Assembly: GCA_015499985.1 (NCBI GenBank)
Contig: JAAAUF010000106.1
Location: 3,371-64,695, forward strand
DNA: 61,325 nt
Direction: 5' to 3'
Source: Haplosporangium gracile
Lineage: Eukaryota; Mortierellomycota; Mortierellomycetes; Mortierellales; Mortierellaceae
Within the stretch, counting starts at the first letter, position 1. Each line of letters begins with the position of its first letter. Positions 1-61,325 of the stretch are shown in pieces. A program made the translations under genes and the position numbers. The notes beneath the pieces are model-generated. The model searched no databases and was not told the origin of the DNA. It worked only from the letters and a program-made list of their open reading frames with translations.

Positions 1-501
1 GTGTTTGCTGATAAATAGGTGAAAATCTTACTCACCCTCCCACTCCGAGTCTAGCGGGCTTATCTCAGTTGTGTAGAAACTCTACTCTTGAGTGTATCCC
101 AAGCTGTCAGTTCTCTTCCGGATACTCCCTTGACTTTGTGCACCACTCTCCTCTTCTCCAATTTATCCCTGTTAGCCCATGGCCATGCTGACCTCCTGTT
201 GCTTGAGATCTTTTTTTACACCCACCCTCTTTGCCACCTCTCTTTGGCCCAGAACAAAGCACCCCTTGCAACTCCCTTTCTTCCTTTACTCACTCGCCGT
301 TGCTTGCTTGCACGCCCGCAGCCACCCACCACACCGCACGTGACATCGTCCGAATAGATAGAGTTTCCACCAATCATGTCCTTCCGTCGTTCACCTTTCA
401 GAAACCATAAGGTTAATAACCTACCGTTACTATGTATTTATTCAATGGACATCTATGATATTGTTGTGATCACTTTTCGCTGGCGCGCATTTTTTATGGT
501 T
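1..501. other. Intergenic, 3' of the SAPS gene; possible leftmost partial exon
   Basis: No coding region is supported. The + strand is CT-rich. On the minus strand there is one strong-looking 5' splice site (GG|gtgagtaag, exon edge near position 36). It could belong to the 5' part of a minus-strand gene lying off the left edge, but I see no convincing reading frame feeding into it. Confidence 0.3.
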
Positions 502-3500
502 TTACTTATCGTGCAACTCCAATCCCTCAACCTTCTTTGCCAACTCGCTCGAAGCCGTATCCTCCTTCACACTTTCACTCGTTTTCTCGACTGATGGAGT
601 TGCTGTTGCCGTGGCCGTTGACGGTGCTGGGGTAGTAGACGATGTCTTGGGAAGATCAGATCCATCTGAAGACACCGTCGTCTTCAGCTTAGGTGCAGAT
701 GCATCTAACAATGGTACGGGCTCCATCTTCACCTCGGGGGTGGGCTTGCTCCCTTCCTTCACCTCCTCCTCCTTCTTGTCTTCCTTCTTCTCTTCTGCTG
801 GGTTTGTTGTTGTCGTAGGCTCTTCCTGATATTCAATAACGGGCGTCTCGTGAACCTTGGGCGCAAGTTTTACGGGCTCCATCTCAACCTCCTTCTGATC
901 CTTCACCTCAACTTCCTTGCTCTCCTGAACAGGTGCAGACTCTGTTGTTGTCGTCGTCGTTGTCGTTGGAGCAGCAACGGTCGTGAACGGGTCTGCCATC
1001 CCATCGCCGAAGGGATCAGCGTCTCCAGAGGCAGGGGTATCCGTGTTTTTTGTTATATTTGCGGTAGTTGTCGCGCCCTGGGCGTCTACGCTAAACGGTG
1101 GGAAATCAAACTCATCCTTGCCGTCACCACTTGACTCTCCAGTCTTAAACTCCGTGAAACCATCCTGGAAATCCTCAGACCAGTCCGTCAGCGTGGCTCT
1201 AAACTGACTTGCAGAACCGAGTTCATTCACCTTGGCATCACCGAATGAGTTAGGCCACTATGAGGTCCATTATAAATACAAGGAATGAATGTTAGCATGC
1301 ATTCCTCTACAAATACCATGTTTAATAACACATACAACAAATAAATCGCCTAAAACTTACGGGAGAGTTCCATGCTTCCTCGTCGACACCATCGTCATCA
1401 TCGCTATCGTCATAGTCCATAGCATGGTGGTTACCAAAGGGATCTTCAAGTGTGTTGGCAGCCGCAGCAGCGCGGCGACGCTCAAAGTCGCTATCAGCGC
1501 CATACTCTCCGATCCAATTGCCCTCCTCATCGTCCTCATCCTCGTCCGATGATCCAAACTTGTCGGGGAGATTGTTTGTAATCTGCTGGCTCAAATAACG
1601 AGCAAACTAATGGAATATTACAAAAAAAGAAAGTGTCAGGAGGGATATATTCTCTTCCAGTCATAAAAGTCATTGGAGCTATCCTGAGACGTTACCTGAT
1701 CACTGCCGACATCGCCTTCTTGTCCGGCGCCTCCATCTCCGCCAAGGAAGCTGTTATTGCTGCCATAGTTATCTCCGCCATCGTCCAAAAAGTCGTCATC
1801 GTTGCCATCGTCCATGCCAGATGGATGCGCCTCAATGACATTAGGACGCGATCCTCCCAAGACCTGTGCATCGCGCTCCTTAGTCTCCTTCAACACTTTG
1901 GAGACATAGTTCCACCAGTCTTCAAGATCGATAAACTCGTAGAGCATTGGCAACAGGGACGTTTGTGAGTAGAGCTCTAACAGTTTGACAGTCTCGTCTG
2001 CAATATATGTCAAGTGTCCCATGTATCCGAGACGAACACCCTTTGGCTGAGCACTATTTTTGATCACAAAAAGTCAAATATCAGTTACATATTCGCATAC
2101 ATGTTATGGGCAATTGCAATACCAAATCCTCAATGTAAAAGCAGCTTACCACTCGTAGTCGCAGAGGCGCTGGGCGTCGGTGATGCGCTTGGTGAGCTGT
2201 CCATCCTTGAAGATGGAAATCGTCAAACGCCTGTTCCAGCCCTCCTTGATGCCTTGGTCCGCCTTGGGAGGAATGTAGGTTCCGTTCATATCAGGGCGTC
2301 CAATGTCACCCATGGGTCGGTGGAACACCTGATGAACCATGTCGTAAACAACCGTATGGAGGAAATTGTTCCATGGGAACTGGAAAAAGAGGTCAAAGCA
2401 GGTGGGGATTATGCGGTGATCGACAAACTGCATCTTTAAAAAGTCGCCAACGGGAATCGTGACCTCGTTCTCCAGTGGGTGAGAGGATCCAAGGGTGGCC
2501 GCGGTGGAGCTGGTGAGGGTCGAAGAAGCGCCTGGTGGAGGAGATGCTCTGGGAGTTGCCTGGTCGTCCACAACCAAAGCAGCGGTATCCTCATCAGATG
2601 ACTCAGTGTCACCCTTAGTCTCAGTAACTGCCTCAGTCTTAACCTCTTCAGTCTTCTCTTCGGGCTTCTTCTCCTTAGCAGCCGGTGACTCCTTTTGTGA
2701 CTCCTTTTGTGCCTCCTTTTGTGCCTCATCAACCTCCTTTGTATCCCCGGACTCATCCTCGTTCTCCTTGTTCGATTCGGCTCCATTCGCAGCCCTGGCA
2801 GCTTCCACCTCCTCCTTGACGTGCTGAGACTGGTGAAGGAACGACTGCTCGGCAGTGACCGTTGGGACCTTGACAGTGCCGTCAGGTGAGACAGAAATGA
2901 TGGGGCGCGAGTTCAAAACGGCCATGTTGGAGCAGTGGAGAAGCTCAGCAAACATTTCGCAAATCTTGAGACGCTCGAAACCCAAAGGAATCTGATTTCC
3001 GATCGATGTGGCGATAGGACCAGTCTATGATCGTTGGATAAGAAGGATATCGGTTAGCACCCTTTTCAAAGAGTCATTTGTCGCAGTCGCGTCCATACTT
3101 CCGTTGCGACACCACTTACAACTGATCTTGGAACGACGAGAAGGTCCTTGAAGTCCTCGATCCTGGCAGCTAAAACCTTCAACAGGTCGCTCAAATCCAC
3201 AGCCTCGCGGATAATCTCGGTCGAATTTGGAGGAAGCGGCTCAACATCATAATCACTAGAAGAAAACGTAAGAGCCATAATGGCGCATGAGTTCCGTGAA
3301 CGCATGAATGCAGTATATTGACAAAATGCTATGCTGGCAGTTCTGTTCCTCGTACCTGTTGTTTCTGCGGATCAGCTCGATAAAGATGGTAACACCGTTA
3401 ATAAGAGTCGAGGTGGAGTGAGGGGCGGTTCTATCCAGCATGAATCCAACCAGCTTTGTAACAATGACCTCGCTCTTCAACTCGTCAATCAAAACGTTCG

Positions 3501-5676
3501 TTCCAATGGAAGGCTGCTCTGGGTGAGACGACTGTGAGATCGCAATAATGTCCAGCAAAACTTGCGACGCAACCGAGTGAACCTGTGTATTAAATGATGA
3601 GAAGTTATCAGTACCAATTGTAGAAGTGGATAGCTGCTAACTGCGAGATGATGAAAGTGCAGTGCATAAAGAAATAATTACCTCCGCATCAAAGTTGGGG
3701 TCGAGACGGTTGACAAGCCATGGCATCAATCCTTGCTCGCTCAACCACTATTGTGGTTGACAAAAATAAATCATTGATGCGTCAGTATTGCGGTCAGACA
3801 TGACGACGGTGGCAAGAGTTTGCTCCTGATGAAAGGATGTCGCATGTACCTGAACGGTTCCTTTGCCCTCGGGTGACTCTTCCATACTAATAATCTTGAG
3901 CAAGAGATCCATGATAGACGAGGTCGACATATGAAGTAACAACTTGGGAACCACTTCAGGTCGTGATTTGATAAATTGAAGCATCTATCAGAAAGGAAAA
4001 GTAGACATAGGTGATATAAGATGCTTGTCCTCCCATTTCCACTGCCAAGGCAGGGTATGCAGGGCTCAAAGTTCACATAATCTAACTTCAGCAGAACTTA
4101 CATCTCCAGTTTTCTTCATCAAAAAAACGCCGATGACTTTGGCAAAGTAGCTGGCTTGCACGGGGTTCAGAGGAGGAGGGCGGTCAAGAAACTCCCAAAA
4201 CTTTTCGAGCATATCGATATTCGACAAGGCAGATTCAAAGATTCCCCAGACCTCGCAGGCAATGACTTCACAGGCAATAAATGGGTATCTATTGCAGAAG
4301 AAAAAAGTGAAAGAGGTCATAACAATAGGTTAGTCTCCTTCTTGGCGTGGAATATGATGCCTGCTCGCCACTCACTCATCTTTTATAAAATACTCTGCTT
4401 CTGCCTTGATCGCTCTCTTACACCTTCACCAATCTTTAAATACAGATTCCTGCTCCAGTCTTGTTCGCTCTCTCACACCCATCCCTCTGTGAAAGAAGAA
4501 TCATGCTCCAACTTTTCTGGTGTCCTGTTTATCCAAGTGTATGTGTCGTATGTGCGTCTGTTTATGTACGTCCCTTTGTGCGCACCTTGTGATTGTCGAG
4601 TAGATTGGTACGACCAAATAGAAAACAAAAACAAAAACAAAAAAAGACATGAGCCAGATTCTTGTTCAATAGGGTTGACAATGCCGAGGCCTGGTGAAGG
4701 AGTAGTAGATCTCTCCTTGTTGATATTCCAATCCTGACAAAGCCAGCCCACGTAAGCCGTTGCAGTAAAAAAACAAGCGTGCCCTTGTGTTTTTGCGTCC
4801 TGTCGTGCCATCGATCCTTTTTTTGCTCGACAGACTTACTTGAACCGTGCACGGTCTTCGAGGTCATCGCTGATGATATAACCCAGCAGCTGCCGAAGAA
4901 CATTGGGCTCGCGCAGGCTATTGACAATATAAAAGGTAGAAAAAGAGAAAAAGGCGTGTCAGGTCAGAGGCGTCTTTATTATTCTTGCTCGTGTGAGAAG
5001 GCGACAACAAGAACTCTGAAAAGAGAAGAGTATCGCTGTTAACAAGATGGCGGCGGCTTTTTTTTTTTTTTTTTTTTTGACACGGCCAACTTGTTTTTTT
5101 TTTTCTGATGAGCAGTCGAATAAGAGCAAATGTAAAAGCGATCCAGCTGCGACGACGAGTTGACCAAAAGTCGATTCTTGCCGAATGCATCCATATGAAT
5201 GTGTGTAAAGTGTGATGTTGAGTTATTGTGTCAACCACTGTCCGACGAAAACTCTTGGATATGTTGTATCTATTCATTCTCTTCTCCTTGTTCGTGAGTT
5301 GGCGGGTCGTAAGCTTTTCCTCCCAGTCTCGACTATATCCCGAGCTTCTTTTGTTTCCTCTACTGGTTTCGTTCCTGTGAGCTGAGTTGAGCCGGTAGAC
5401 GCCCAGAACAAGACAGACAAGGGCCTGGTACGAAAACATGCTTGTCGTTCCTGTCCATACGGCTTGCTCGGTTATGTGTGTGTTGAGGAGGGTGTACAAC
5501 AAGAAGAAGCAACAAAGTAAGGAAGAGGGTATTTACTATTCGATAAGCCTTGGGTTCTGTGCCTTGCATTCCTGAATGAGATCATCCTGTTCGAGGAGCT
5601 CCTCGAGCGAGACGTTTCCGGACTCGAGGAGGTGTTCGATGACGGATGTGTTTTGGTGTCCGAATCTCCAGTACAT
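502..5676 (-). CDS. SAPS-domain phosphatase-associated protein (Sit4/PP6 regulatory subunit)
   Basis: Spliced gene, read right to left. Exons: 5676-5537, 4917-4840, 4288-4102, 3984-3850, 3747-3682, 3582-3356, 3255-3120, 3024-2150, 2053-1696, 1606-1361, 1257-502 (3204 nt, 1067 aa). The N-terminus MYWRFGHQNTSVIEHLL, then LREPNVLRQLLGY and the helical repeats to about residue 700 are characteristic of SAPS proteins (yeast Sap155/185/190, S. pombe Ekc1, human PP6R1-3). These bind the Sit4/PP6 catalytic subunit and direct it to cell-cycle, TOR and stress targets. A Lys/Glu-rich low-complexity insert lies near residues 350-450, acidic Asp/Glu clusters follow, and a Pro/Thr-rich tail ends the protein, as in fungal members. 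All boundaries are GT-AG and phases agree. The first two introns are long for a fungus (619 and 551 bp) and the first holds a poly-T run. Family assignment is strong; which paralogue is not resolved. Confidence 0.9.
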
Positions 5677-6837
5677 GGCTAATGTGCGTTAGGATAGAGA
5701 TATAAAAAGAGAGTGATGTGTAATCCAGAAGAGAAGAATGTCACAGAGCAAAAGGACAAGGGAATAGTAAAGAGCAAAGAAAAAAAAAAGAATAGAAGGG
5801 GAGAGGGGGTGGATGCTGGCGAGGATGATGACAGAAGAGAAGTAGAGGAGAAGAGGAAAAGGACAAAAAAAAGGGCGGGACGTAGAAGTTGGAAGTGAAA
5901 GTGAAAGTGGGCACGAGTCACTCGTCTGTAAGAGAGATTGAAATTTGAATTTTCGACAGATGTGTCTAGTAGGGTAATAATGATACATCGTCTCTCATTG
6001 AGCATCGAATATCATCAAGCATGCTACATACATACATACATACCTGAACAAGCATTCCTCATTCATTCCCTTTTGTTCTCTCTTCCCTGACCTCTCTTTG
6101 TTCCCTTGCCTAGCTAAAAGCAAAAAAGGTATTCAGGCATGGCACTGTAAAGAGAGCGAGAAACAAAAAAAAACGTGCGACCTTGACTTTGCTACCTTTG
6201 TTGGTCGCTCCATTTTTTCGAGTGCTCACTTCGCATCTCTTGTTTTGCTCTTATTTTGTTGTTTACTCCCAGAAGTATGCTGTAATCCAACTTCTGTGTC
6301 ATTCTTCTTCTTCTATCGCGTGTGTCGTCGTGTTGTGGCTCTGTTTTTCTTGTATCTATCGCATCTGTTTGATTACTTTGGCCTCCATCTGCTTCTTTTC
6401 TTCTTTTCATATGTGATATAGACCCTTTTATCAGGGCACATTAACACCTCGCATTACACCTCACATCCACACCCATACTCATATTCACGACGCGCACTTC
6501 CAGATGTTCACACAAGAGTCTTTTCGTTTTCTTTGCCTTCCTGTTGACCCCTTCCAACTTGCCACCAACAGTGCAGGACAAGCGATCGAATGTTCTTCTC
6601 CCTCTTCTTCACCTTTCCCCAACCAACAGCGGGTGGCTTGTACCCGATTTTTCCCTTTTCAAAAATCGAATCAGTCCCAGCCAGGCACACACTGCACACA
6701 CATGTGGGTTGTATTCGAGTTAAGGCAGGGCAGAGCTGGGCGAACGTTCAGAAGGGTGCGATATAAAGCGTCGCCTCTCCCCGCATTCTCAGACTTTAAC
6801 CATCTTTCTTCTTCCCTCTTCACACTCATCTTCAACC
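5677..6837. other. Divergent intergenic region (SAPS gene / fumarase)
   Basis: Shared upstream region of two divergently transcribed genes. It is pyrimidine/purine-biased low-complexity DNA and no coding region is supported. A minus-strand acceptor-like cattag lies directly before the SAPS start codon, so a 5'-UTR intron for that gene is possible. Confidence 0.5.
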
Positions 6838-8166
6838 ATGAACATCCTGAAGTTGAACGCCACCAGGGCCACTCCCGTAGGTTTCTTCTCATTCATACTC
6901 CTTCAACTTCATTGCATTCAGGGCTGCAAGATGCACACACACAGTACCCAACAAAAATTACATTCACGTCCTTTTCAGTCTACCCGGATCGGATCAGATC
7001 TTCTTTACTCTTGCCACCACACTCGTCTTTATCACTACTCCCATAACCACCTACTCACACACTTTTTCCTGCATCTTGTTAAATGCCATATGAATAGGTC
7101 TTGCGCCAGCAGCTTCGCTCGCTCAGCTCCACTGCTGCCTGGGTAAGTCCTACGCTTTGACCGCGTCTCTCTTTTTCTTTCTATACAAAAACAAAATAAC
7201 CATGGGACAGACAGGACAGGGCGGGACAGAGCAGCCCATGTCTTATTATGTGTGACCCAATCCGGTTCTTCTCTTACTACTTACTACCTCTCTTCTCTGA
7301 AGAAAGGAGTCATCGAAACCTCTATCACTTTCACATTCTCTCACGATCACTTGGACGCACCGTCCTCTTCTTGTTTGTCGCTTTGATCGTTGCTTGCTAT
7401 AAAAACCAGTTGGCTGACAGACCCCTTTCTTTTTCAAATCACTCACCAAATATCGACACTTCCTCGTCCTCTTTTTTTTCCCCCACCATTTGACTTTTAT
7501 ATCCATCTCCTCTTTTGTGGCTCTCAATCATAACTCTACCATATACACACTAAATAACAAATGTCCTCGTCCATCTTTCCTGTCCTCGGTCCACAGGCCC
7601 AAAAGTTCCGTCAGGAGGCCGATACCTTTGGTGATCTCCAGGTCCCCGCCGACAGATACTGGGGTGCCCAGACTCAGCGGTAAGCAAACTGATTTGCTTG
7701 GTTATTATTCACTTTCTGATCAGCTGTACACTTGGTCCATGTAATCATATCAAGAAGAAGAACAAGACGAAGAAGAAAAAACGTGAAAAAAACCCTATCG
7801 AGCAATTGAAAAGTTGTAGTCATAAGAAAAGAAGAAGATAACATGAAGCTGAAGGAGGTGTAGCCATAAAAAGAAGAGTGGACAAAGAAAAGGAAAAGTA
7901 AATGAATGTTCATTCGCTCATTCTTTTTCCTTTTTGAACATTGATCATCATAGTTCGCTTCAGAACTTCGACATTGGTGGACCCACCGAGCGTATGCCCG
8001 AGCCTCTTATCAAGGCCTTTGGTGTCTTGAAGCGCGCCGCTGCTCAGGTCAACATGACCTACGGTCTCGATGGCAAGGTCGGTGATGCCATCGTCAAGGC
8101 CGCCGACGAGGTCATCGAGGGCAAGCTTCTCGACCACTTCCCCTTGGTTGTCTGGCAGACCGGTTC

Positions 8167-8203
<37 letters not shown>

Positions 8204-9181
8204 TCCAACCGTGCCATTGAGCTCCTCGGAGGCGAGCTCGGCTCCAAGAAGCCCGTTCACCCCAACGATCACGTCAACATGTCCCAGTCTTCCAACGACA
8301 CCTTCCCCACTGCCATGCACGTCGCCACCGCCATCGAGATCAACAAGCGCCTCATCCCCGCCGTCACCCTCCTCCGTGATGCCATCCAGGCCAAGTCTGA
8401 CGAGTTCAAGGACATCATCAAGATTGGTCGCACCCACTTGCAGGATGCCACTCCCTTGACCCTCGGACAGGAGTTCTCTGGCTATTCTCAGCAGCTCACC
8501 TACGGTCTCGAGCGTGTCCAGAGCACCCTCCCCCACCTCTACAACCTCGCCCAGGGCGGTACCGCCGTCGGAACCGTATGTTTCCTGTCTCTTTTGTTTC
8601 TTTTGTGATATTGCTTTGCACGTGGGAAAAGTTGATTGTCTGTGGAGAAAATTGTCATTGCGAAAGTAGGGGGTGACACGGCACATTGGAGACCAACCAT
8701 AATAAGGACATTTGAACATCATTGCCGCACATTGGACACACACTGGACGCGCACTAGAGCAATCGAGAAACAGGAAAACTCATACGCATTGGACAAGTGT
8801 GAAAAGACGAGAAAATGAAGAGACGAGAGCAAGAGACAAGGATTTAAAGATTAATGAAGAAATAGAGAATGACTTGGGAGAACACTTGTAGCGCGAAATG
8901 CTAATTCTTCATTCTTCGTACATATATAGGGCCTGAACACTCGTGAGGGTTTCGATGTCAAGGTTGCTGATGCCATCTCGAGCATCACCAAGCTTCCCTT
9001 CAAGACTGCCCCCAACAAGTTCGAGGCCCTTGCTGCCCACGATGCCATCGTTGAGGCCCATGGTGCCTTGAACGTCTTGGCTGTCTCGTTGATGAAGATT
9101 GCCAACGATATCCGCTTCTTGGGCTCTGGTCCCCGTTGCGGTCTCGGCGAGTTGAACTTGCCCGAGAACGAGCCCGGTTCG

Positions 9182-9223
<42 letters not shown>

Positions 9224-9628
9224 ATGACCATGGTCTGCTCCCAGGTCATGGGTAACAACACCACTGTCTCTATTGCTGGCTCGAACGGCCACTTTGAGTT
9301 GAACGTCTTCAAGCCCGTGATGGTCAAGAACACTATCCAGTCGATCCGTCTCCTTTCCGATGCCTGTATCTCGTTCACTAAGAACTGTGTTGTTGGTATT
9401 GAGGCCAACGAGAAGAAGATCAACGCTATCATGAACGAGTCATTGATGTTGGTTACTGCTCTTAACCCTTACATTGGTTACGATAACGCCGCCAAGTGCG
9501 CTAAGAAGGCCCACAAGGAAGGCACCACCTTGAAGGAGGCTGCCATCTCCCTCGGTCTCTTGAACGATGAGCAGTTCAAGGAGTGGGTCCGCCCCGAACT
9601 CATGTTGGGACCCACCAAGGCCAAGTAA
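6838..9628 (+). CDS. FUM1: Fumarate hydratase (fumarase, class II), mitochondrial form
   Basis: Exons 6838-6876, 7098-7142, 7597-7679, 7954-8575, 8930-9628; 1488 nt, 495 aa. It interconverts fumarate and malate in the TCA cycle. Class II fumarase motifs are all present: [36 protein letters not shown] and the superfamily signature [15 protein letters not shown]. The first two exons encode only a leader rich in Arg, Leu and Ser without acidic residues ([13 protein letters not shown], then [15 protein letters not shown]), a typical mitochondrial presequence. Conserved enzyme sequence starts in exon 3. An ATG at 7561 is in frame with exon 3 and gives a leaderless version (see separate entry). The coding part is strongly biased to C-ending codons, as expected for a highly expressed gene. 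Intron 4 is 354 bp. Identification is secure. Confidence 0.96.
7561..7679 (+). CDS. FUM1: Alternative first exon of fumarase (predicted cytosolic form)
   Basis: ATG at 7561 has A at -3 (acaaATG) and reads 12 codons, [12 protein letters not shown], straight through the exon 3 splice acceptor (cacag at 7592-7596) in the enzyme frame. A transcript starting in intron 2 would encode a 479-aa fumarase lacking the mitochondrial leader. Seen: the open in-frame extension and good start context. Known: fumarase acts in both mitochondria and cytosol in most eukaryotes. Inferred: that an internal promoter makes this form. Confidence 0.5.
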
Positions 9629-10524
9629 ATATCTTCATTTCTTTCCTCCCTACTCCCTATCTTTTAGCAGGCAACCATTCTATTTTCCCCTGTGAGTTGC
9701 CTGTTCTCTGTTTCATATCCCCCTTCCATCCACCATCTCACATAGAAAAAATAAGAAGCTTTTTTTGCTCTCATCCATCGATCGCACATAGCTGTTCTTG
9801 TTATTGTTGCTGACGTTTAGGAAATGACGATGATGATTGTTTCGTATCATGTAATTGTGTTGATGTTGTTGTTGTGGTGGTGGTGGTTGCACTAAACGGA
9901 TACAACAATTACACACCAAAGCATTGACAAAGAGAGCAAAAGGGAGGAAAAGGTGTCGACGACACAGCCATGAAGCCATCTTTTTTTTTTTTTTTTAATT
10001 TTGTATGCGAACATGGCCTTACGCCCTTCAAGAAAAACCCGAAAGGGAGTAAGACAAAGAAGCAACCCTAAATTCAGGTCCAGGTTTATTCAGGCACACG
10101 GAACCAGTAGGTTACGGTTTGCTAGTTCCGGGAGGGTAAATTCGAGACCCCAGTTCGTTTCACATGCTCTCTTCTTTCTCATCATTCAGCCGAGAGGAGT
10201 TAAAATCTTGTTCAAGAAAGCGGTATTTTATTTTATTTTAACTTCGTGCCATTCGAAGGATGATTAGAGTCGAGAAGAAGAAAAAAAAAAAAGAAGGACT
10301 AATGGTTCTTGGGCTAGTTAGCCACCCGAATGAACAAAGCACAAAATATAATAAACAAGGGACCATGCATTCATTCCATCATTTTTTTTTCCCTCTATTT
10401 GGAGGGAGACAAAATATTTACAGTAAACCGTTTTGTTGTTGTGTTTTTAGTTCGTGGTGCTATAAAAAATGTAAGCAATTGCCCTGTTGTCAGGATTTAT
10501 TAATATCTTTGTGTTTATTCTTCT
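9629..10524. other. Intergenic, convergent 3' ends
   Basis: Lies between the 3' ends of fumarase (+) and the GPI-type protein (-). It contains T-runs, a GTT-rich stretch near 9850-9890 and poly-A/T tracts. No gene, tRNA or repeat could be supported. Confidence 0.4.
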
Positions 10525-10932
10525 TTAAAGAGCAAGGGTACCGGCACCAGCAACAACAGCCGACAAAATCACCAATCCCAAACCCATCAACACCTCCCCC
10601 TTTCCACCAGCACCAATACGAGAAGCGCTGTTGGGTCCACCAGGCTTAGGGGTAGGCGAGTAACCAGGGTTGAGAGATCGACCGGTCGCAACAGAGGCGA
10701 TGACACTGGCGAGGGACGAAAAGTCAGGGAGCGTCATGTTGCTGGGAGGACGAGTCGTTGGGGCGGTGGTAATGGTCGGGGTGATACTCGTGGCGGTTCC
10801 GGTTACAACGGCGGTGGTGGTGGTGGTGGTGAGGGTTGGGGTGGTAGATGTTGCGGGGACTTCTTGGGCGGTGGAAATGGTCGCGAGGGTTGCGAGGAGG
10901 AGGAAGGTCGTGACGGAGGATTTGAACATCAT
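10525..10932 (-). CDS. Small Ser/Thr-rich GPI-anchored-type surface protein
   Basis: Single-exon 135-aa reading frame. Residues 1-22 form a signal peptide (basic start, hydrophobic core FLLLATLATI, cleavage likely after STA). Residues 23-70 are almost entirely Thr/Ser/Pro/Ala/Val, a typical O-mannosylation region. The last 20 or so residues form a hydrophobic tail (VLMGLGLVILSAVVAGAGTL) after a small-residue stretch (GPNSASRIGAGG), as in GPI-attachment signals. No catalytic domain is visible. A cell-wall or plasma-membrane mannoprotein is the natural reading; its specific function is unknown. There are two tandem start codons (MM), and the outer one is used here. Confidence 0.75.
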   Translation of the reverse strand: MMFKSSVTTFLLLATLATISTAQEVPATSTTPTLTTTTTTAVVTGTATSITPTITTAPTTRPPSNMTLPDFSSLASVIASVATGRSLNPGYSPTPKPGGPNSASRIGAGGKGEVLMGLGLVILSAVVAGAGTLAL

Positions 10933-13083
10933 TTTGTTGTATGTGTTTGTTATGTGGAGAAAGTTAGGTGAGGAGTTGGGAGGGTTTTGAAGGAGTGGAG
11001 GTAGGAGTTAAGAAAGGTAGGGGTGAAGTGGAGTTGGACAGTGAAGTGTGGAGAAGAAAAGAAAAAAAAGAGGAAAAAGAAGAAAAGCGCAAAGTAGAAG
11101 AAAACGGAAAATAAGTTCTTGCCCGAACGCTGAGCTGAGCCTTCACTCGCTCACTTTACTCGTTCGATCAGGCAATGGGGCGTGAGCATTATGAAGACAA
11201 TGAAAAGAGAGAAGAACCTGACAAAGAAGTAACAGACGGTTCAACGGACGATTGGAACTCTGCTGGAAGGGCGTGAGGGATGAAAATTAGAAAAAATGAG
11301 AGCAATTTCTTTGCGTTGCGGAACTGCAACGCTAATGCGATAAGCGACCCAATTTGGGTTTGTAGACCGACGACAGGTACGTATTCGTACAACTGTAGAG
11401 GGGTGGTGAGGTACCAACTGTGAGCGAGGGGCGGGCAGTGAGAGAGAGACATAAGGGCCATGGCTTATTTGCACATGCATTTGACAACCTTTCAATCTCG
11501 CTTTTGACCACAGCCCTCTTCGTTCACGCACCTCACCATTTACTCATCTATGCAACGAATAATTTGTCCGTTGGAAAGAGAATTGCAGAAATGGAGAAAG
11601 GAAAGGAGCGAGCCAGTGAACCGTCTACGCTGTTTATCGCTTCGTAGACAATAAAGGAGGAGGAAGGGAGGGCGAGGCATTGATCTGGGGCTCTTTTTCG
11701 TTCTTTGTTTTCTGTCTAGTGTTTAGCCGCTCTCTGCCTTAGCACCCCATCGCCACCAAAGACAAGGAAAAGAGGCCGCGGCTCTTGCGCGCTAAAATAA
11801 CGCTTCTTTAGGGGACTAAACAGTGAGGTAACTTACTCGTCTCTCCACATGATAATCCACAAAGGCACGGGCACGGAGAGCGGAGGAATAAATTTATTTG
11901 GGCGCGAGTGGCGACTTTGTTGGCATGCACACACACATACACGCATACACACATACACACATACACACTACGTACACACACATATGGATAATAGACGCAA
12001 TTTACCAATGTTGTACGAGCGTGAATGCAAGAAGACGTACTTAATGACATGCAGACATGCCTCGGCTGAATTGCCTCGAACAATGGGAAGGAAATGCTTT
12101 GAACGGCAGTCATTTCACATTCATGTTCTGCTGTAAAAATAAAATATGTGAAAGTGGAATTAGATTATCACCAGTTACAGATCGTTCAATTAGGGACTTG
12201 ATCACAGAGACTTCGCCCTTCTTACGTTCTGGTGACAGCAAAATAAGAGTGCGAAGGCGATGTTGAGATGAGTAGTGATTCTGCCATCACTGTCGACTGG
12301 AGAACAAGTCATATGGCAGACAAAAAAAAAAATGCACAGAAGGGAGAGGGATGAGAGAGTTTCAAAAGCAAGTGAATGAATCGCGGGAAGGAGTAATGAA
12401 AAAAGTTTATTATAAAAAACGGAAGAAAAAAAAGACAGAAAGAAAGGTATTGATCAACGCGCATTGTAAAGTCGTAAATTTTCCAGGAGGTGGATGAGAA
12501 AGGAGAGCTGCAACTGGCATGAATTGATTATCATAATTGTGTTTTTATTTTTATTTTTGTTTGAAAGATCCTAAAGGACGTACCATCCGTGCCCTGCCCC
12601 TTCACAAAAAAGGGCATCAGCAAAACGACGATAGCAATCAAGGAAAGTGAAGAAATACAAGTAGAAAAGGTAATAATAAAAGTAGCAATGTGTGTTGTTG
12701 TGTGTGAAATACAAGAAAGAATGCAATGAGAGATAGCAATCATTATGAACTCTCGTTCATAATGAAAGTATTGATGGTGGTGGCGGGGAATTCTCCTAGC
12801 TGCGTATGCACTGTCAGACAAAAGGCATCATAACAATGATAGAAGAGGAGGATCCATAACTCGAGTGTAGCAAAAGTAAAAATTGAGTGCGGGGCAAGTG
12901 AAACGTTAAATAGAAAAAGTGTCACAAAAGTGTCAACTCTTTGCTTGTGTTACCGCCGCGATGTTGGAACGACCATGCCAACAACCACCTTGAACGTTCC
13001 CAATCGCCCTTCCTTTGTCGGACAAAGCAGGGCCAATGGGACTTCAAGAGGGGGCCGATGGCTTGGTTGTATCCGAGATACAT
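10933..13083. other. Intergenic region with (CA)n microsatellite
   Basis: About 2.1 kb upstream of the GPI-type gene and downstream of the bZIP gene. It includes a CA/CATA microsatellite at about 11928-11985. The ORFs here are short, without recognisable motifs, and composed of low-complexity sequence. No gene is supported. Confidence 0.4.
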
Positions 13084-15360
13084 TTACTGCTGCGTCATCC
13101 GGTTCATGATGTTGGTGACTTCCTGAACGGGGATGACAGGTCCATGTCCCGAACACTTGGCCTTAGCCTTCATCTCCGCACAGAGATCGTCAATATCCGC
13201 ATCGTCAAAGTTGGGGTGCTTGGCAATATGCTCCCAGACCTCGGGGCAAGGAAGTGCCCGCTCATTATCCTCCAGTGGTGGCAGACCTTTCTTGGCCGAC
13301 TCGGTGACCTTGCCAAAGAACTCTTGGCTCTCCTCTCGTGCGGGTGTAGCAGCAACGTTCGCAAACGAGCTAGTGTAGTTAAACAGCTGGTCGTTGAAAA
13401 GGCCGCCGATCGTTTCTGGGGGGAATGCCGCAGCCTCGACATGATCCTCAAATGGCGCGAAAAAGTCGCGGGGATCAGAAGGATCACGAAAATCCGTAAA
13501 CAAGGCCTGGGTCTGCTCGTAGGTCAACGAAGGCAGTCCCAAATTGGTTGTCGTGGGCGTGAACGTGATGTTTCCGTGAGCATCAAACAGAGGCGTGTTG
13601 TTGACAAGGTCGTCAATTGTGGGCGAGGGAGAGTGCTGAGATGTGGTAACCAATGTGCTGGCGGGGCTAGGATGGCTGGCAACCGTCGATGGGCTGTACG
13701 CGCTCAGGGTGCTGGTAATGGTGGTATTTGACCCAAGGTTAGGAACAACTGAGTAAGTGTTACCAGCTCCGTCTAGCAGTGACGAAAAGAGAGCAAGATC
13801 GCGGGCGGAAGCCGTGCTTGTGTTTGTGTTTGTACTGACTCCGGGGACAATTCCTGCGTTATCGACATAGGTTGTCTGGGGGGTAGTCGACTCAGGTTCG
13901 GGGGTCGACTCTACGTTCTCCAGTGGCGAGTTGGGCACACTGTCGCCAATCGACGATGGTGGTGACCAAGGGAGCTGGTCGTATGCTGGAGGCTTGGCGA
14001 CATTGGTGCTTGCGAATGAGGACTTTCCTGCGGGCACTGCCTTCTTGGTGGACGTGGTTGCAGTAGGAGTAGGGTTGTTGATAGGTTGTGATACTGGACT
14101 GGGGGATGACTGTTCTGAGCTGGAGCTGTTGGTGCCCTTGGCAATGTTGTAGAGTCCTGGTTGGGCAATGGGGAAATCGAAAGTAAAGGACTGCTCCTTG
14201 AGAAAGTAGTTCTCGGTCTCGAGTTTCTGGACAAGGACCTTGAGGTTCAGGTTCTCCTCGGCCAGCTTGGAATCGCCCTTGCCTGGGTTGAGTTCCTCGA
14301 GTTCCTTGATACGATCTTCCAACGACTTAACATAGCGCTCCTTCCTGTCACGGAACGCGCGCTGTGCCGCTCTGTTCTGCGCCTAATAGGTTCACGGTAC
14401 CATAGCAATTAGATTGGTAACAGGAAGGAAAGATGACTAAAAAGACGACGGTAAAAGTGTTAAAGAAGACAGCAATATTTACCTTGCGCTTGTTGGTGGG
14501 TTCGGTGGTTAATGGCTTGCGACCGGCTTTCTTGGGAGCGGGTTTACCCTCGCCGGGAGAGTGGCCTTCATCTGGAAGAGAAAAAGATTACCCAGCGATA
14601 TGGACATGGCGTGTAGATAAGTGAGTGGGAAAAAAGGTTAGGGAAGGGGGAAAGGGGATTGAAAGAAGGAAAAGGAAGAGGTGATGGATGGAGAGGAAGG
14701 GAGGGAAAGGGAAGAAGAGGATATGGGTAAGCACAACTACAACTAGGACGGAAGTGTGTCTGTCGATCGATCAATTGGGTTATCCCCATTGACCGCCGAC
14801 TCTTTTCTGGCTGGTTGCTGGTCAAGTGGATCATGGGTGCACCGAATAATAAAAAATGGGTCTTCATAGTAGACTCACCCGAGCTGTTGTCGCCGTCCGA
14901 GTTGTGTACTTGCTGATTGCTGTTTGCATATGAGACCGCTAATATATACAAATATAACAATGAAGAGAGTAAGTTGAGCAGGAAGCGATTGTCAATGGGG
15001 ATCGGTCGGTATACATATCCGTATACAATATACCGTTTCGACGGGGAAACGGGAGACAAAAATTGACTCTCTGACTGCCAACAGATAAAGCCACGGCGCA
15101 CTAGAAAGTCTGGGAAGACACTCCTCCTTCTTTCCTCGCACTTTGTCCTTTCGCACAACACTCCAATGAAACTTACAGGACTGAAGATGGGAGAGGTTGC
15201 CTTTGCGCTTCATGGGGTCCTCTTCGCGGTATTGGTCATGATGAGCGATGGCTGTCGAGAGTAAGTCCTGAGCCTCGGGGTTGTTGCTGAGGATCTGGGC
15301 CCAGTCCTTGTCCTCAAGGAAGGTCGAGTATGAGTTGGCATGGTGTTGTTCCAGAGACAT
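13084..15360 (-). CDS. pap1: AP-1-like bZIP transcription factor (Pap1/Yap1 family)
   Basis: Exons 15360-15177, 14938-14879, 14571-14483, 14382-13084; 1632 nt, 543 aa. The basic region NRAAQRAFRDRKERYVKSLE (from about residue 114) carries the fungal NxxAQxxFR signature. It is followed by a leucine zipper (LEELNPGK...LKVLVQKLETENYFL). A long Ser/Thr/Pro-rich activation region follows. The C-terminal 55 residues are a cysteine-rich domain with C490, C512 and C521. The spacing of 22 and 9 matches, from memory, the c-CRD of S. pombe Pap1 and S. cerevisiae Yap1, which masks a nuclear export signal upon oxidation. These are the only cysteines in the protein: the usual internal n-CRD cysteines are absent. 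The role is probably oxidative, metal or drug stress response. The region upstream of the start is long and purine-rich. Confidence 0.92.
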
Positions 15361-17084
15361 GGCTACTTGTCTGGGTGTGTAAGACTTGGGAAGGTAGGCG
15401 GACTGAGGGGTTAGAGTAAATGAGTTGGAGAAGGGAGGTGGAGGAGAGTGTAGAGGAAAGGACAATCGAAAAGACAGAAGAGGGGGAGGGGTGTGTTAGG
15501 TGTGTGAAAAGAGAGGTGTTGATGTGTGATGAGGGAGTATGAAGGATAAGAAGAGGAGTGACGAGCAAAGGGAGAGAAAGAAAAGGAAAAAAAGGAAAGA
15601 GGCGCAAAGAAACAAGAACAGTTCCCAAAGGATTATATGAAAAAGTGAAGACGCAGTGGACCCGTGCAACTTGCTCAATCCATTGGCGTAAAATATCTTA
15701 CGTCCACTTGGACACATTCGCTCCTTCTCCCTTGTTCTATTCATTCATTCATTCATTCATGGCGGGCTGGCTTGTGCTTTTCTTCCTGGATATTATCAAT
15801 TGGCGTCCAATTCATCGTCAATGACGAAGTATATCCCTCCTCCCTCTTCACCAGCAACAAGAAGAAGTAGTTGACAAACATGAGCAGCATCCTTGTCACT
15901 GCGCAGATGTACGGACTATTCTCTCTTATCAAGAAGGTAAAAAAAAACAGAGAGAAAAAAATCAAGTGCGGCATCCATACCAGGAACTTTTTTTTTCATC
16001 GTTTTTGATAAAGCCCCACCACTCATCATTCACCGCAGCTCCCGTATAAATACGTCCTTGCTTTCCTACCTTTTGTCTTTTTCTTTCATTTGTATCCTTG
16101 CCCCTTGACGAATCTTTCCCTTGGAACTGAGGGAGTATCTACTTCAGCAAAAATACCTTTCCACACAGAACCCCTTCTTCCCTCTGATGCTATTTCAAGC
16201 AAAGACATGCAGGCTAAAAGAAGTAGCTAGTCCAATTTGAATGGAGGAGACCCTTAACCAAAATAATATGCTTAATAATTCTACTGAAGTTATCTGATTG
16301 GTCAGATCCCTATGTCTCTCTCTCTACCATGCACCTGGCTTCTTTTTTCTCGTACATACTTTACCTCCGACCAAAACGACATCAAACAAATAAATCCATC
16401 TGATATTTCATCACTCGCGTTGATGATTTTTTTATCCATGGCGCTCTTCTTTCCCCTTTCTCCCCTCCTCTGTCTTCCTGTGCAACCCACACACACAACC
16501 TTACTCATCCTCCCCTCTCTGGACAAAGCAAAGAGAAAAGCCCCTTGTGGTGGAACTAAGAGACTGAGACGCAGGATAGACAAATGTCATCATTGTAGCT
16601 GATTGTCGCCCCGTGATTGGTTACAGCTTACTAAACCCTTGCTGGTGCTCCGTGCCTCATCATCATTGCCTGATGACTACTTTTCTATGTCTTTCAGGAA
16701 CAGTCAGTCACTCTCTTTGTCACTTGTATTTCGTTCCCGCCCTTTATTTGTCCTTTGTCCCTGCCTTTGTTCTACACCTTTTCTTCTCTCTTTCTTGCAC
16801 CAATTGGACACACTATATTGGGACGGTTCTCACATTCTTAATAATAAAGCCATCTAAAGACAAGGACATTATCGACAGCCCGCTCTCACCTGCACCCGCG
16901 TCATTCCAGTATTTCTTTATTTCTGCTCATGAGTTTCTTTTGCACCAACACCACTTAATAGTAGGAAAGGGTATTCAAGATGGAACCAAAAATGATCGCT
17001 ACACTCTTTCTCCAGCGACAGTCAATGTGGCCACCAGAAAATAAAAAAACCCCCAACCGGAATATCGCCTCCTTGACCTAGAAC
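15361..17084. other. Upstream region of the bZIP gene; no gene seen
   Basis: Contains a long purine-rich tract (about 15530-15630) and a short ATTC repeat near 15740-15760. The remaining sequence is AT-rich with no supported coding region, RNA gene or mobile element. Confidence 0.4.
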
Positions 17085-18059
17085 TCATATCTCCTTACCT
17101 GTACGCATCCAATCCGCTCCATTGACAATAACCTGCGCGTCCATATTGAGATCGGAGGTGTAAGATCGGTCTTTACTTATAGCGTCCAGTCGCCTCAAGT
17201 TGGGTGCGGAGCTCAGCTGCTGCTGCATAGTGATACTTGACAGTATCCATGATCCATCCACACGCACGTTCTCGAGTGTTGGAGCATGTCAAAGTAAAGC
17301 GGCGGTCGACAGTGGTCCAAAATGATGGTCAGTGTAACAAGTCTGTGGAAGACCTAGAATTCTTTCATTCGGCCTTACCGACATCCAACAGGCCCGGCAG
17401 CTCGGTGTGCAGAAGCGTGTACCCTCCCCCCCCCCCCAGGACGTGAAGGTTAATTAAACAAGGGCAATGGAGGGAGAGGAACTGTGTAAAGAACCTGAGA
17501 GGGATGAGTTGATCAGATCCTTGGAGTAGGGGTGTTTCCAGGTTGGGGTTGTGCGTCAAGGCGTACTCTAGTGTCCGTTTGTTGATATCGATGCCATAGC
17601 TGGGCATGATCAGTCACTTGAAATGGGAGAACCACGGGGATGTTGCTGCATCGCGTCCCATCTCCTTAATGTTAGAAACATATCCACCGTCCTTGTCGTT
17701 GTCTTCGTCATTCTGGCCGCCGTTTGCAATGTCGTTTGTAATCTCGGAATGATACCTTTGCTTACTATGTAACAAGTCCCACCCCTTCAACTCCAAATCT
17801 TCAACGCTTGCCGAAATAGCTCTCAACAGCCTCCCAAGCTCAGGATGCCTTTTCTCCAGCATCCTCCAACCAGCTTAACCTTTCGAAGCTGACTACTCCT
17901 CTCCGTCACAGTCACCAGCGGGTCTAAATCTAAATCTGACATCGTCTCAGAAAATGATACACTCGGATCCAGCTCAGATCCGACCACCAACTCCTTCAAC
18001 CCAATACATGTCCCTCCATACTCTGGCAACAACTCAATAGCACCATAGTGCTCACACAC
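17085..18059 (-). pseudogene. Broken F-box/LRR-type protein remnant
   Basis: Four consecutive minus-strand blocks read like the leucine-rich C-terminal part of the large F-box/LRR families of Mortierella-type fungi. Block 1 (about 18059-17870) includes ELVVGSELDPSVSF and SQLRKVKLVGGCW. Block 2 (17862-17614) includes LGRLLRAISASVEDLELKGW. Block 3 (17607-17365) includes LEYALTHNPNLETPLLQG. Block 4 (17267-17085) includes LENVRVDGSW and APNLRRLDAI. They are separated by a frameshift between 1 and 2, an in-frame stop between 2 and 3, and a frame change plus stop between 3 and 4. A run of C residues (about 17422-17437) sits inside block 3. No F-box is found upstream. Introns could explain one of the breaks but not all, so it is called a pseudogene. 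Confidence 0.5.
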
Positions 18060-18119
18060 AAAGGTTCTGAGGAAAGGTGTCTTTGATTCACTTTATGTGG
18101 TGGCAACGAAGGAAAGTAG

Positions 18120-19170
18120 CTTGATCCAAAGGCAGTGCTAAGTTGGTGAAAGATGAGAAAAGGGAGGTTGATTGGTCAAACAGTCTGATCGCGTCTGTAG
18201 GTGATGGACAGGGACTGTCTCACTCGACTGATGGCTCCTGCAGAAGGTATGGTTCCTGAGGGAATGTGTGACGAAGTAAGAAAGAAAAACAGATTCTAGG
18301 GATGGAGTGAGCAGGGTACACTTAATTTCTCCCAGAGGCGGTCGGGAGAAAAATCAAAGTAAACCTCAGAGTGCACCGTTACTTTCAATGAGCCAATCAC
18401 ATTCGGCCCCTGCTTGGGGCGCGTCAGGTAGGGTCATTTGACACCATATCCCTAAAAAAAGTGCCTTAAAAGTACGTTTCTCGCTGGTGTCTACTAAAAG
18501 TAAATTGTTAAGATACCTTTTTTAGACTTTATTATAAAGTCTTGGAAAGAAAGAAAAAAATCTGGGTCCGGAATGGTCAATAACCGAGGTAGAGACGCGT
18601 AAGAATATTTCCTAGACAGCATCCAAAAAAATATTGTTGTTTTCAAACTTTCGTTTTATTTCGGGCTTGAAAAAGTTGTTTTGGGCTCTTGTCCCTTAAT
18701 AAAGATCTCAAGGATTCGATCCCAAAAATCCGCCAGTACAGTTTTCAACGAAATTGGTTCAGAATTGGCCGAGAAAACCAGGATAGAAAATACTCTATTC
18801 GTAAAAAAAAATCTGTATAAACGGTGATAATTTCATTCTACCCTCCAGAGTTTGGTTGTTTTGCTATCTCTTTTGCCTGAATGGCAGTTATCCGTCAAAG
18901 AACTAATATGGACTCTTCAGAAGTAGCAATGGGTATTTTTTTGGTGTGCTATTTAATGAAGAGTGAGGAGCGCGGCGTTGATAGAGATAGCTTCGAGTGT
19001 TATTACGTTTTATTGTTCACTTCACAGGTGTCTTCTCTTTCATTTGGCGTCCCCATTACATAAGAAGAAAGAAAGAGAGAGAGTGTGTGTATGTGTCTGT
19101 GTCTGTGTCTGTGGGTGTGAGAAACCATTACTAATACTACGCCATTTTATTCTTGATTGCATGTAATTAG
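18120..19170. other. AT-rich flank left of the MULE half; no gene seen
   Basis: No supported coding sequence. The stretch 18430-18860 differs in texture (AT-rich, with short phrases such as ttttttagactttattataaag). It may be non-coding transposon end sequence, but I found no matching inverted copy on the right-hand side. A GT-rich microsatellite lies at about 19080-19125. Confidence 0.3.
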
Positions 19171-20438
19171 TGACAAGACCCATCTGTATACAATCGTTGT
19201 CAGGAACGGAGAGATCAGTTATGGTGTGCCCGTCGCATTCGTATTTAAAAGGTCCACCGACCAATCCGTCTTCAAGAAGTGGCCAGGAGGCCTTAAGATG
19301 AGGATGTGGAAAGACTTTCGCATTGCATTTCGGCCCGATGTCGTAGTTACTGATCAAGGCAATGTCGAGATCCTTGCCATCCGAGCGGCATTCCCATTGG
19401 TCAGGATCCAATACTGCGCGTGGCATGTTTTACGCGCATGGGAACGGCGATTAACCTATTCCATGTTGAGGATTAATACGAATCTTCTGGCTGAACAGCG
19501 GGTGGCAGAGCGAGACAAGATACAACATTGTTTTACTGCATGTAGTAATCGTTCTATCATTCACCATTATACTCTATCTCACATTAGCACCCTTGCATAC
19601 CCTTTTTAGGTTCGCCAAGCACTCCACAAGATCCTTTATACACTCAACAAGGATGAAGCCTGCGCCTTGCTTGAAGCCTTCCAAGCAGATAACCACCATC
19701 GTCCAGAGATGTTACAGTTCTTGGACAAGAACTACTTCAAAGAGATGGAACTGCAGCGCTGGATGATTTGCTATCGGGAGAACATCGCCTGCCCTGCCAT
19801 TGATACCAAAAGCTATGTCGAGTCGTGGTACTTTGCATTGAATATGTATTCCCTCAAGGACAAGCAGAAGAGGCGCGGACATGGTGGTGTATGTTTTGGC
19901 CAAGTCTGTTATCTCGTTTTACCAGTACAAGTTGACAACCTGACACCTTCAAGTTGGAAGAATGAACCCTGTTCAACGAGCTGCCGCAGATGGAAGGATC
20001 AAAACCGAGGCGTACATTGGTCTACATCGATTGAGAGGGTACTCGGGGCAGTTTGTTTTTGCGTCTGATGATCCAACAGTGCTCAGAGTGCCGTCCTTCC
20101 AAGCTGATCCGAGTGACGAAGCGCGGATGTATGAAGTAGGGCTCGATTTCATGTGGGTCAGAGATATTGAAGAGATCATTCACTGCCAGTGTCCGCAACT
20201 CCATCGGTCCAAGACATGCTGCAAACACATTGCGTTGGTGATACTTGAGAAAGAGCCAATCACTTTTTACCACTCCCCAGCACAGTGGACGCGGCAAGAC
20301 GATGCCCCGGCTCACACAGAGGTTGACGATGCTGGAGCCGGTCTGCTGGGATTTCTTCCCATGTCAAAACCAGAAGTAGTCAACGATTCATGTGTCGATC
20401 TCATACAGCGACTATCACGACTTGAGCTGGATGAGTAA
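19171..20438 (+). pseudogene. C-terminal half of a FAR1/MULE-type transposase (inverted fragment)
   Basis: Starts directly after an intron acceptor (aattag) with DKTHLYTIVVRNGEISYG. It then shows the second catalytic Asp of a MULE DDE domain (VVTDQGNVEILAIRAAFP), the adjacent C/H motif (YCAWHVLRAWE), the third acidic residue (KSYVESWYF) and a SWIM zinc finger (CQC...CCKH near the end). The frame is broken near 19875, where RGHGGV in one frame becomes ADMVVYVLAKSVISFYQYK in another, followed by a stop. Another discontinuity (intron or frameshift) lies at about 19525-19610. The first catalytic Asp is missing from this strand: it sits on the opposite strand at 20645-20706. The element is dead and split. 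Confidence 0.8.
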
Positions 20439-20644
20439 CACATTACCCACCCCACAGAATTGGTTGAGCGCTGCGAAATCAATTGCCCAAGAAAAGATGT
20501 AGACTACTGGAGGAGAAAACGAGATAGGTAACAAAAATATTAAAAATGAATGATTTCGCTTTGACTTTCCTCTCCTTTCTTTCTTTTATCTCTCTCTTTA
20601 TACTGCTGGAACACGTAGCAGTCGAGAAATAGTTAATGACATAC

Positions 20645-22185
20645 CCGTAGACATTGTGAGTCCCGTCAAAGCAAAAGATTTTCCCAAAGTCCCGCAGCTG
20701 CATCAATTGCCAAGGCGACGAGAAGCCATAGAAAACGCCCGTTTCATGGCAAGTGTAAAACCCTTAGCTCTCTAGTTCTGTCATCTATTTATGGGCCGAG
20801 AATTCCGAATCCGTGTCTTTGTGAACCTCCTGCGCCATGATTTTATGGTGGACGTTGTAGACATCCTCGTAGGTGATAATATCATCTCGAAAGATCCTTG
20901 TCTTTCCGTGCTGGGCTAGCTTCCTCGCGTTGGCTCTCATGCGCTCCAAAACCACTCGTACTGGAGATCCTTCCTGTAGGAGTCGCTTGATTTTATCCTT
21001 CTGCTCCTGTGACAGATACTGGGTGCCGAGCTCATCCATTTTGGCTATGGGATGGTTATGCTGAAAGGTGTAGATGATCCTGTAAACACGGAGTGGCGAT
21101 CCATTGGGTCGATCCTTGTCAAGAAGAAGGCAAGCCAGTCGAGAGTGACATCCTACTCTAATGCTGGTCCGTTTTGTTGATCGTTTCCTTTTCCCCATTG
21201 TTACTCCTTCGCTGGTGTCGACTCCTTTCTCGGTTACATCGTCCCGCGTGACCCGTCCTCCGTCTGCTCCCTCTTCATACGCCGCATTATCCTCATCCAC
21301 TGCATCATCCTGACCTGAATGCTTCCTTACATTCAGTTTCTTCCTCGGTGCTCCATATCGATGGCATCTATAGTGATCGGTATGCAGGTATCCATGCCAA
21401 ACTGCACTCTTACTCGTGTGCTTCCATGGCTTCTGGAAGGTGAACTTGGTTCCGAGGAAGCGCTCATGATTGTGCAGTTAATCTTCAAGGTCGGCTTCAA
21501 GAAGATGAAACTTTAGCCGCATCTCGCGCCTGCCGTTTTCCAGCACAGCAAACTCGTGGATTCGCTTGTCAATGTCAATTGAGAGGGCCTTGGCAGCAAC
21601 TGCAATACGCTCGTCCGCAAAAACATGTGCCCGCGTGGCGAACTATTACTTCAGCCGTGTCTTCCGCACATAGAAGCAAGCATAAAAGAGCGTACTTCTT
21701 AATAACAGTAGCAAAAAGGGTGAATTGCAAAAAAGATCCATTCATTTAGTACGAGAGACCTTACCTCGTGATGCTTTGTGGTGTCATCATTAGTCGATCC
21801 TTCATCCTCTTCTCCTGCCCCATCCTCGTCTCCTGCCCCATTCTTGTCTCCTCCTTCATCATCGTCCCCTGCTTCACCTTGATTGGCGTCTATGGGCGGC
21901 AATTGGTCTTGAAGGTCCGCAAAAGCAATTGTGATGAACTCTTGAGCCTCAGTTAGCCCATTCCCGTCAAGGGCAGCGATATCAATTGGTAGAGTCTAAT
22001 GAAGTAAGTAATAGTGTGAGTGCTGGAGCAATAAAGCAGGCAACAACGGACAGTAGTTGTGCATTGAATCTTACCGTCATCAAAGAAGTGAGAGAAGACG
22101 CCTGTTCTCCTTCAGTTAGTGGCGCATCCTTATGTCCGTGCTCATCTACGTGATTCCTCGCGGCCGAAGTAGCTAATCTGCGTGC
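20645..22185 (-). pseudogene. N-terminal half of the same FAR1/MULE-type transposase
   Basis: Exons 22185-22075, 21995-21765, 21642-20645. The N-terminus is acidic (Asp/Glu/Gly-rich), followed by a WRKY/GCM-like FAR1 DNA-binding zinc region (WHGYLHTDHYRCHRYG, IRVGCHSRLACLLL, YTFQHNHPIAKM). Next come the helical spacer (TYEDVYNVHHKIMAQEV) and the start of the DDE core with the first catalytic Asp (FGKIFCFDGTHNVYG). The reading ends at a 5' splice site (GG|gtatgt at 20644). Three in-frame stops interrupt the last exon (after LEADLED, after EFSAHK, and within MTELES). Splice phase at the end (2) fits exactly the first base of the plus-strand half at 19171. The two halves are therefore one gene cut by an inversion. 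Confidence 0.78.
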
Positions 22186-22532
22186 CTAAGATAGATGAAA
22201 GACGCATTATTATGGGTGTTTCTAATGCTTGTTGGTGCAAAAAGGAGTAAACAGGACTGCTGAGAACAAACGAAAGAAGATGAGGAAGAAGAAAGAAGAA
22301 GAGGAGGTGGGGGCGTTGGCAATGGAAAGATTGGGGAGGTGTGCGAATGGTGGCAAAGGCAAGCCGGAATCTTGGGGTGCGAGCGGTGGTTGCAAAAGGA
22401 ATCGGAAATAAAGGTTTGTGTGATGTATATCTCTTTATTTCCTTCACTTGTACAGCATGAATTTTATGCTCCACCTTTCAACTCCTTTTCGCCTCCCCAC
22501 TCCTCTTCGCCTCGTCTTTCACCTTTCTCAAC

Positions 22533-22634
22533 TCCTCTTCACCTATCACTCCTCTTCACCTGTCACTCCTCTTCACCTGTCACTCCTCTTCACCTGTCAC
22601 TCCTCTTCACCTATTACTCCTCTTCACCTTTCAT
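22533..22634. repeat. 17-bp minisatellite, six units
   Basis: Six tandem 17-bp units of the form tcctcttcacctgtcac. The three central copies are identical and the outer ones differ by one or a few bases. The array is pyrimidine-rich on the + strand and lies just beyond the MULE N-terminal half. Confidence 0.85.
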
Positions 22635-23004
22635 CTCTTTTTTCTCACTATTCTCATCATATTCCGCCAAGGGGTCAGTGCTGCCTTTTTTTTTTTAAGG
22701 AAGCGTTGATTGCGATGAATGAATCTATCGACGCAACATGCATTCATAGCGTATTGCCGTGGAGGCTCTGCGAAAATCACCATTTTCCTTTGAACAGCTT
22801 CTCTCCCTTGACCCCCATGCGCTGACTTGGGCACTTTCAAAGCTGAGTTGCCTCATTGGACCGTGTGCTTGTTGACACGCAATTCTGCCATCGCGTCATT
22901 GCTCCTTTTTGTCTGGATCATCTTATGCGGTGGATTGTTCACTAACTCATGACTCATTTGTTTCATCACTAGTCACTACTGTTCTTAAATCAACAACCTT
23001 TAGC

Positions 23005-25112
23005 ATGACTGACGAAGAGATGGCATGGATCGGCGACGGATTGGGTGGATCTTCAGATTTGTTCTTCGAAGCATTTGACATATTGGACAAACGGCGCGGT
23101 TATTTGAGATATATTCGACTGATTCAAACCGCGGATTTGAGCGATGCCGTTAAGAATACTCTCTTGGATGAGTTCGAAAATGGAAGCGAGATAAGGTTCC
23201 TGAGTTCTGGCTCCGCCGCCGCGCAAGAATTGCGGCAATCGACACCGCCACAGTGTTAGTAGAAGGATCAGTTCCGTATGCAGAAAGCGCCATTCTTCAA
23301 AATGCAAGTGCTAGGAAGTCAGAGTACTTGTTACAGAATGAACCTGTGCACACTACCCCTCTTTTGAGGAAGAGGGACCGAGAGGAGAAAACGGAGGCAC
23401 AGAATGAGTAGCTTGTGAATACCTTTACGTTGGTTTAGTATTTTCGACTTTGGTGACTCTTCACTCATTATTAATTTTTGAATTTATTTTATGAGCAAAA
23501 GAGAACGGCCTCGCCAATAGTCCGATGTACAAGAAGAGTGCGATCAGCCTGTTCGGGAAGGTAAGCGCTTAATGCTTAGTAAGGCTGTTCGACCGTTATA
23601 TCTTTGCAATCTACCTAGACTGCTAACGTCACGACTCTTCGCGTCTTTTTAAACGAACAAAGTGTATTCTGGACTCCGGTAGCCTCAAGGACAATAAGGA
23701 CGAAAAGGACGAAGATGTCGTAACTTTGGTTCAAGAGCGGTCCCATTACCCGCTCAACATGGTCTTTGACTGCCAACGGTTCTCCTTCACGTGTGCCTTG
23801 GGCGAGCAGGATGTTTCAAGGCAGTTCACGGATACTATGAGGAAGCAGTGGCACTGCCTTACAACTACCACAGCTTCGAAGATTTTCTATAAGTTATGTT
23901 GTTCGATCGGTGCTTTATGTGCACGCAATGCTACTCTTCGCTGATAAGCTAATGCGATGTATGTATTCTTGCTATGCATCTGTAGCGCAACTGGAGGGAT
24001 CCTCTTTCTAGGAAATAAGCGCACAAATTTGCAGAAGCGGCATTTCGAGGATGATTTGGAGAGATTGCGAAAGGCTGTGGTGTTGGGGATTGTGCCTAAA
24101 AATGATATGGGTACGCTGGCAAACCAAGAAGATCAGGCAGTCGAGTTCTGCCAAGCCGCATGGAATGTAATTGATTGGTAGATGAGTTCATGTGAATAAT
24201 TTGCGCATGCTTGGTTCCTTGGTATACTTATTCCGGATCTATCGTCATTAGACCTTTCGGAAGGCTGAGCGTAATCTTGGCTCGAATCAAGCCCGCAAGC
24301 TGCTCAAGCAGCGCATAGCGCAGGAAGAGGGCTCGCCTTTGAAGGTTCTTTACGAGTACGCCGCCAAATTACCCAAGGATTGTCAACCTGTTAGTGAAGC
24401 GGACCAGACGAGTTCATTTGTTCTTGGTATGCTTCGCCCACTTTTTGACCGACCCGATTGCAGCCGCCTCGCACAGTAAGTTCGCACATGTTTTTGTATG
24501 CTTGTACATATCGCACAACTTCGATCTTATTCAAAAAAATGTCTTTCAATTTCTTGTGACTTTACCATGGCACCACAACCACCGCCACATCGGGCAGCAT
24601 GTTTGTCCGACTGTGTAAAACCCTTGAAACTGCACCAAAACATCCGGATCTGCTTGTTCGTTACCAAGAAAGCACCAATGTTGGTGTGGCGGATGTTTCT
24701 CTGGAACCTTATGCACAAAAAGACATCGGAGACCTGTGTCGTGTTGCCTTGTGGTCCAAGCGGATCTTGGATGAACTTGTGACAAGGATAGAAATCACTG
24801 ACGAAGCCCAGGTATTGTTCTTTCAGGTCTTCGGAAAGAACTGTACTTTCTACACAATGAGACGATTGGGGACTGTGTTTGTTGCAGTGTAGATCCAAAA
24901 TCAAGATTGCGTACACCATATCTGATGTGTTGGCCGGGTTCGAGGAGGATATCCGCGATTGGCTTCTAGTTGACAGGACCTTTCAGAACCTCGTCTCCAC
25001 CCTTCAATCAGCAAGCTTACGGAAGGCACAAAGCCCTCCGCCCCCTGTGTTTGCTGGTCTCAGCGCTCCGCGATCTCGCCGTATGAGCCGAGATACTTAT
25101 CGTCCCTTATAA
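23005..25112 (+). pseudogene. Unidentified multi-exon gene, frame-broken near its start
   Basis: I do not recognise the family. Coding-like blocks run MTDEEMAWIGDGLGG (from 23005), SPMYKKSAISLFGK then CILDSG and YPLNMVFDCQRFSF (about 23520-23900), GGILFLGNKRTNLQKRHF (about 23990-24179), TFRKAERNLGSNQARKLLKQ (24252 on), MFVRLCKTLETAPKHPDL (24600 on), and CRSKIKIAYTISDVLAGFEE to a TAA at 25112. Several joins have clean GT-AG sites with matching phase (for example 23577|gtaagc, 24477|gtaagt to cag|24600, 24810|gtattg to gcag|24891). The first block is broken: near 23190 the frame shifts, so VPEFWLRRRARIAAID continues one frame away. It looks like a charged helical protein with no visible catalytic motif. 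It may be a lineage-specific gene or a passenger of the neighbouring transposon. Confidence 0.4.
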
Positions 25113-25239
25113 GTCCGGGTACATTGAGGTGAATCAAATAAAGCAAATGTAGTCAAGTCAGTTTCATTATGAATGGTTATGGAAAGATGATTTTTGTCAT
25201 CAATTCATTCGCGGCGCAGGTCACCGCTTTCTTCATCGA

Positions 25240-25500
25240 AGTATTTTTATTCCTGTCAGCAAATCAACGTTCATTGCCTAGAGACGCTGAACTTTGACGA
25301 GGAGCCAGATATCCTGCAGTTCCTGGTTGAGCACGCGCGTGAGGATTCTAAATACCTGGCCATGCTTCGCGATTATGTCTATGTGGACATAGAGAAGGTC
25401 AGCGCCCCCCGGAGGCTGTGCGTAACGCAAGGAGGATATTGGAGTTGGTCCAGTTCCACTCGTAGTATGAGTACTTTGAACGGCGGTGGGCGATAAAAGT
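25240..25500 (+). pseudogene. Coding-like fragment of unknown origin
   Basis: After an acceptor-like cctag at about 25281 a good frame reads NFDEEPDILQFLVEHARED and YLAMLRDYVYVDIEKV. It then continues one frame away as PEAVRNARRILELVQFHS before a stop. It could be the displaced 3' end of the preceding unidentified gene or an independent fragment. No motif is recognised. Confidence 0.3.
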
Positions 25501-26716
25501 AAGAAACAACAAGAGAAGAAATAAGAAATAGGGCTTGTGTTTGCGTAGCGAGGAAAAGTGTTTATGTATCTGAGGCCATATCACAGATTTTAATTTTTTT
25601 TAGAGTTGACTGTGCCATGGGCAAGAAGGCATAAGGGCAATTGTGTGTGTGATATGCTTACAGGTGTACCTCTCTCTGTTCTCCAACTGATATCGGATCA
25701 TTGTTTAACTGATCAATTGGACTGAGACGAACGATCGTCGTGGGTGGTGAGAGAAATGTTGGTGACATATCACCAACGGCAGATGCCAGTGTCCCTCACG
25801 GGGCTCGTTATCCTTCTTCCCTTGCTCCTCCAACTTCCCTTGTTCCCCTTCCTGCCCCCTCTCCCCCTTCCTCCGTTTCCTCCGTTGGCTATCTCGATTT
25901 TTGATTTTTACGGTCCAATTGCCTCGGCCCCCTTTTCTCTGCTTCTGTTTTGTTAGACTGTCCCCTTTCTGTGTGTGTGTGTTTTCTCTGTGTCCTTTTC
26001 TCTCCCCTTTCCCCTTTCTGATGTCGTCGACCGTCCCGCTTGCACGCCCTAGAACTACCCTGACCTTGTCCACAAAACAGCAAGGACCAAAGGCTCTGGG
26101 TCGCATGATTTTCTCACACAAACACACAGACGCACACACACACACCCTGCTCGTGAAGGAAAATTCATCATCCACTTCTTTCTCTCCTTCTCGATCTGGT
26201 CCATACACGCACACTGAATCTCCTTCTTGATCAATAAAATCAACATACTCTCATCACCAACATACCTTTTTTTTTATACATACAACGCATACCCCCACTT
26301 GTTCAATTTAACAGCACACCTTTTTGTCTGCTATTGGTAATTTACACTGTTGTTGATCCAGTCATCAGTAGCAAGGAGCAACAAGTCAGGCTGATGATCT
26401 GACCCTCTTGTAGTCCGTTGTTGACTGTTCGCGTGAGTGTTATTTTCACCCTCCACTAACGCGTACGTCCTATCTTATTTATCACCACCGTGCAAACACC
26501 TGCCCAAAACAGACAAAACAGACACAAAAACGACCGTTCGGACCAACAACGTAGGGACGAATCGTATTTTCAACACAAATCTCCGCGAGGCGACGACGCG
26601 AGACAACGAAAAAAAAAAACTGTGAGCAAGAGCCAGCCTCGCGCCCGCCTGATCAGAGAGCCACCTTACTCACCCCCGGTCAAAGGGTGCAAAGGAAAAA
26701 AAAAATAAGCAAGGAT
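25501..26716. other. Upstream region of the reader/methyltransferase gene
   Basis: Pyrimidine-rich on the + strand at 25790-26040, then AC-rich. No supported coding sequence. A GTG-initiated extension of the next gene's frame into this region (26687) was not used, because two ATG codons follow at 26717 and 26720. Confidence 0.4.
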
Positions 26717-29700
26717 ATGATGGCGGACGTTCAACCTAACGATAGCGAAGCAGCACAGCACCATGATACCTTAGCAGCAACTACAACTGCCGCGACAGCA
26801 ACACCTACAGCAACAGCAATAGCACTAACAGCAACAGCAACAGCACCAACACCAACACCTACCGCTTCAACAACGATCACGGCTACGTCTGCTGTCGTAA
26901 AACGGGGCAGAGGAAGACCTAGAAAGTCAGAGGCAGGCACCGGCGCTCTCAACACTTTTTGTGCGCTGGATGAAATCACAGGTCACCCAGGCATCCTGCT
27001 AGGACGACCAGGAGCAGCTACAGGAATTTCATCAACTTCGCCTCTTTCAGGACCTAACTTGTCTCAGCAAAGACCAGTAGCACATCTGGACTCGACCAAC
27101 TCGACTAACATTCAGTGTGAGTCATGCATGACATACGGCGCCCGACTTTACAAGTTTGGCAAGCTAAGGGTCTGCAAGGAGTGTGAGGACCTGATGCGGA
27201 CCATGACGGGCAGTTCACGACGGCAAACTGTCGCCCCGCCTGCTCTTCCTCCTCCTTCGAGTTCAAGTTCTTCGGTTTCCACTGCCTCGACCAAGCAAAG
27301 ACACAACGTCTCCATTGCCCCCGTACAGAAACCTCAGGTCTTCCCCGCTGGTAATAATTACATTTCTACATGGTTGCTGAATGATTGATATGTCTGTTTT
27401 CTCATTTTTGGTATATTGCATACCAGTGGCCTAGTTGATTTACCAATTGATGTATGTTATTCAGTCTCTAGCACGACAACCAAGCATGGCCATGTGCAGT
27501 TCAGCACTATTTCTCACTTTGCCTCTGTTCCTCATTCGACTTTTAATCCTTCGATTACGACGATATCTCCATCATCACTGGTTCTGGTTCCGGTATCTAA
27601 GTCTATACCGGTCATCTTAACCAAACGCGGAGAGATTGCCAAGAAGCGGGGTCGCAAACCCAAACCAAGGGACGAGTCTGCCCATCCCGTACCTAGTGTC
27701 ACGCAAGGTACGTTGTTCAGCTTATAACGGCAATATGAACAGGCTCTCATCCTCTGCAAACCTTGAAGTCGAACCCGCATTCATTTTCATGAATATGAAT
27801 ATAGACACACAACGCCCACAACAGCTGACAACAGACCCTACGCCGGAACAAGCGGCGAGCAAGAAGCGAAGCAGGAACCCAATGGCACTCTACCCGTACA
27901 ACATTCTCCCCGTCACCGACCCTGCGTCCGTAGTCGTCTTCAAATCCAAATCTGCGACCTATGTCGAAACCTCTGTTACCGCAACCCCAACAGCCTCTTT
28001 TACCTTGCCTTCACCTACCGACCCTTCTGGTTCCTCATTCTCCCATGAGGACAGTTTCAATTTTCAGACGACGGGCGCATTTCTTACTCGTACGGCGTCC
28101 AAACTTCTCGGCGGCCAGGAAGTGATAGGGGTGGATTCAAATATCCATGGCTATGCACATGGTCGACTCGTCAAGGTCCAAAATATCGACAAGACCTGGC
28201 ATTTCGGAGCGATGGTGGGGTTGGATCGCGGGAAGATTAAGGTTCATTTTGATGGCTGGGGACCGGAGTGGGATGAGTGGATCACGTCGGATAGTAGACG
28301 GCTCAAGGTCTTGGATGCGGACGAAATTACTCTACGGAACTCTTTGCTCTTGCCACCCACACAACTCGCCTCGCAGGTCCCGACTGCCGTTGCTTCTGAG
28401 GACCTGCGTTTTCAGCAACTACCTATGGACGACAAACCGACTTTGCAATCTGCTCCTGCCTTACACAAGGTTTCCCGTCCTCCGACTGTTGCGCTGACTA
28501 TGAAGCCACCAAAGGTCCTGAAACCGATCTCTGTCAAGCGCAAGCTGGCGCCCTCAATGGACGATGTTGTCGCAGCGCTTATGGTAGTCGACCCGGACCT
28601 CCCGAGACCTTACGGCAAGATGTTCAAGAAAGCAAAGACCTCCGAGACGTTGGATCTACTCGGCGAGTCTCTACCAATGCCGATGCCACTGATTGCAGCA
28701 AGGCCAAAGAAGCCCAAGTTGGACAAGGTGACCTCGACGATAACAGTCACAACTGAGAGCAGCGCCTCTTCGACGGCGATCATCCCAATTGCGACTACAA
28801 CAACAGGAACAGCAGTAACGTCAATCAAGCCCGCCAATACCATGTTCATTGACTTGATGTCGTCTGAATCATCGACGAACTTGGCACCAAACAATCATAC
28901 CCCAGTACTTTCCTTTACAAACATGAAGACTACCAAACCCAAGGCTGCGTTGACCAAGGACGTTTCCAAGCCGCCCAAGCTGATAGCCATAGCTCCGAAA
29001 GGATCCATCACAAGAGAGCCATCATCAACAACAGCAGAGACGACAACTCCGGTTACTGATAAACCGATCAAGTTGTCACTTGCTGACGCTCGGATACTAT
29101 TGCTCGGAATCGAGGTTGGAACCAAAGTGCAAGCACAGGACAAACACGGACAATGGCGTCCATCGACCATTGTGCAAATCAAGGCTCGAAGGGTTCTTGT
29201 CAAGTACGACGAATGCCCTAGCTTGGCTAACGAGTGGTTCATTGTCAATAGCAACCGGCTCATTCTTCCTGATCGACCTCTGATGGGGCCTCTGCACGAA
29301 GATAGCCAGATCCGCGCTACTCCAAAGGCGCCCCCGACGATTGATTTGAAACGACGAGATTCCGCCTGGTCTCCGCCGATCGATGTGGAGGCTCATACCC
29401 CCAACAGCTGCCCGGCGACCACCAGCCGCTCTATGTCCTCGTCAAGCTCCTTAAGCACTGCTCAGTCGTCCTTGTTATCTTCGCCAAACACGCTCGAACT
29501 CTTTTCCACGAGCAGTGATGACTTATCGGAGCCCGGATCTGCAGTGTCATTACCTGGTGACCTTACGGATAAGGAGCCTGCCAAGGATGATGAGCCCCCA
29601 TCACCGCCAGTCCCACGGCCTCCTCACACCCTTGGAAACCCGATTCTTCTGGATCTTCCTCCGTATGAGATTGTGACATACGAGTTTGAGGATCAGGAGA

Positions 29701-32700
29701 AGGAACTTCTGAGGATCATTCATCAAGTTTTGAACACGGGTCTGATCAAAAACACTGTTGTCAAATATTCTCCAGAAGAGTACATCCCAGCTGTGCGCGT
29801 CGTCAAGAAGAAGAAGAGGGTCGTAGAGGGAGCTGGTGGCGAGGGTGCTGTTGAAGGGGAAGAAGGGGGAGACGAGGTTGACGGCGATGATGAGGTCGAG
29901 GTTGAAAAGAAGGTTTCCAAGAGAACCAACGACAAGACCAGGGAGCGATTTGAGGCGCTTATGGAGGCAAGACTGGAGAGGCGGAATCACCGTCCATCGA
30001 TATTCTCGCCAAGGAAAACGCTTAGCGTTATTAGGAAGAAGGACCCGGACGTGTTACAGAGGATTCGTAACGAGGCGACAAGAAACATGTGCAACATTCC
30101 TGTCCTGCGGTACGTTCGGCAAGTCATCTACAAGGAGTCCGATCGATTGGAGGCTTTGAACAGCAGCTTTGAGCGTCAAAAGCAAAAGTTTGCTAGGGCG
30201 ATGTCGAATCGAGCGAGTGTCAGTAATAGGATGAAAATCAAGCGGACTTCGGGGCCACTGTCGAGGAGGATTTTTGGACTGTCGAATCCGAATCTTACAG
30301 GAATTACATTCAACGAGGCCGGATACATCGAGTCGACAAACATTCCCAAACCCGTCATTGCTCCTTCGCCCGAGGCGCTCAAGAAGTTGAAGAAGATGCA
30401 GAAGAAGAGGGAGAGGCTGATGAAGAAGAAGGCGATGGAAAACCCCAACCAAGATCTGGTGCAAGACGACACAGTCGACGATACATTCCAGAACCTCCGC
30501 AGTCTGACGCGCGACAACAAGAACCGGAAACGGCCACTGAAGGAGGACCATATCACCTTCCTGAGACGGACGATGGTTGCAGGAACGCGAATCCGGTCCA
30601 GGGATCGACAGATGGAATGGCTAACGGCCGTCATTCGGGATGTGAAGAACAGCCGCGTCCTTGTCCACTATGAAGGGTTTGGAGAGTTTTTTAACGAGTG
30701 GATCGACATCAACAGTGAGCGCCTCAAGTTTGATCCGACAATGGAGCAGTACCCAGTCCCACTCGAGGGAGTACCTGCGCCAAAGGTCGACACTGCGGCT
30801 GTGGTAGCACCTAGCGCTCAAGTTGAGACATCGATCTCGGCAGTGGTCTCCGCAGTGACTAATGAAGTTGCGGCCGAGAGTGAGGTGGCTGAGTCCAACT
30901 TTGAGGCCATCTCTGATAACGTTCAGCATGAGGAAGGTGGAAAGGAGGTCCACTGCGTCCAATGTCAAGTCAAAATCAGTCAGTTCCGGTACGTTGGGTC
31001 AATGTTTAGCTGTTCCTTGCTTTGTTGTATGTAGTGTCTACGACTGAGCTCTGACTAAGTTGATTTATCTGCACTTTTAGCATCTACTGTATGTACTGTG
31101 AGGTCGAGTCCAAAGTGGAAGGGTCTGAAGGGAAACCGTTCAACATCTGCCTTTGGTGTTTCTCAAACGCCTACCCAGAGCACCACGACCACCCGCGCTC
31201 CTCGTTCGCAACCAAAGTTATCGTTGGACCTCGTGGCGTGCGCCCCGTCAAGGGCGGCATCATCACGCGTTTCGAGAAAGACCTTATGGATATGGAGTAC
31301 AAAGAAACCGAGCGTCCCGAGAACGCTCTCGTGCCCGACCTACACTTCCAAGCAATGATGGGACTCGAAAGCGATCAAGGGTTCTTGTACTTGGACCAGT
31401 GGAAAGACAGGAAGATCTGCGCGTTCTGTAATGACGATGGGACCACCAAGGACTATTTTATCGGACCGCATCCGTTCTTATTGGCGTCGACGAATCGGTA
31501 CGGCGATACCAAGAAGCGGAATTTTTGGGCGCATGATGCCTGTGCACGGCATTCTCCAGAGGTTATTCAGGCCAAAGATGGGAGCTGGTATAACGTTTCT
31601 ATGGCCATGCGGCGTGGTCGTACTGTGGTATGTCCCTGAAAATGATCTTTTTTTTTTTGCTGGCCAGATTAATTTACTCGCTGGTCATTAACTCACGCAT
31701 TTATCACTATTCATTCAAATTCTTCGTGATAACTTAGAAATGCACTGGATGCAGAGAGAAGGGAGCGACGATCGGGTGTTTCGACCCAAAGTGTGGGCGC
31801 AGTTTCCACGTGCCTTGCACCGGCAAGCCCATGTCACACTTTGAGGATGGTGTTATCTTTTGGTGTCCACAACACGAGCGCGCTCTCATGCAAAGAGGTA
31901 CAATTATTTGAGTGTTCTGTTTCCCTTGATGTACTGGACACCTTTGCTTGTTACGTGTGCTAACATGACAATTGTTGAATTCAACGAAGATGCCTATGAC
32001 GATACTTTCAGCTGCGACCGTTGCTCCAAGGTTCTGGGAGTTAACCCTTGGCACACTTGCAGCAAGTGCAGTGAAGACTACTTCCACACCTTCGATCTTT
32101 GTCGCGAGGTAAGAACTCTTCACCACAGCATACATGTCTAGTGCTTTGAGGATGTGGTACTCCTGAGCAATATTTTAATTGTTTTTTCTTCTCTGCTTGT
32201 TTGTAATTAGTGCTTCTCGAAGGACGACATCAATCATGAGCACGAAAAGGACGAATTCAGTGTGACTTGTGAGTACAACGCCTGAGCCCTTTACATGTTG
32301 CTACTTATTTCTACTGGAATTATGGTGCACCTTACTAATATTACATGTGTTTCACCTTTAATAGCGTTGGAACTCATGTACAAGGAGCAATTGGAAAAGG
32401 AGGCTGCGGCTGCACAGGCGATCGAGGCGGAGGAGTATGCGCCAGTGAAGAAAAAAGCGCCCACCTACAAGGCCAAGATGCGAGGCCTGTCGCGGCTTGT
32501 TTGTTCATACTGCTGGTCTGGGACATCCGCCAAATGGCGTAAAGGTAACCACTGCAAAGAGAATAGCCGCGTTTATTTTCGGGGAAGTTGGCATTGTAGG
32601 TTGAGCCTAACGCCTGATTATTACCTTGGTTCACGTGGAATAGGATACAACGGTGTACTCATGTGCGAGGATTGCTTCCTGGCAGGACCAGTCAACGATA

Positions 32701-35575
32701 TCCCAATGCAACCACCCATGGACATGGAAACCTTCTCTGATGGTGTTGGATCCGTTCCACTTTCGTCAGTTTCCTTGTTGGCGGCTCAGGAAGAGTACAG
32801 TCGGGGTGTGGGGACATACGCGACCTCGGCTGAGGATTATTCTCATAGTCCTTATTTGACGCGTACCGCGGTCTCTGCTGTTCGGTTTGATCATTCGTCA
32901 TCCCAAGCGGTGTATCTGGACTCTTATGGCCCTGCTGAGAACCAACTGTTTTCGCTGCCGATTGATACAACTTATTATGATATTCCTGGACGCGCACCAA
33001 GGTGTAAGTTACGATTGGAGCGTGGTTACAGTTTTCTATGCGCTTTAATCTGTTGCTGATGTGTTAACGCCGAGATTTTTTTGTTTTTTAAATTAGGGGC
33101 CACGCATTCCGGAACAGATTATCACGGTACTTGGCTCCCACAGACCGTGCGAAGGTAAACCTTATCTCTGCTTCGTTGTTTTGTTCTAGTTTATGTTTTT
33201 TCATGTGAATTTAGCGACAACATACTCATGAATTGCACCTTTCACAATCCTAGAGCTGTGACCAAGTTCACGAACCCGAACGACAAGATCCTCTCCAACT
33301 TTCTGGGTCGTGGCACCGATGCCATCGAGTGCTTCCTTCTTGGTCGATGGTAAGAGCAGTCGCTATTTTTTTAATTTCTTTAACCAACTCAGCCGTGACT
33401 TTTGCGAGCGGTAATACTTACAACGTATCTCGTTGTTTTCTGGTCATTTTAGCTGCACTGCTGTAGATATCAATCCTGTAAGTTACCCCAAGCCTTTCTG
33501 ATCCTTCAAGTTGACGACTACTTTCTCCCTTCCTTTCATTTTAAAGCTAACCATTACTACACACAATTATTGTACTAGGCGGCAGTAACACTCTCGATCA
33601 GGAACTGCTCGTTCGCCATCCCTCAGGACGGATCCATCAAAGCAGAACATCGCCCAACAATCCTCCAGGGTGACTCTCGAAGGCTCACAGGACCCCTCTT
33701 CGAAAACGAGAGTTTTGATCACGTTCTCTCTCACCCACCCTACAAGGACTGCGTCGCCTACTCGACCCACATCGACGGCGACCTCTCGCGGTTCGGAAAC
33801 GCGCTCGAGTTCCAACGAGAGATGCGGTCCGTCGTTCGGGAGTCGTATCGGCTCCTCAAGATGGGTCGTAGATGTACGCTGGGAATCGGCGATAACCGTG
33901 AACATTGCTTTTATATACCGGTGTCTTTCCAGTTGATCCGACAGTATATTAATGAAGGGTTCGAGTTGGAGGAGTTGATTGTGAAGCGGCAACGGTATTG
34001 TGCGATGTTTGGCTTGGGGACTTATTTATGTGTGCAGTTTGACTTCTTGTGTTTTACACATGAGTTTATTGCGACATTGCGGAAGGTCCCCAAGGAGGAG
34101 ATTGATACCATGATCCTCGAACCAGGTACGTTTTTTTTGGCATGCTGACGAAAGTTTTATTGTGCGAGATTATGTCCCATTTGCAAGTTCCATACATCGC
34201 GCTGGCAGTTTTTTGACACGTGTGTCATTGTTTGCGGGATATAGACTACGCGGTGCTGGATGATGTTGGGATCACGAGTACAGTGAGGGCAATCCCGAGC
34301 TGCCCTGTCGAGCGCAAAAGCGTGGTCATGGGGTCTGTGTGGACGTTCAAGCCTACCGAGGAGTACGACTTTCCTACGCTCTGTGTCTCCCGCATGGTAA
34401 GGACCTACAGTTCAAATGTTGATTACTTGAAAAATGATGTTGTTTATATATTGAGGAAACAATGCTAAGCTCGTTATTTTCTTTGGTGCTCGCATAGGTG
34501 GAGAGGTTCGGCAGAAACGACGCCAACTGGGAAGAATACAAGCTAAGCTTCAAGATAGACAATCCGGATGAGCCAGCATCTGAGAAGTGGGCTGAACATG
34601 CGGTGGAGATCTTGCCGCCCGAGGAAGACGATCTTGTGTCATATGAGCGTGATCGCCTTCAGCAGATCCAGGAAAACAACCGCATGCTTCTTGCCCTCGT
34701 AAGTGTCTAACATGTGTATCATTGACAAGGACTGGATTGCATTGTTTGTTTTCTCTGATGCTCACAATTATTCTCTTTATGAACTGTAGGGTCTGATCAC
34801 GGATCTGAGTGAAACGTCCGACGACTTGGGCCACCAGACCAAAATCTCAAAAGATGCACCCTGCTACCCACCCCCCGCACAAACAACTCTCCGTCTTGTC
34901 GCCCATATTCCATGCACCGTTCTCAAACCCCACCAGATCACTGCGTACCGAACGACGATTATGCATTTGGCTAAGGAGGCCCTTAACCGGCTCCCCGTCA
35001 GTGGAATCTTTATTGTGGGCGCGCAGGATATTCGAACGGAGAGTGGGAAATTGATACCGTTGGGGATGTTGGTCATGGAGGATGTCATCCGGGCTGTTGG
35101 GGAGGATTGTCTCAAGTTAAAGGAGTTGAGTAAGTTTCTTGTTGCTCTTGATAAATGTTCGTGTTGACTTTGTCAGAATTGATATAATTAGGAAAAGGCG
35201 TCCGAGGCTGATCTAACCAATTTTTTCACTTCGACAACAATAGTTGAGGCAGTGCCAGATGGCTACCAGAAGGACAGGCGCAAGATCACGAACTGGGGCG
35301 AGTTTAAAGAAGAACCCCGGTCACCTGGCGATGGAATCCCGACTCACCATCTTCCTATCGTCCACGTAAGGCGCAACGTCACTTTTTGTACTTATATGAG
35401 CATCACTCTATCGTCCAAATTACAAACATGGGCAGCTGTAACTGATAGCTCCATTTTCTTTCTGCTGAAATGATGTTAGGCATGCTATTTGGTGTTCACC
35501 AAGGTCAAGGAAAGAGTTGTGCCCGTCCAGGAAACATCTATTGATGAAGACATTGAGGCAGTACCAGCAAACTAA
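26717..35575 (+). CDS. Multidomain chromatin-reader / N6_N4-type DNA methyltransferase fusion
   Basis: 18 exons: 26717-27350, 27465-27707, 27805-30988, 31081-31627, 31738-31897, 31990-32108, 32211-32268, 32365-32544, 32644-33003, 33097-33154, 33254-33349, 33453-33477, 33579-34125, 34245-34396, 34498-34698, 34790-35129, 35244-35365, 35480-35575; 7122 nt, 2373 aa. Domains in order: AT-hook (KRGRGRPRK, about 61); CX2CX15CX2C finger (about 133-155); second AT-hook-like KKRGRKPKPR (about 271); Tudor-knot-like modules at about 405-465, 724-782 and 1215-1271, each ending EW followed by I or F and an S-R-L; ZZ-like finger (about 1339-1390); extended PHD (about 1463-1585); second ZZ finger (about 1592-1645); GATA finger CX2CX17CX2C with TSAKWRKG (about 1694-1720). 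A methyltransferase domain fills about 1830-2373: SAM motif I NFLGRGTD, acidic VDINP, catalytic-loop SHPPY (about 1939-1943), then GDLSRF, LGIGDNREH and HEFIATLRK. Order and wording resemble prokaryotic and phage DNA methylases. DNA methylation guided by chromatin is inferred; base specificity is unknown. Confidence 0.88.
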
Positions 35576-36051
35576 TGGGCGACCCCATGTCTTGGCTGCG
35601 TTTTCTTTTTTCGGGTGACACTGTTCTGTATTTGTCTTTCAGTTCTAGACCATTATGTAAATGTCAAAATAAAATTTAGAAGTGGATACATTATCGCTGT
35701 GCTGACATGGGTTAGAAGTATCAGTGACAGTGTGCTAGCCTGACTCTTTTTTCGCTCTGTTGTGTGGTCCAATGTATTGAAATCCAGTTGATCGCATTAC
35801 TCGCTCTTTTGTGCCACCAAAATTGAATCGTCTGAGAGCAGTCTTCTCACTTTTTGTTGTTGCCTGGCCTTTGCCTTTCGCTCAGCACCGTCATCATCCC
35901 TTACACATTTACTTCTTGTGCTTTATACCCGTACTGATATGTTTGATCCTACTTTGTTAGTTTCTCTTTTTTGTTTATTCATCACCACACATCCTCATCC
36001 GGTTACTTGGCCAGATCCATGTCACACTCGCATGAAAAAAGGAGTTGCACC
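35576..36051. other. Intergenic region before the assembly gap
   Basis: Downstream of the methyltransferase gene. It holds a candidate poly(A) signal (aataaa, about 35670) and then low-complexity pyrimidine-rich sequence. No gene is seen. Confidence 0.35.
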
Positions 36052-36263
36052 TTTGAGGAATCTTTCTATATCTCTTCTCATCTCCCTCATCTATCCGCTT
36101 CCCCCCACNNNNNNNNNNNNNNNNNNNNNNNNNNNNNNNNNNNNNNNNNNNNNNNNNNNNNNNNNNNNNNNNNNNNNNNNNNNNNNNNNNNNNNNNNNNN
36201 NNNNNNTTTGAGGAATCTTTCTATATCTCTTCTCATCTCCCTCATCTATCCGCTTCCCCCCAC
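36052..36263. repeat. 98-N assembly gap flanked by identical 57-bp direct repeats
   Basis: Ns fill 36109-36206. The 57 bp left of the gap (36052-36108) are repeated exactly on the right (36207-36263). This is typical of a scaffolding join in which the two contig ends overlap, so the true gap may be zero or negative. A real tandem repeat cannot be excluded. Confidence 0.95.
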
Positions 36264-37267
36264 TTGCCTTTTTTTTTTTTCTCCTTCCACATTTCCATTC
36301 ATTTTTTAACGTCCAATGCCGATACGTTTGCTATCTTCTTTCCCTATTTTGAATCTTGCCTATGAGACATATCTAGAAATCTCTCCTCTCGCTCCAAAAA
36401 TCGGTTCCCCCGAGCATACACTAGATTACCTGTACTATGAGCGACGGTGCTGTTCATGAACCCTTCGTCGATGCCGTTGTGGACTATGTTGAGCACTTTA
36501 CAGTGCTACAGTTTATCCTTTTCTCCGGTCCACCACAAACTGAGGATGATTCGTGTTGCACTATTGAACCGCTTGAGGACGTCCCGTCTTCAAGGCCTTC
36601 CCATGCCTACGTTATGCGAGCTCCGCATGGTCATTTGCGATGTATACAGACTAGCACGTTCTATCCGGATCGTTCGGTCGTGGGGACTTCTGCTACATAT
36701 ATACTTGACAGTCTGTAGCAAGCACTTGCTTCTTTGACCTCTACTCTTCTCGTCCATGTTTCTCTGAGGGAGTATGCCACGACAAGATGTTTGTTCAATT
36801 TGTGGCGTAAATTATTGTTCATTTATCCACATTTCGCGTTTGAGTCAGGACTTGCACTAAGTAACACTTTGTCCATACAGATGCAATAGATCATCATTTA
36901 ACAACTATTTCGTGCCATTGACAGCAAGATCACAATCCATCTTGCGTGTTTCGTTGCTTTTTTTTGCGCTTACTTCTTTTTTCATTGCGAGCTAAAAAGG
37001 GGAACCGAAGGTCTGATTGGGGCCAATTTCGATTTTTTTAATTACATGCACATGTACTCATAATTCATTTCTTTAATTGCATATCTCTCTATCGCTTCTC
37101 CCTGCTCTACTCTGAAGCCCCACGTCAATTTTGATTGATTTACACTGCATAGCGCACTTTCAAAAAGAATGGCCAAAAAAAAAATTGAGCAATTTTTTTT
37201 TCTTTCCATTCTATTCCCACGCACCCACACTCTTTCACCCTTCTCCCCTTTCCATTCTTACTCTCTC
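36264..37267. other. Intergenic; short ORF of doubtful status
   Basis: A 93-codon open frame at 36437-36718 starts MSDGAVHEPFVDAVVDYVEH but resembles nothing I know, and the overlapping frame is equally open. The rest is AT-rich with no supported gene. Confidence 0.25.
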
Positions 37268-37593
37268 ATGGCCCTCTCAGACGTTAAACGAGCAGAGATC
37301 CTGGATATGAGCAACGCTGGCGTCAAGTCCCCCAAGATTACGGCCACTTTCGATGTCAGCGAACGGACTGTCCGACGAATCCTCGCCCAGTACAAGGAAC
37401 GAGGAACAGTTCTCACCAAGAAGTCCCCTGGTCGCCCCTGCGACACTGGGTCTGTTAGACCAGCACCGCAGATCAGTCTGGACGCCCGGACCTCTTACCC
37501 CAGTCAAGATACACATGAGTCGACGTTGGCTATGTGAACTGAGTAGAAGCGTAACAATCCCTGCAAACCCCGCTCACAACCGGATTGTCGGTT
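37268..37593 (+). pseudogene. Truncated Tc1/mariner-type transposase (HTH part only)
   Basis: From the ATG at 37268 the first about 58 residues form a homeodomain-like helix-turn-helix of Tc1-type transposases: MALSDVKRAEILDMSNAGVK, then FDVSERTVRRILAQYKERG, ending KKSPGRP, the usual linker to the second HTH. After GRP the frame is lost: the original frame runs to a stop at about 37537, while a neighbouring frame continues as LTPVKIHMSRRWLCELS to about 37593. No DDE/D catalytic domain follows. A solo HTH derived from a transposon is likely; domestication cannot be judged. Confidence 0.55.
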
Positions 37594-37982
37594 AATTTTT
37601 TAACCCATTTTGGTTGAAAGACACAATATCTCTTCCCTCCATCCCTTACAAGTTGCATACGATATCATAAGCGCATTCTTCTACTCGCAATCCTTGACCG
37701 CGCTTCTACCCCTCTTTACTTCGCTTTCCTTAACCACTTCTCTACTTCGCCTTCTATACACTAGTATAATACCCCCCTATTCCTTATATTAAAACATCAT
37801 CTTTTCTAGCCTCTTCCTCTTGACTCTTCCTTATCACTTCTCGTCTCTTCTTCATCTCACTCCAGTCCTTACACTCACTCACTCTTCCTTGCTCTATTAC
37901 TATCACAAGTTGTCCTAAAAAAAATTAACTCATCACATCACTACAGGTCACTGTGTATTCATAGTTCTACTGGGTAAAGTTA
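37594..37982. other. Intergenic, 3' of the acyl-CoA dehydrogenase gene
   Basis: Pyrimidine-rich low-complexity sequence with no coding region or RNA gene seen. Confidence 0.35.
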
Positions 37983-39829
37983 CTATAATAATAAAGTCCG
38001 GGAGACAGCCATTCGCATGACCTCGTTTGCACCCCCAAGAATGCGGTGAACGCGCGAGTCTCGGTGGTAGACGTTAATCTTGTAATCCTTCAAGTATCCA
38101 TATCCTCCATGCAACTGCAAGCTGTCATCGCAAATCTTGAAAGCCTCCTCTGTGGCATGAACCTTGGCCATAGCACAGTAACTGGCCGCGTCAGGATGGT
38201 TTTGATCCAACATCCTAGCTGCTTGGCGAATCATCAGTCTTGAAGACAAGAGACTTGTTGCCATGTCTGCGAGCTTGAACTGGGTGTTTTGAAAGCCGGC
38301 CAAGACCTGACCAAACTGCTTGCGAACATTAACGTGCTCAATTGCTGCCTCAATGGATGCTTGGGCAGCACCCAAACTGCATGAACCTACGGTATGATAA
38401 TAAAACGTTAGATGTTAGCTTTTTGAATAAGTCACTCACTTCAAAACATATGGAAGTCTAATCTTATTACTCTACCAATGTTAATGCGACTGCCGTTTAG
38501 ACCCTTCATGGCAATGGAAAAACCTTGACCCTCAACTCCAAGCAGGTTCTCTACTGGGACCTCGCAATCCTCCATAATAACTGCTGTTGTTGGCTGTGAG
38601 TTCCAACCCATTTTGCTCTCCTTCTTGCCAAAGCTCAATCCCTTGAATCCCTTCTCAACAATAAAGCAAGAGGTACCCTTGGGTCCAGGACCTCCAGTAC
38701 GAGCTATAACCAAGTACACATCGGATGAGCCCCCTCCAGAAATAAATGCTTTGCTGCCATTGAGGACATAATGAGATCCTCTTTTAACAGCAGCTGTAGA
38801 CAATCCTGCAGCGTCAGATCCTGCGCCAGGCTCAGTCAAGCAGTAAGAAGCAAGCTTCTCCATGCTAGTAATCTGAGGCAGATATCTTTGACGCTGTTCT
38901 TCACTTCCGAACTCGTCTAATATCAATTGAAGGTTGAGGGGACATATTTAACCACAGTGTTATGTTTGATCAATATACTCGGGTATATCTTGTGTTGAAT
39001 GTGATTTGGTAAGACCAATCTTCATACCAATCATCCATGAGCACATACTACAAGTTAGAATAAGAGAAAAAAAAAAGATGGTTAGTACGCTTTCCACATA
39101 CCCAGACCTTCATATTCTAAGATTCAGCCATCGAATCTCAATACATACTTGTGAAGAGTGATATAGGCGGTGGTAGAGACATCTCCCTTAGAAAGGGCCT
39201 CAAAGACCACAGAGGTTTCCAGTCTCCCAAGACCTGAGCCTCCAACGTCCTCTCGAGTGTATAGTCCTCCGAAACCGAGCTCTGCGCCTTTACGAAGAAC
39301 GTCAACAGGGAAGTGCCGGTTCTCGTCCCACTAAAAACACCAGAAAATAAGTTTGGTTTGTCAACTGAAATTGTGTTCCTGAGAAATTTAACGACATTAA
39401 TTTTAGATTTAGGAGTACCTCCTGCATTTTAGGGGCGAATTCTTTATCGGCAAAAGCTCGAGCAAGACTCTGAAGTTCCTTTTGATCATCTATCACGAAG
39501 ACAGAATGGGGCGAAGCAAAGTAAACAACAATTAATACCGATAAAAGAGAATAAAAGTGGACAACATAGATACAATCTAATTGTACATGCCAGTAATATT
39601 ACCAGTAAGGCCAACGGATGCTAATGTGTAGAGAGAGGATATGATAAAGACTTAGCAATAGCGTATGAAAGCAAGTAACAGAAGACTCCATCTACGTTCA
39701 AACATATTGAGGATATGCAGACATACGATCAAGAACAGAGTGGTGACGAATCTGGTGAGATACAACAGAGGCAAGCCTTCCGAGTCTGGTGGGCACACGT
39801 CGTGAGGAGATGGTGAGAAGTGAGGCCAT
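37983..39829 (-). CDS. ACAD8: Mitochondrial acyl-CoA dehydrogenase, isobutyryl-CoA (ACAD8) type
   Basis: Exons 39829-39727, 39620-39603, 39489-39419, 39330-39149, 39047-39028, 38916-38476, 38386-37983; 1239 nt, 412 aa, phases agree throughout. Exons 2 and 5 are micro-exons of 18 and 20 nt. The first 35 or so residues are Arg/Ser/Leu-rich ([20 protein letters not shown]), a mitochondrial leader. Family blocks follow: [88 protein letters not shown] and [13 protein letters not shown]. These match ACAD8 best in my memory, so the likely step is isobutyryl-CoA oxidation in valine breakdown with FAD and transfer to ETF. Oddly, the C-terminal loop reads [11 protein letters not shown], whereas human ACAD8 has Glu at the first of the two Gly positions, the proposed catalytic base. 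An in-frame upstream ATG exists, but 39829 starts the leader cleanly. Confidence 0.9.
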
Positions 39830-40001
39830 CAGTAGAGCAAACGGAAGAGGAGGTAACGAGTGAGAGAGAAGCAATGGAATGCGGCGATGGGGAAGAAAGG
39901 CGATTGAGATGATGGTGCAGCGCGATGATGGACATGGTGACGTGTGCAGAACTAATGGTACATGCATAAAAGACAAAAGGGCAAAAAAAACCAACGCGCA
40001 T

Positions 40002-40135
40002 GGCGTAAAGTAAACTGCACGGTTCTTGGGGACAGGTCAACTCAGAGGGCGTAAAGCAAGCTGCATGGTTGGGGATAGGTTAACTCAAAGGGCGTAGAGC
40101 AAGCTGCATAGTTCTTGAGGAGAGGTCAACCGAGG
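40002..40135. repeat. Degenerate tandem repeat, three units of about 43-46 bp
   Basis: Three imperfect units each begin ggcgtaaag or ggcgtagag, continue with an aagctgcat-like core and end with ggtcaac- or ggttaac-containing sequence (40002-40047, 40048-40090, 40091-40135). They lie 170-310 bp upstream of the ACAD8-type start codon, so they are part of its promoter region. Confidence 0.8.
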
Positions 40136-41417
40136 GGAAATTCAATAAGTAGACTTTCGCATTTGTACACAACTATGATTGAATAATAATCAGGGATGTA
40201 GACTAGTGCAAAAAAAGGCACTAGCGCACTTCCATGATACAACGACAGCCAATCATTTTTACGTTGGACATACAATGTGCGTCCGACGTTGCTTTGTGTA
40301 AACGGGGAGCACGAGGAGAACCTTCACTTTTTTTTTTTTATGGACGCCAAATTCCCACGGTTGTGCCAGCATGCGAGGGGAGAACCTTTGCAACGATGCT
40401 GGAGGGGAACATGTGATACTTATTCTTTTTTGAAAAGAAAATGATGACGTCACGCTTTTGCGTTAATAGCGGGCATCGTCGATTGGAAACGCTTCAATGG
40501 ACGAGGTATCTGGACGTCTGGATGTGCTGAGCCAGGTCGCAGACTGTTATGGCGACACGAAGCACTTGGAGTCTTCTCGATCAGAGGGGCAAGGCATTAA
40601 CCATACGTGTTGGAGAAGGGTCTCAACTGTCTGAGGGCTTTTTGATAAAATGTCAGCCGCGTGTGTCTAGGGTTGCGATAGTTCTTCCTTTTGTGCTGGA
40701 CTATAGTGGAGGGAAAAGGTGAGAAGAGAGGGCAGGTGGGAGAAAGAGAAGGCAGAGTCGTACCCGTTGATGTTATTCTTGACAAAGGCCGCGTACGCGT
40801 CCAGGTTGCCCGCGTCCTTTTTTTTTTTGCATCGAGTGTTGGGTGTCCTCCTCCTTTCTCGATGCCCCCAAACCATGGACCAATCAGAATCAAGAGGAAA
40901 AACTGCGTTTGCACGAAAGAGGGAGGCCAATGGTGAAGCATGAAACATGTGTGGAAAGCACAAACATGAGCAAGAAAATTAGTATAGACGCTGTGGTCAA
41001 CCCTGCTACCATCCAAATGATAAACTGGTGCACTCTCAAAAGTACAATTACTACGTTGCTGTATTCATGGTGGTAAAGCTATCGAACAATTAGTTACTTG
41101 GAGTTCCTGGCGCATGGGAATATCGTACCTGTATGTTGGCACATTCGGATATTCGTAGCATATGTTTACCCTGGTGTGAGAGCCCCATGCCATATGGAGC
41201 GCCTAAAGGGGTTAAGGAGTTCATAAAAGGATACAGATAGGGGGTGTAAGAAAAAGATGGAGATAGGGGGTGCAAGAAAAGATGGAGATGGGTGCAAGAA
41301 AAGATGAAGATAGGGGAGTTCATAGCCAGAAGGGAATGCTAAAGTAATGGAATAGAGTTCAACAGATTTGAAAGCATATATTTACCCTGTGTGAGTCATC
41401 TTCAATTTTTCTATAAG
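40136..41417. other. Intergenic, upstream of ACAD8-type gene and NiCoT gene
   Basis: No confident gene. A minus-strand frame near 40600-41000 (ending YQKALRQLRPFSNTYG) has a possible intron but no recognisable domain. A purine-rich tandem repeat of about 21-30-bp units (core gtgcaagaaaagatggagat) lies at about 41236-41316, roughly 100-180 bp upstream of the NiCoT start. Confidence 0.35.
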
Positions 41418-42701
41418 ATGCAGCCCTCTTCGTCGTCGCTGCCCCATCCCAGTCCAACCATGAACGACGCCATATACTCATCACCACGATTCCGACGGAA
41501 GTGCCTCATTACGATTGGTGGCCTTGTCGCCGTTAATATAGCCGTTTGGATCCTTGCTGCACTCGCCGCCAAGAGCTACCCTTCTTTGCTGGGTTCTATG
41601 GTGATCGCCTACACTCTTGGACTTCGGCATGCTGTCGACGCTGATCACTTGGCCGCCATCGATAACGTCACCCGGAAGTTGATACATCAGGACTCGGCCA
41701 ACAGTCGTGGGAATTCTGGACAGCATGATATGGCACCGCCCGTGTGTGTTGGCCTGTTCTTTTCTCTGGGCCATTCTACAATCGTGATCGCCGTCTCCAT
41801 CGCTGTGACGGTCACAGCCTCGGCTATTGAGGGCAAGTTGGAGACTTTTGGCACAACAGGCGGAATTATCGGCACATCCGTCTCGTCGGCATTCCTACTT
41901 CTGATTGGGTTTTACAACGCATTCGTCTTGTTCAAGCTGGTCCAAGAATTCCGCAAGATCCAAACAACTGGAAAGTGTCATCATCGAGATCCCATCAAGG
42001 AGACGCTTGAAAGTACCGCCAACAGTACCAGTGGCGACAACGACGACAACGACTATGCTGAAAAGTCCAAACCCATCTCCCCCCCTCAAGCTAGTGGACT
42101 GTTCGTTCGTATATTCCGACCACTCTTCAATCTGATCGATAGCAGTTGGAAGATGTATCCTTTAGGGGTGCTCTTTGGACTTGGCTTCGATACAGCAACA
42201 GAGGTGGGCATGCTCGGTATCGCAGCTGCCAGCGCCCACTCTGGTTTTCCGACAGCCGTCATCCTCATTTTCCCGGCACTCTTCACGGCCGGAATGAGTT
42301 TAATTGACACGTTGGATGGCATCTTCATGGCGAACGCCTACGGCTGGGCATTCGTGAATCCTGTCAAGAAGCTATGGTACAATATTGTCATTACGTTCAT
42401 GGGCGTCTTCGTTGCATTCGTGGTCGGGATTGCGGAATTGCTAGGATTATTGGCTAGCCGATTAGAGCTTGATGGTCAGTTCTGGGAATTTTTCCTGACT
42501 CTGAGCGATAACTTCGGATTGATTGGATACGTGATTATCGGCGTGTTTGTGGCGACTTGGATATTTGCGCTTTTGTTTTACAAGTATGGGCCAATCAAGG
42601 ATCTCGAGAGAACTGTTGTTGTAATCGAGGAAGGAAGCATCGTGAAGGCTGAAGCTGGTGATGTAGAGAAAGGGACTCTTCAAGAAAGGACTTCATTGTA
42701 A
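41418..42701 (+). CDS. High-affinity nickel/cobalt transporter (NiCoT family)
   Basis: Single-exon gene, 427 aa. NiCoT signature motifs are intact: LRHAVDADHLAAIDN (the metal-selecting helix), FFSLGHSTIV, LGFDTATEVG and SLIDTLDGIFMANAYGW. About eight hydrophobic segments are visible, with a hydrophilic, His/Asp-containing loop in the middle (about residues 190-225), as in bacterial HoxN/NixA and S. pombe Nic1. The protein would import Ni2+ and/or Co2+ across the plasma membrane; the main fungal nickel enzyme is urease. The start ATG at 41418 was chosen because the upstream extension of the frame opens only with a GTG. An internal Met (MNDAIYSS) 16 codons on is an alternative. Confidence 0.93.
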   Translation: MQPSSSSLPHPSPTMNDAIYSSPRFRRKCLITIGGLVAVNIAVWILAALAAKSYPSLLGSMVIAYTLGLRHAVDADHLAAIDNVTRKLIHQDSANSRGNSGQHDMAPPVCVGLFFSLGHSTIVIAVSIAVTVTASAIEGKLETFGTTGGIIGTSVSSAFLLLIGFYNAFVLFKLVQEFRKIQTTGKCHHRDPIKETLESTANSTSGDNDDNDYAEKSKPISPPQASGLFVRIFRPLFNLIDSSWKMYPLGVLFGLGFDTATEVGMLGIAAASAHSGFPTAVILIFPALFTAGMSLIDTLDGIFMANAYGWAFVNPVKKLWYNIVITFMGVFVAFVVGIAELLGLLASRLELDGQFWEFFLTLSDNFGLIGYVIIGVFVATWIFALLFYKYGPIKDLERTVVVIEEGSIVKAEAGDVEKGTLQERTSL

Positions 42702-43639
42702 CCAAGGTATGACTTCGTAAGTCTTTTTTTTTTTACACCTCTCTGAACAAGTAATCTCCCCGCTGTCTAAACCAATCTGAAAACCTACTTATCTCTCTAC
42801 CTACCTATTTTTCGTTTTTTCCTTCTCTGCACAGCTAACACCAACCGACAAGGTTGGCTGGGTTTAGTAAGACCATCCCTCTAATCCTTTCTACTGGTTA
42901 CTAGTTTTTCATTATTAAACGCCCTTAAATGCAGATTATTGAGTGAAAAAAAAGAAAGAGGAATGGAAAAGAAAGAACGATGTTGCTCTTCCGAACAAAT
43001 CTGTAGAACAATAGGCTTATTCTCGGCAGAACGTAGCAACAAGGTTACTCTACTGCTTGCAACATTCCGTGCAATTAAAGTCGTCTGCAATGGATTTATC
43101 TCTTCCAATATTTAAAATTAACATTAATAGGAACCTCACAAAGCCATTCCGCTCTGCAAGATAATCCCACGTTCATAAGATTCAGGACCGTAGGTCTATT
43201 CGTATTCAACTAGAAATGGCACAAGACGGTAATCGTCGCGTTCTAGCACGGGTTCTGACTTAGACACATTCAGCCATAACCTAACGGATGATAGCTTTGG
43301 GCACTTGCCTGCTCAGGCTGGTCCAAATACCAATTATCCGAATGAACGGACACATAAGATCAAAGACAGACTGAGAAAGGAAGAACACGAAGGTCAGGGG
43401 CGGACTAAAATTGAGAGAATATTGTTTATTTGGATGATGGTGGTGGTGGATGTGATAAAGATCATGAAATAACATTTGCATTTTCATCGCTTTGGCCAGG
43501 CAGTGGCTCTTGTTTTTTTAGGTTCATATTGATTGTTGTGGGAGTATTTATGCAAAGTAGTAGAGCACTTCCCCTCTTGCACTACCCTGAATTGGAGAAG
43601 TGCATCCCTGCCTCTTCTCTCCGATACAAGCTTTCCAGA
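42702..43639. other. Intergenic, 3' of the NiCoT gene
   Basis: AT-rich with poly-T near 42722 and no supported gene. Short ORFs here lack motifs. Confidence 0.35.
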
Positions 43640-44190
43640 AGGGGTCAGTACCATATGCGTGTCTCCCACCGTTACTCTGCTATGGTCACGTGAAAACGCC
43701 ACCAACCTTTCTAGACCCTTCTTCCCTGGCAGACTAACAAGACAGCCATCTTAGAAAACTCTAGAAATCGATACAGTCACTATCTAGCCCTCATCTGCAC
43801 ATAAATAATACTCTTAGCCTACACCTAGATAGTCAGTAATCCAGAACTCACTTCTTTATTAAAAACAAGTTCAGTACAATCGTTCCTCGTCCTCTCATCC
43901 TCCGCCTTGTTACACCTACAAGCTCTGCAACAAGACGAGGGGACGAGAGGACGAGGAACGATTATACTGAACTTGTGTTTAATAAAGAAGTGAGTTCTAA
44001 ACTGAGGGAGTAGACTGCTATCGACTACAACTATTTATATGTGTCCAGGAACCAGGCTGGACTCTGGTTCATGTTAGATCTTTCTACGGAGGGCGTCTAG
44101 ATTAGTCAGCGTGGAACTATCTGGGATGTTGGTGGTGTTTTGGGGTGGTCACGTGACGTGCACTGAGTGGAATTCTGACAAGCTCCTTAC
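43640..44190. repeat. Foldback (long imperfect palindrome) repeat element
   Basis: The core is an inverted repeat: 43844-43896 and 43945-43997 are 53-bp arms with 51 matching positions around a 48-bp spacer. Weaker symmetry extends outward to about 43640 and 44190, including a tcacgtga-containing block on each side (about 43685 and 44150). No coding region. A diverged copy of one side occurs at 47784-48040 in the opposite sense to 43640-43900, so this is a dispersed repeat, possibly a non-autonomous foldback/MITE-like element. Confidence 0.8.
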
Positions 44191-44820
44191 CCTCGCTGCC
44201 TTTCTTTGGCAGCCGGTTGTGGTCGAAATGAATGCACAAAGAACAAGATATTCTCCATTCAACGGTGTCACAGCACCTCCCATTGAGAAAAAGGAAAGGA
44301 CTGGGGACTGCTTTTTTTCCTTATTCTTTTTGCCCAATTATTTTTTTAGGAGGATGAAAGCCAATGCGCCTGTCATGAAACCATCCCATTAGGAGCGTAA
44401 AGAGGTGCGGGATCGGAGAAACTTTGTTGAAGGCTACATTTTCGTGGGAAATACGAATCTTGGCTCTCCTGTTCACCGGGGTTGATCGGACAAATTGAGG
44501 GAAAGTTAGATGTCCACGGAGTCAATCTCCTAAATCGGGTCGTGTTGGTGCAATTGGGTTGTAAAAGAAAATTAATATCGGGCTCTTTTTCTTCCTCATG
44601 TACAGTGGAGTGTACATTTTGGGAAATTACAGTCCAGTCCCTCCTTAATTGCTCACATAGACGGGTCTGGGCAGTGGGCCTGAGAAAGTTCTTGGTGGTC
44701 CATTAAAGTTGTATGCGACTTTCTGGCAATACGCTCACGGTTACCTCATTTCGACACTTTACATTGTTTCAGGACTACTTCTCATACCGCGACGTTCTTA
44801 CATGGGCTGGCACATAGAAA
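44191..44820. other. Intergenic; no gene seen
   Basis: Lies between the foldback element and the GATA repeat. Short frames only, without recognisable domains. Confidence 0.3.
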
Positions 44821-44825
44821 TTGTA

Positions 44826-44970
44826 TTTGTTGACAAAAAAGATAAGTTTCGTTTGTTGACATGAAAGATAAGTTTTGTTTGTTGACATGAAAGATAAGTT
44901 TGTTTGTTGGCAGAAAAAAGATAAGTGTTGGTGACATGGGGGAATGCATGCATCCTACACATATCTTATC
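44826..44970 (+). promoter_or_regulatory. Tandem GATAAG array upstream of the polygalacturonase gene
   Basis: Four tandem units of about 23-26 bp (44826-44851, 44852-44877, 44878-44900, 44903-44927), each with tttgttg and GATAAG. GATAAG lies at 44841, 44867, 44893 and 44920. A reverse copy, CTTATC, lies at 44965-44970. This matches the HGATAR consensus of fungal GATA factors (AreA/Nit2, Sre types). The array sits 315-400 bp upstream of the polygalacturonase start codon. Regulation through it is inferred. Confidence 0.6.
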
Positions 44971-45123
44971 CGTAAAGAGATATTTTGGCTCACAGACGCG
45001 AATTATGAAGTTATTAAGTGCATGCTCTTGTTTGTTGTCCCTTGGCATACACAACAACATCTAATACATTCTAAGCGAGCAATGGTAACCGGAAAACGGG
45101 TAGCACTACGAATCCTCAGCTGA

Positions 45124-45132
45124 TATAAAAAG
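45124..45132 (+). promoter_or_regulatory. TATA box of the polygalacturonase gene
   Basis: TATAAAAAG lies 118 bp upstream of the ATG at 45242 and is followed by a short A-run and a CA-rich leader, typical of strongly inducible fungal genes. Confidence 0.55.
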
Positions 45133-45241
45133 TAGCCATCGAGCGCGTTGGAAAAAAAAACATAATACTCAATACCCACTCCAACAGCAGATTCACAACT
45201 ATCAACCACTACACTCTCAACCTACCTACAACTCCTTTACT

Positions 45242-46981
45242 ATGAAGTTTTTACCCATTATCACCGCCTTCGCAGCTACTGCTGTCATGGCCGCTCCTAC
45301 CAAGGTATGCGCAGCATGGAGAAATAGCGAATCGAAATCTTTGGCAACTGGAGAATACTAGTGTATTTAGTATGGTCTATTATTTTTTTCTTCTCCTCCC
45401 TCTCCCTGTCCAGGAGCGTGCCGGATGCGTCGCCACATCCTACGGCCAAATTGCTGGCACTAAAGGCTGCAGCGCGATTACCATTCAAGGTCCATTCACC
45501 GTACCTGCCAACAAGATGATTGATCTTACTGGACTCAAGACTGGAACTACAATCAAGATTGGTATGACCATCCGAGATCATTTTTTAATCACTGTTTTCT
45601 CCAAAGAAAACGCCGGATCCTAATCTTGCATCAAATCAACCTTTAACATTAGCCGGTACCATTACCTTCGCCAAGGGGACTCTGGACAAGAACAACGATC
45701 TTGTAACCATTGGTGGTACCAACATCAAGGTCGACGGCACCAGTGGCACCTTGGACGGCAGCGGACCAGTAAGTTTTGTTATTTTTTCTTTCGCATCGTT
45801 ATTTTGTAGTGCAATACATGATCTCCTTGACCCTTATTTCAACATTTGTACTCGTTATCGTCACACAACAGCTCTACTGGGACGGCAAGGGCGGCAACGG
45901 TGGCGTCAACAAGCCCAAGTTTGTCAGACTCAGCAAAATGAGCGGCTCCATCACTGGTCTAACCGTCATTGGCTCTCCAGTGCACACTTTCGCCGTCAAC
46001 GGCTGCCATGGACTTACTCTCACCAACATCACCATCGACAACCGTAAGGATCACGCCGCATGTTTATTCTGTCTTTTTGGACGTAGATTGATAACGGTGT
46101 TTAATCAAGTCGAACGGGTTTTCTCTAACATTTTGTATGTTCCTCCTCTTTCTTCTTTTCCTAAAGGTGGACCCAAGTATGCTCTTGGCCACAACACCGA
46201 TGCCTTCGATGTTGGCTCCTCTTCGGACATTACCATCACCGGTGCCAAGGTGTACAACAACGATGACTGTCTTGCCGTGAACAGCGGCACCAATATCGCC
46301 TTTAATGGTAACTACTGTGAGGGTGGTCATGGCATTTCGATCGTAAGTGGAACCATCTCAAATGAACATTTCTTTTATTCTTTTTGTCAAAAACAATGTG
46401 TATCACAAGCGTGTTAATTAACATTCCCATCTGTAACACCATCTCTTCACTTCTCAAACAGGGTTCAATCAAAGCCGGATCTATCGTTGATGGTGTCTCG
46501 ATCAAGGGAAACACCGTTGTCAACTCTGCGAACGCAGTCCGCATCAAGGCCTACGCCAACGCGACCGGCGGCAAGGTCAACAACGTCACCTACTCGGACA
46601 TCACCATGTCCGGCATCACCGACTACGGCATCGTCATCCAGCAGGACTACACCAACGACGGCGCGACTGGCAAGCCCGGCGGTGCTGCCCCTATCACCAA
46701 TGTCAACTTGTACAACATCCACGGTAGCATGGCCAAGAAGAGCAGACAGAGTACTTATATTCTCTGCGCCAAGTGCAGCAACTTCAACTTCCAGAAGATT
46801 GCCATTACTGGAGGAGCTGCTGCCAAGTGCACGTAAGTCTTTGGTGATTTTTTTTTTTTTCGTTTGTGTTGCCTGTTGACTCTTTTTGGAGCTTCTGCCC
46901 TAGATGAGTTTTAATCTAACTTTGTTATTTTTTTTTATTGCGTGTCATAGTGGAATTTCTCCCAAGCCCATGGGCTGCTAG
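45242..46981 (+). CDS. Secreted polygalacturonase, glycoside hydrolase family 28
   Basis: Exons 45242-45304, 45414-45561, 45653-45768, 45872-46043, 46167-46342, 46462-46832, 46951-46981; 1077 nt, 358 aa. Exon 1 is exactly the signal peptide and its junction ([21 protein letters not shown]). All GH28 active-site motifs are present in order: [24 protein letters not shown] and VRIKAY. Paired cysteines occur early ([16 protein letters not shown]) and at the C-terminus ([13 protein letters not shown]). The enzyme would cleave alpha-1,4-galacturonosyl bonds in pectin outside the cell; length and motifs fit an endo-acting fungal pectinase. It lies between two inverted copies of a foldback repeat and downstream of a GATAAG array. 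Introns are 91-123 bp. Confidence 0.95.
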
Positions 46982-47783
46982 ACTCACACGTGCGTGCACC
47001 ATACTTCTGATCCACGTCATTTTGAAAATGAATTGAGCACTCTGGAATACAGTTGAGCCATAGCGGTGGCTAACTGTCGATATAGAATCTCCTTAATTCT
47101 AGACGGTCATAATCTTAGATTTTTTTAAAAAAAAGTCAAATGCAAGTAAACTTTTTTAGTCAAAACATTTTATCAAAACTCTATTTTTTTGGCGTGGATA
47201 TGGAGAGGATGGTGCGCTGTCAGTCGCTGTCGTCTTTGGTACTGTCATTCTTGTCGTCGACGTTGGAGTCTATTATGTTGACGCGTTCGGACACAGAGGA
47301 GGGCCACCTTAGTTCGAACCTTATCATTTAGGTTGTCGGTGAGCCACTTAACAAGGCGACTGGCAAACTTGTCCATATTCTCGATGAGCCAGTCAAAATA
47401 CAATTGCTCGATCCTGCTGCTATTGTTGCCACCCCTAGGCAGCTTGGCTATGCAGTTGGTCTGAAAGAAGGTGTCGACAATGCCTGAGTTCATCCCTATA
47501 CCGCCGCGATTAAGTCCAGGTCAGATATTTTCTGCTTCTTAATCAGCCGAGAATCTCAGCGACCGCAGGACGGTGCAGGCGGTATCTGGTCTTGTCAACA
47601 TGTACCGACGGGACGGCTTTGTTAATGATGGGCCTCGGAGGGAGAGCGAGTTGGTGAGGATGTGATTGAACCTATGTATGAGCCGAACCTGACCGTGAGC
47701 AACTCGATCCCGGATCTAGTCTGCACCCCGCCTCTAACTGTTGGCATGGACTGGACAAAGCAACAACAAGCAAACCATCCCTT
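46982..47783. other. Intergenic, 3' of the polygalacturonase gene
   Basis: A minus-strand frame at 47245-47493 (YFDWLIENMDKFASRLVKWL) looks coding-like but has no recognisable family, no partners and no start context; possibly a decayed fragment. Nothing else is seen. Confidence 0.3.
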
Positions 47784-48040
47784 CAACAAGACGATGGGAC
47801 GAGGGGACTAGGACGGTTGTTCTTTTACGAGTGTGTTTTTAATAAAGTGAGTTATGAATTATTAAGATATCTAGATGTAGGCTAAGAGTATTTATATGTG
47901 GATGAGGACTAAATTGCGATCGTGTCGGTTTCTAGAGTTTTCTAGGATGTCTGTCTTAATCAGTCAGCCGGGTCTAGAAAGGTTGGTGGCGTTCTCACGT
48001 GACCATATCAGAGTGAAACTCTGACAACCCCCATGTCCTT
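47784..48040. repeat. Second copy of the foldback repeat (single arm, diverged)
   Basis: Begins caacaagacgatgggacgag, like the sequence at 43929 in the first element. It continues with aataaag...gagtta, gatgtaggctaagagtattta, tttctagagttttcta, gtctagaaaggttggtggcg and tctcacgtgaccata. Each phrase has its reverse complement in order at 43900-43640. With the first copy it brackets the polygalacturonase gene in inverted orientation, about 3.6 kb apart. Confidence 0.75.
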
Positions 48041-48517
48041 ATCGACCCTTTCTACACGGGCGTACAAACATAAGTGTATCTAAGATCCATTATTGTCCTT
48101 TCTACAAGACAAGATCCGCTGTTGTTTCCCTCTCTTGTTCGGCTTTTTTCTATATTCTTATGGCGATGATCACTGTGCATAAATTGATCTGTAACGAAAT
48201 GAGTGTGCGTCGTTTTTTTTTTTTTTTTTTTTTTTTCTTTCATTGGATTGATTAGTGGTGATGGTGTAGGCAAGAGTGAAATTACTGAGAAAAAGAACAC
48301 GGAGTATATCCCAATACTGAATAAAACAGAGAGGAAGGAATATATCACTTGCACACAAAAAAAGAGGTAAAGAAAGCGTGTTGCGTTAAGAAAATTAGGA
48401 AGGGGAAGCCGGGAGGTAGCAGTTCCTGGTGCCGAACCAAACAGTCTTCAACATCTTGAACTGAGTTAAAAACTCGGCGACTTGACTCGCCATTGGAATC
48501 GCGGCTTCGAGTGGGAG
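48041..48517. other. Intergenic low-complexity sequence
   Basis: Contains a poly-T run at about 48213-48236 and no supported gene. Confidence 0.35.
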
Positions 48518-49258
48518 TCACACGTGCCCGTCGGACCGTCTCCAGTTACACATGTACTCGATACAACTGTCCATGCTCTTGGCTGTGTCGAAATCCTTGA
48601 ATTGTATCCGAAGCTCCTGAAGGTCTGGGCAGTTCCAACGAAATGTGTCGGCCGAGTCCAGATCATAAACAAGCTGCTTGAGGGAGATCAATCGAAGGCT
48701 TCGACACATCTTGAGGATCAAGTAAAGACACTGTATCGACTCGGTGCCTTGGATCTTGCCAAAGATTATAATCGATGTCAGCGATTCCTGATGGGAAAGC
48801 AAGCTGGCAGTCACTAACATTGTCACATCTTGGACCGATAATGTACAAGACTCCATACCACTAAAGGAGTGAAGGAGCATGATAGACATGTCCTTGGCGC
48901 TGTTGGTGCTGTCGTACGCTATCACGATCTTCTTGAGTAACGGGCACCAAGTCGAGAGATGCAGGTGCTTGAGATTTATCGTGCGGTACTTTGGTCGGGC
49001 AAGCGACGACACATTCCATCTCTCGAGAAGCGGGAAATGCTCGAGCAAACAGGGTGCTACGGGGTCTTCCATGTCGTAGGTCCAGATCTGAGAAAACGAA
49101 GCTGAAAGATAGCGCAGGTTGGAACCTTTGTAGAGTGAGATGCTTGGATTGTGTCGAAGGACAATGACGCTGTCCAATATCAACTCATTCAAACTTGGAG
49201 AACATCGAAGCAGTGAAGAAAAGCCTTCCCGCGTAACCGCAACGCAATTGAGATTCAA
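48518..49258 (-). pseudogene. LRR (F-box family type) protein, N-terminally truncated
   Basis: An open 246-codon frame with irregular leucine-rich repeats: LNCVAVTREGFSSLLRCSPS, NLRYLSASFSQIW, LEHFPLLERWNVS, INLKHLHLSTWCPLLKKIVI, MCRSLRLISLKQLVYD, and WNCPDLQELRIQFKDFDTAK near the end. The closing block is typical of the long F-box/LRR proteins of Mortierella-type fungi. No F-box precedes it. Immediately upstream, a different frame reads SLTQLTAEYRRIV before a stop, which looks like the preceding repeat with a frameshift. It is probably a 3' fragment of a larger gene. Orientation is the same as the sacsin-like gene. Confidence 0.6.
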
Positions 49259-49569
49259 TCTCCTCAGCTAACTCTTACAATGCGTCGATACTCCGCCGTC
49301 AGTTGTGTGAGGGAGGCTGGTAGCAAAAATGTCGTTGATACGCATGAGGTTGTATTGTGATTATTGTACAGCGGCCATAGTTCTGACTTCTTGTGGGGGA
49401 GAGAAAATAAGTATAGACCTGATAGACCCTTGACAACGCAGTAGGAGATCAGATAACACTACTTGGTAGTTCCAGTTGGCGTGAAGAAAAATCTACATCG
49501 ATTAGATAGAATCAACTCGTGAATGTTGATGTGAAAAAATGGATGGGATGTAATAAAGGAAAAAAAAGA

Positions 49570-52500
49570 CTACGATAAGGCCAATAACTCAGCCAGATTC
49601 TCCTCCAGCAAACGAAGTTCTTCCTCCAAAGATGCACGCGCCGGACTGATCGCGTTCAAGTACACGATAGCATCCACCTCCTTACCGTCATCATCTCCAC
49701 TGTCGTCGCTTCCTGAATAGTCGGCTTCCTCCGATGTAAACTCTATGCTGGCTTCCTCCCAATCCTCTTCAGCCTCCGCCCATTCCTCCTCTCCGTCCTC
49801 GCCGTCTTCCTGAGACTCTTCGTCATCCTTGTCGTCAGATTCTGATCCATGCTCTGGGACCTCCTCCTCTTCAGAGCCATCGCTTCCAACATCTTCTTCC
49901 TCCTTCTCCTCAACTACCTCATCTTGTTCATTCTCGTCATCACTCCTCGATGGAACATAATCCTCATCATCCTCATCATCTTCCTGCGCCTCTCTTTGCC
50001 CCAACATCTCCAACGCCTCTCTCGCAGCCAAAATTTCGCCCTCGACATACTTGACAACACTTGACTTGTTCTTTGCAATAAATTTATCGCAATATTCCCG
50101 CACATTCTCCGCCTGGCTATGCTCCGCATGACTCCGAATGTTGAAAACATTGCTGTGGATGATTTTCTGGCCCATGACAAGTTCCTGTGCAATCAAGTCC
50201 TTAAGTCGGGCCGCCTCGAACCGGTTGGCAACCTCTTGGAGCTCCATCAGGTACTGTACCCGTTCTGAAAGCTTGTCCTCGGGCTTCTGGACCTCTGCAT
50301 CATCAGCGTATTCCTTCCAGCTGTCGTTCTCGCCATTGCTGGATGTGTCGTCGCCATTTTCTCCCTCGCTCGCCGACCCTTCATCAACCTCGTCGTCAAA
50401 AAGAGGTGGCCCATTTGACTGGATCAACTTGTCGGAATAAAAGTAGTACAACAAGCCCCAAAAGCCAGTCTTGATATTGCCATAGCTCGACAAATCGATC
50501 ACCTGCACACCCGGTTCATGAGGATCCCTCGTCGAGTTTGAAGCCCAGACGCCCGTAAACCGCCGGAAAAAATAATCGCTCGCCCTCGCCAATACGACCT
50601 TGTGGGCCAAGATATCCGACCCCTTCTGGAATTTGAATCGAACATCCATAAAGCCTGTATCCTGATCCTGTGTCTCAAAGCAGTTCATGATCTGAATCTC
50701 CATATCGCCCAACTTGCGCCCGTCCGCCACATCAATAGAGCCCTCGACATGCTGCATCTGCTCCGCTCCCATGGCAACCAAAAAGTTCCGATACTGGTGC
50801 AAGATCGGGTCGACAATGTCATGGGACGAAATGTTTTGGTCGATATCAAACATGAGTCGCGCCGGCCAGACCCACGAAATCGTTTTGCTGGGATCCTTGT
50901 TGCCATTCAAGATGTAGGGCGCCTTCATATACTTGGACATCAGCGTTGTCAACTCCCGGTACTCGTCGTTCATCGAGACATAGCTCTCGCACTTTTGATA
51001 GATCCGGAATAGATGGAGCTTAAGGAGATGTTGCTGCTCCATCGTCTTCCACTTTGGAGCGATGCACTTGACGAGGGTGTTCAGATGCTGGTAGATTTCG
51101 CACAGATAGTAGATGTACACCTTGGGAAACTTGGTCTTGAAGGCAGGCGAAGGTACCAGGTCAGTAGGAAAGAATCCTCGTTGCGTCCATAACAGGTCTC
51201 GGTATTGAAAATGAGCGAGCTGAGAGAAGGCCATGTAGACTGGCAGATTGGGCGCCAGCATGTCATACGGCGACTCGAGGTTGGCCTCACGTGGCACGAA
51301 CTTCCACTTGGCGTCCATCCAGTCGACTCCGCCGTTTTCAGGGTTCTCGTAGATATACTTCACAAGCTGAATAGCCCGTGCCCGTGTTGTTGCCGGATCA
51401 GCTGTTCCATCCACCGTTTCCGCCAGGACTTTCTCCGCACACTCCACAATCAAAGCGGGATGGCTGCTCAAGGTACGGATACTTGATTTCATGGAATAAC
51501 GCAACATGATATCCGTCATCTCCTGTTCGGCGAAGAATCCCGGCCGATCTGCAAATATCGACTCTGTCAGTGCCTCGCCTGGCTGAGCCAGTTCTCCTTG
51601 CGCATGGAATGACCCATCCCGAGCTATGAAGCACCGTGCAGTCCTCAGGACTTCCTGTGGGGCTACCGCGACATATCCTCGAAGTGCGCTGACGTAAAAC
51701 AAGTTCAACAGCAGGCCAAGGTAGGCGGTTCGGTTGTCACCTTCACACTTGAGCTCTCCACTGTGGAACTTGGGGAGGACGAAGTCCATCATGGCAACGG
51801 CAATCCTAAGCGGTGTGGCTCCTATCAGCTTGAAGATTCGAATGTCGTCTGACCAAAGGACGTTCGGGAATGCTCCAAATCTGTGCAAACCAAAGTGACC
51901 CTCCAGGTAGTAGGCTCCTCTGGCAGCGATTAATGGAGAGACATCTGTCGATCCTTGTGTCGTCCAGATCGGGAGGTCTCCAATAGTGGAGATCAAGCTC
52001 TGCTTAATAGTGCCCTTGCAGGCCAATACGAGTTCTCGCATCCCCTTGGCCTCCATCCTGCTGAACGCTCGATGTGTTGGTAGCGCCTCCCAATGAGTGA
52101 CGATGGCCTCAAGAAGTCGGAGATCGGTGTACTCTGGACATTCGTTCTTGAAATACTCGTGGTCCCGGTGCGCTGCTGACTCGTAGACCACAACGTCGAG
52201 ATCTCGAAGAAGATCCATGAACAAAATAAACTTCTGCCCCGTCTCATATTGGAGTCCTGATATCTGAAAACCTGTTTTCACCTTGCCGAGTGTGGTCATG
52301 GTACCGTAGGAGGTTTTAAGGATCGGAAAGTCGGAGAACGTATCAAGGCCCTCGTACTCCTCGTCAATGTAGTCCCAGAGCTGCTTTAACTGCTTGTCCG
52401 TCACTCCATCAGGGTTCTCCTCAAGGAATCTTGATGCGAAGACTTCCTCCGGGAGCATTCTAATATTGTATTTGTCGTCCTCGATCAACTTGGTCAAAAC

Positions 52501-55500
52501 AATTCCGAGTTCCTTGGTGCTGAAGACGATTTCGTCGACCAGGATGTCCTTTGCACTGAGAAGACCAAGCTCGTGCTCCGTTGCCACATAATACGTGCTC
52601 TCGAATCTCCCGAGGCGCTTCCATTCTCTATTGAGCAACGGAACGACTTGAAGGCCGCAGGACGGTACAGACACTTGCACTTTCGGGTTCAACACTGGCT
52701 GGAACGCCCATCCCAAGATCCAATCTCTGTCCTCGCTGGTCGTCATGTCATCCTTGAGGAACTCCGGGGTATGGAAAAGGCGGTTTCGAACAAAATCTCC
52801 ATCGACCTGCGCGTACGACAACTTGGGCTCCTTGCTCCATTCAGCCTTGATGGCCGACATGACTGGATCTGGGACAATACTGATGGCTTGTGCTCCTTGG
52901 CGTAGCCACGGAAGGACATTTGACTCTAGCTCAGGAGGGATAGTAACTGGCCCAGGCAGGATGGCGTCGCGTCCTGTTTTCAACTGCATAGGGAACTCCA
53001 TGAGCGGACCAGGGCAAGGAAACAATGGAGAGTTGTGGGCATGGCGCAAAAACGCCCTGAGGAATGGTTGGAATTGCTCCGAAGCTCTGAGGGGCCATTG
53101 ATCAAAATAAGCCTTGTTAGCCGATTTGAAGCCTTGGCGACTGCGACCTGGGCTTGTCGGATGGGCAAAGTTCATTGCAAAAAGATGCTCCATCGCGCGG
53201 ATCGCGGTCTCTGGTAAACATGATTCGATAAGGAATGAGTTCCAGATACGCTTCTCATTCTCCTCCTCACTGCCTCCAGCCAGGTTCTTGCGATTCGATG
53301 TCAGAGCAAAGTCGCCGTGGATGTGGAATGGTAGCTTGGTCAGAATGGGAGTCGGGAGATGGACAAAGAGCTTGCTCTGAAAACCCGATCGGTCAGTCTC
53401 CTGGATCTGGATTGCAACCCCGCGGTGTGGGCTCCAGTATCTCATGGCTGCAAGTCGTCGGACCGACGGAGTCGTATTGGAGGGAAAGGCGTCATCGCAG
53501 CAGACTAGCCACAACGAGCTCGCTGCACTTTTAGACGCTGGGGCAGCGGGTGACACCTCGATCATGACAATGGAATCAAGGGAATCGGGTGCACAGCTAG
53601 AAGGCTTGAGGAGGTTACTCTTAACCGATGCCGACTTTGTCACCGTCACCTGAGGCTTGAAGCCATCCGAGATCAGAATAGTCTTGACGTTCTTCAGGAA
53701 CAACAGCCCGACCTTGGCATCTTCAACCCACTCATCCATCATCCTGCGAATCTGCGGCACCGTCCAACCAGCCCTTCCAAAGCCAGAACCAGAACCAGTA
53801 GCTGCGGTCGACTCCACAGTCACTCCCGGCGCAGGCGCAGGCGCGGAAACCTCAGCTGGCACGATCCTCAAAGGTATCCTGAAGAGCGTGCCCTTGAAAT
53901 GCGACCTCATTTCGCAGCCGAGAATACCCTTGTATGGCTCAAGCTGGTCGGCTAGCGTCTCCATGCTCAGCTTCCTGAAATCGCATCGATGACCGCCCTT
54001 GGCGATAGGGGCTCCGTTGCGGTCACGACTCATAGGGAGGTTGGTCATGTGCGGGTCGAAGAAGCCGATGTAAGGTCCGCTGACAATGCTCGGTACGTCG
54101 GTGAAATGGTAGACGGAGTTGAAGCCCAATCCGTGGCGCCCAATCTTCGAAGTGTCCTCCTCTATTACATAGGGAGTGCGGAGTAATTTTTTTTTAATAT
54201 GTCGTTCTCCAAATGAACAGTTGTGGTAACACTTTGCATACAATCTTAAAAAAGTTGATACCAACTTACTCTTGTTTCCGACTCCAAGTCTACAAAGGGC
54301 GTCAAAATCCTTATCCGAAAACTCGGCATCGTTGTAGATCATCAACGCGGGTCCTTGCCATGTAGCCATCTGCTTGCTGAGTATCTTGTCCGTGCCAAAT
54401 GAACGCGAGTCCAACCAGAACCGGCATTCTGTCGCCCCGGCATCGGACGCGTTTTGCAAAAACTCGTTAAAGATGCTTGAGGGATCATAATCGTTCAAGA
54501 TCCCCTTGATGCGATCTACAATTTTCTCCTGCTGGAAGAAAGGATCGAACGAGTTGTCCTTAGCATCCTCCCAACAGCGCGCCGAGAACATGGTAATCTT
54601 GAGACGCTCCGCCATCTCATGCGAGATCCTGCGATGCACAAACGTGTAAGGCAATTCTCCAGCTCCGAGATCGCTCTTTCGAACGTTCACATCATCATAG
54701 ACTACATCCGCAGCTCGCTTAAGGGTGCCATCCTCGGTGAGCATGAGTAGATCCGCTGACCAAGTCGGGTTATGGCCATCTGCGATTCCAGCTAGGAGAC
54801 GATAGACGAGATCCGCGTCCGTGGCCGAGATAGATTCGTCAGCTCCGTACTTGGATCCAACGGAGGCGAGAATGTCCTCCATGTCCACCTGCTGGATATG
54901 TTCTCGCACGCCGAGCGCCAGATAGAGATCGTCCAGATCCGCGGCGGGAACCTGTACAAAGTGCGGTTGCAGGTCGCAATGCATCTTGAGAGCGACTCGA
55001 TCGACCATGTAGAACGCTCCAGAGACCAGCACCCAGGCCTGGTTTCGCAATGTCGACTTAATGAACTTGAGCGACTCGGGTTTCTTCACCTTCTCTGCCA
55101 GGTACTCGTAAATAGGCATAATGTCCAGGTTGTTGAGGGCCTTCCGCCGCCGCGTATCTGCAACATCCGAGGTGGCAGCTGTACTCTCGTCGGGACCCTG
55201 GGGTTCGTACTTCCTGGCAATCGAGCACAGATTTTGAAGCACAGTCTCCAATGGTGGCGGCGACTTCCACCCAACACAGTCAAGCAACACCTCGTTTGTA
55301 AAGGTAAACTCTGCAAGCGGCATTCTGTTTCCAACCAGCGCCCGATCACGCTGTGGTCGACAGACCGCCGGTGTTTGCCATCCGTCATCTAGTCCAGTGA
55401 ACACCCACGGCACGGTCTTCAAGATCTTGCGAAGATCTGGCGAGAGAAACGCCTCCGAGCAATCACTGTTCAGTCGACCATACAGCGCCTCCACAATTTT

Positions 55501-58500
55501 GCGATGTTCCTCCATCCTCAAATCCCCAGAGCCAAACAACGTTTTAATACGTTCTTGGACGAACGCCGCATCAAACGTAGAGTACATCCCCAGCTCCGAC
55601 AATATCCCAAACAAAGGCGCCTCTCCATAAACTCCTACCGGGAAAACAGCGTCCGTATCCTGAAAGAAAGCGGCGAGGCTCGGATGAACCACAGACTCCG
55701 GACTCAGAGAACGTGGTGGTAAAGGTTTGGCGTTCTCTTGCTGTGGTGCTGACGCCGGTTTTGTTGACATAAAAGGAAAGCTGCGAATGAGCGAGCGCAG
55801 GCCAGTGCCTTTGTCGGTAGATTTCGGTGCTGTGGTTGTCGAGACGAAGGGTACGCTGCGGAGGGCTGAAGCTAAGTCAAAGACCTTGCTGTGAACATGG
55901 TATGAAGGCGCAAGTTTGGTCATGATCGCATCCCACTCGCTCTCGTCCTGCCTTGTCATGTTGGAAACGAGTAGGTACCAATACTCGGACACGGACAGCA
56001 CGGGGACCCCCAGCATGATGTTAAGATGCTCCCTTAAAGGCTGATCGTCCGCTAGAAGGTCGATCGATGGTGGCAGCCAAGGATGTTCCAGGTTGCCGTA
56101 TCCTTGGGCAAGTCGCCACTGTTTGGCGGTCATTGTTGAGGATGACGACGGTGAGGCGCTTGATGTGTCCAAGGGCTCCAACTTACCGCTGCTGTACATC
56201 TTATAAACTGGGAGGCGTCTCAGAACGCGCTGCTGGTTATCTGTGAGCTTGGCCGTCGTCTGTAAGACTGCTGCCAAATAACTCGCCAGTTGCGCACGAT
56301 CCTTCTGCGATACTCCAACGAGCATGTCGGCTTTGGTCTCGTGTAGTAGGCCTAGAATCCCAGGAGCGTCAGAAATTTCGACAACAAACCGTTGAAGGGA
56401 TGCGGGTGGTCGAAACCATGATCTCAGAACATTGCAGCCGAGATGCTGTTCCAGTATCGAGCACGCCTTCTGCATGACACCGACATTTCCCAACGTCATC
56501 CTGTTGAGATGAATGGTGCGCTGCTCAGTCGATAATGGCGCCAGTTGACCTCGGCCCACCGGAAGCAAGTGGATCCCGGCTAGTCCTGAGAGTAACCCCT
56601 TACAATCATCGAGCTCGTGGGCCATATCCCAAAAGTCCATAATCCATTCGTCCGTCGGGAATCGTTCCGGTAATTGAGAGATACATCCACCTGGAGATGA
56701 GCTATCTCGATAACAAGCCTGCTGGAAAGCCCAACGGACCCGCATCGCGATAGAAAAGGGTGATATTGGGACCCAGAAAGTGGTGTCTTTAGAGAAGGCA
56801 TTGATCTGGTCAAAAGGATAACCCTCGATGTTCAAATCCACCAGTCCCGCGTTTGCCTGTGAGAGCGTCTCAAATACGAGGCGAGGCACAAAGAACCTGT
56901 CAACATAACGTTAAAATTAAATTTAGTGCCTTGGTCGTATCCACAAACAATGAGGCAGCAAGAATAAATCGATACTTGCTTACCGCTCTTGCGCCTTGCC
57001 TTGTTCAAAGTCGACCCAAGTGTCTCCATCAAGTGGGAGAAGAGGTAGGCCTTCTAGACCGGCAATGTCGCTGTCGAAAAGGCAGTACTGTACCATCTCA
57101 ATGCGTGTTGCCGAATCAGCCGTTGAAGACCACTGCTCTCTGTTGTCAAAGAGAATCTCCCTCACATGAGCAGGTGTGAGGATAACTTGGTCGATTCCAA
57201 GTGTTGGAATGAGAGCGGCGATCTCCCTGAGGATGACATTAGGAATACCCTCCGCCAGGTTGACCATCGCATGCAGCGATTCCTTGAGAAGTGGGTATTG
57301 ATCAACATCGCGTCCTGCGATGTAAAGTGTCGAGTACTGGCGGATATAGCAATTGTCCTTGGTCTTGGAACCACATACAAAGATCTTGCGGTCCTGAGCG
57401 ACAGCCGCCTTGAGAACGTCTTTAAGCAAGTTCTTCCAGATCGCATCCAATCCGATGCTTTCGCCGCAAGAGGTGGGCCAAAGGTCGTAGTTGGTACCAT
57501 GGTCCAGGCCTACATCCTCCAAGAACATGGCGTAGACCTCCGGGACCTGCTTTTCGAATAGGTGGATGTTCCAGAGCGACTTGATGTTGGCTGAGGCCTG
57601 GCTCGAAAAGTCGTTATCCTGGTTAGTCCAGATCTCACGTCGGCTCTGCTTGACCGCAAAATGTCCATTGATGTGAACCGGAAACGGCAGTTGAATACCG
57701 ATGGGTAAGAAGCAAAAAAGCCGAGAAGCGTCAATCTTTACTTCCGGGTCCGTTGGTGCCGCGATGCCGACCCATGGGATCAACCTGTGGTTGCTGATGT
57801 TTCCATCAGTTCGTGCCACCATGTACTCTTTCGATTTGAGTACATTACCAACCAATGTGCTGATGTGCCACGTCTCCTCGATGGTTGATCCGTCCTCCTG
57901 GGTGATCCTGTAAATCGGCCTCACGGAGTAGTTGAGAATATCTTCCTGACTTGCTGATTGTGTAGGGTTAATGTGAGCCTTGAGGCTACCGAGGAGCTTG
58001 AGTCGTTCTCTCCTGACATTCTCTGCGTTCACGATCTCGATCTGAAATAGTTTCGTCGGTTTTTCCTGGTTCTTCTTCCGCTCGTAGATGACGATCTTTT
58101 CCACATGCCTCAGAAACAACAGAGCCTTCAGCGCCTCCTCCTTCAACTTGACCAACATTTCAAGAACCTATCGCGTCAACGTTAAAATTGAAATTTAAAT
58201 AAATGCTCCATTTTGTTATACACCGGAGCCATGGTGAGAAGTAACCATAGCAGCTTGTTGTCACCTTATCAGCGGTGTATGCATATTTAGAGATGTCCGA
58301 GGTCTTTGCCTGCTCCTTTGTCCTGAGTGGAAACCGAAAGACAGTTCCAGGGTAGGGTTTCGAAAAGTCAATATCCTCCAAAACCGAGAACGTCCTGAGT
58401 TGATCTGGAAATTCGTTGATTCCTTGATTGCCTTCAGCAAAGTTGCCTCGCACTGCTCCCTCCTTAAACTTGGAATTGATGCCATTGAAGATGCGCTCGT

Positions 58501-59105
58501 GGGGCTCGATCACCATGAACTGATCTCCAGTGATGAACGATGAGCAGTCCGTCAGATGATAGATGCTATTAACAACAATGGCGAGGAGAAGAGATTAATT
58601 AATTACATCTCTTGCAAATACTTCAACGACAGTAAACAATGCGGAGGAAAACACTTGATGTGTACCTATTGAACCCGATGCCCATCTGTCCAATCTTAGA
58701 TTCATCCATGCGTTTCTCGCTGGCAGCCAAATGTTTTAGAGAGTCGAAGTCCTTATCCTCAAACACCGAGTCATTCCCAGCAAGGAGAGCGGGGCCCATG
58801 TACTCCTGAAGATCGTCATGAAAGAGTCGCAGCGTAGACGACCCTGTGCCATTCAACGTTTCTGCTGATTGTTTTCCTTCAAATGGCACTGTGGCTGCTA
58901 TACTCCTCTGTTGACTATTGTTGTTTCTGTAGTCATGATGGTCGAGGAGGTACCACTGAACGGTTGAGCGAGCGTCGTCGCTGTTCTGGAGTAGTTCACG
59001 GGCAATCTGTGTCCCATCTGGGTATTCATCGAGAATTCCTGCAATTCGGTTGGTTAATGGCTCGCGAATGCCATGCGATGTGAATCCGGTGAGTTTTGGT
59101 GGCAT
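49570..59105 (-). CDS. Sacsin-like giant protein with two GHKL ATPase modules and a C-terminal BTB domain
   Basis: Exons 59105-58666, 58565-58265, 58167-56984, 56896-54270, 54161-49570; 9144 nt, 3047 aa. Module 1 starts near the N-terminus with the sacsin/Hsp90-like N box (ARELLQNSDDA, about 35-45), KDFDSLKHLA and IGQMGIGFNS (about 138-147), then YHLTDCSSFITG. Module 2 repeats this at about 1425-1600: NEFLQNASDAGATECRFW, KDFDALCRLGVGNK, IGRHGLGFNSVYHFTD. Each is followed by a long sacsin-repeat-type region (LFCFLPIGIQLPFPVHINGH; LFVHLPTPILTKLPFHIHGD). From about 2680 a BTB/POZ-like fold appears (FMDVRFKFQKGSDILAHKVV, YFFRRFTG, LLYYFYSDKL). It is followed by a helical region and a very acidic tail (about 2880-3047). 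BTB proteins are often Cul3 adaptors, so a chaperone-plus-ubiquitin role is a reasonable inference. No DnaJ or HEPN domain, as in human sacsin, is seen. The intron 54162-54269 is a multiple of three without stops and could be misread as coding. Confidence 0.9.
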
Positions 59106-59699
59106 TGTCAGCAGTGAGGAATAAGAATAATTGCGTTCGGGGGGATGGCGTATGGTATAATTGGCGAATTGTGAATAGTTGAAGTAGGTTACTTGAGAGT
59201 GTTCAAGGCGCTCTGGCCCCTCCCTTCCTTTCTTCCTCTCTTCCCACATCCCCTATGACTGCCAAAATAATTTTTGTTTTGATTTCTTGTAATGGGAAGT
59301 ACCTTTGGTGACCCACCGACGTGATGTTGACCATTTTGCGTTGCATTTATCTCCCTCGATCCCATACTAAAAAGCCACCTCTCCCTTCTTTTGACTTTGT
59401 CTCTGATGAGACCGATGCAAGGCTGTAAAGTCATGAAAAACGGTAGTATAAGAGGTCCCTTAGTGCAGGCATTTTATGATACTTATATTACAGGGATGGC
59501 TATGTGAATACGTCTGTGTGTGTATGTATGCGTTGTGAGTGTTGTTTGTCATTTCATTGCTTTGTTATCACCATCCATGATGGCAAAACAATGGTGACAA
59601 AATAAGGCCAGTGGACACGACAATAAGGTCTTTTGCAATCCTGCATTGAAGTTTTCAAGAGTAGCTCGCCAGTCTTTTCAACCGGGCAAAACATGCTGG
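59106..59699. other. Upstream region of the sacsin-like gene
   Basis: The sacsin frame stays open upstream to an ATG at 59249, but the added residues do not resemble the family. No other gene or repeat is evident. Confidence 0.35.
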
Positions 59700-60309
59700 A
59701 GGTCAGGGAACTTGAGCAAGTGACGAACCACTCGTGCCTCGAGAGGAACCCGTAGGAGTAATGACTGCACGGCGGTCTGCAACGTCGCGCATCGTACCGT
59801 TTCCTTGAATTCCGCCTTCCTTGGCCACCTGTCTTTGATTGGATCGCGCGATCGTCCACAACCCTATCAGTCGGTCAACTATGTCTCTAGTATCCAACCC
59901 TGGATCCGACAACGCAACGTCGTGAGGCCACGACAGGTCCACCGACACTTCTCGACCATATCCATATCTATCGAGTAACTCTTGAGAGATAACGCCTTCA
60001 GGTTTAAACAAAGCTGCACGTTGAGCTGAAGGGTACGGCCAAAGGTCTCACCAATGGGTAACGTTGATGATGATCCACCTTCACTGGTAGATGGATATGC
60101 CTCGAATGTCCGTAGAATGGGCGCGAAAGCGAGGATGGCACTGATGAGCTCCATATTTATGGCCTTATTCGGAACTTCAATGCTGGTGACAGTCCGGAAG
60201 ACTTTCAAAAGCAGCATGACGATAGTCGAGCCAGGAGTGTTGATGAACCTCACATATCGCAGCTGGGGACAAAATTCGGCAGTTGCAATCGCCATCGCGT
60301 CAGTGAATA
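59700..60309 (-). pseudogene. LRR (F-box family type) fragment with frameshift, fused downstream of a CRN header
   Basis: The minus-strand frame from about 60313 reads LIFTDAMAIATAEFCPQLRY, PGSTIVMLLLKVFRTV, AFAPILRTFEAYPSTSE and LCLNLKALSLKSYSIDMDM, ending RWTCRGLTTLRCRIQG. This is the standard leucine-rich C-terminal part of Mortierella-type F-box proteins. At about 59890 the frame shifts: the next expected block, GLDTRDIVDRLIGLW, continues in another frame to about 59703. There is no N-terminal part; the fragment begins immediately where the CRN exon 3 stops. It is a recombined, decayed piece. Confidence 0.55.
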
Positions 60310-60936
60310 TCAAGTTCTGCCGACCTTTTTGATATCAGCTCGGAGATCACCTAAACACGTGAAAAGAAAGCAGGTTATGAGACACTTGAATACACGACGG
60401 AATGCAAACAAAAAATGACGTACATAGAGCAATCGCACTTACCGGAGAGAGGGGAGCTAGGACGAGAACCATCCGAGGGATAGCCATGGGGAGGGGTCAA
60501 GGCTTGATAAGGGACGGGTGCATGGACTAGGTCAGTGCAATTAGATAAATGAATTAAAGTTAAAACATAGGGCAGGCTCATGCGCAAGGACGAATGAGAG
60601 CAAAGCGCGTCTGAATTACCTGGTGGGGGTCGTTGGACGATGACGCGAATCGTTTTCTTGGGCGGTGCGTCATCAAAGACATCAGAGATGTCGTCTGTCT
60701 CATCGAACTCCTCCTTCGACAGAACATCGGCTAACGAGATGTTCTTTCGTTCCTTTTTGAGTGCGACAGGGATTGAGACACGCCAGAGGGCGAGCTCATC
60801 AGCAGCGACATCGTCAAAGCGTGGAGCCTTTTCGGTCTTGATGGCCTTCTTGAGTTTGCCAATTGTCTCGGTAGACAGAGAACGAGGTAGATTCACCATC
60901 AACAGCGCAGAGCAAGGTGAAGAGGCTGTCGGTCAT
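60310..60936 (-). pseudogene. Crinkler (CRN)-type header domain, truncated and frameshifted
   Basis: Exons 60936-60620, 60526-60443, 60350-60310. The start MTDSLFTLLCAVDGES is the opening of the ubiquitin-like CRN N-terminal domain found in oomycetes and in Mortierella/Glomeromycotina fungi. It is followed, one frame away, by TIGKLKKAIKTEKAPRFDD, VAADELALWRVSIPVALKK, ISDVFDDAPPKK and IRVIVQRPPP. The frame is lost near 60880, between FSV and STETIG. Exon 2 is the usual Pro/Ser linker (YPSDGSRPSSPLSG). Exon 3 starts the post-header block DLRADIKKV, then runs into a stop after four residues, where foreign LRR sequence begins. CRN headers direct variable C-terminal effector domains; none is present here. 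The coding sum is off by one base, in line with a single indel. An assembly error at the indel cannot be excluded. Confidence 0.7.
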
Positions 60937-61325
60937 GGTGTTGCAAAGCATCAATGAAAAGGAAGGGAAGGGAGGAAAAGGAGAGCCGTAAAAAAGCGAA
61001 CGTTGTGAAGAAGGAGTGGGATGAGGAAGGCGAGGTATGAAAGAATAAACGAGAAAAGGATGCAAGAAGGCGTGGGGTTAAAAGGAAAAGTGAGAAGGAA
61101 TGAAAAGGGCGTGAGAACGATGGCAAAGGCGATGAAGTGTAGAAATGGTGGCAAAAACAGCAGTTGGACACAGCAAAGAAAATGCAAAGTGGGAGAAGTG
61201 GCGAAACGATCAGTTATTTCCTATACGGCAAGGAAATAAACTTCAATGACGCCACCAATTCGCATGGAAGCAGGACAATGGGCGCCATAATTCTCTAATT
61301 GGCTGCCATTATTGCGGGAAATAAG
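60937..61325. other. Upstream region of the CRN-type gene, right edge
   Basis: Purine-rich on the + strand, with no supported coding sequence. CCAAT-like elements (ATTGG) occur near 61300. Confidence 0.35.

Follow-up and report, generated by a model that had tools for sequence, protein, structure and literature searches.

One gene of Haplosporangium gracile, located in the window analyzed here (the whole stretch of 61,325 nucleotides of contig JAAAUF010000106.1), encodes at the level of the gene model a chromatin-reader array and, in the same chain, a DNA methyltransferase of prokaryote or phage type (Table 1). Sequence comparison assigns the enzyme to the family of the DpnII operons, i.e., bacterial methyltransferases of about 250 amino acids with HPPY as motif IV. 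On balance, we favor the view that the protein is a nuclear, chromatin-targeted DNA amino-methyltransferase derived from a two-module orphan relative of the DpnII-operon enzyme.

Results

The 18-exon reading frame is open from ATG to TAA and its 17 introns, all GT...AG, are uniform in length (91–119 bp), in agreement with the single gene proposed by an earlier, sequence-only reading of this DNA. Six combinations of the enumerated donor and acceptor sites keep the frame open. Acceptor 33253 was favored over 33214 by alignment to the phage protein L095, since the latter site would add 13 amino acids absent from L095; the protein thus comprises 2373 amino acids, the same length as read before, while acceptors 34497 and 34503 are alternatives lying two amino acids apart. 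The fusion of a reader array to a prokaryote-type DNA methyltransferase, as previously claimed, is supported for the gene model by the domain profiles and by exon 9, a single exon that contains half of the GATA-like finger and in which the methyltransferase homology already begins; moreover, WATH starts with a conserved W whose codon straddles the exon 9/10 junction as T and GG. The GC content is 0.525 in the reader part and in the enzyme part alike. No second gene copy was found in the organism's own 37.5-Mb genome, where all eight stretches matching the enzyme part fall in this gene.

Table 1. Coordinates of the gene, its exons and its predicted modules in the window.
Feature	Amino acids	Position	Strand	Evidence
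Whole gene, 18 exons	2373 in total	26717-35576	+	splice enumeration and translation
Exons 1-6		26717-27350, 27465-27707, 27805-30988, 31081-31627, 31738-31897, 31990-32108	+	
Exons 7-12		32211-32268, 32365-32544, 32644-33003, 33097-33154, 33254-33349, 33453-33477	+	
Exons 13-18		33579-34125, 34245-34396, 34498-34698, 34790-35129, 35244-35365, 35480-35576	+	
AT-hook 1 (VKRGRGRPRKSE)	61-72	26897-26932	+	sequence pattern only
Extra C-x2-C / C-x2-C finger	134-156	27116-27184	+	sequence pattern
AT-hook 2 (AKKRGRKPKPRDE)	270-282	27638-27676	+	sequence pattern only
MBT/Tudor-type module 1	400-463	28125-28316	+	one of three Pfam MBT stretches; PDB
MBT/Tudor-type module 2	727-782	29106-29273	+	Tudor-knot below cut-off; presumably one of three MBT stretches
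MBT/Tudor-type module 3	1217-1270	30576-30737	+	best Pfam MBT stretch (1232-1266); PDB
ZZ-like finger 1, interrupted by intron 3	1341-1392	30948-31195	+	ZZ_ADA2 below cut-off; Cys/His spacing
Extended PHD	1465-1583	31412-31878	+	Pfam zf-HC5HC2H; PDB
ZZ-like finger 2	1596-1645	32007-32258	+	Cys/His spacing; ZZ_ADA2 in two stretches of the piece, below cut-off
GATA-like finger, halves in exons 8 and 9	1693-1720	32496-32678	+	Pfam below cut-off; CxxC...WRxG...CxxC spacing
Catalytic DNA amino-methyltransferase module	1817-2057	32967-34085	+	Pfam, PADLOC, L095 alignment
WATH...YHGTW		33003-33134	+	
Motif I		33288-33320	+	
VDINP		33460-33477	+	
GDSRRL		33663-33686	+	
HPPY		33729-33746	+	
IGDNR		33882-33899	+	
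Probable second, degenerate methyltransferase-like module	2100-2350	34331-35503	+	HMM of L095 ORF2 and L120 C-terminus
Core homology of second module	2233-2302	34922-35245	+	

The spliced protein was scanned against Pfam in three pieces, with matches listed at E ≤ 1. The MBT profile matched with 36.2 bits (cut-off 22) in three stretches, of which the match table locates only the best, in module 3, whereas the Tudor-knot profile reached 17.3 bits at residues 728-759 in module 2, under its cut-off of 20.8. Thus, the three modules read earlier as Tudor-knot-like were recovered in number, but as to type it is MBT that scores best. Among PDB sequences, module 1 matched L3MBTL3 (2.8e-10) and PHF20L1 (1e-5) and module 3 matched L3MBTL (3.8e-10); PHF20/PHF20L1 chains are also among the PDB matches of the MBT modules compared (1 and 3). 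The extended PHD was confirmed by zf-HC5HC2H (40.3 bits, cut-off 29.1), with PDB matches to a chain named H3K4 / KMT2D methyltransferase (4.1e-9) and to PHF6 (2.5e-5). For the ZZ and GATA fingers, the expected Cys/His and Cys spacings are present, but the Pfam scores stayed below cut-off (ZZ_ADA2 18.6 against 27.5 bits; GATA 14.0 against 26.8 bits). The AT-hooks, two in number, hold as sequence patterns. A finger additional to the features of the earlier reading lies at residues 134-156.

The catalytic module matched N6_N4_Mtase (PF01555) with 44.2 bits against a cut-off of 26.7, the PADLOC Type II methyltransferase profile PDLC03376 at 1.5e-37 (profile positions 20-248 of 249) and PHROG 498 at 1.7e-13. 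All three are DNA methyltransferases, and therefore these profiles do not place the domain in an RNA or small-molecule methyltransferase family, the outcome named in advance as contrary to the sequence-only reading; in the PDB, however, the best sequence match is a Trm11. NCBIfam gave four matches at E ≤ 1, all below threshold (0.055 to 0.14), including two adenine DNA methyltransferases and one HemK2-type protein methyltransferase. N6_N4 methyltransferases carry motif I as D-x-F-x-G-x-G-T and motif IV as [DNS]PP[YFW]. In the fungal protein motif I is S-N-F-L-G-R-G-T, with S at the usual D and D at a conserved T, and motif IV is HPPY, as in 116 of 117 bacterial and viral relatives. The order is non-permuted, motif I (residues 1860-1870) preceding HPPY (residues 1940-1943). 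Motif I (NFLGRGT), VDINP, SHPPY, GDLS, IGDNR and HE.....RK all lie where they had been read before. Of 61 columns conserved to at least 95% in 30 bacterial and viral relatives, 42 are identical in the fungus, including HPPY, G-x-G-T of motif I, D and N of VDIN, GD and R of IGDNR, K-x-Q and HE, while the QHNCKATGYW block of the family is mostly altered. A DNA-recognition domain was not identified in the fungal protein, and neither PF05063 (MT-A70) nor PF02384 (MetB / N6_Mtase) is among its Pfam matches at E ≤ 1 in the three pieces. One bacterial relative of the enzyme touches PF02384 at 0.0016, under the cut-off.

The fungal module is 33–39% identical to DpnII-operon-type methyltransferases. 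The nearest relatives among the bacterial and viral sequences collected are L095, a phage contig with two overlapping ORFs (282 and 179 amino acids), and L120, a bacterial protein of 473 amino acids (genome G810), with 38.6–38.7% identity; the L095 alignment gives 39% over 241 amino acids. Both carry a second, degenerate methyltransferase half and are the only two-module relatives found. A DpnII endonuclease is encoded in 83 of the 109 ingroup loci fetched and a D12/Dam methyltransferase in 94; the association with DpnII is inflated because 80 genome loci had been ranked by likeness to a DpnII-operon protein. Neither gene is present in the stretches examined around L095 and L120, and a Pfam scan of nine other ORFs of the window found no match to either. 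The phylogeny groups the fungus, on a long branch (1.86), with L095 and L120 (SH-aLRT 97.1, UFBoot 86), in line with the acquisition of a two-module enzyme, but the AU test leaves alternative placements standing (p 0.167, 0.068 and 0.166), the value of 0.068 being that for placement with the DpnII clade.

The C-terminal approximately 270 amino acids look like a separate module, without motif I and without PPY. An HMM built from L095 ORF2 and the L120 C-terminus scored 12.9 bits on the fungal C-terminus, a value reached by none of 3000 shuffles and none of 724 ORFs, whereas an ordinary C-half profile scored 5.3 bits only; in the full protein, the match of the second module is weak (best domain 7.7 bits). 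Outside the scored stretch, the order of the matched blocks (SVW..., QDIR, VH...LVF) agrees by eye. Using the fungal C-terminus as a single query, phmmer returned nothing at E ≤ 1 from 6908 ORFs of the loci, and a structural search with exon 16 alone returned no methyltransferase. That the second module is homologous, and that the fungal enzyme belongs with L095 and L120, is partly shown. Since L095 and L120 carry a degenerate half resembling the fungal C-terminus, a two-module enzyme was probably acquired.

Discussion

The idea of such a capture has precedents in bdelloid N4CMT and fungal MetB. N4CMT of bdelloid rotifers is described as a captured N6_N4 methyltransferase of bacterial type that is fused to a methyl-lysine reader, a chromodomain, and was shown to write 4mC (PMC8885841); the fungal protein resembles it in joining such an enzyme to putative methyl-lysine readers. 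However, N4CMT has the permuted (beta) order, with motif IV N-terminal to motif I, and one C-terminal chromodomain (PMC8885841), whereas the fungal protein has motif I first, an N-terminal reader array, HPPY and a probable second degenerate module, and its C-terminal 583 amino acids gave no Pfam match to Chromo at E ≤ 1. MetB from Mucor and other early-diverging fungi is likewise a bacterial restriction-type methyltransferase, reported to write asymmetric 6mA and proposed to stem from horizontal transfer, but it belongs to another Pfam family (PF02384) and has a target recognition domain (PMC11258239). The term 'PHD' does not occur in the text of that paper (PMC11258239), and an exon-by-exon search of the H. 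gracile genome gave no match to PF02384. The MT-A70 6mA writers of early-diverging fungi and other eukaryotes (MTA1/AMT1 with inactive MTA9) methylate DNA adenine in organisms of this kind and pair a catalytic with an inactive partner, but they are separate chains of family PF05063 (PMC12695648, PMC13297926), to which the fungal module has no match at E ≤ 1. MT-A70 matches lie on three contigs of the H. gracile genome. A further eukaryotic N4-cytosine methyltransferase, which writes 4mC, is MpDN4MT1 of Marchantia (PMC8566409).

Closest to the catalytic module are the prokaryotic and viral enzymes. The methyltransferase of DpnII (GATC) operons (PDLC03376) has the same motifs in the same order, but, unlike the fungal protein, it is a short enzyme (mostly 244-250 amino acids) with a single module, encoded in an operon with an endonuclease; presumably, it differs from DpnA by motif order. 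L120 and L095, nearest in identity and in the tree, share the catalytic module with a degenerate second half, but are without chromatin domains. Among the open-access literature matches listed, none describes a protein with this domain layout, in agreement with the claim of the earlier reading, and none reports the DpnII-operon methyltransferase family from a eukaryote.

What we infer for activity, base, target sequence, reader ligands, nuclear role and the direction and age of transfer is the following. By way of the AT-hooks, the three MBT/Tudor-type modules, the extended PHD and the ZZ- and GATA-like fingers, the protein would be retained on chromatin that bears certain methyl-lysine or DNA features. 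There, the catalytic module would use AdoMet to methylate an exocyclic nitrogen of a base, more likely N6 of adenine, perhaps within GATC, than N4 of cytosine. By analogy with the inactive subunits of heterodimeric methyltransferases, the degenerate module may act as a non-catalytic partner stabilizing the enzyme or positioning the DNA. The enzyme part would have reached the fungus by horizontal transfer from a bacterium or phage, as an orphan enzyme of two modules related to the DpnII-operon methyltransferase; the transfer would have occurred long ago since introns now lie within the enzyme part and the base composition is host-like. More tentatively, the two-module phage or bacterial methyltransferase wired to the reader array may constitute a single-chain read-and-write enzyme that deposits 6mA or 4mC, with GATC as a possible site, under the direction of methyl-lysine on histones or other proteins and independently of MT-A70 and MetB.

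The two-module ancestry has to be weighed against an ordinary single-module DpnII-operon ancestor with an unrelated fungal extension at its C-terminus. The empty phmmer search, the exon 16 structural searches without a methyltransferase and the survival of the DpnII-clade placement in the AU test speak for such an extension, but the score of the second-module profile over that of the ordinary C-half profile, the agreement in block order and the grouping with the only two-module relatives found make it somewhat unlikely. We consider it unlikely, too, that the enzyme is a catalytically dead remnant whose fold persists in a chromatin scaffold as a module for binding DNA or AdoMet or for dimerization: such loss would fit the two exchanges in motif I, the loss of most of the QHNCKATGYW block, the long branch and the degenerate module that probably already adjoins the catalytic one, but not the 42 near-invariant columns retained, with HPPY, G-x-G-T and HE among them, nor the frame kept open across 18 exons.

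An RNA methyltransferase, e.g., a Trm11-like tRNA guanine-N2 enzyme, in place of a DNA enzyme would explain why archaeal Trm11, a tRNA methyltransferase, is the nearest solved fold to L120 (6.7e-13) and also ranks first when the fungal domain is compared with PDB sequences (0.0013). Nevertheless, TIGR01177, which we take to be the Trm11-type model, is not among the four NCBIfam matches of the fungal domain at E ≤ 1, and a Fusobacterium relative scores 44.3 bits on it against a cut-off of 316.55. Furthermore, no THUMP domain is among the matches of the fungal protein at E ≤ 1, DpnII and D12 genes adjoin most of the bacterial relatives fetched, the best PADLOC match is a Type II DNA methyltransferase and the reader part resembles chromatin modules, which renders an RNA enzyme very improbable. 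Hardly more can be said for two adjacent genes, one for a chromatin reader and the other for a methyltransferase, having been wrongly merged: the model was read from DNA alone with six splice combinations open, but exon 9 reaches from the second half of the GATA-like finger into the methyltransferase homology, the W codon of WATH is split at the next junction and the introns are uniform over the whole stretch, so that we give a merger scarcely any credence.

The comparison brought out, in a phage and a bacterium, a two-module form of the DpnII-operon methyltransferase, with one catalytic and one inactive module. If active, the fungal protein would add to the DNA methyltransferases of bacterial type that eukaryotic chromatin has recruited, with a reader array far richer than that of bdelloid N4CMT, and a candidate for linking histone state to DNA base methylation within one chain in early-diverging fungi, where 6mA is abundant. 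If the proposed mechanism is true, the cell could mark its DNA according to its packaging.

One gene model encodes the reader array and the methyltransferase

Enumeration of plausible GT/AG sites left six splice combinations open between the ATG at 26717 and the stop ending at 35576. Acceptor 33214, which lengthens the product by 13 aa, was set aside and acceptor 33253 was chosen, because the former adds residues where the related phage-contig enzyme L095 has none; the 18 exons and 2373 aa of the sequence-only reading are thereby borne out. Since the gene carries 17 introns (91-119 bp), it is no bacterial contamination, and its GC content is 0.525 in the reader part and in the enzyme part alike (0.476 in the whole window). 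By alignment, homology to L095 begins at TTYYDIPGR, aa 1817, within exon 9, which also contains the C-terminal half of the GATA-like finger, and the tryptophan of WATH is coded by T and GG on either side of the exon 9/10 junction. A split of the gene between 31 and 33 kb would disrupt either the finger, the start of homology in exon 9 or the WATH codon. The observation of a reader array fused to a methyltransferase is right at the level of the gene model.

The Haplosporangium gracile assembly comprises 37.5 Mb in 1157 contigs, with the window in contig 61. Nine other ORFs of the window were scanned with Pfam and five matched, in every case an ordinary cellular family (SAPS, lyase, PAP1/bZIP, nickel transporter and sacsin/BTB). 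Shortly 3' of the gene, a run of N is flanked on either side by near-identical sequence of about 57 bp (TTGAGGAATC...CCCCCCAC), suggestive of a duplication at an assembly gap.

Coordinates of features in the window and in fetched bacterial and phage loci
Sequence	Position	Strand	Feature
Window	26717-35576	+	Gene under study
Window	36109-36206		98 N
Window	49570-56910	-	One 2446-codon open frame with sacsin (SACS) domain and BTB domain
L010, Fusobacterium vincentii	3273-6639		Row of D12/Dam methyltransferase, DpnII endonuclease, Mrr-type nuclease and 244-aa HPPY methyltransferase
L095, phage contig	2741-8129		Three distinct DNA methyltransferase genes close together; also the degenerate ORF of the second module, which overlaps the enzyme ORF
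L095, phage contig	5920-6768		Enzyme ORF, overlapping the 179-aa ORF
L095, phage contig	6713-7252		179-aa ORF, like the enzyme's C-terminal half, without motif I
L105, deeper bacterial family member	1513-2577	-	Methyltransferase preceded by an N-terminal stretch resembling a C2H2-type zinc finger (by eye)
L106, deeper bacterial family member	1207-2193		As for L105
L107, deeper bacterial family member	1183-2190		As for L105

Domain content of the predicted fusion protein

In the reader part, Pfam recognized MBT on three stretches (36.2 bits, cut-off 22) and zf-HC5HC2H (40.3 bits, cut-off 29.1), and the matches to ZZ_ADA2, GATA and Tudor-knot all lay under their cut-offs. Of the domains listed from the sequence, the extended PHD is thus found above cut-off, ZZ, GATA and Tudor-knot fall below it, and the three modules taken as Tudor-knot-like score as MBT. 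Comparison of modules 1 and 3 of these three with PDB sequences returned L3MBTL chains (2.8e-10 and 3.8e-10) and also PHF20/PHF20L1, and the zinc-finger block was closest to KMT2-type chains (4.1e-9), followed by PHF6 (2.5e-5).

The assignment of the C-terminal part to the N6_N4-type methyltransferases held when profiles were searched: N6_N4_Mtase scored 44.2 bits in Pfam, the top PADLOC model was the Type II methyltransferase cluster PDLC03376 (1.5e-37, nearly the entire model covered) and the top PHROG match was a DNA methyltransferase (1.7e-13), the NCBIfam matches all being sub-threshold (0.055 to 0.14). Among 30 aligned ingroup relatives, 61 columns were at least 95% conserved and the fungal enzyme was identical at 42 of them. 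HPPY forms motif IV in 116 of the 117 bacterial and viral relatives, and its histidine is therefore a family trait and no sign of fungal decay. The fungus departs from the family around motif I, with S in place of D and D in place of T, and has lost most of QHNCKATGYW. Exon-by-exon searches of the fungus's own genome with the enzyme part gave eight matching stretches, all inside the gene under study; with the same approach, MT-A70 matched on three contigs and C5-methyltransferase on one, and PF02384 (MetB) on none, but an absence is weak evidence in this kind of search.

A probable second, degenerate module

L095 is taken from a viral contig of 60 kb in IMG/VR, and in the bacterial protein L120 the catalytic and second modules are joined in 473 aa, in a frame open at the contig start, with 4Fe-4S and DUF4351 proteins among the contig neighbours. 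The second modules of the two are 55% identical. In an AlphaFold model of moderate confidence, the principal succession of strands and helices in residues 151-272 of the first module of L120 (E-H-E-E-E-H-E...E) recurs in residues 364-471. In L124 and L125, from two other genomes of L120's phylum, pieces of the catalytic enzyme occur (61% over about 95 aa and 69% over about 49 aa, respectively), suggesting broken enzyme copies.

A single-sequence search with fungal aa 2061-2373 gave no match, and exon 16 alone yielded a mediocre structure model and no methyltransferase match. A profile built from the two second modules scored 12.9 bits on fungal aa 2091-2373, a score that no shuffle reached in either of two runs of 3000 (with 1741 and 1757 reportable scores), nor any of 724 ORFs of at least 200 aa without family-profile match, among which other methyltransferases still occur. 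The ordinary C-half profile reached 5.3 bits on the fungal C-terminus (equalled by 4/3000 shuffles and 21/724 ORFs) and a combined profile 13.9 bits (0/3000 and 5/724). Homology of the fungal C-terminus to the second modules of L095 and L120 is thus likely, not proven.

In plasmids, tblastn with the fungal C-terminus gave zero matches at E<=1, and second-module queries from L095 or L120 matched only the catalytic Fusobacterium protein; in phages, these queries had zero matches. Four further viral scans returned the L095 contig alone and hence no additional two-module case. The whole L120 query matched 52 of 299 genomes in each of two draws, which largely overlap each other and a 398-genome set searched with the fungal protein, and no row extended beyond residue 299 of 473.

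Bacterial relatives and proposed origin of the enzyme

The first close relative to emerge was a Fusobacterium protein of 244 aa with 33% identity over 229 aa; its record, L010, is classed as plasmid yet 2.1 Mb long. Scanning of bacterial and archaeal species genomes confirmed at least 491 stretches, and 80 loci were kept. Among 89 enzyme loci searched by tblastn with the Fusobacterium proteins, DpnII was a neighbour in 66, D12 in 78 and the Mrr-type nuclease in 4, and with more divergent DpnII queries DpnII was found in 83 and D12 in 94 of 109 ingroup loci, in a sample biased toward DpnII neighbours by its query, itself from a DpnII operon. The ten loci with neither include L095 and L120, some of the others being short-flanked. 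Pfam confirmed that DpnII also adjoins three deeper family members.

In one phylum, the fungal query at 1e-8 matched 42/398 genomes (25 at <=1.2e-30), the centre genome included, and in another phylum 1/398, the centre genome only. The L095 query at 1e-12 matched 6/185 genomes of the phylum to which L120 belongs and 8/392 of a second set, centre genomes counted in. The fungal protein as single query had no match in the viral scan, and the first viral alignment scan gave seven loci, of which five were phage-contig relatives of full length and two were weak, partial matches.

For the tree, matches under 70% profile coverage were discarded and 13 duplicate loci removed by hand, leaving 119 ORFs (117 distinct plus the fungus), which 80% clustering, with chosen sequences always retained, reduced to 39 sequences (242 alignment columns). 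In this tree the fungus falls together with L095 and L120 (SH-aLRT 97.1, UFBoot 86) on a branch of 1.86 substitutions per site, and the AU test does not reject its placement outside the ingroup (0.167), with the DpnII clade (0.068) or with the outgroup (0.166). The identity of 38.6-38.7% to L095 and L120, the introns within the enzyme and the host-like GC speak for an old date of the putative transfer, the direction of which we infer from the many bacterial members. Mollicutes-related endobacteria occur in Mortierellaceae, according to passages of PMC10507103, and one Mycoplasmopsis genome (L072) carries the HPPY family; endosymbiotic Mollicutes are not claimed as donors, since the fungus does not group with L072 in the tree. 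The passages of PMC10305163 describe a DpnII-Dam system in Metamycoplasma hominis and contain nothing on the HPPY family. A probable two-module ancestry of the enzyme, its family and its bacterial context are additions to the sequence-only reading.

Comparison with known systems and predicted function

The bdelloid N4CMT likewise joins a bacterial N6_N4 enzyme to a chromodomain, in its case with a permuted enzyme and with 4mC writing shown, and according to its authors lacks eukaryotic homologues (passages of PMC8885841). Mucor MetB differs in being a PF02384 enzyme of proposed transferred origin, and 'PF01555' occurs 0 times in the text of that paper (PMC11258239). In a fungal DNA methylation review from 2026, early-diverging fungi are credited with MT-A70 and MetB as 6mA writers; its main text has no instance of '4mC', and PF01555 appears in none of the passages obtained (PMC13297926); a 2025 survey in Nature Genetics covers MT-A70 and has 'N6_N4' 0 times in the part available (PMC12695648), and the passages of a review of eukaryotic DNA marks hold nothing on the HPPY family (PMC11065753). 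In passages of PMC3573125, DpnII strains of S. pneumoniae have two methylases, DpnM and DpnA, one of them single-strand-acting.

By titles and starts of abstracts, the layout was reported nowhere among the open-access matches listed. Iyer, Abhiman and Aravind reportedly described, in 2011, eukaryotic fusions of bacterial-type methyltransferases with chromatin domains, and such a description could make the layout less novel. PF01555 includes adenine as well as cytosine enzymes, and adenine N6 in GATC is a first guess at the methylated base, made because GATC enzymes adjoin most fetched relatives. Fungal DNA can also become cleavable by DpnI through MT-A70 6mA at ApT. The interpretation as chromatin readers joined to a prokaryote-type DNA methyltransferase, a candidate writer, is largely right in kind, with a predicted division of labour in which tethering to chromatin would fall to the readers, methylation of adjacent DNA to the catalytic module and a supporting role to the putative inactive module.
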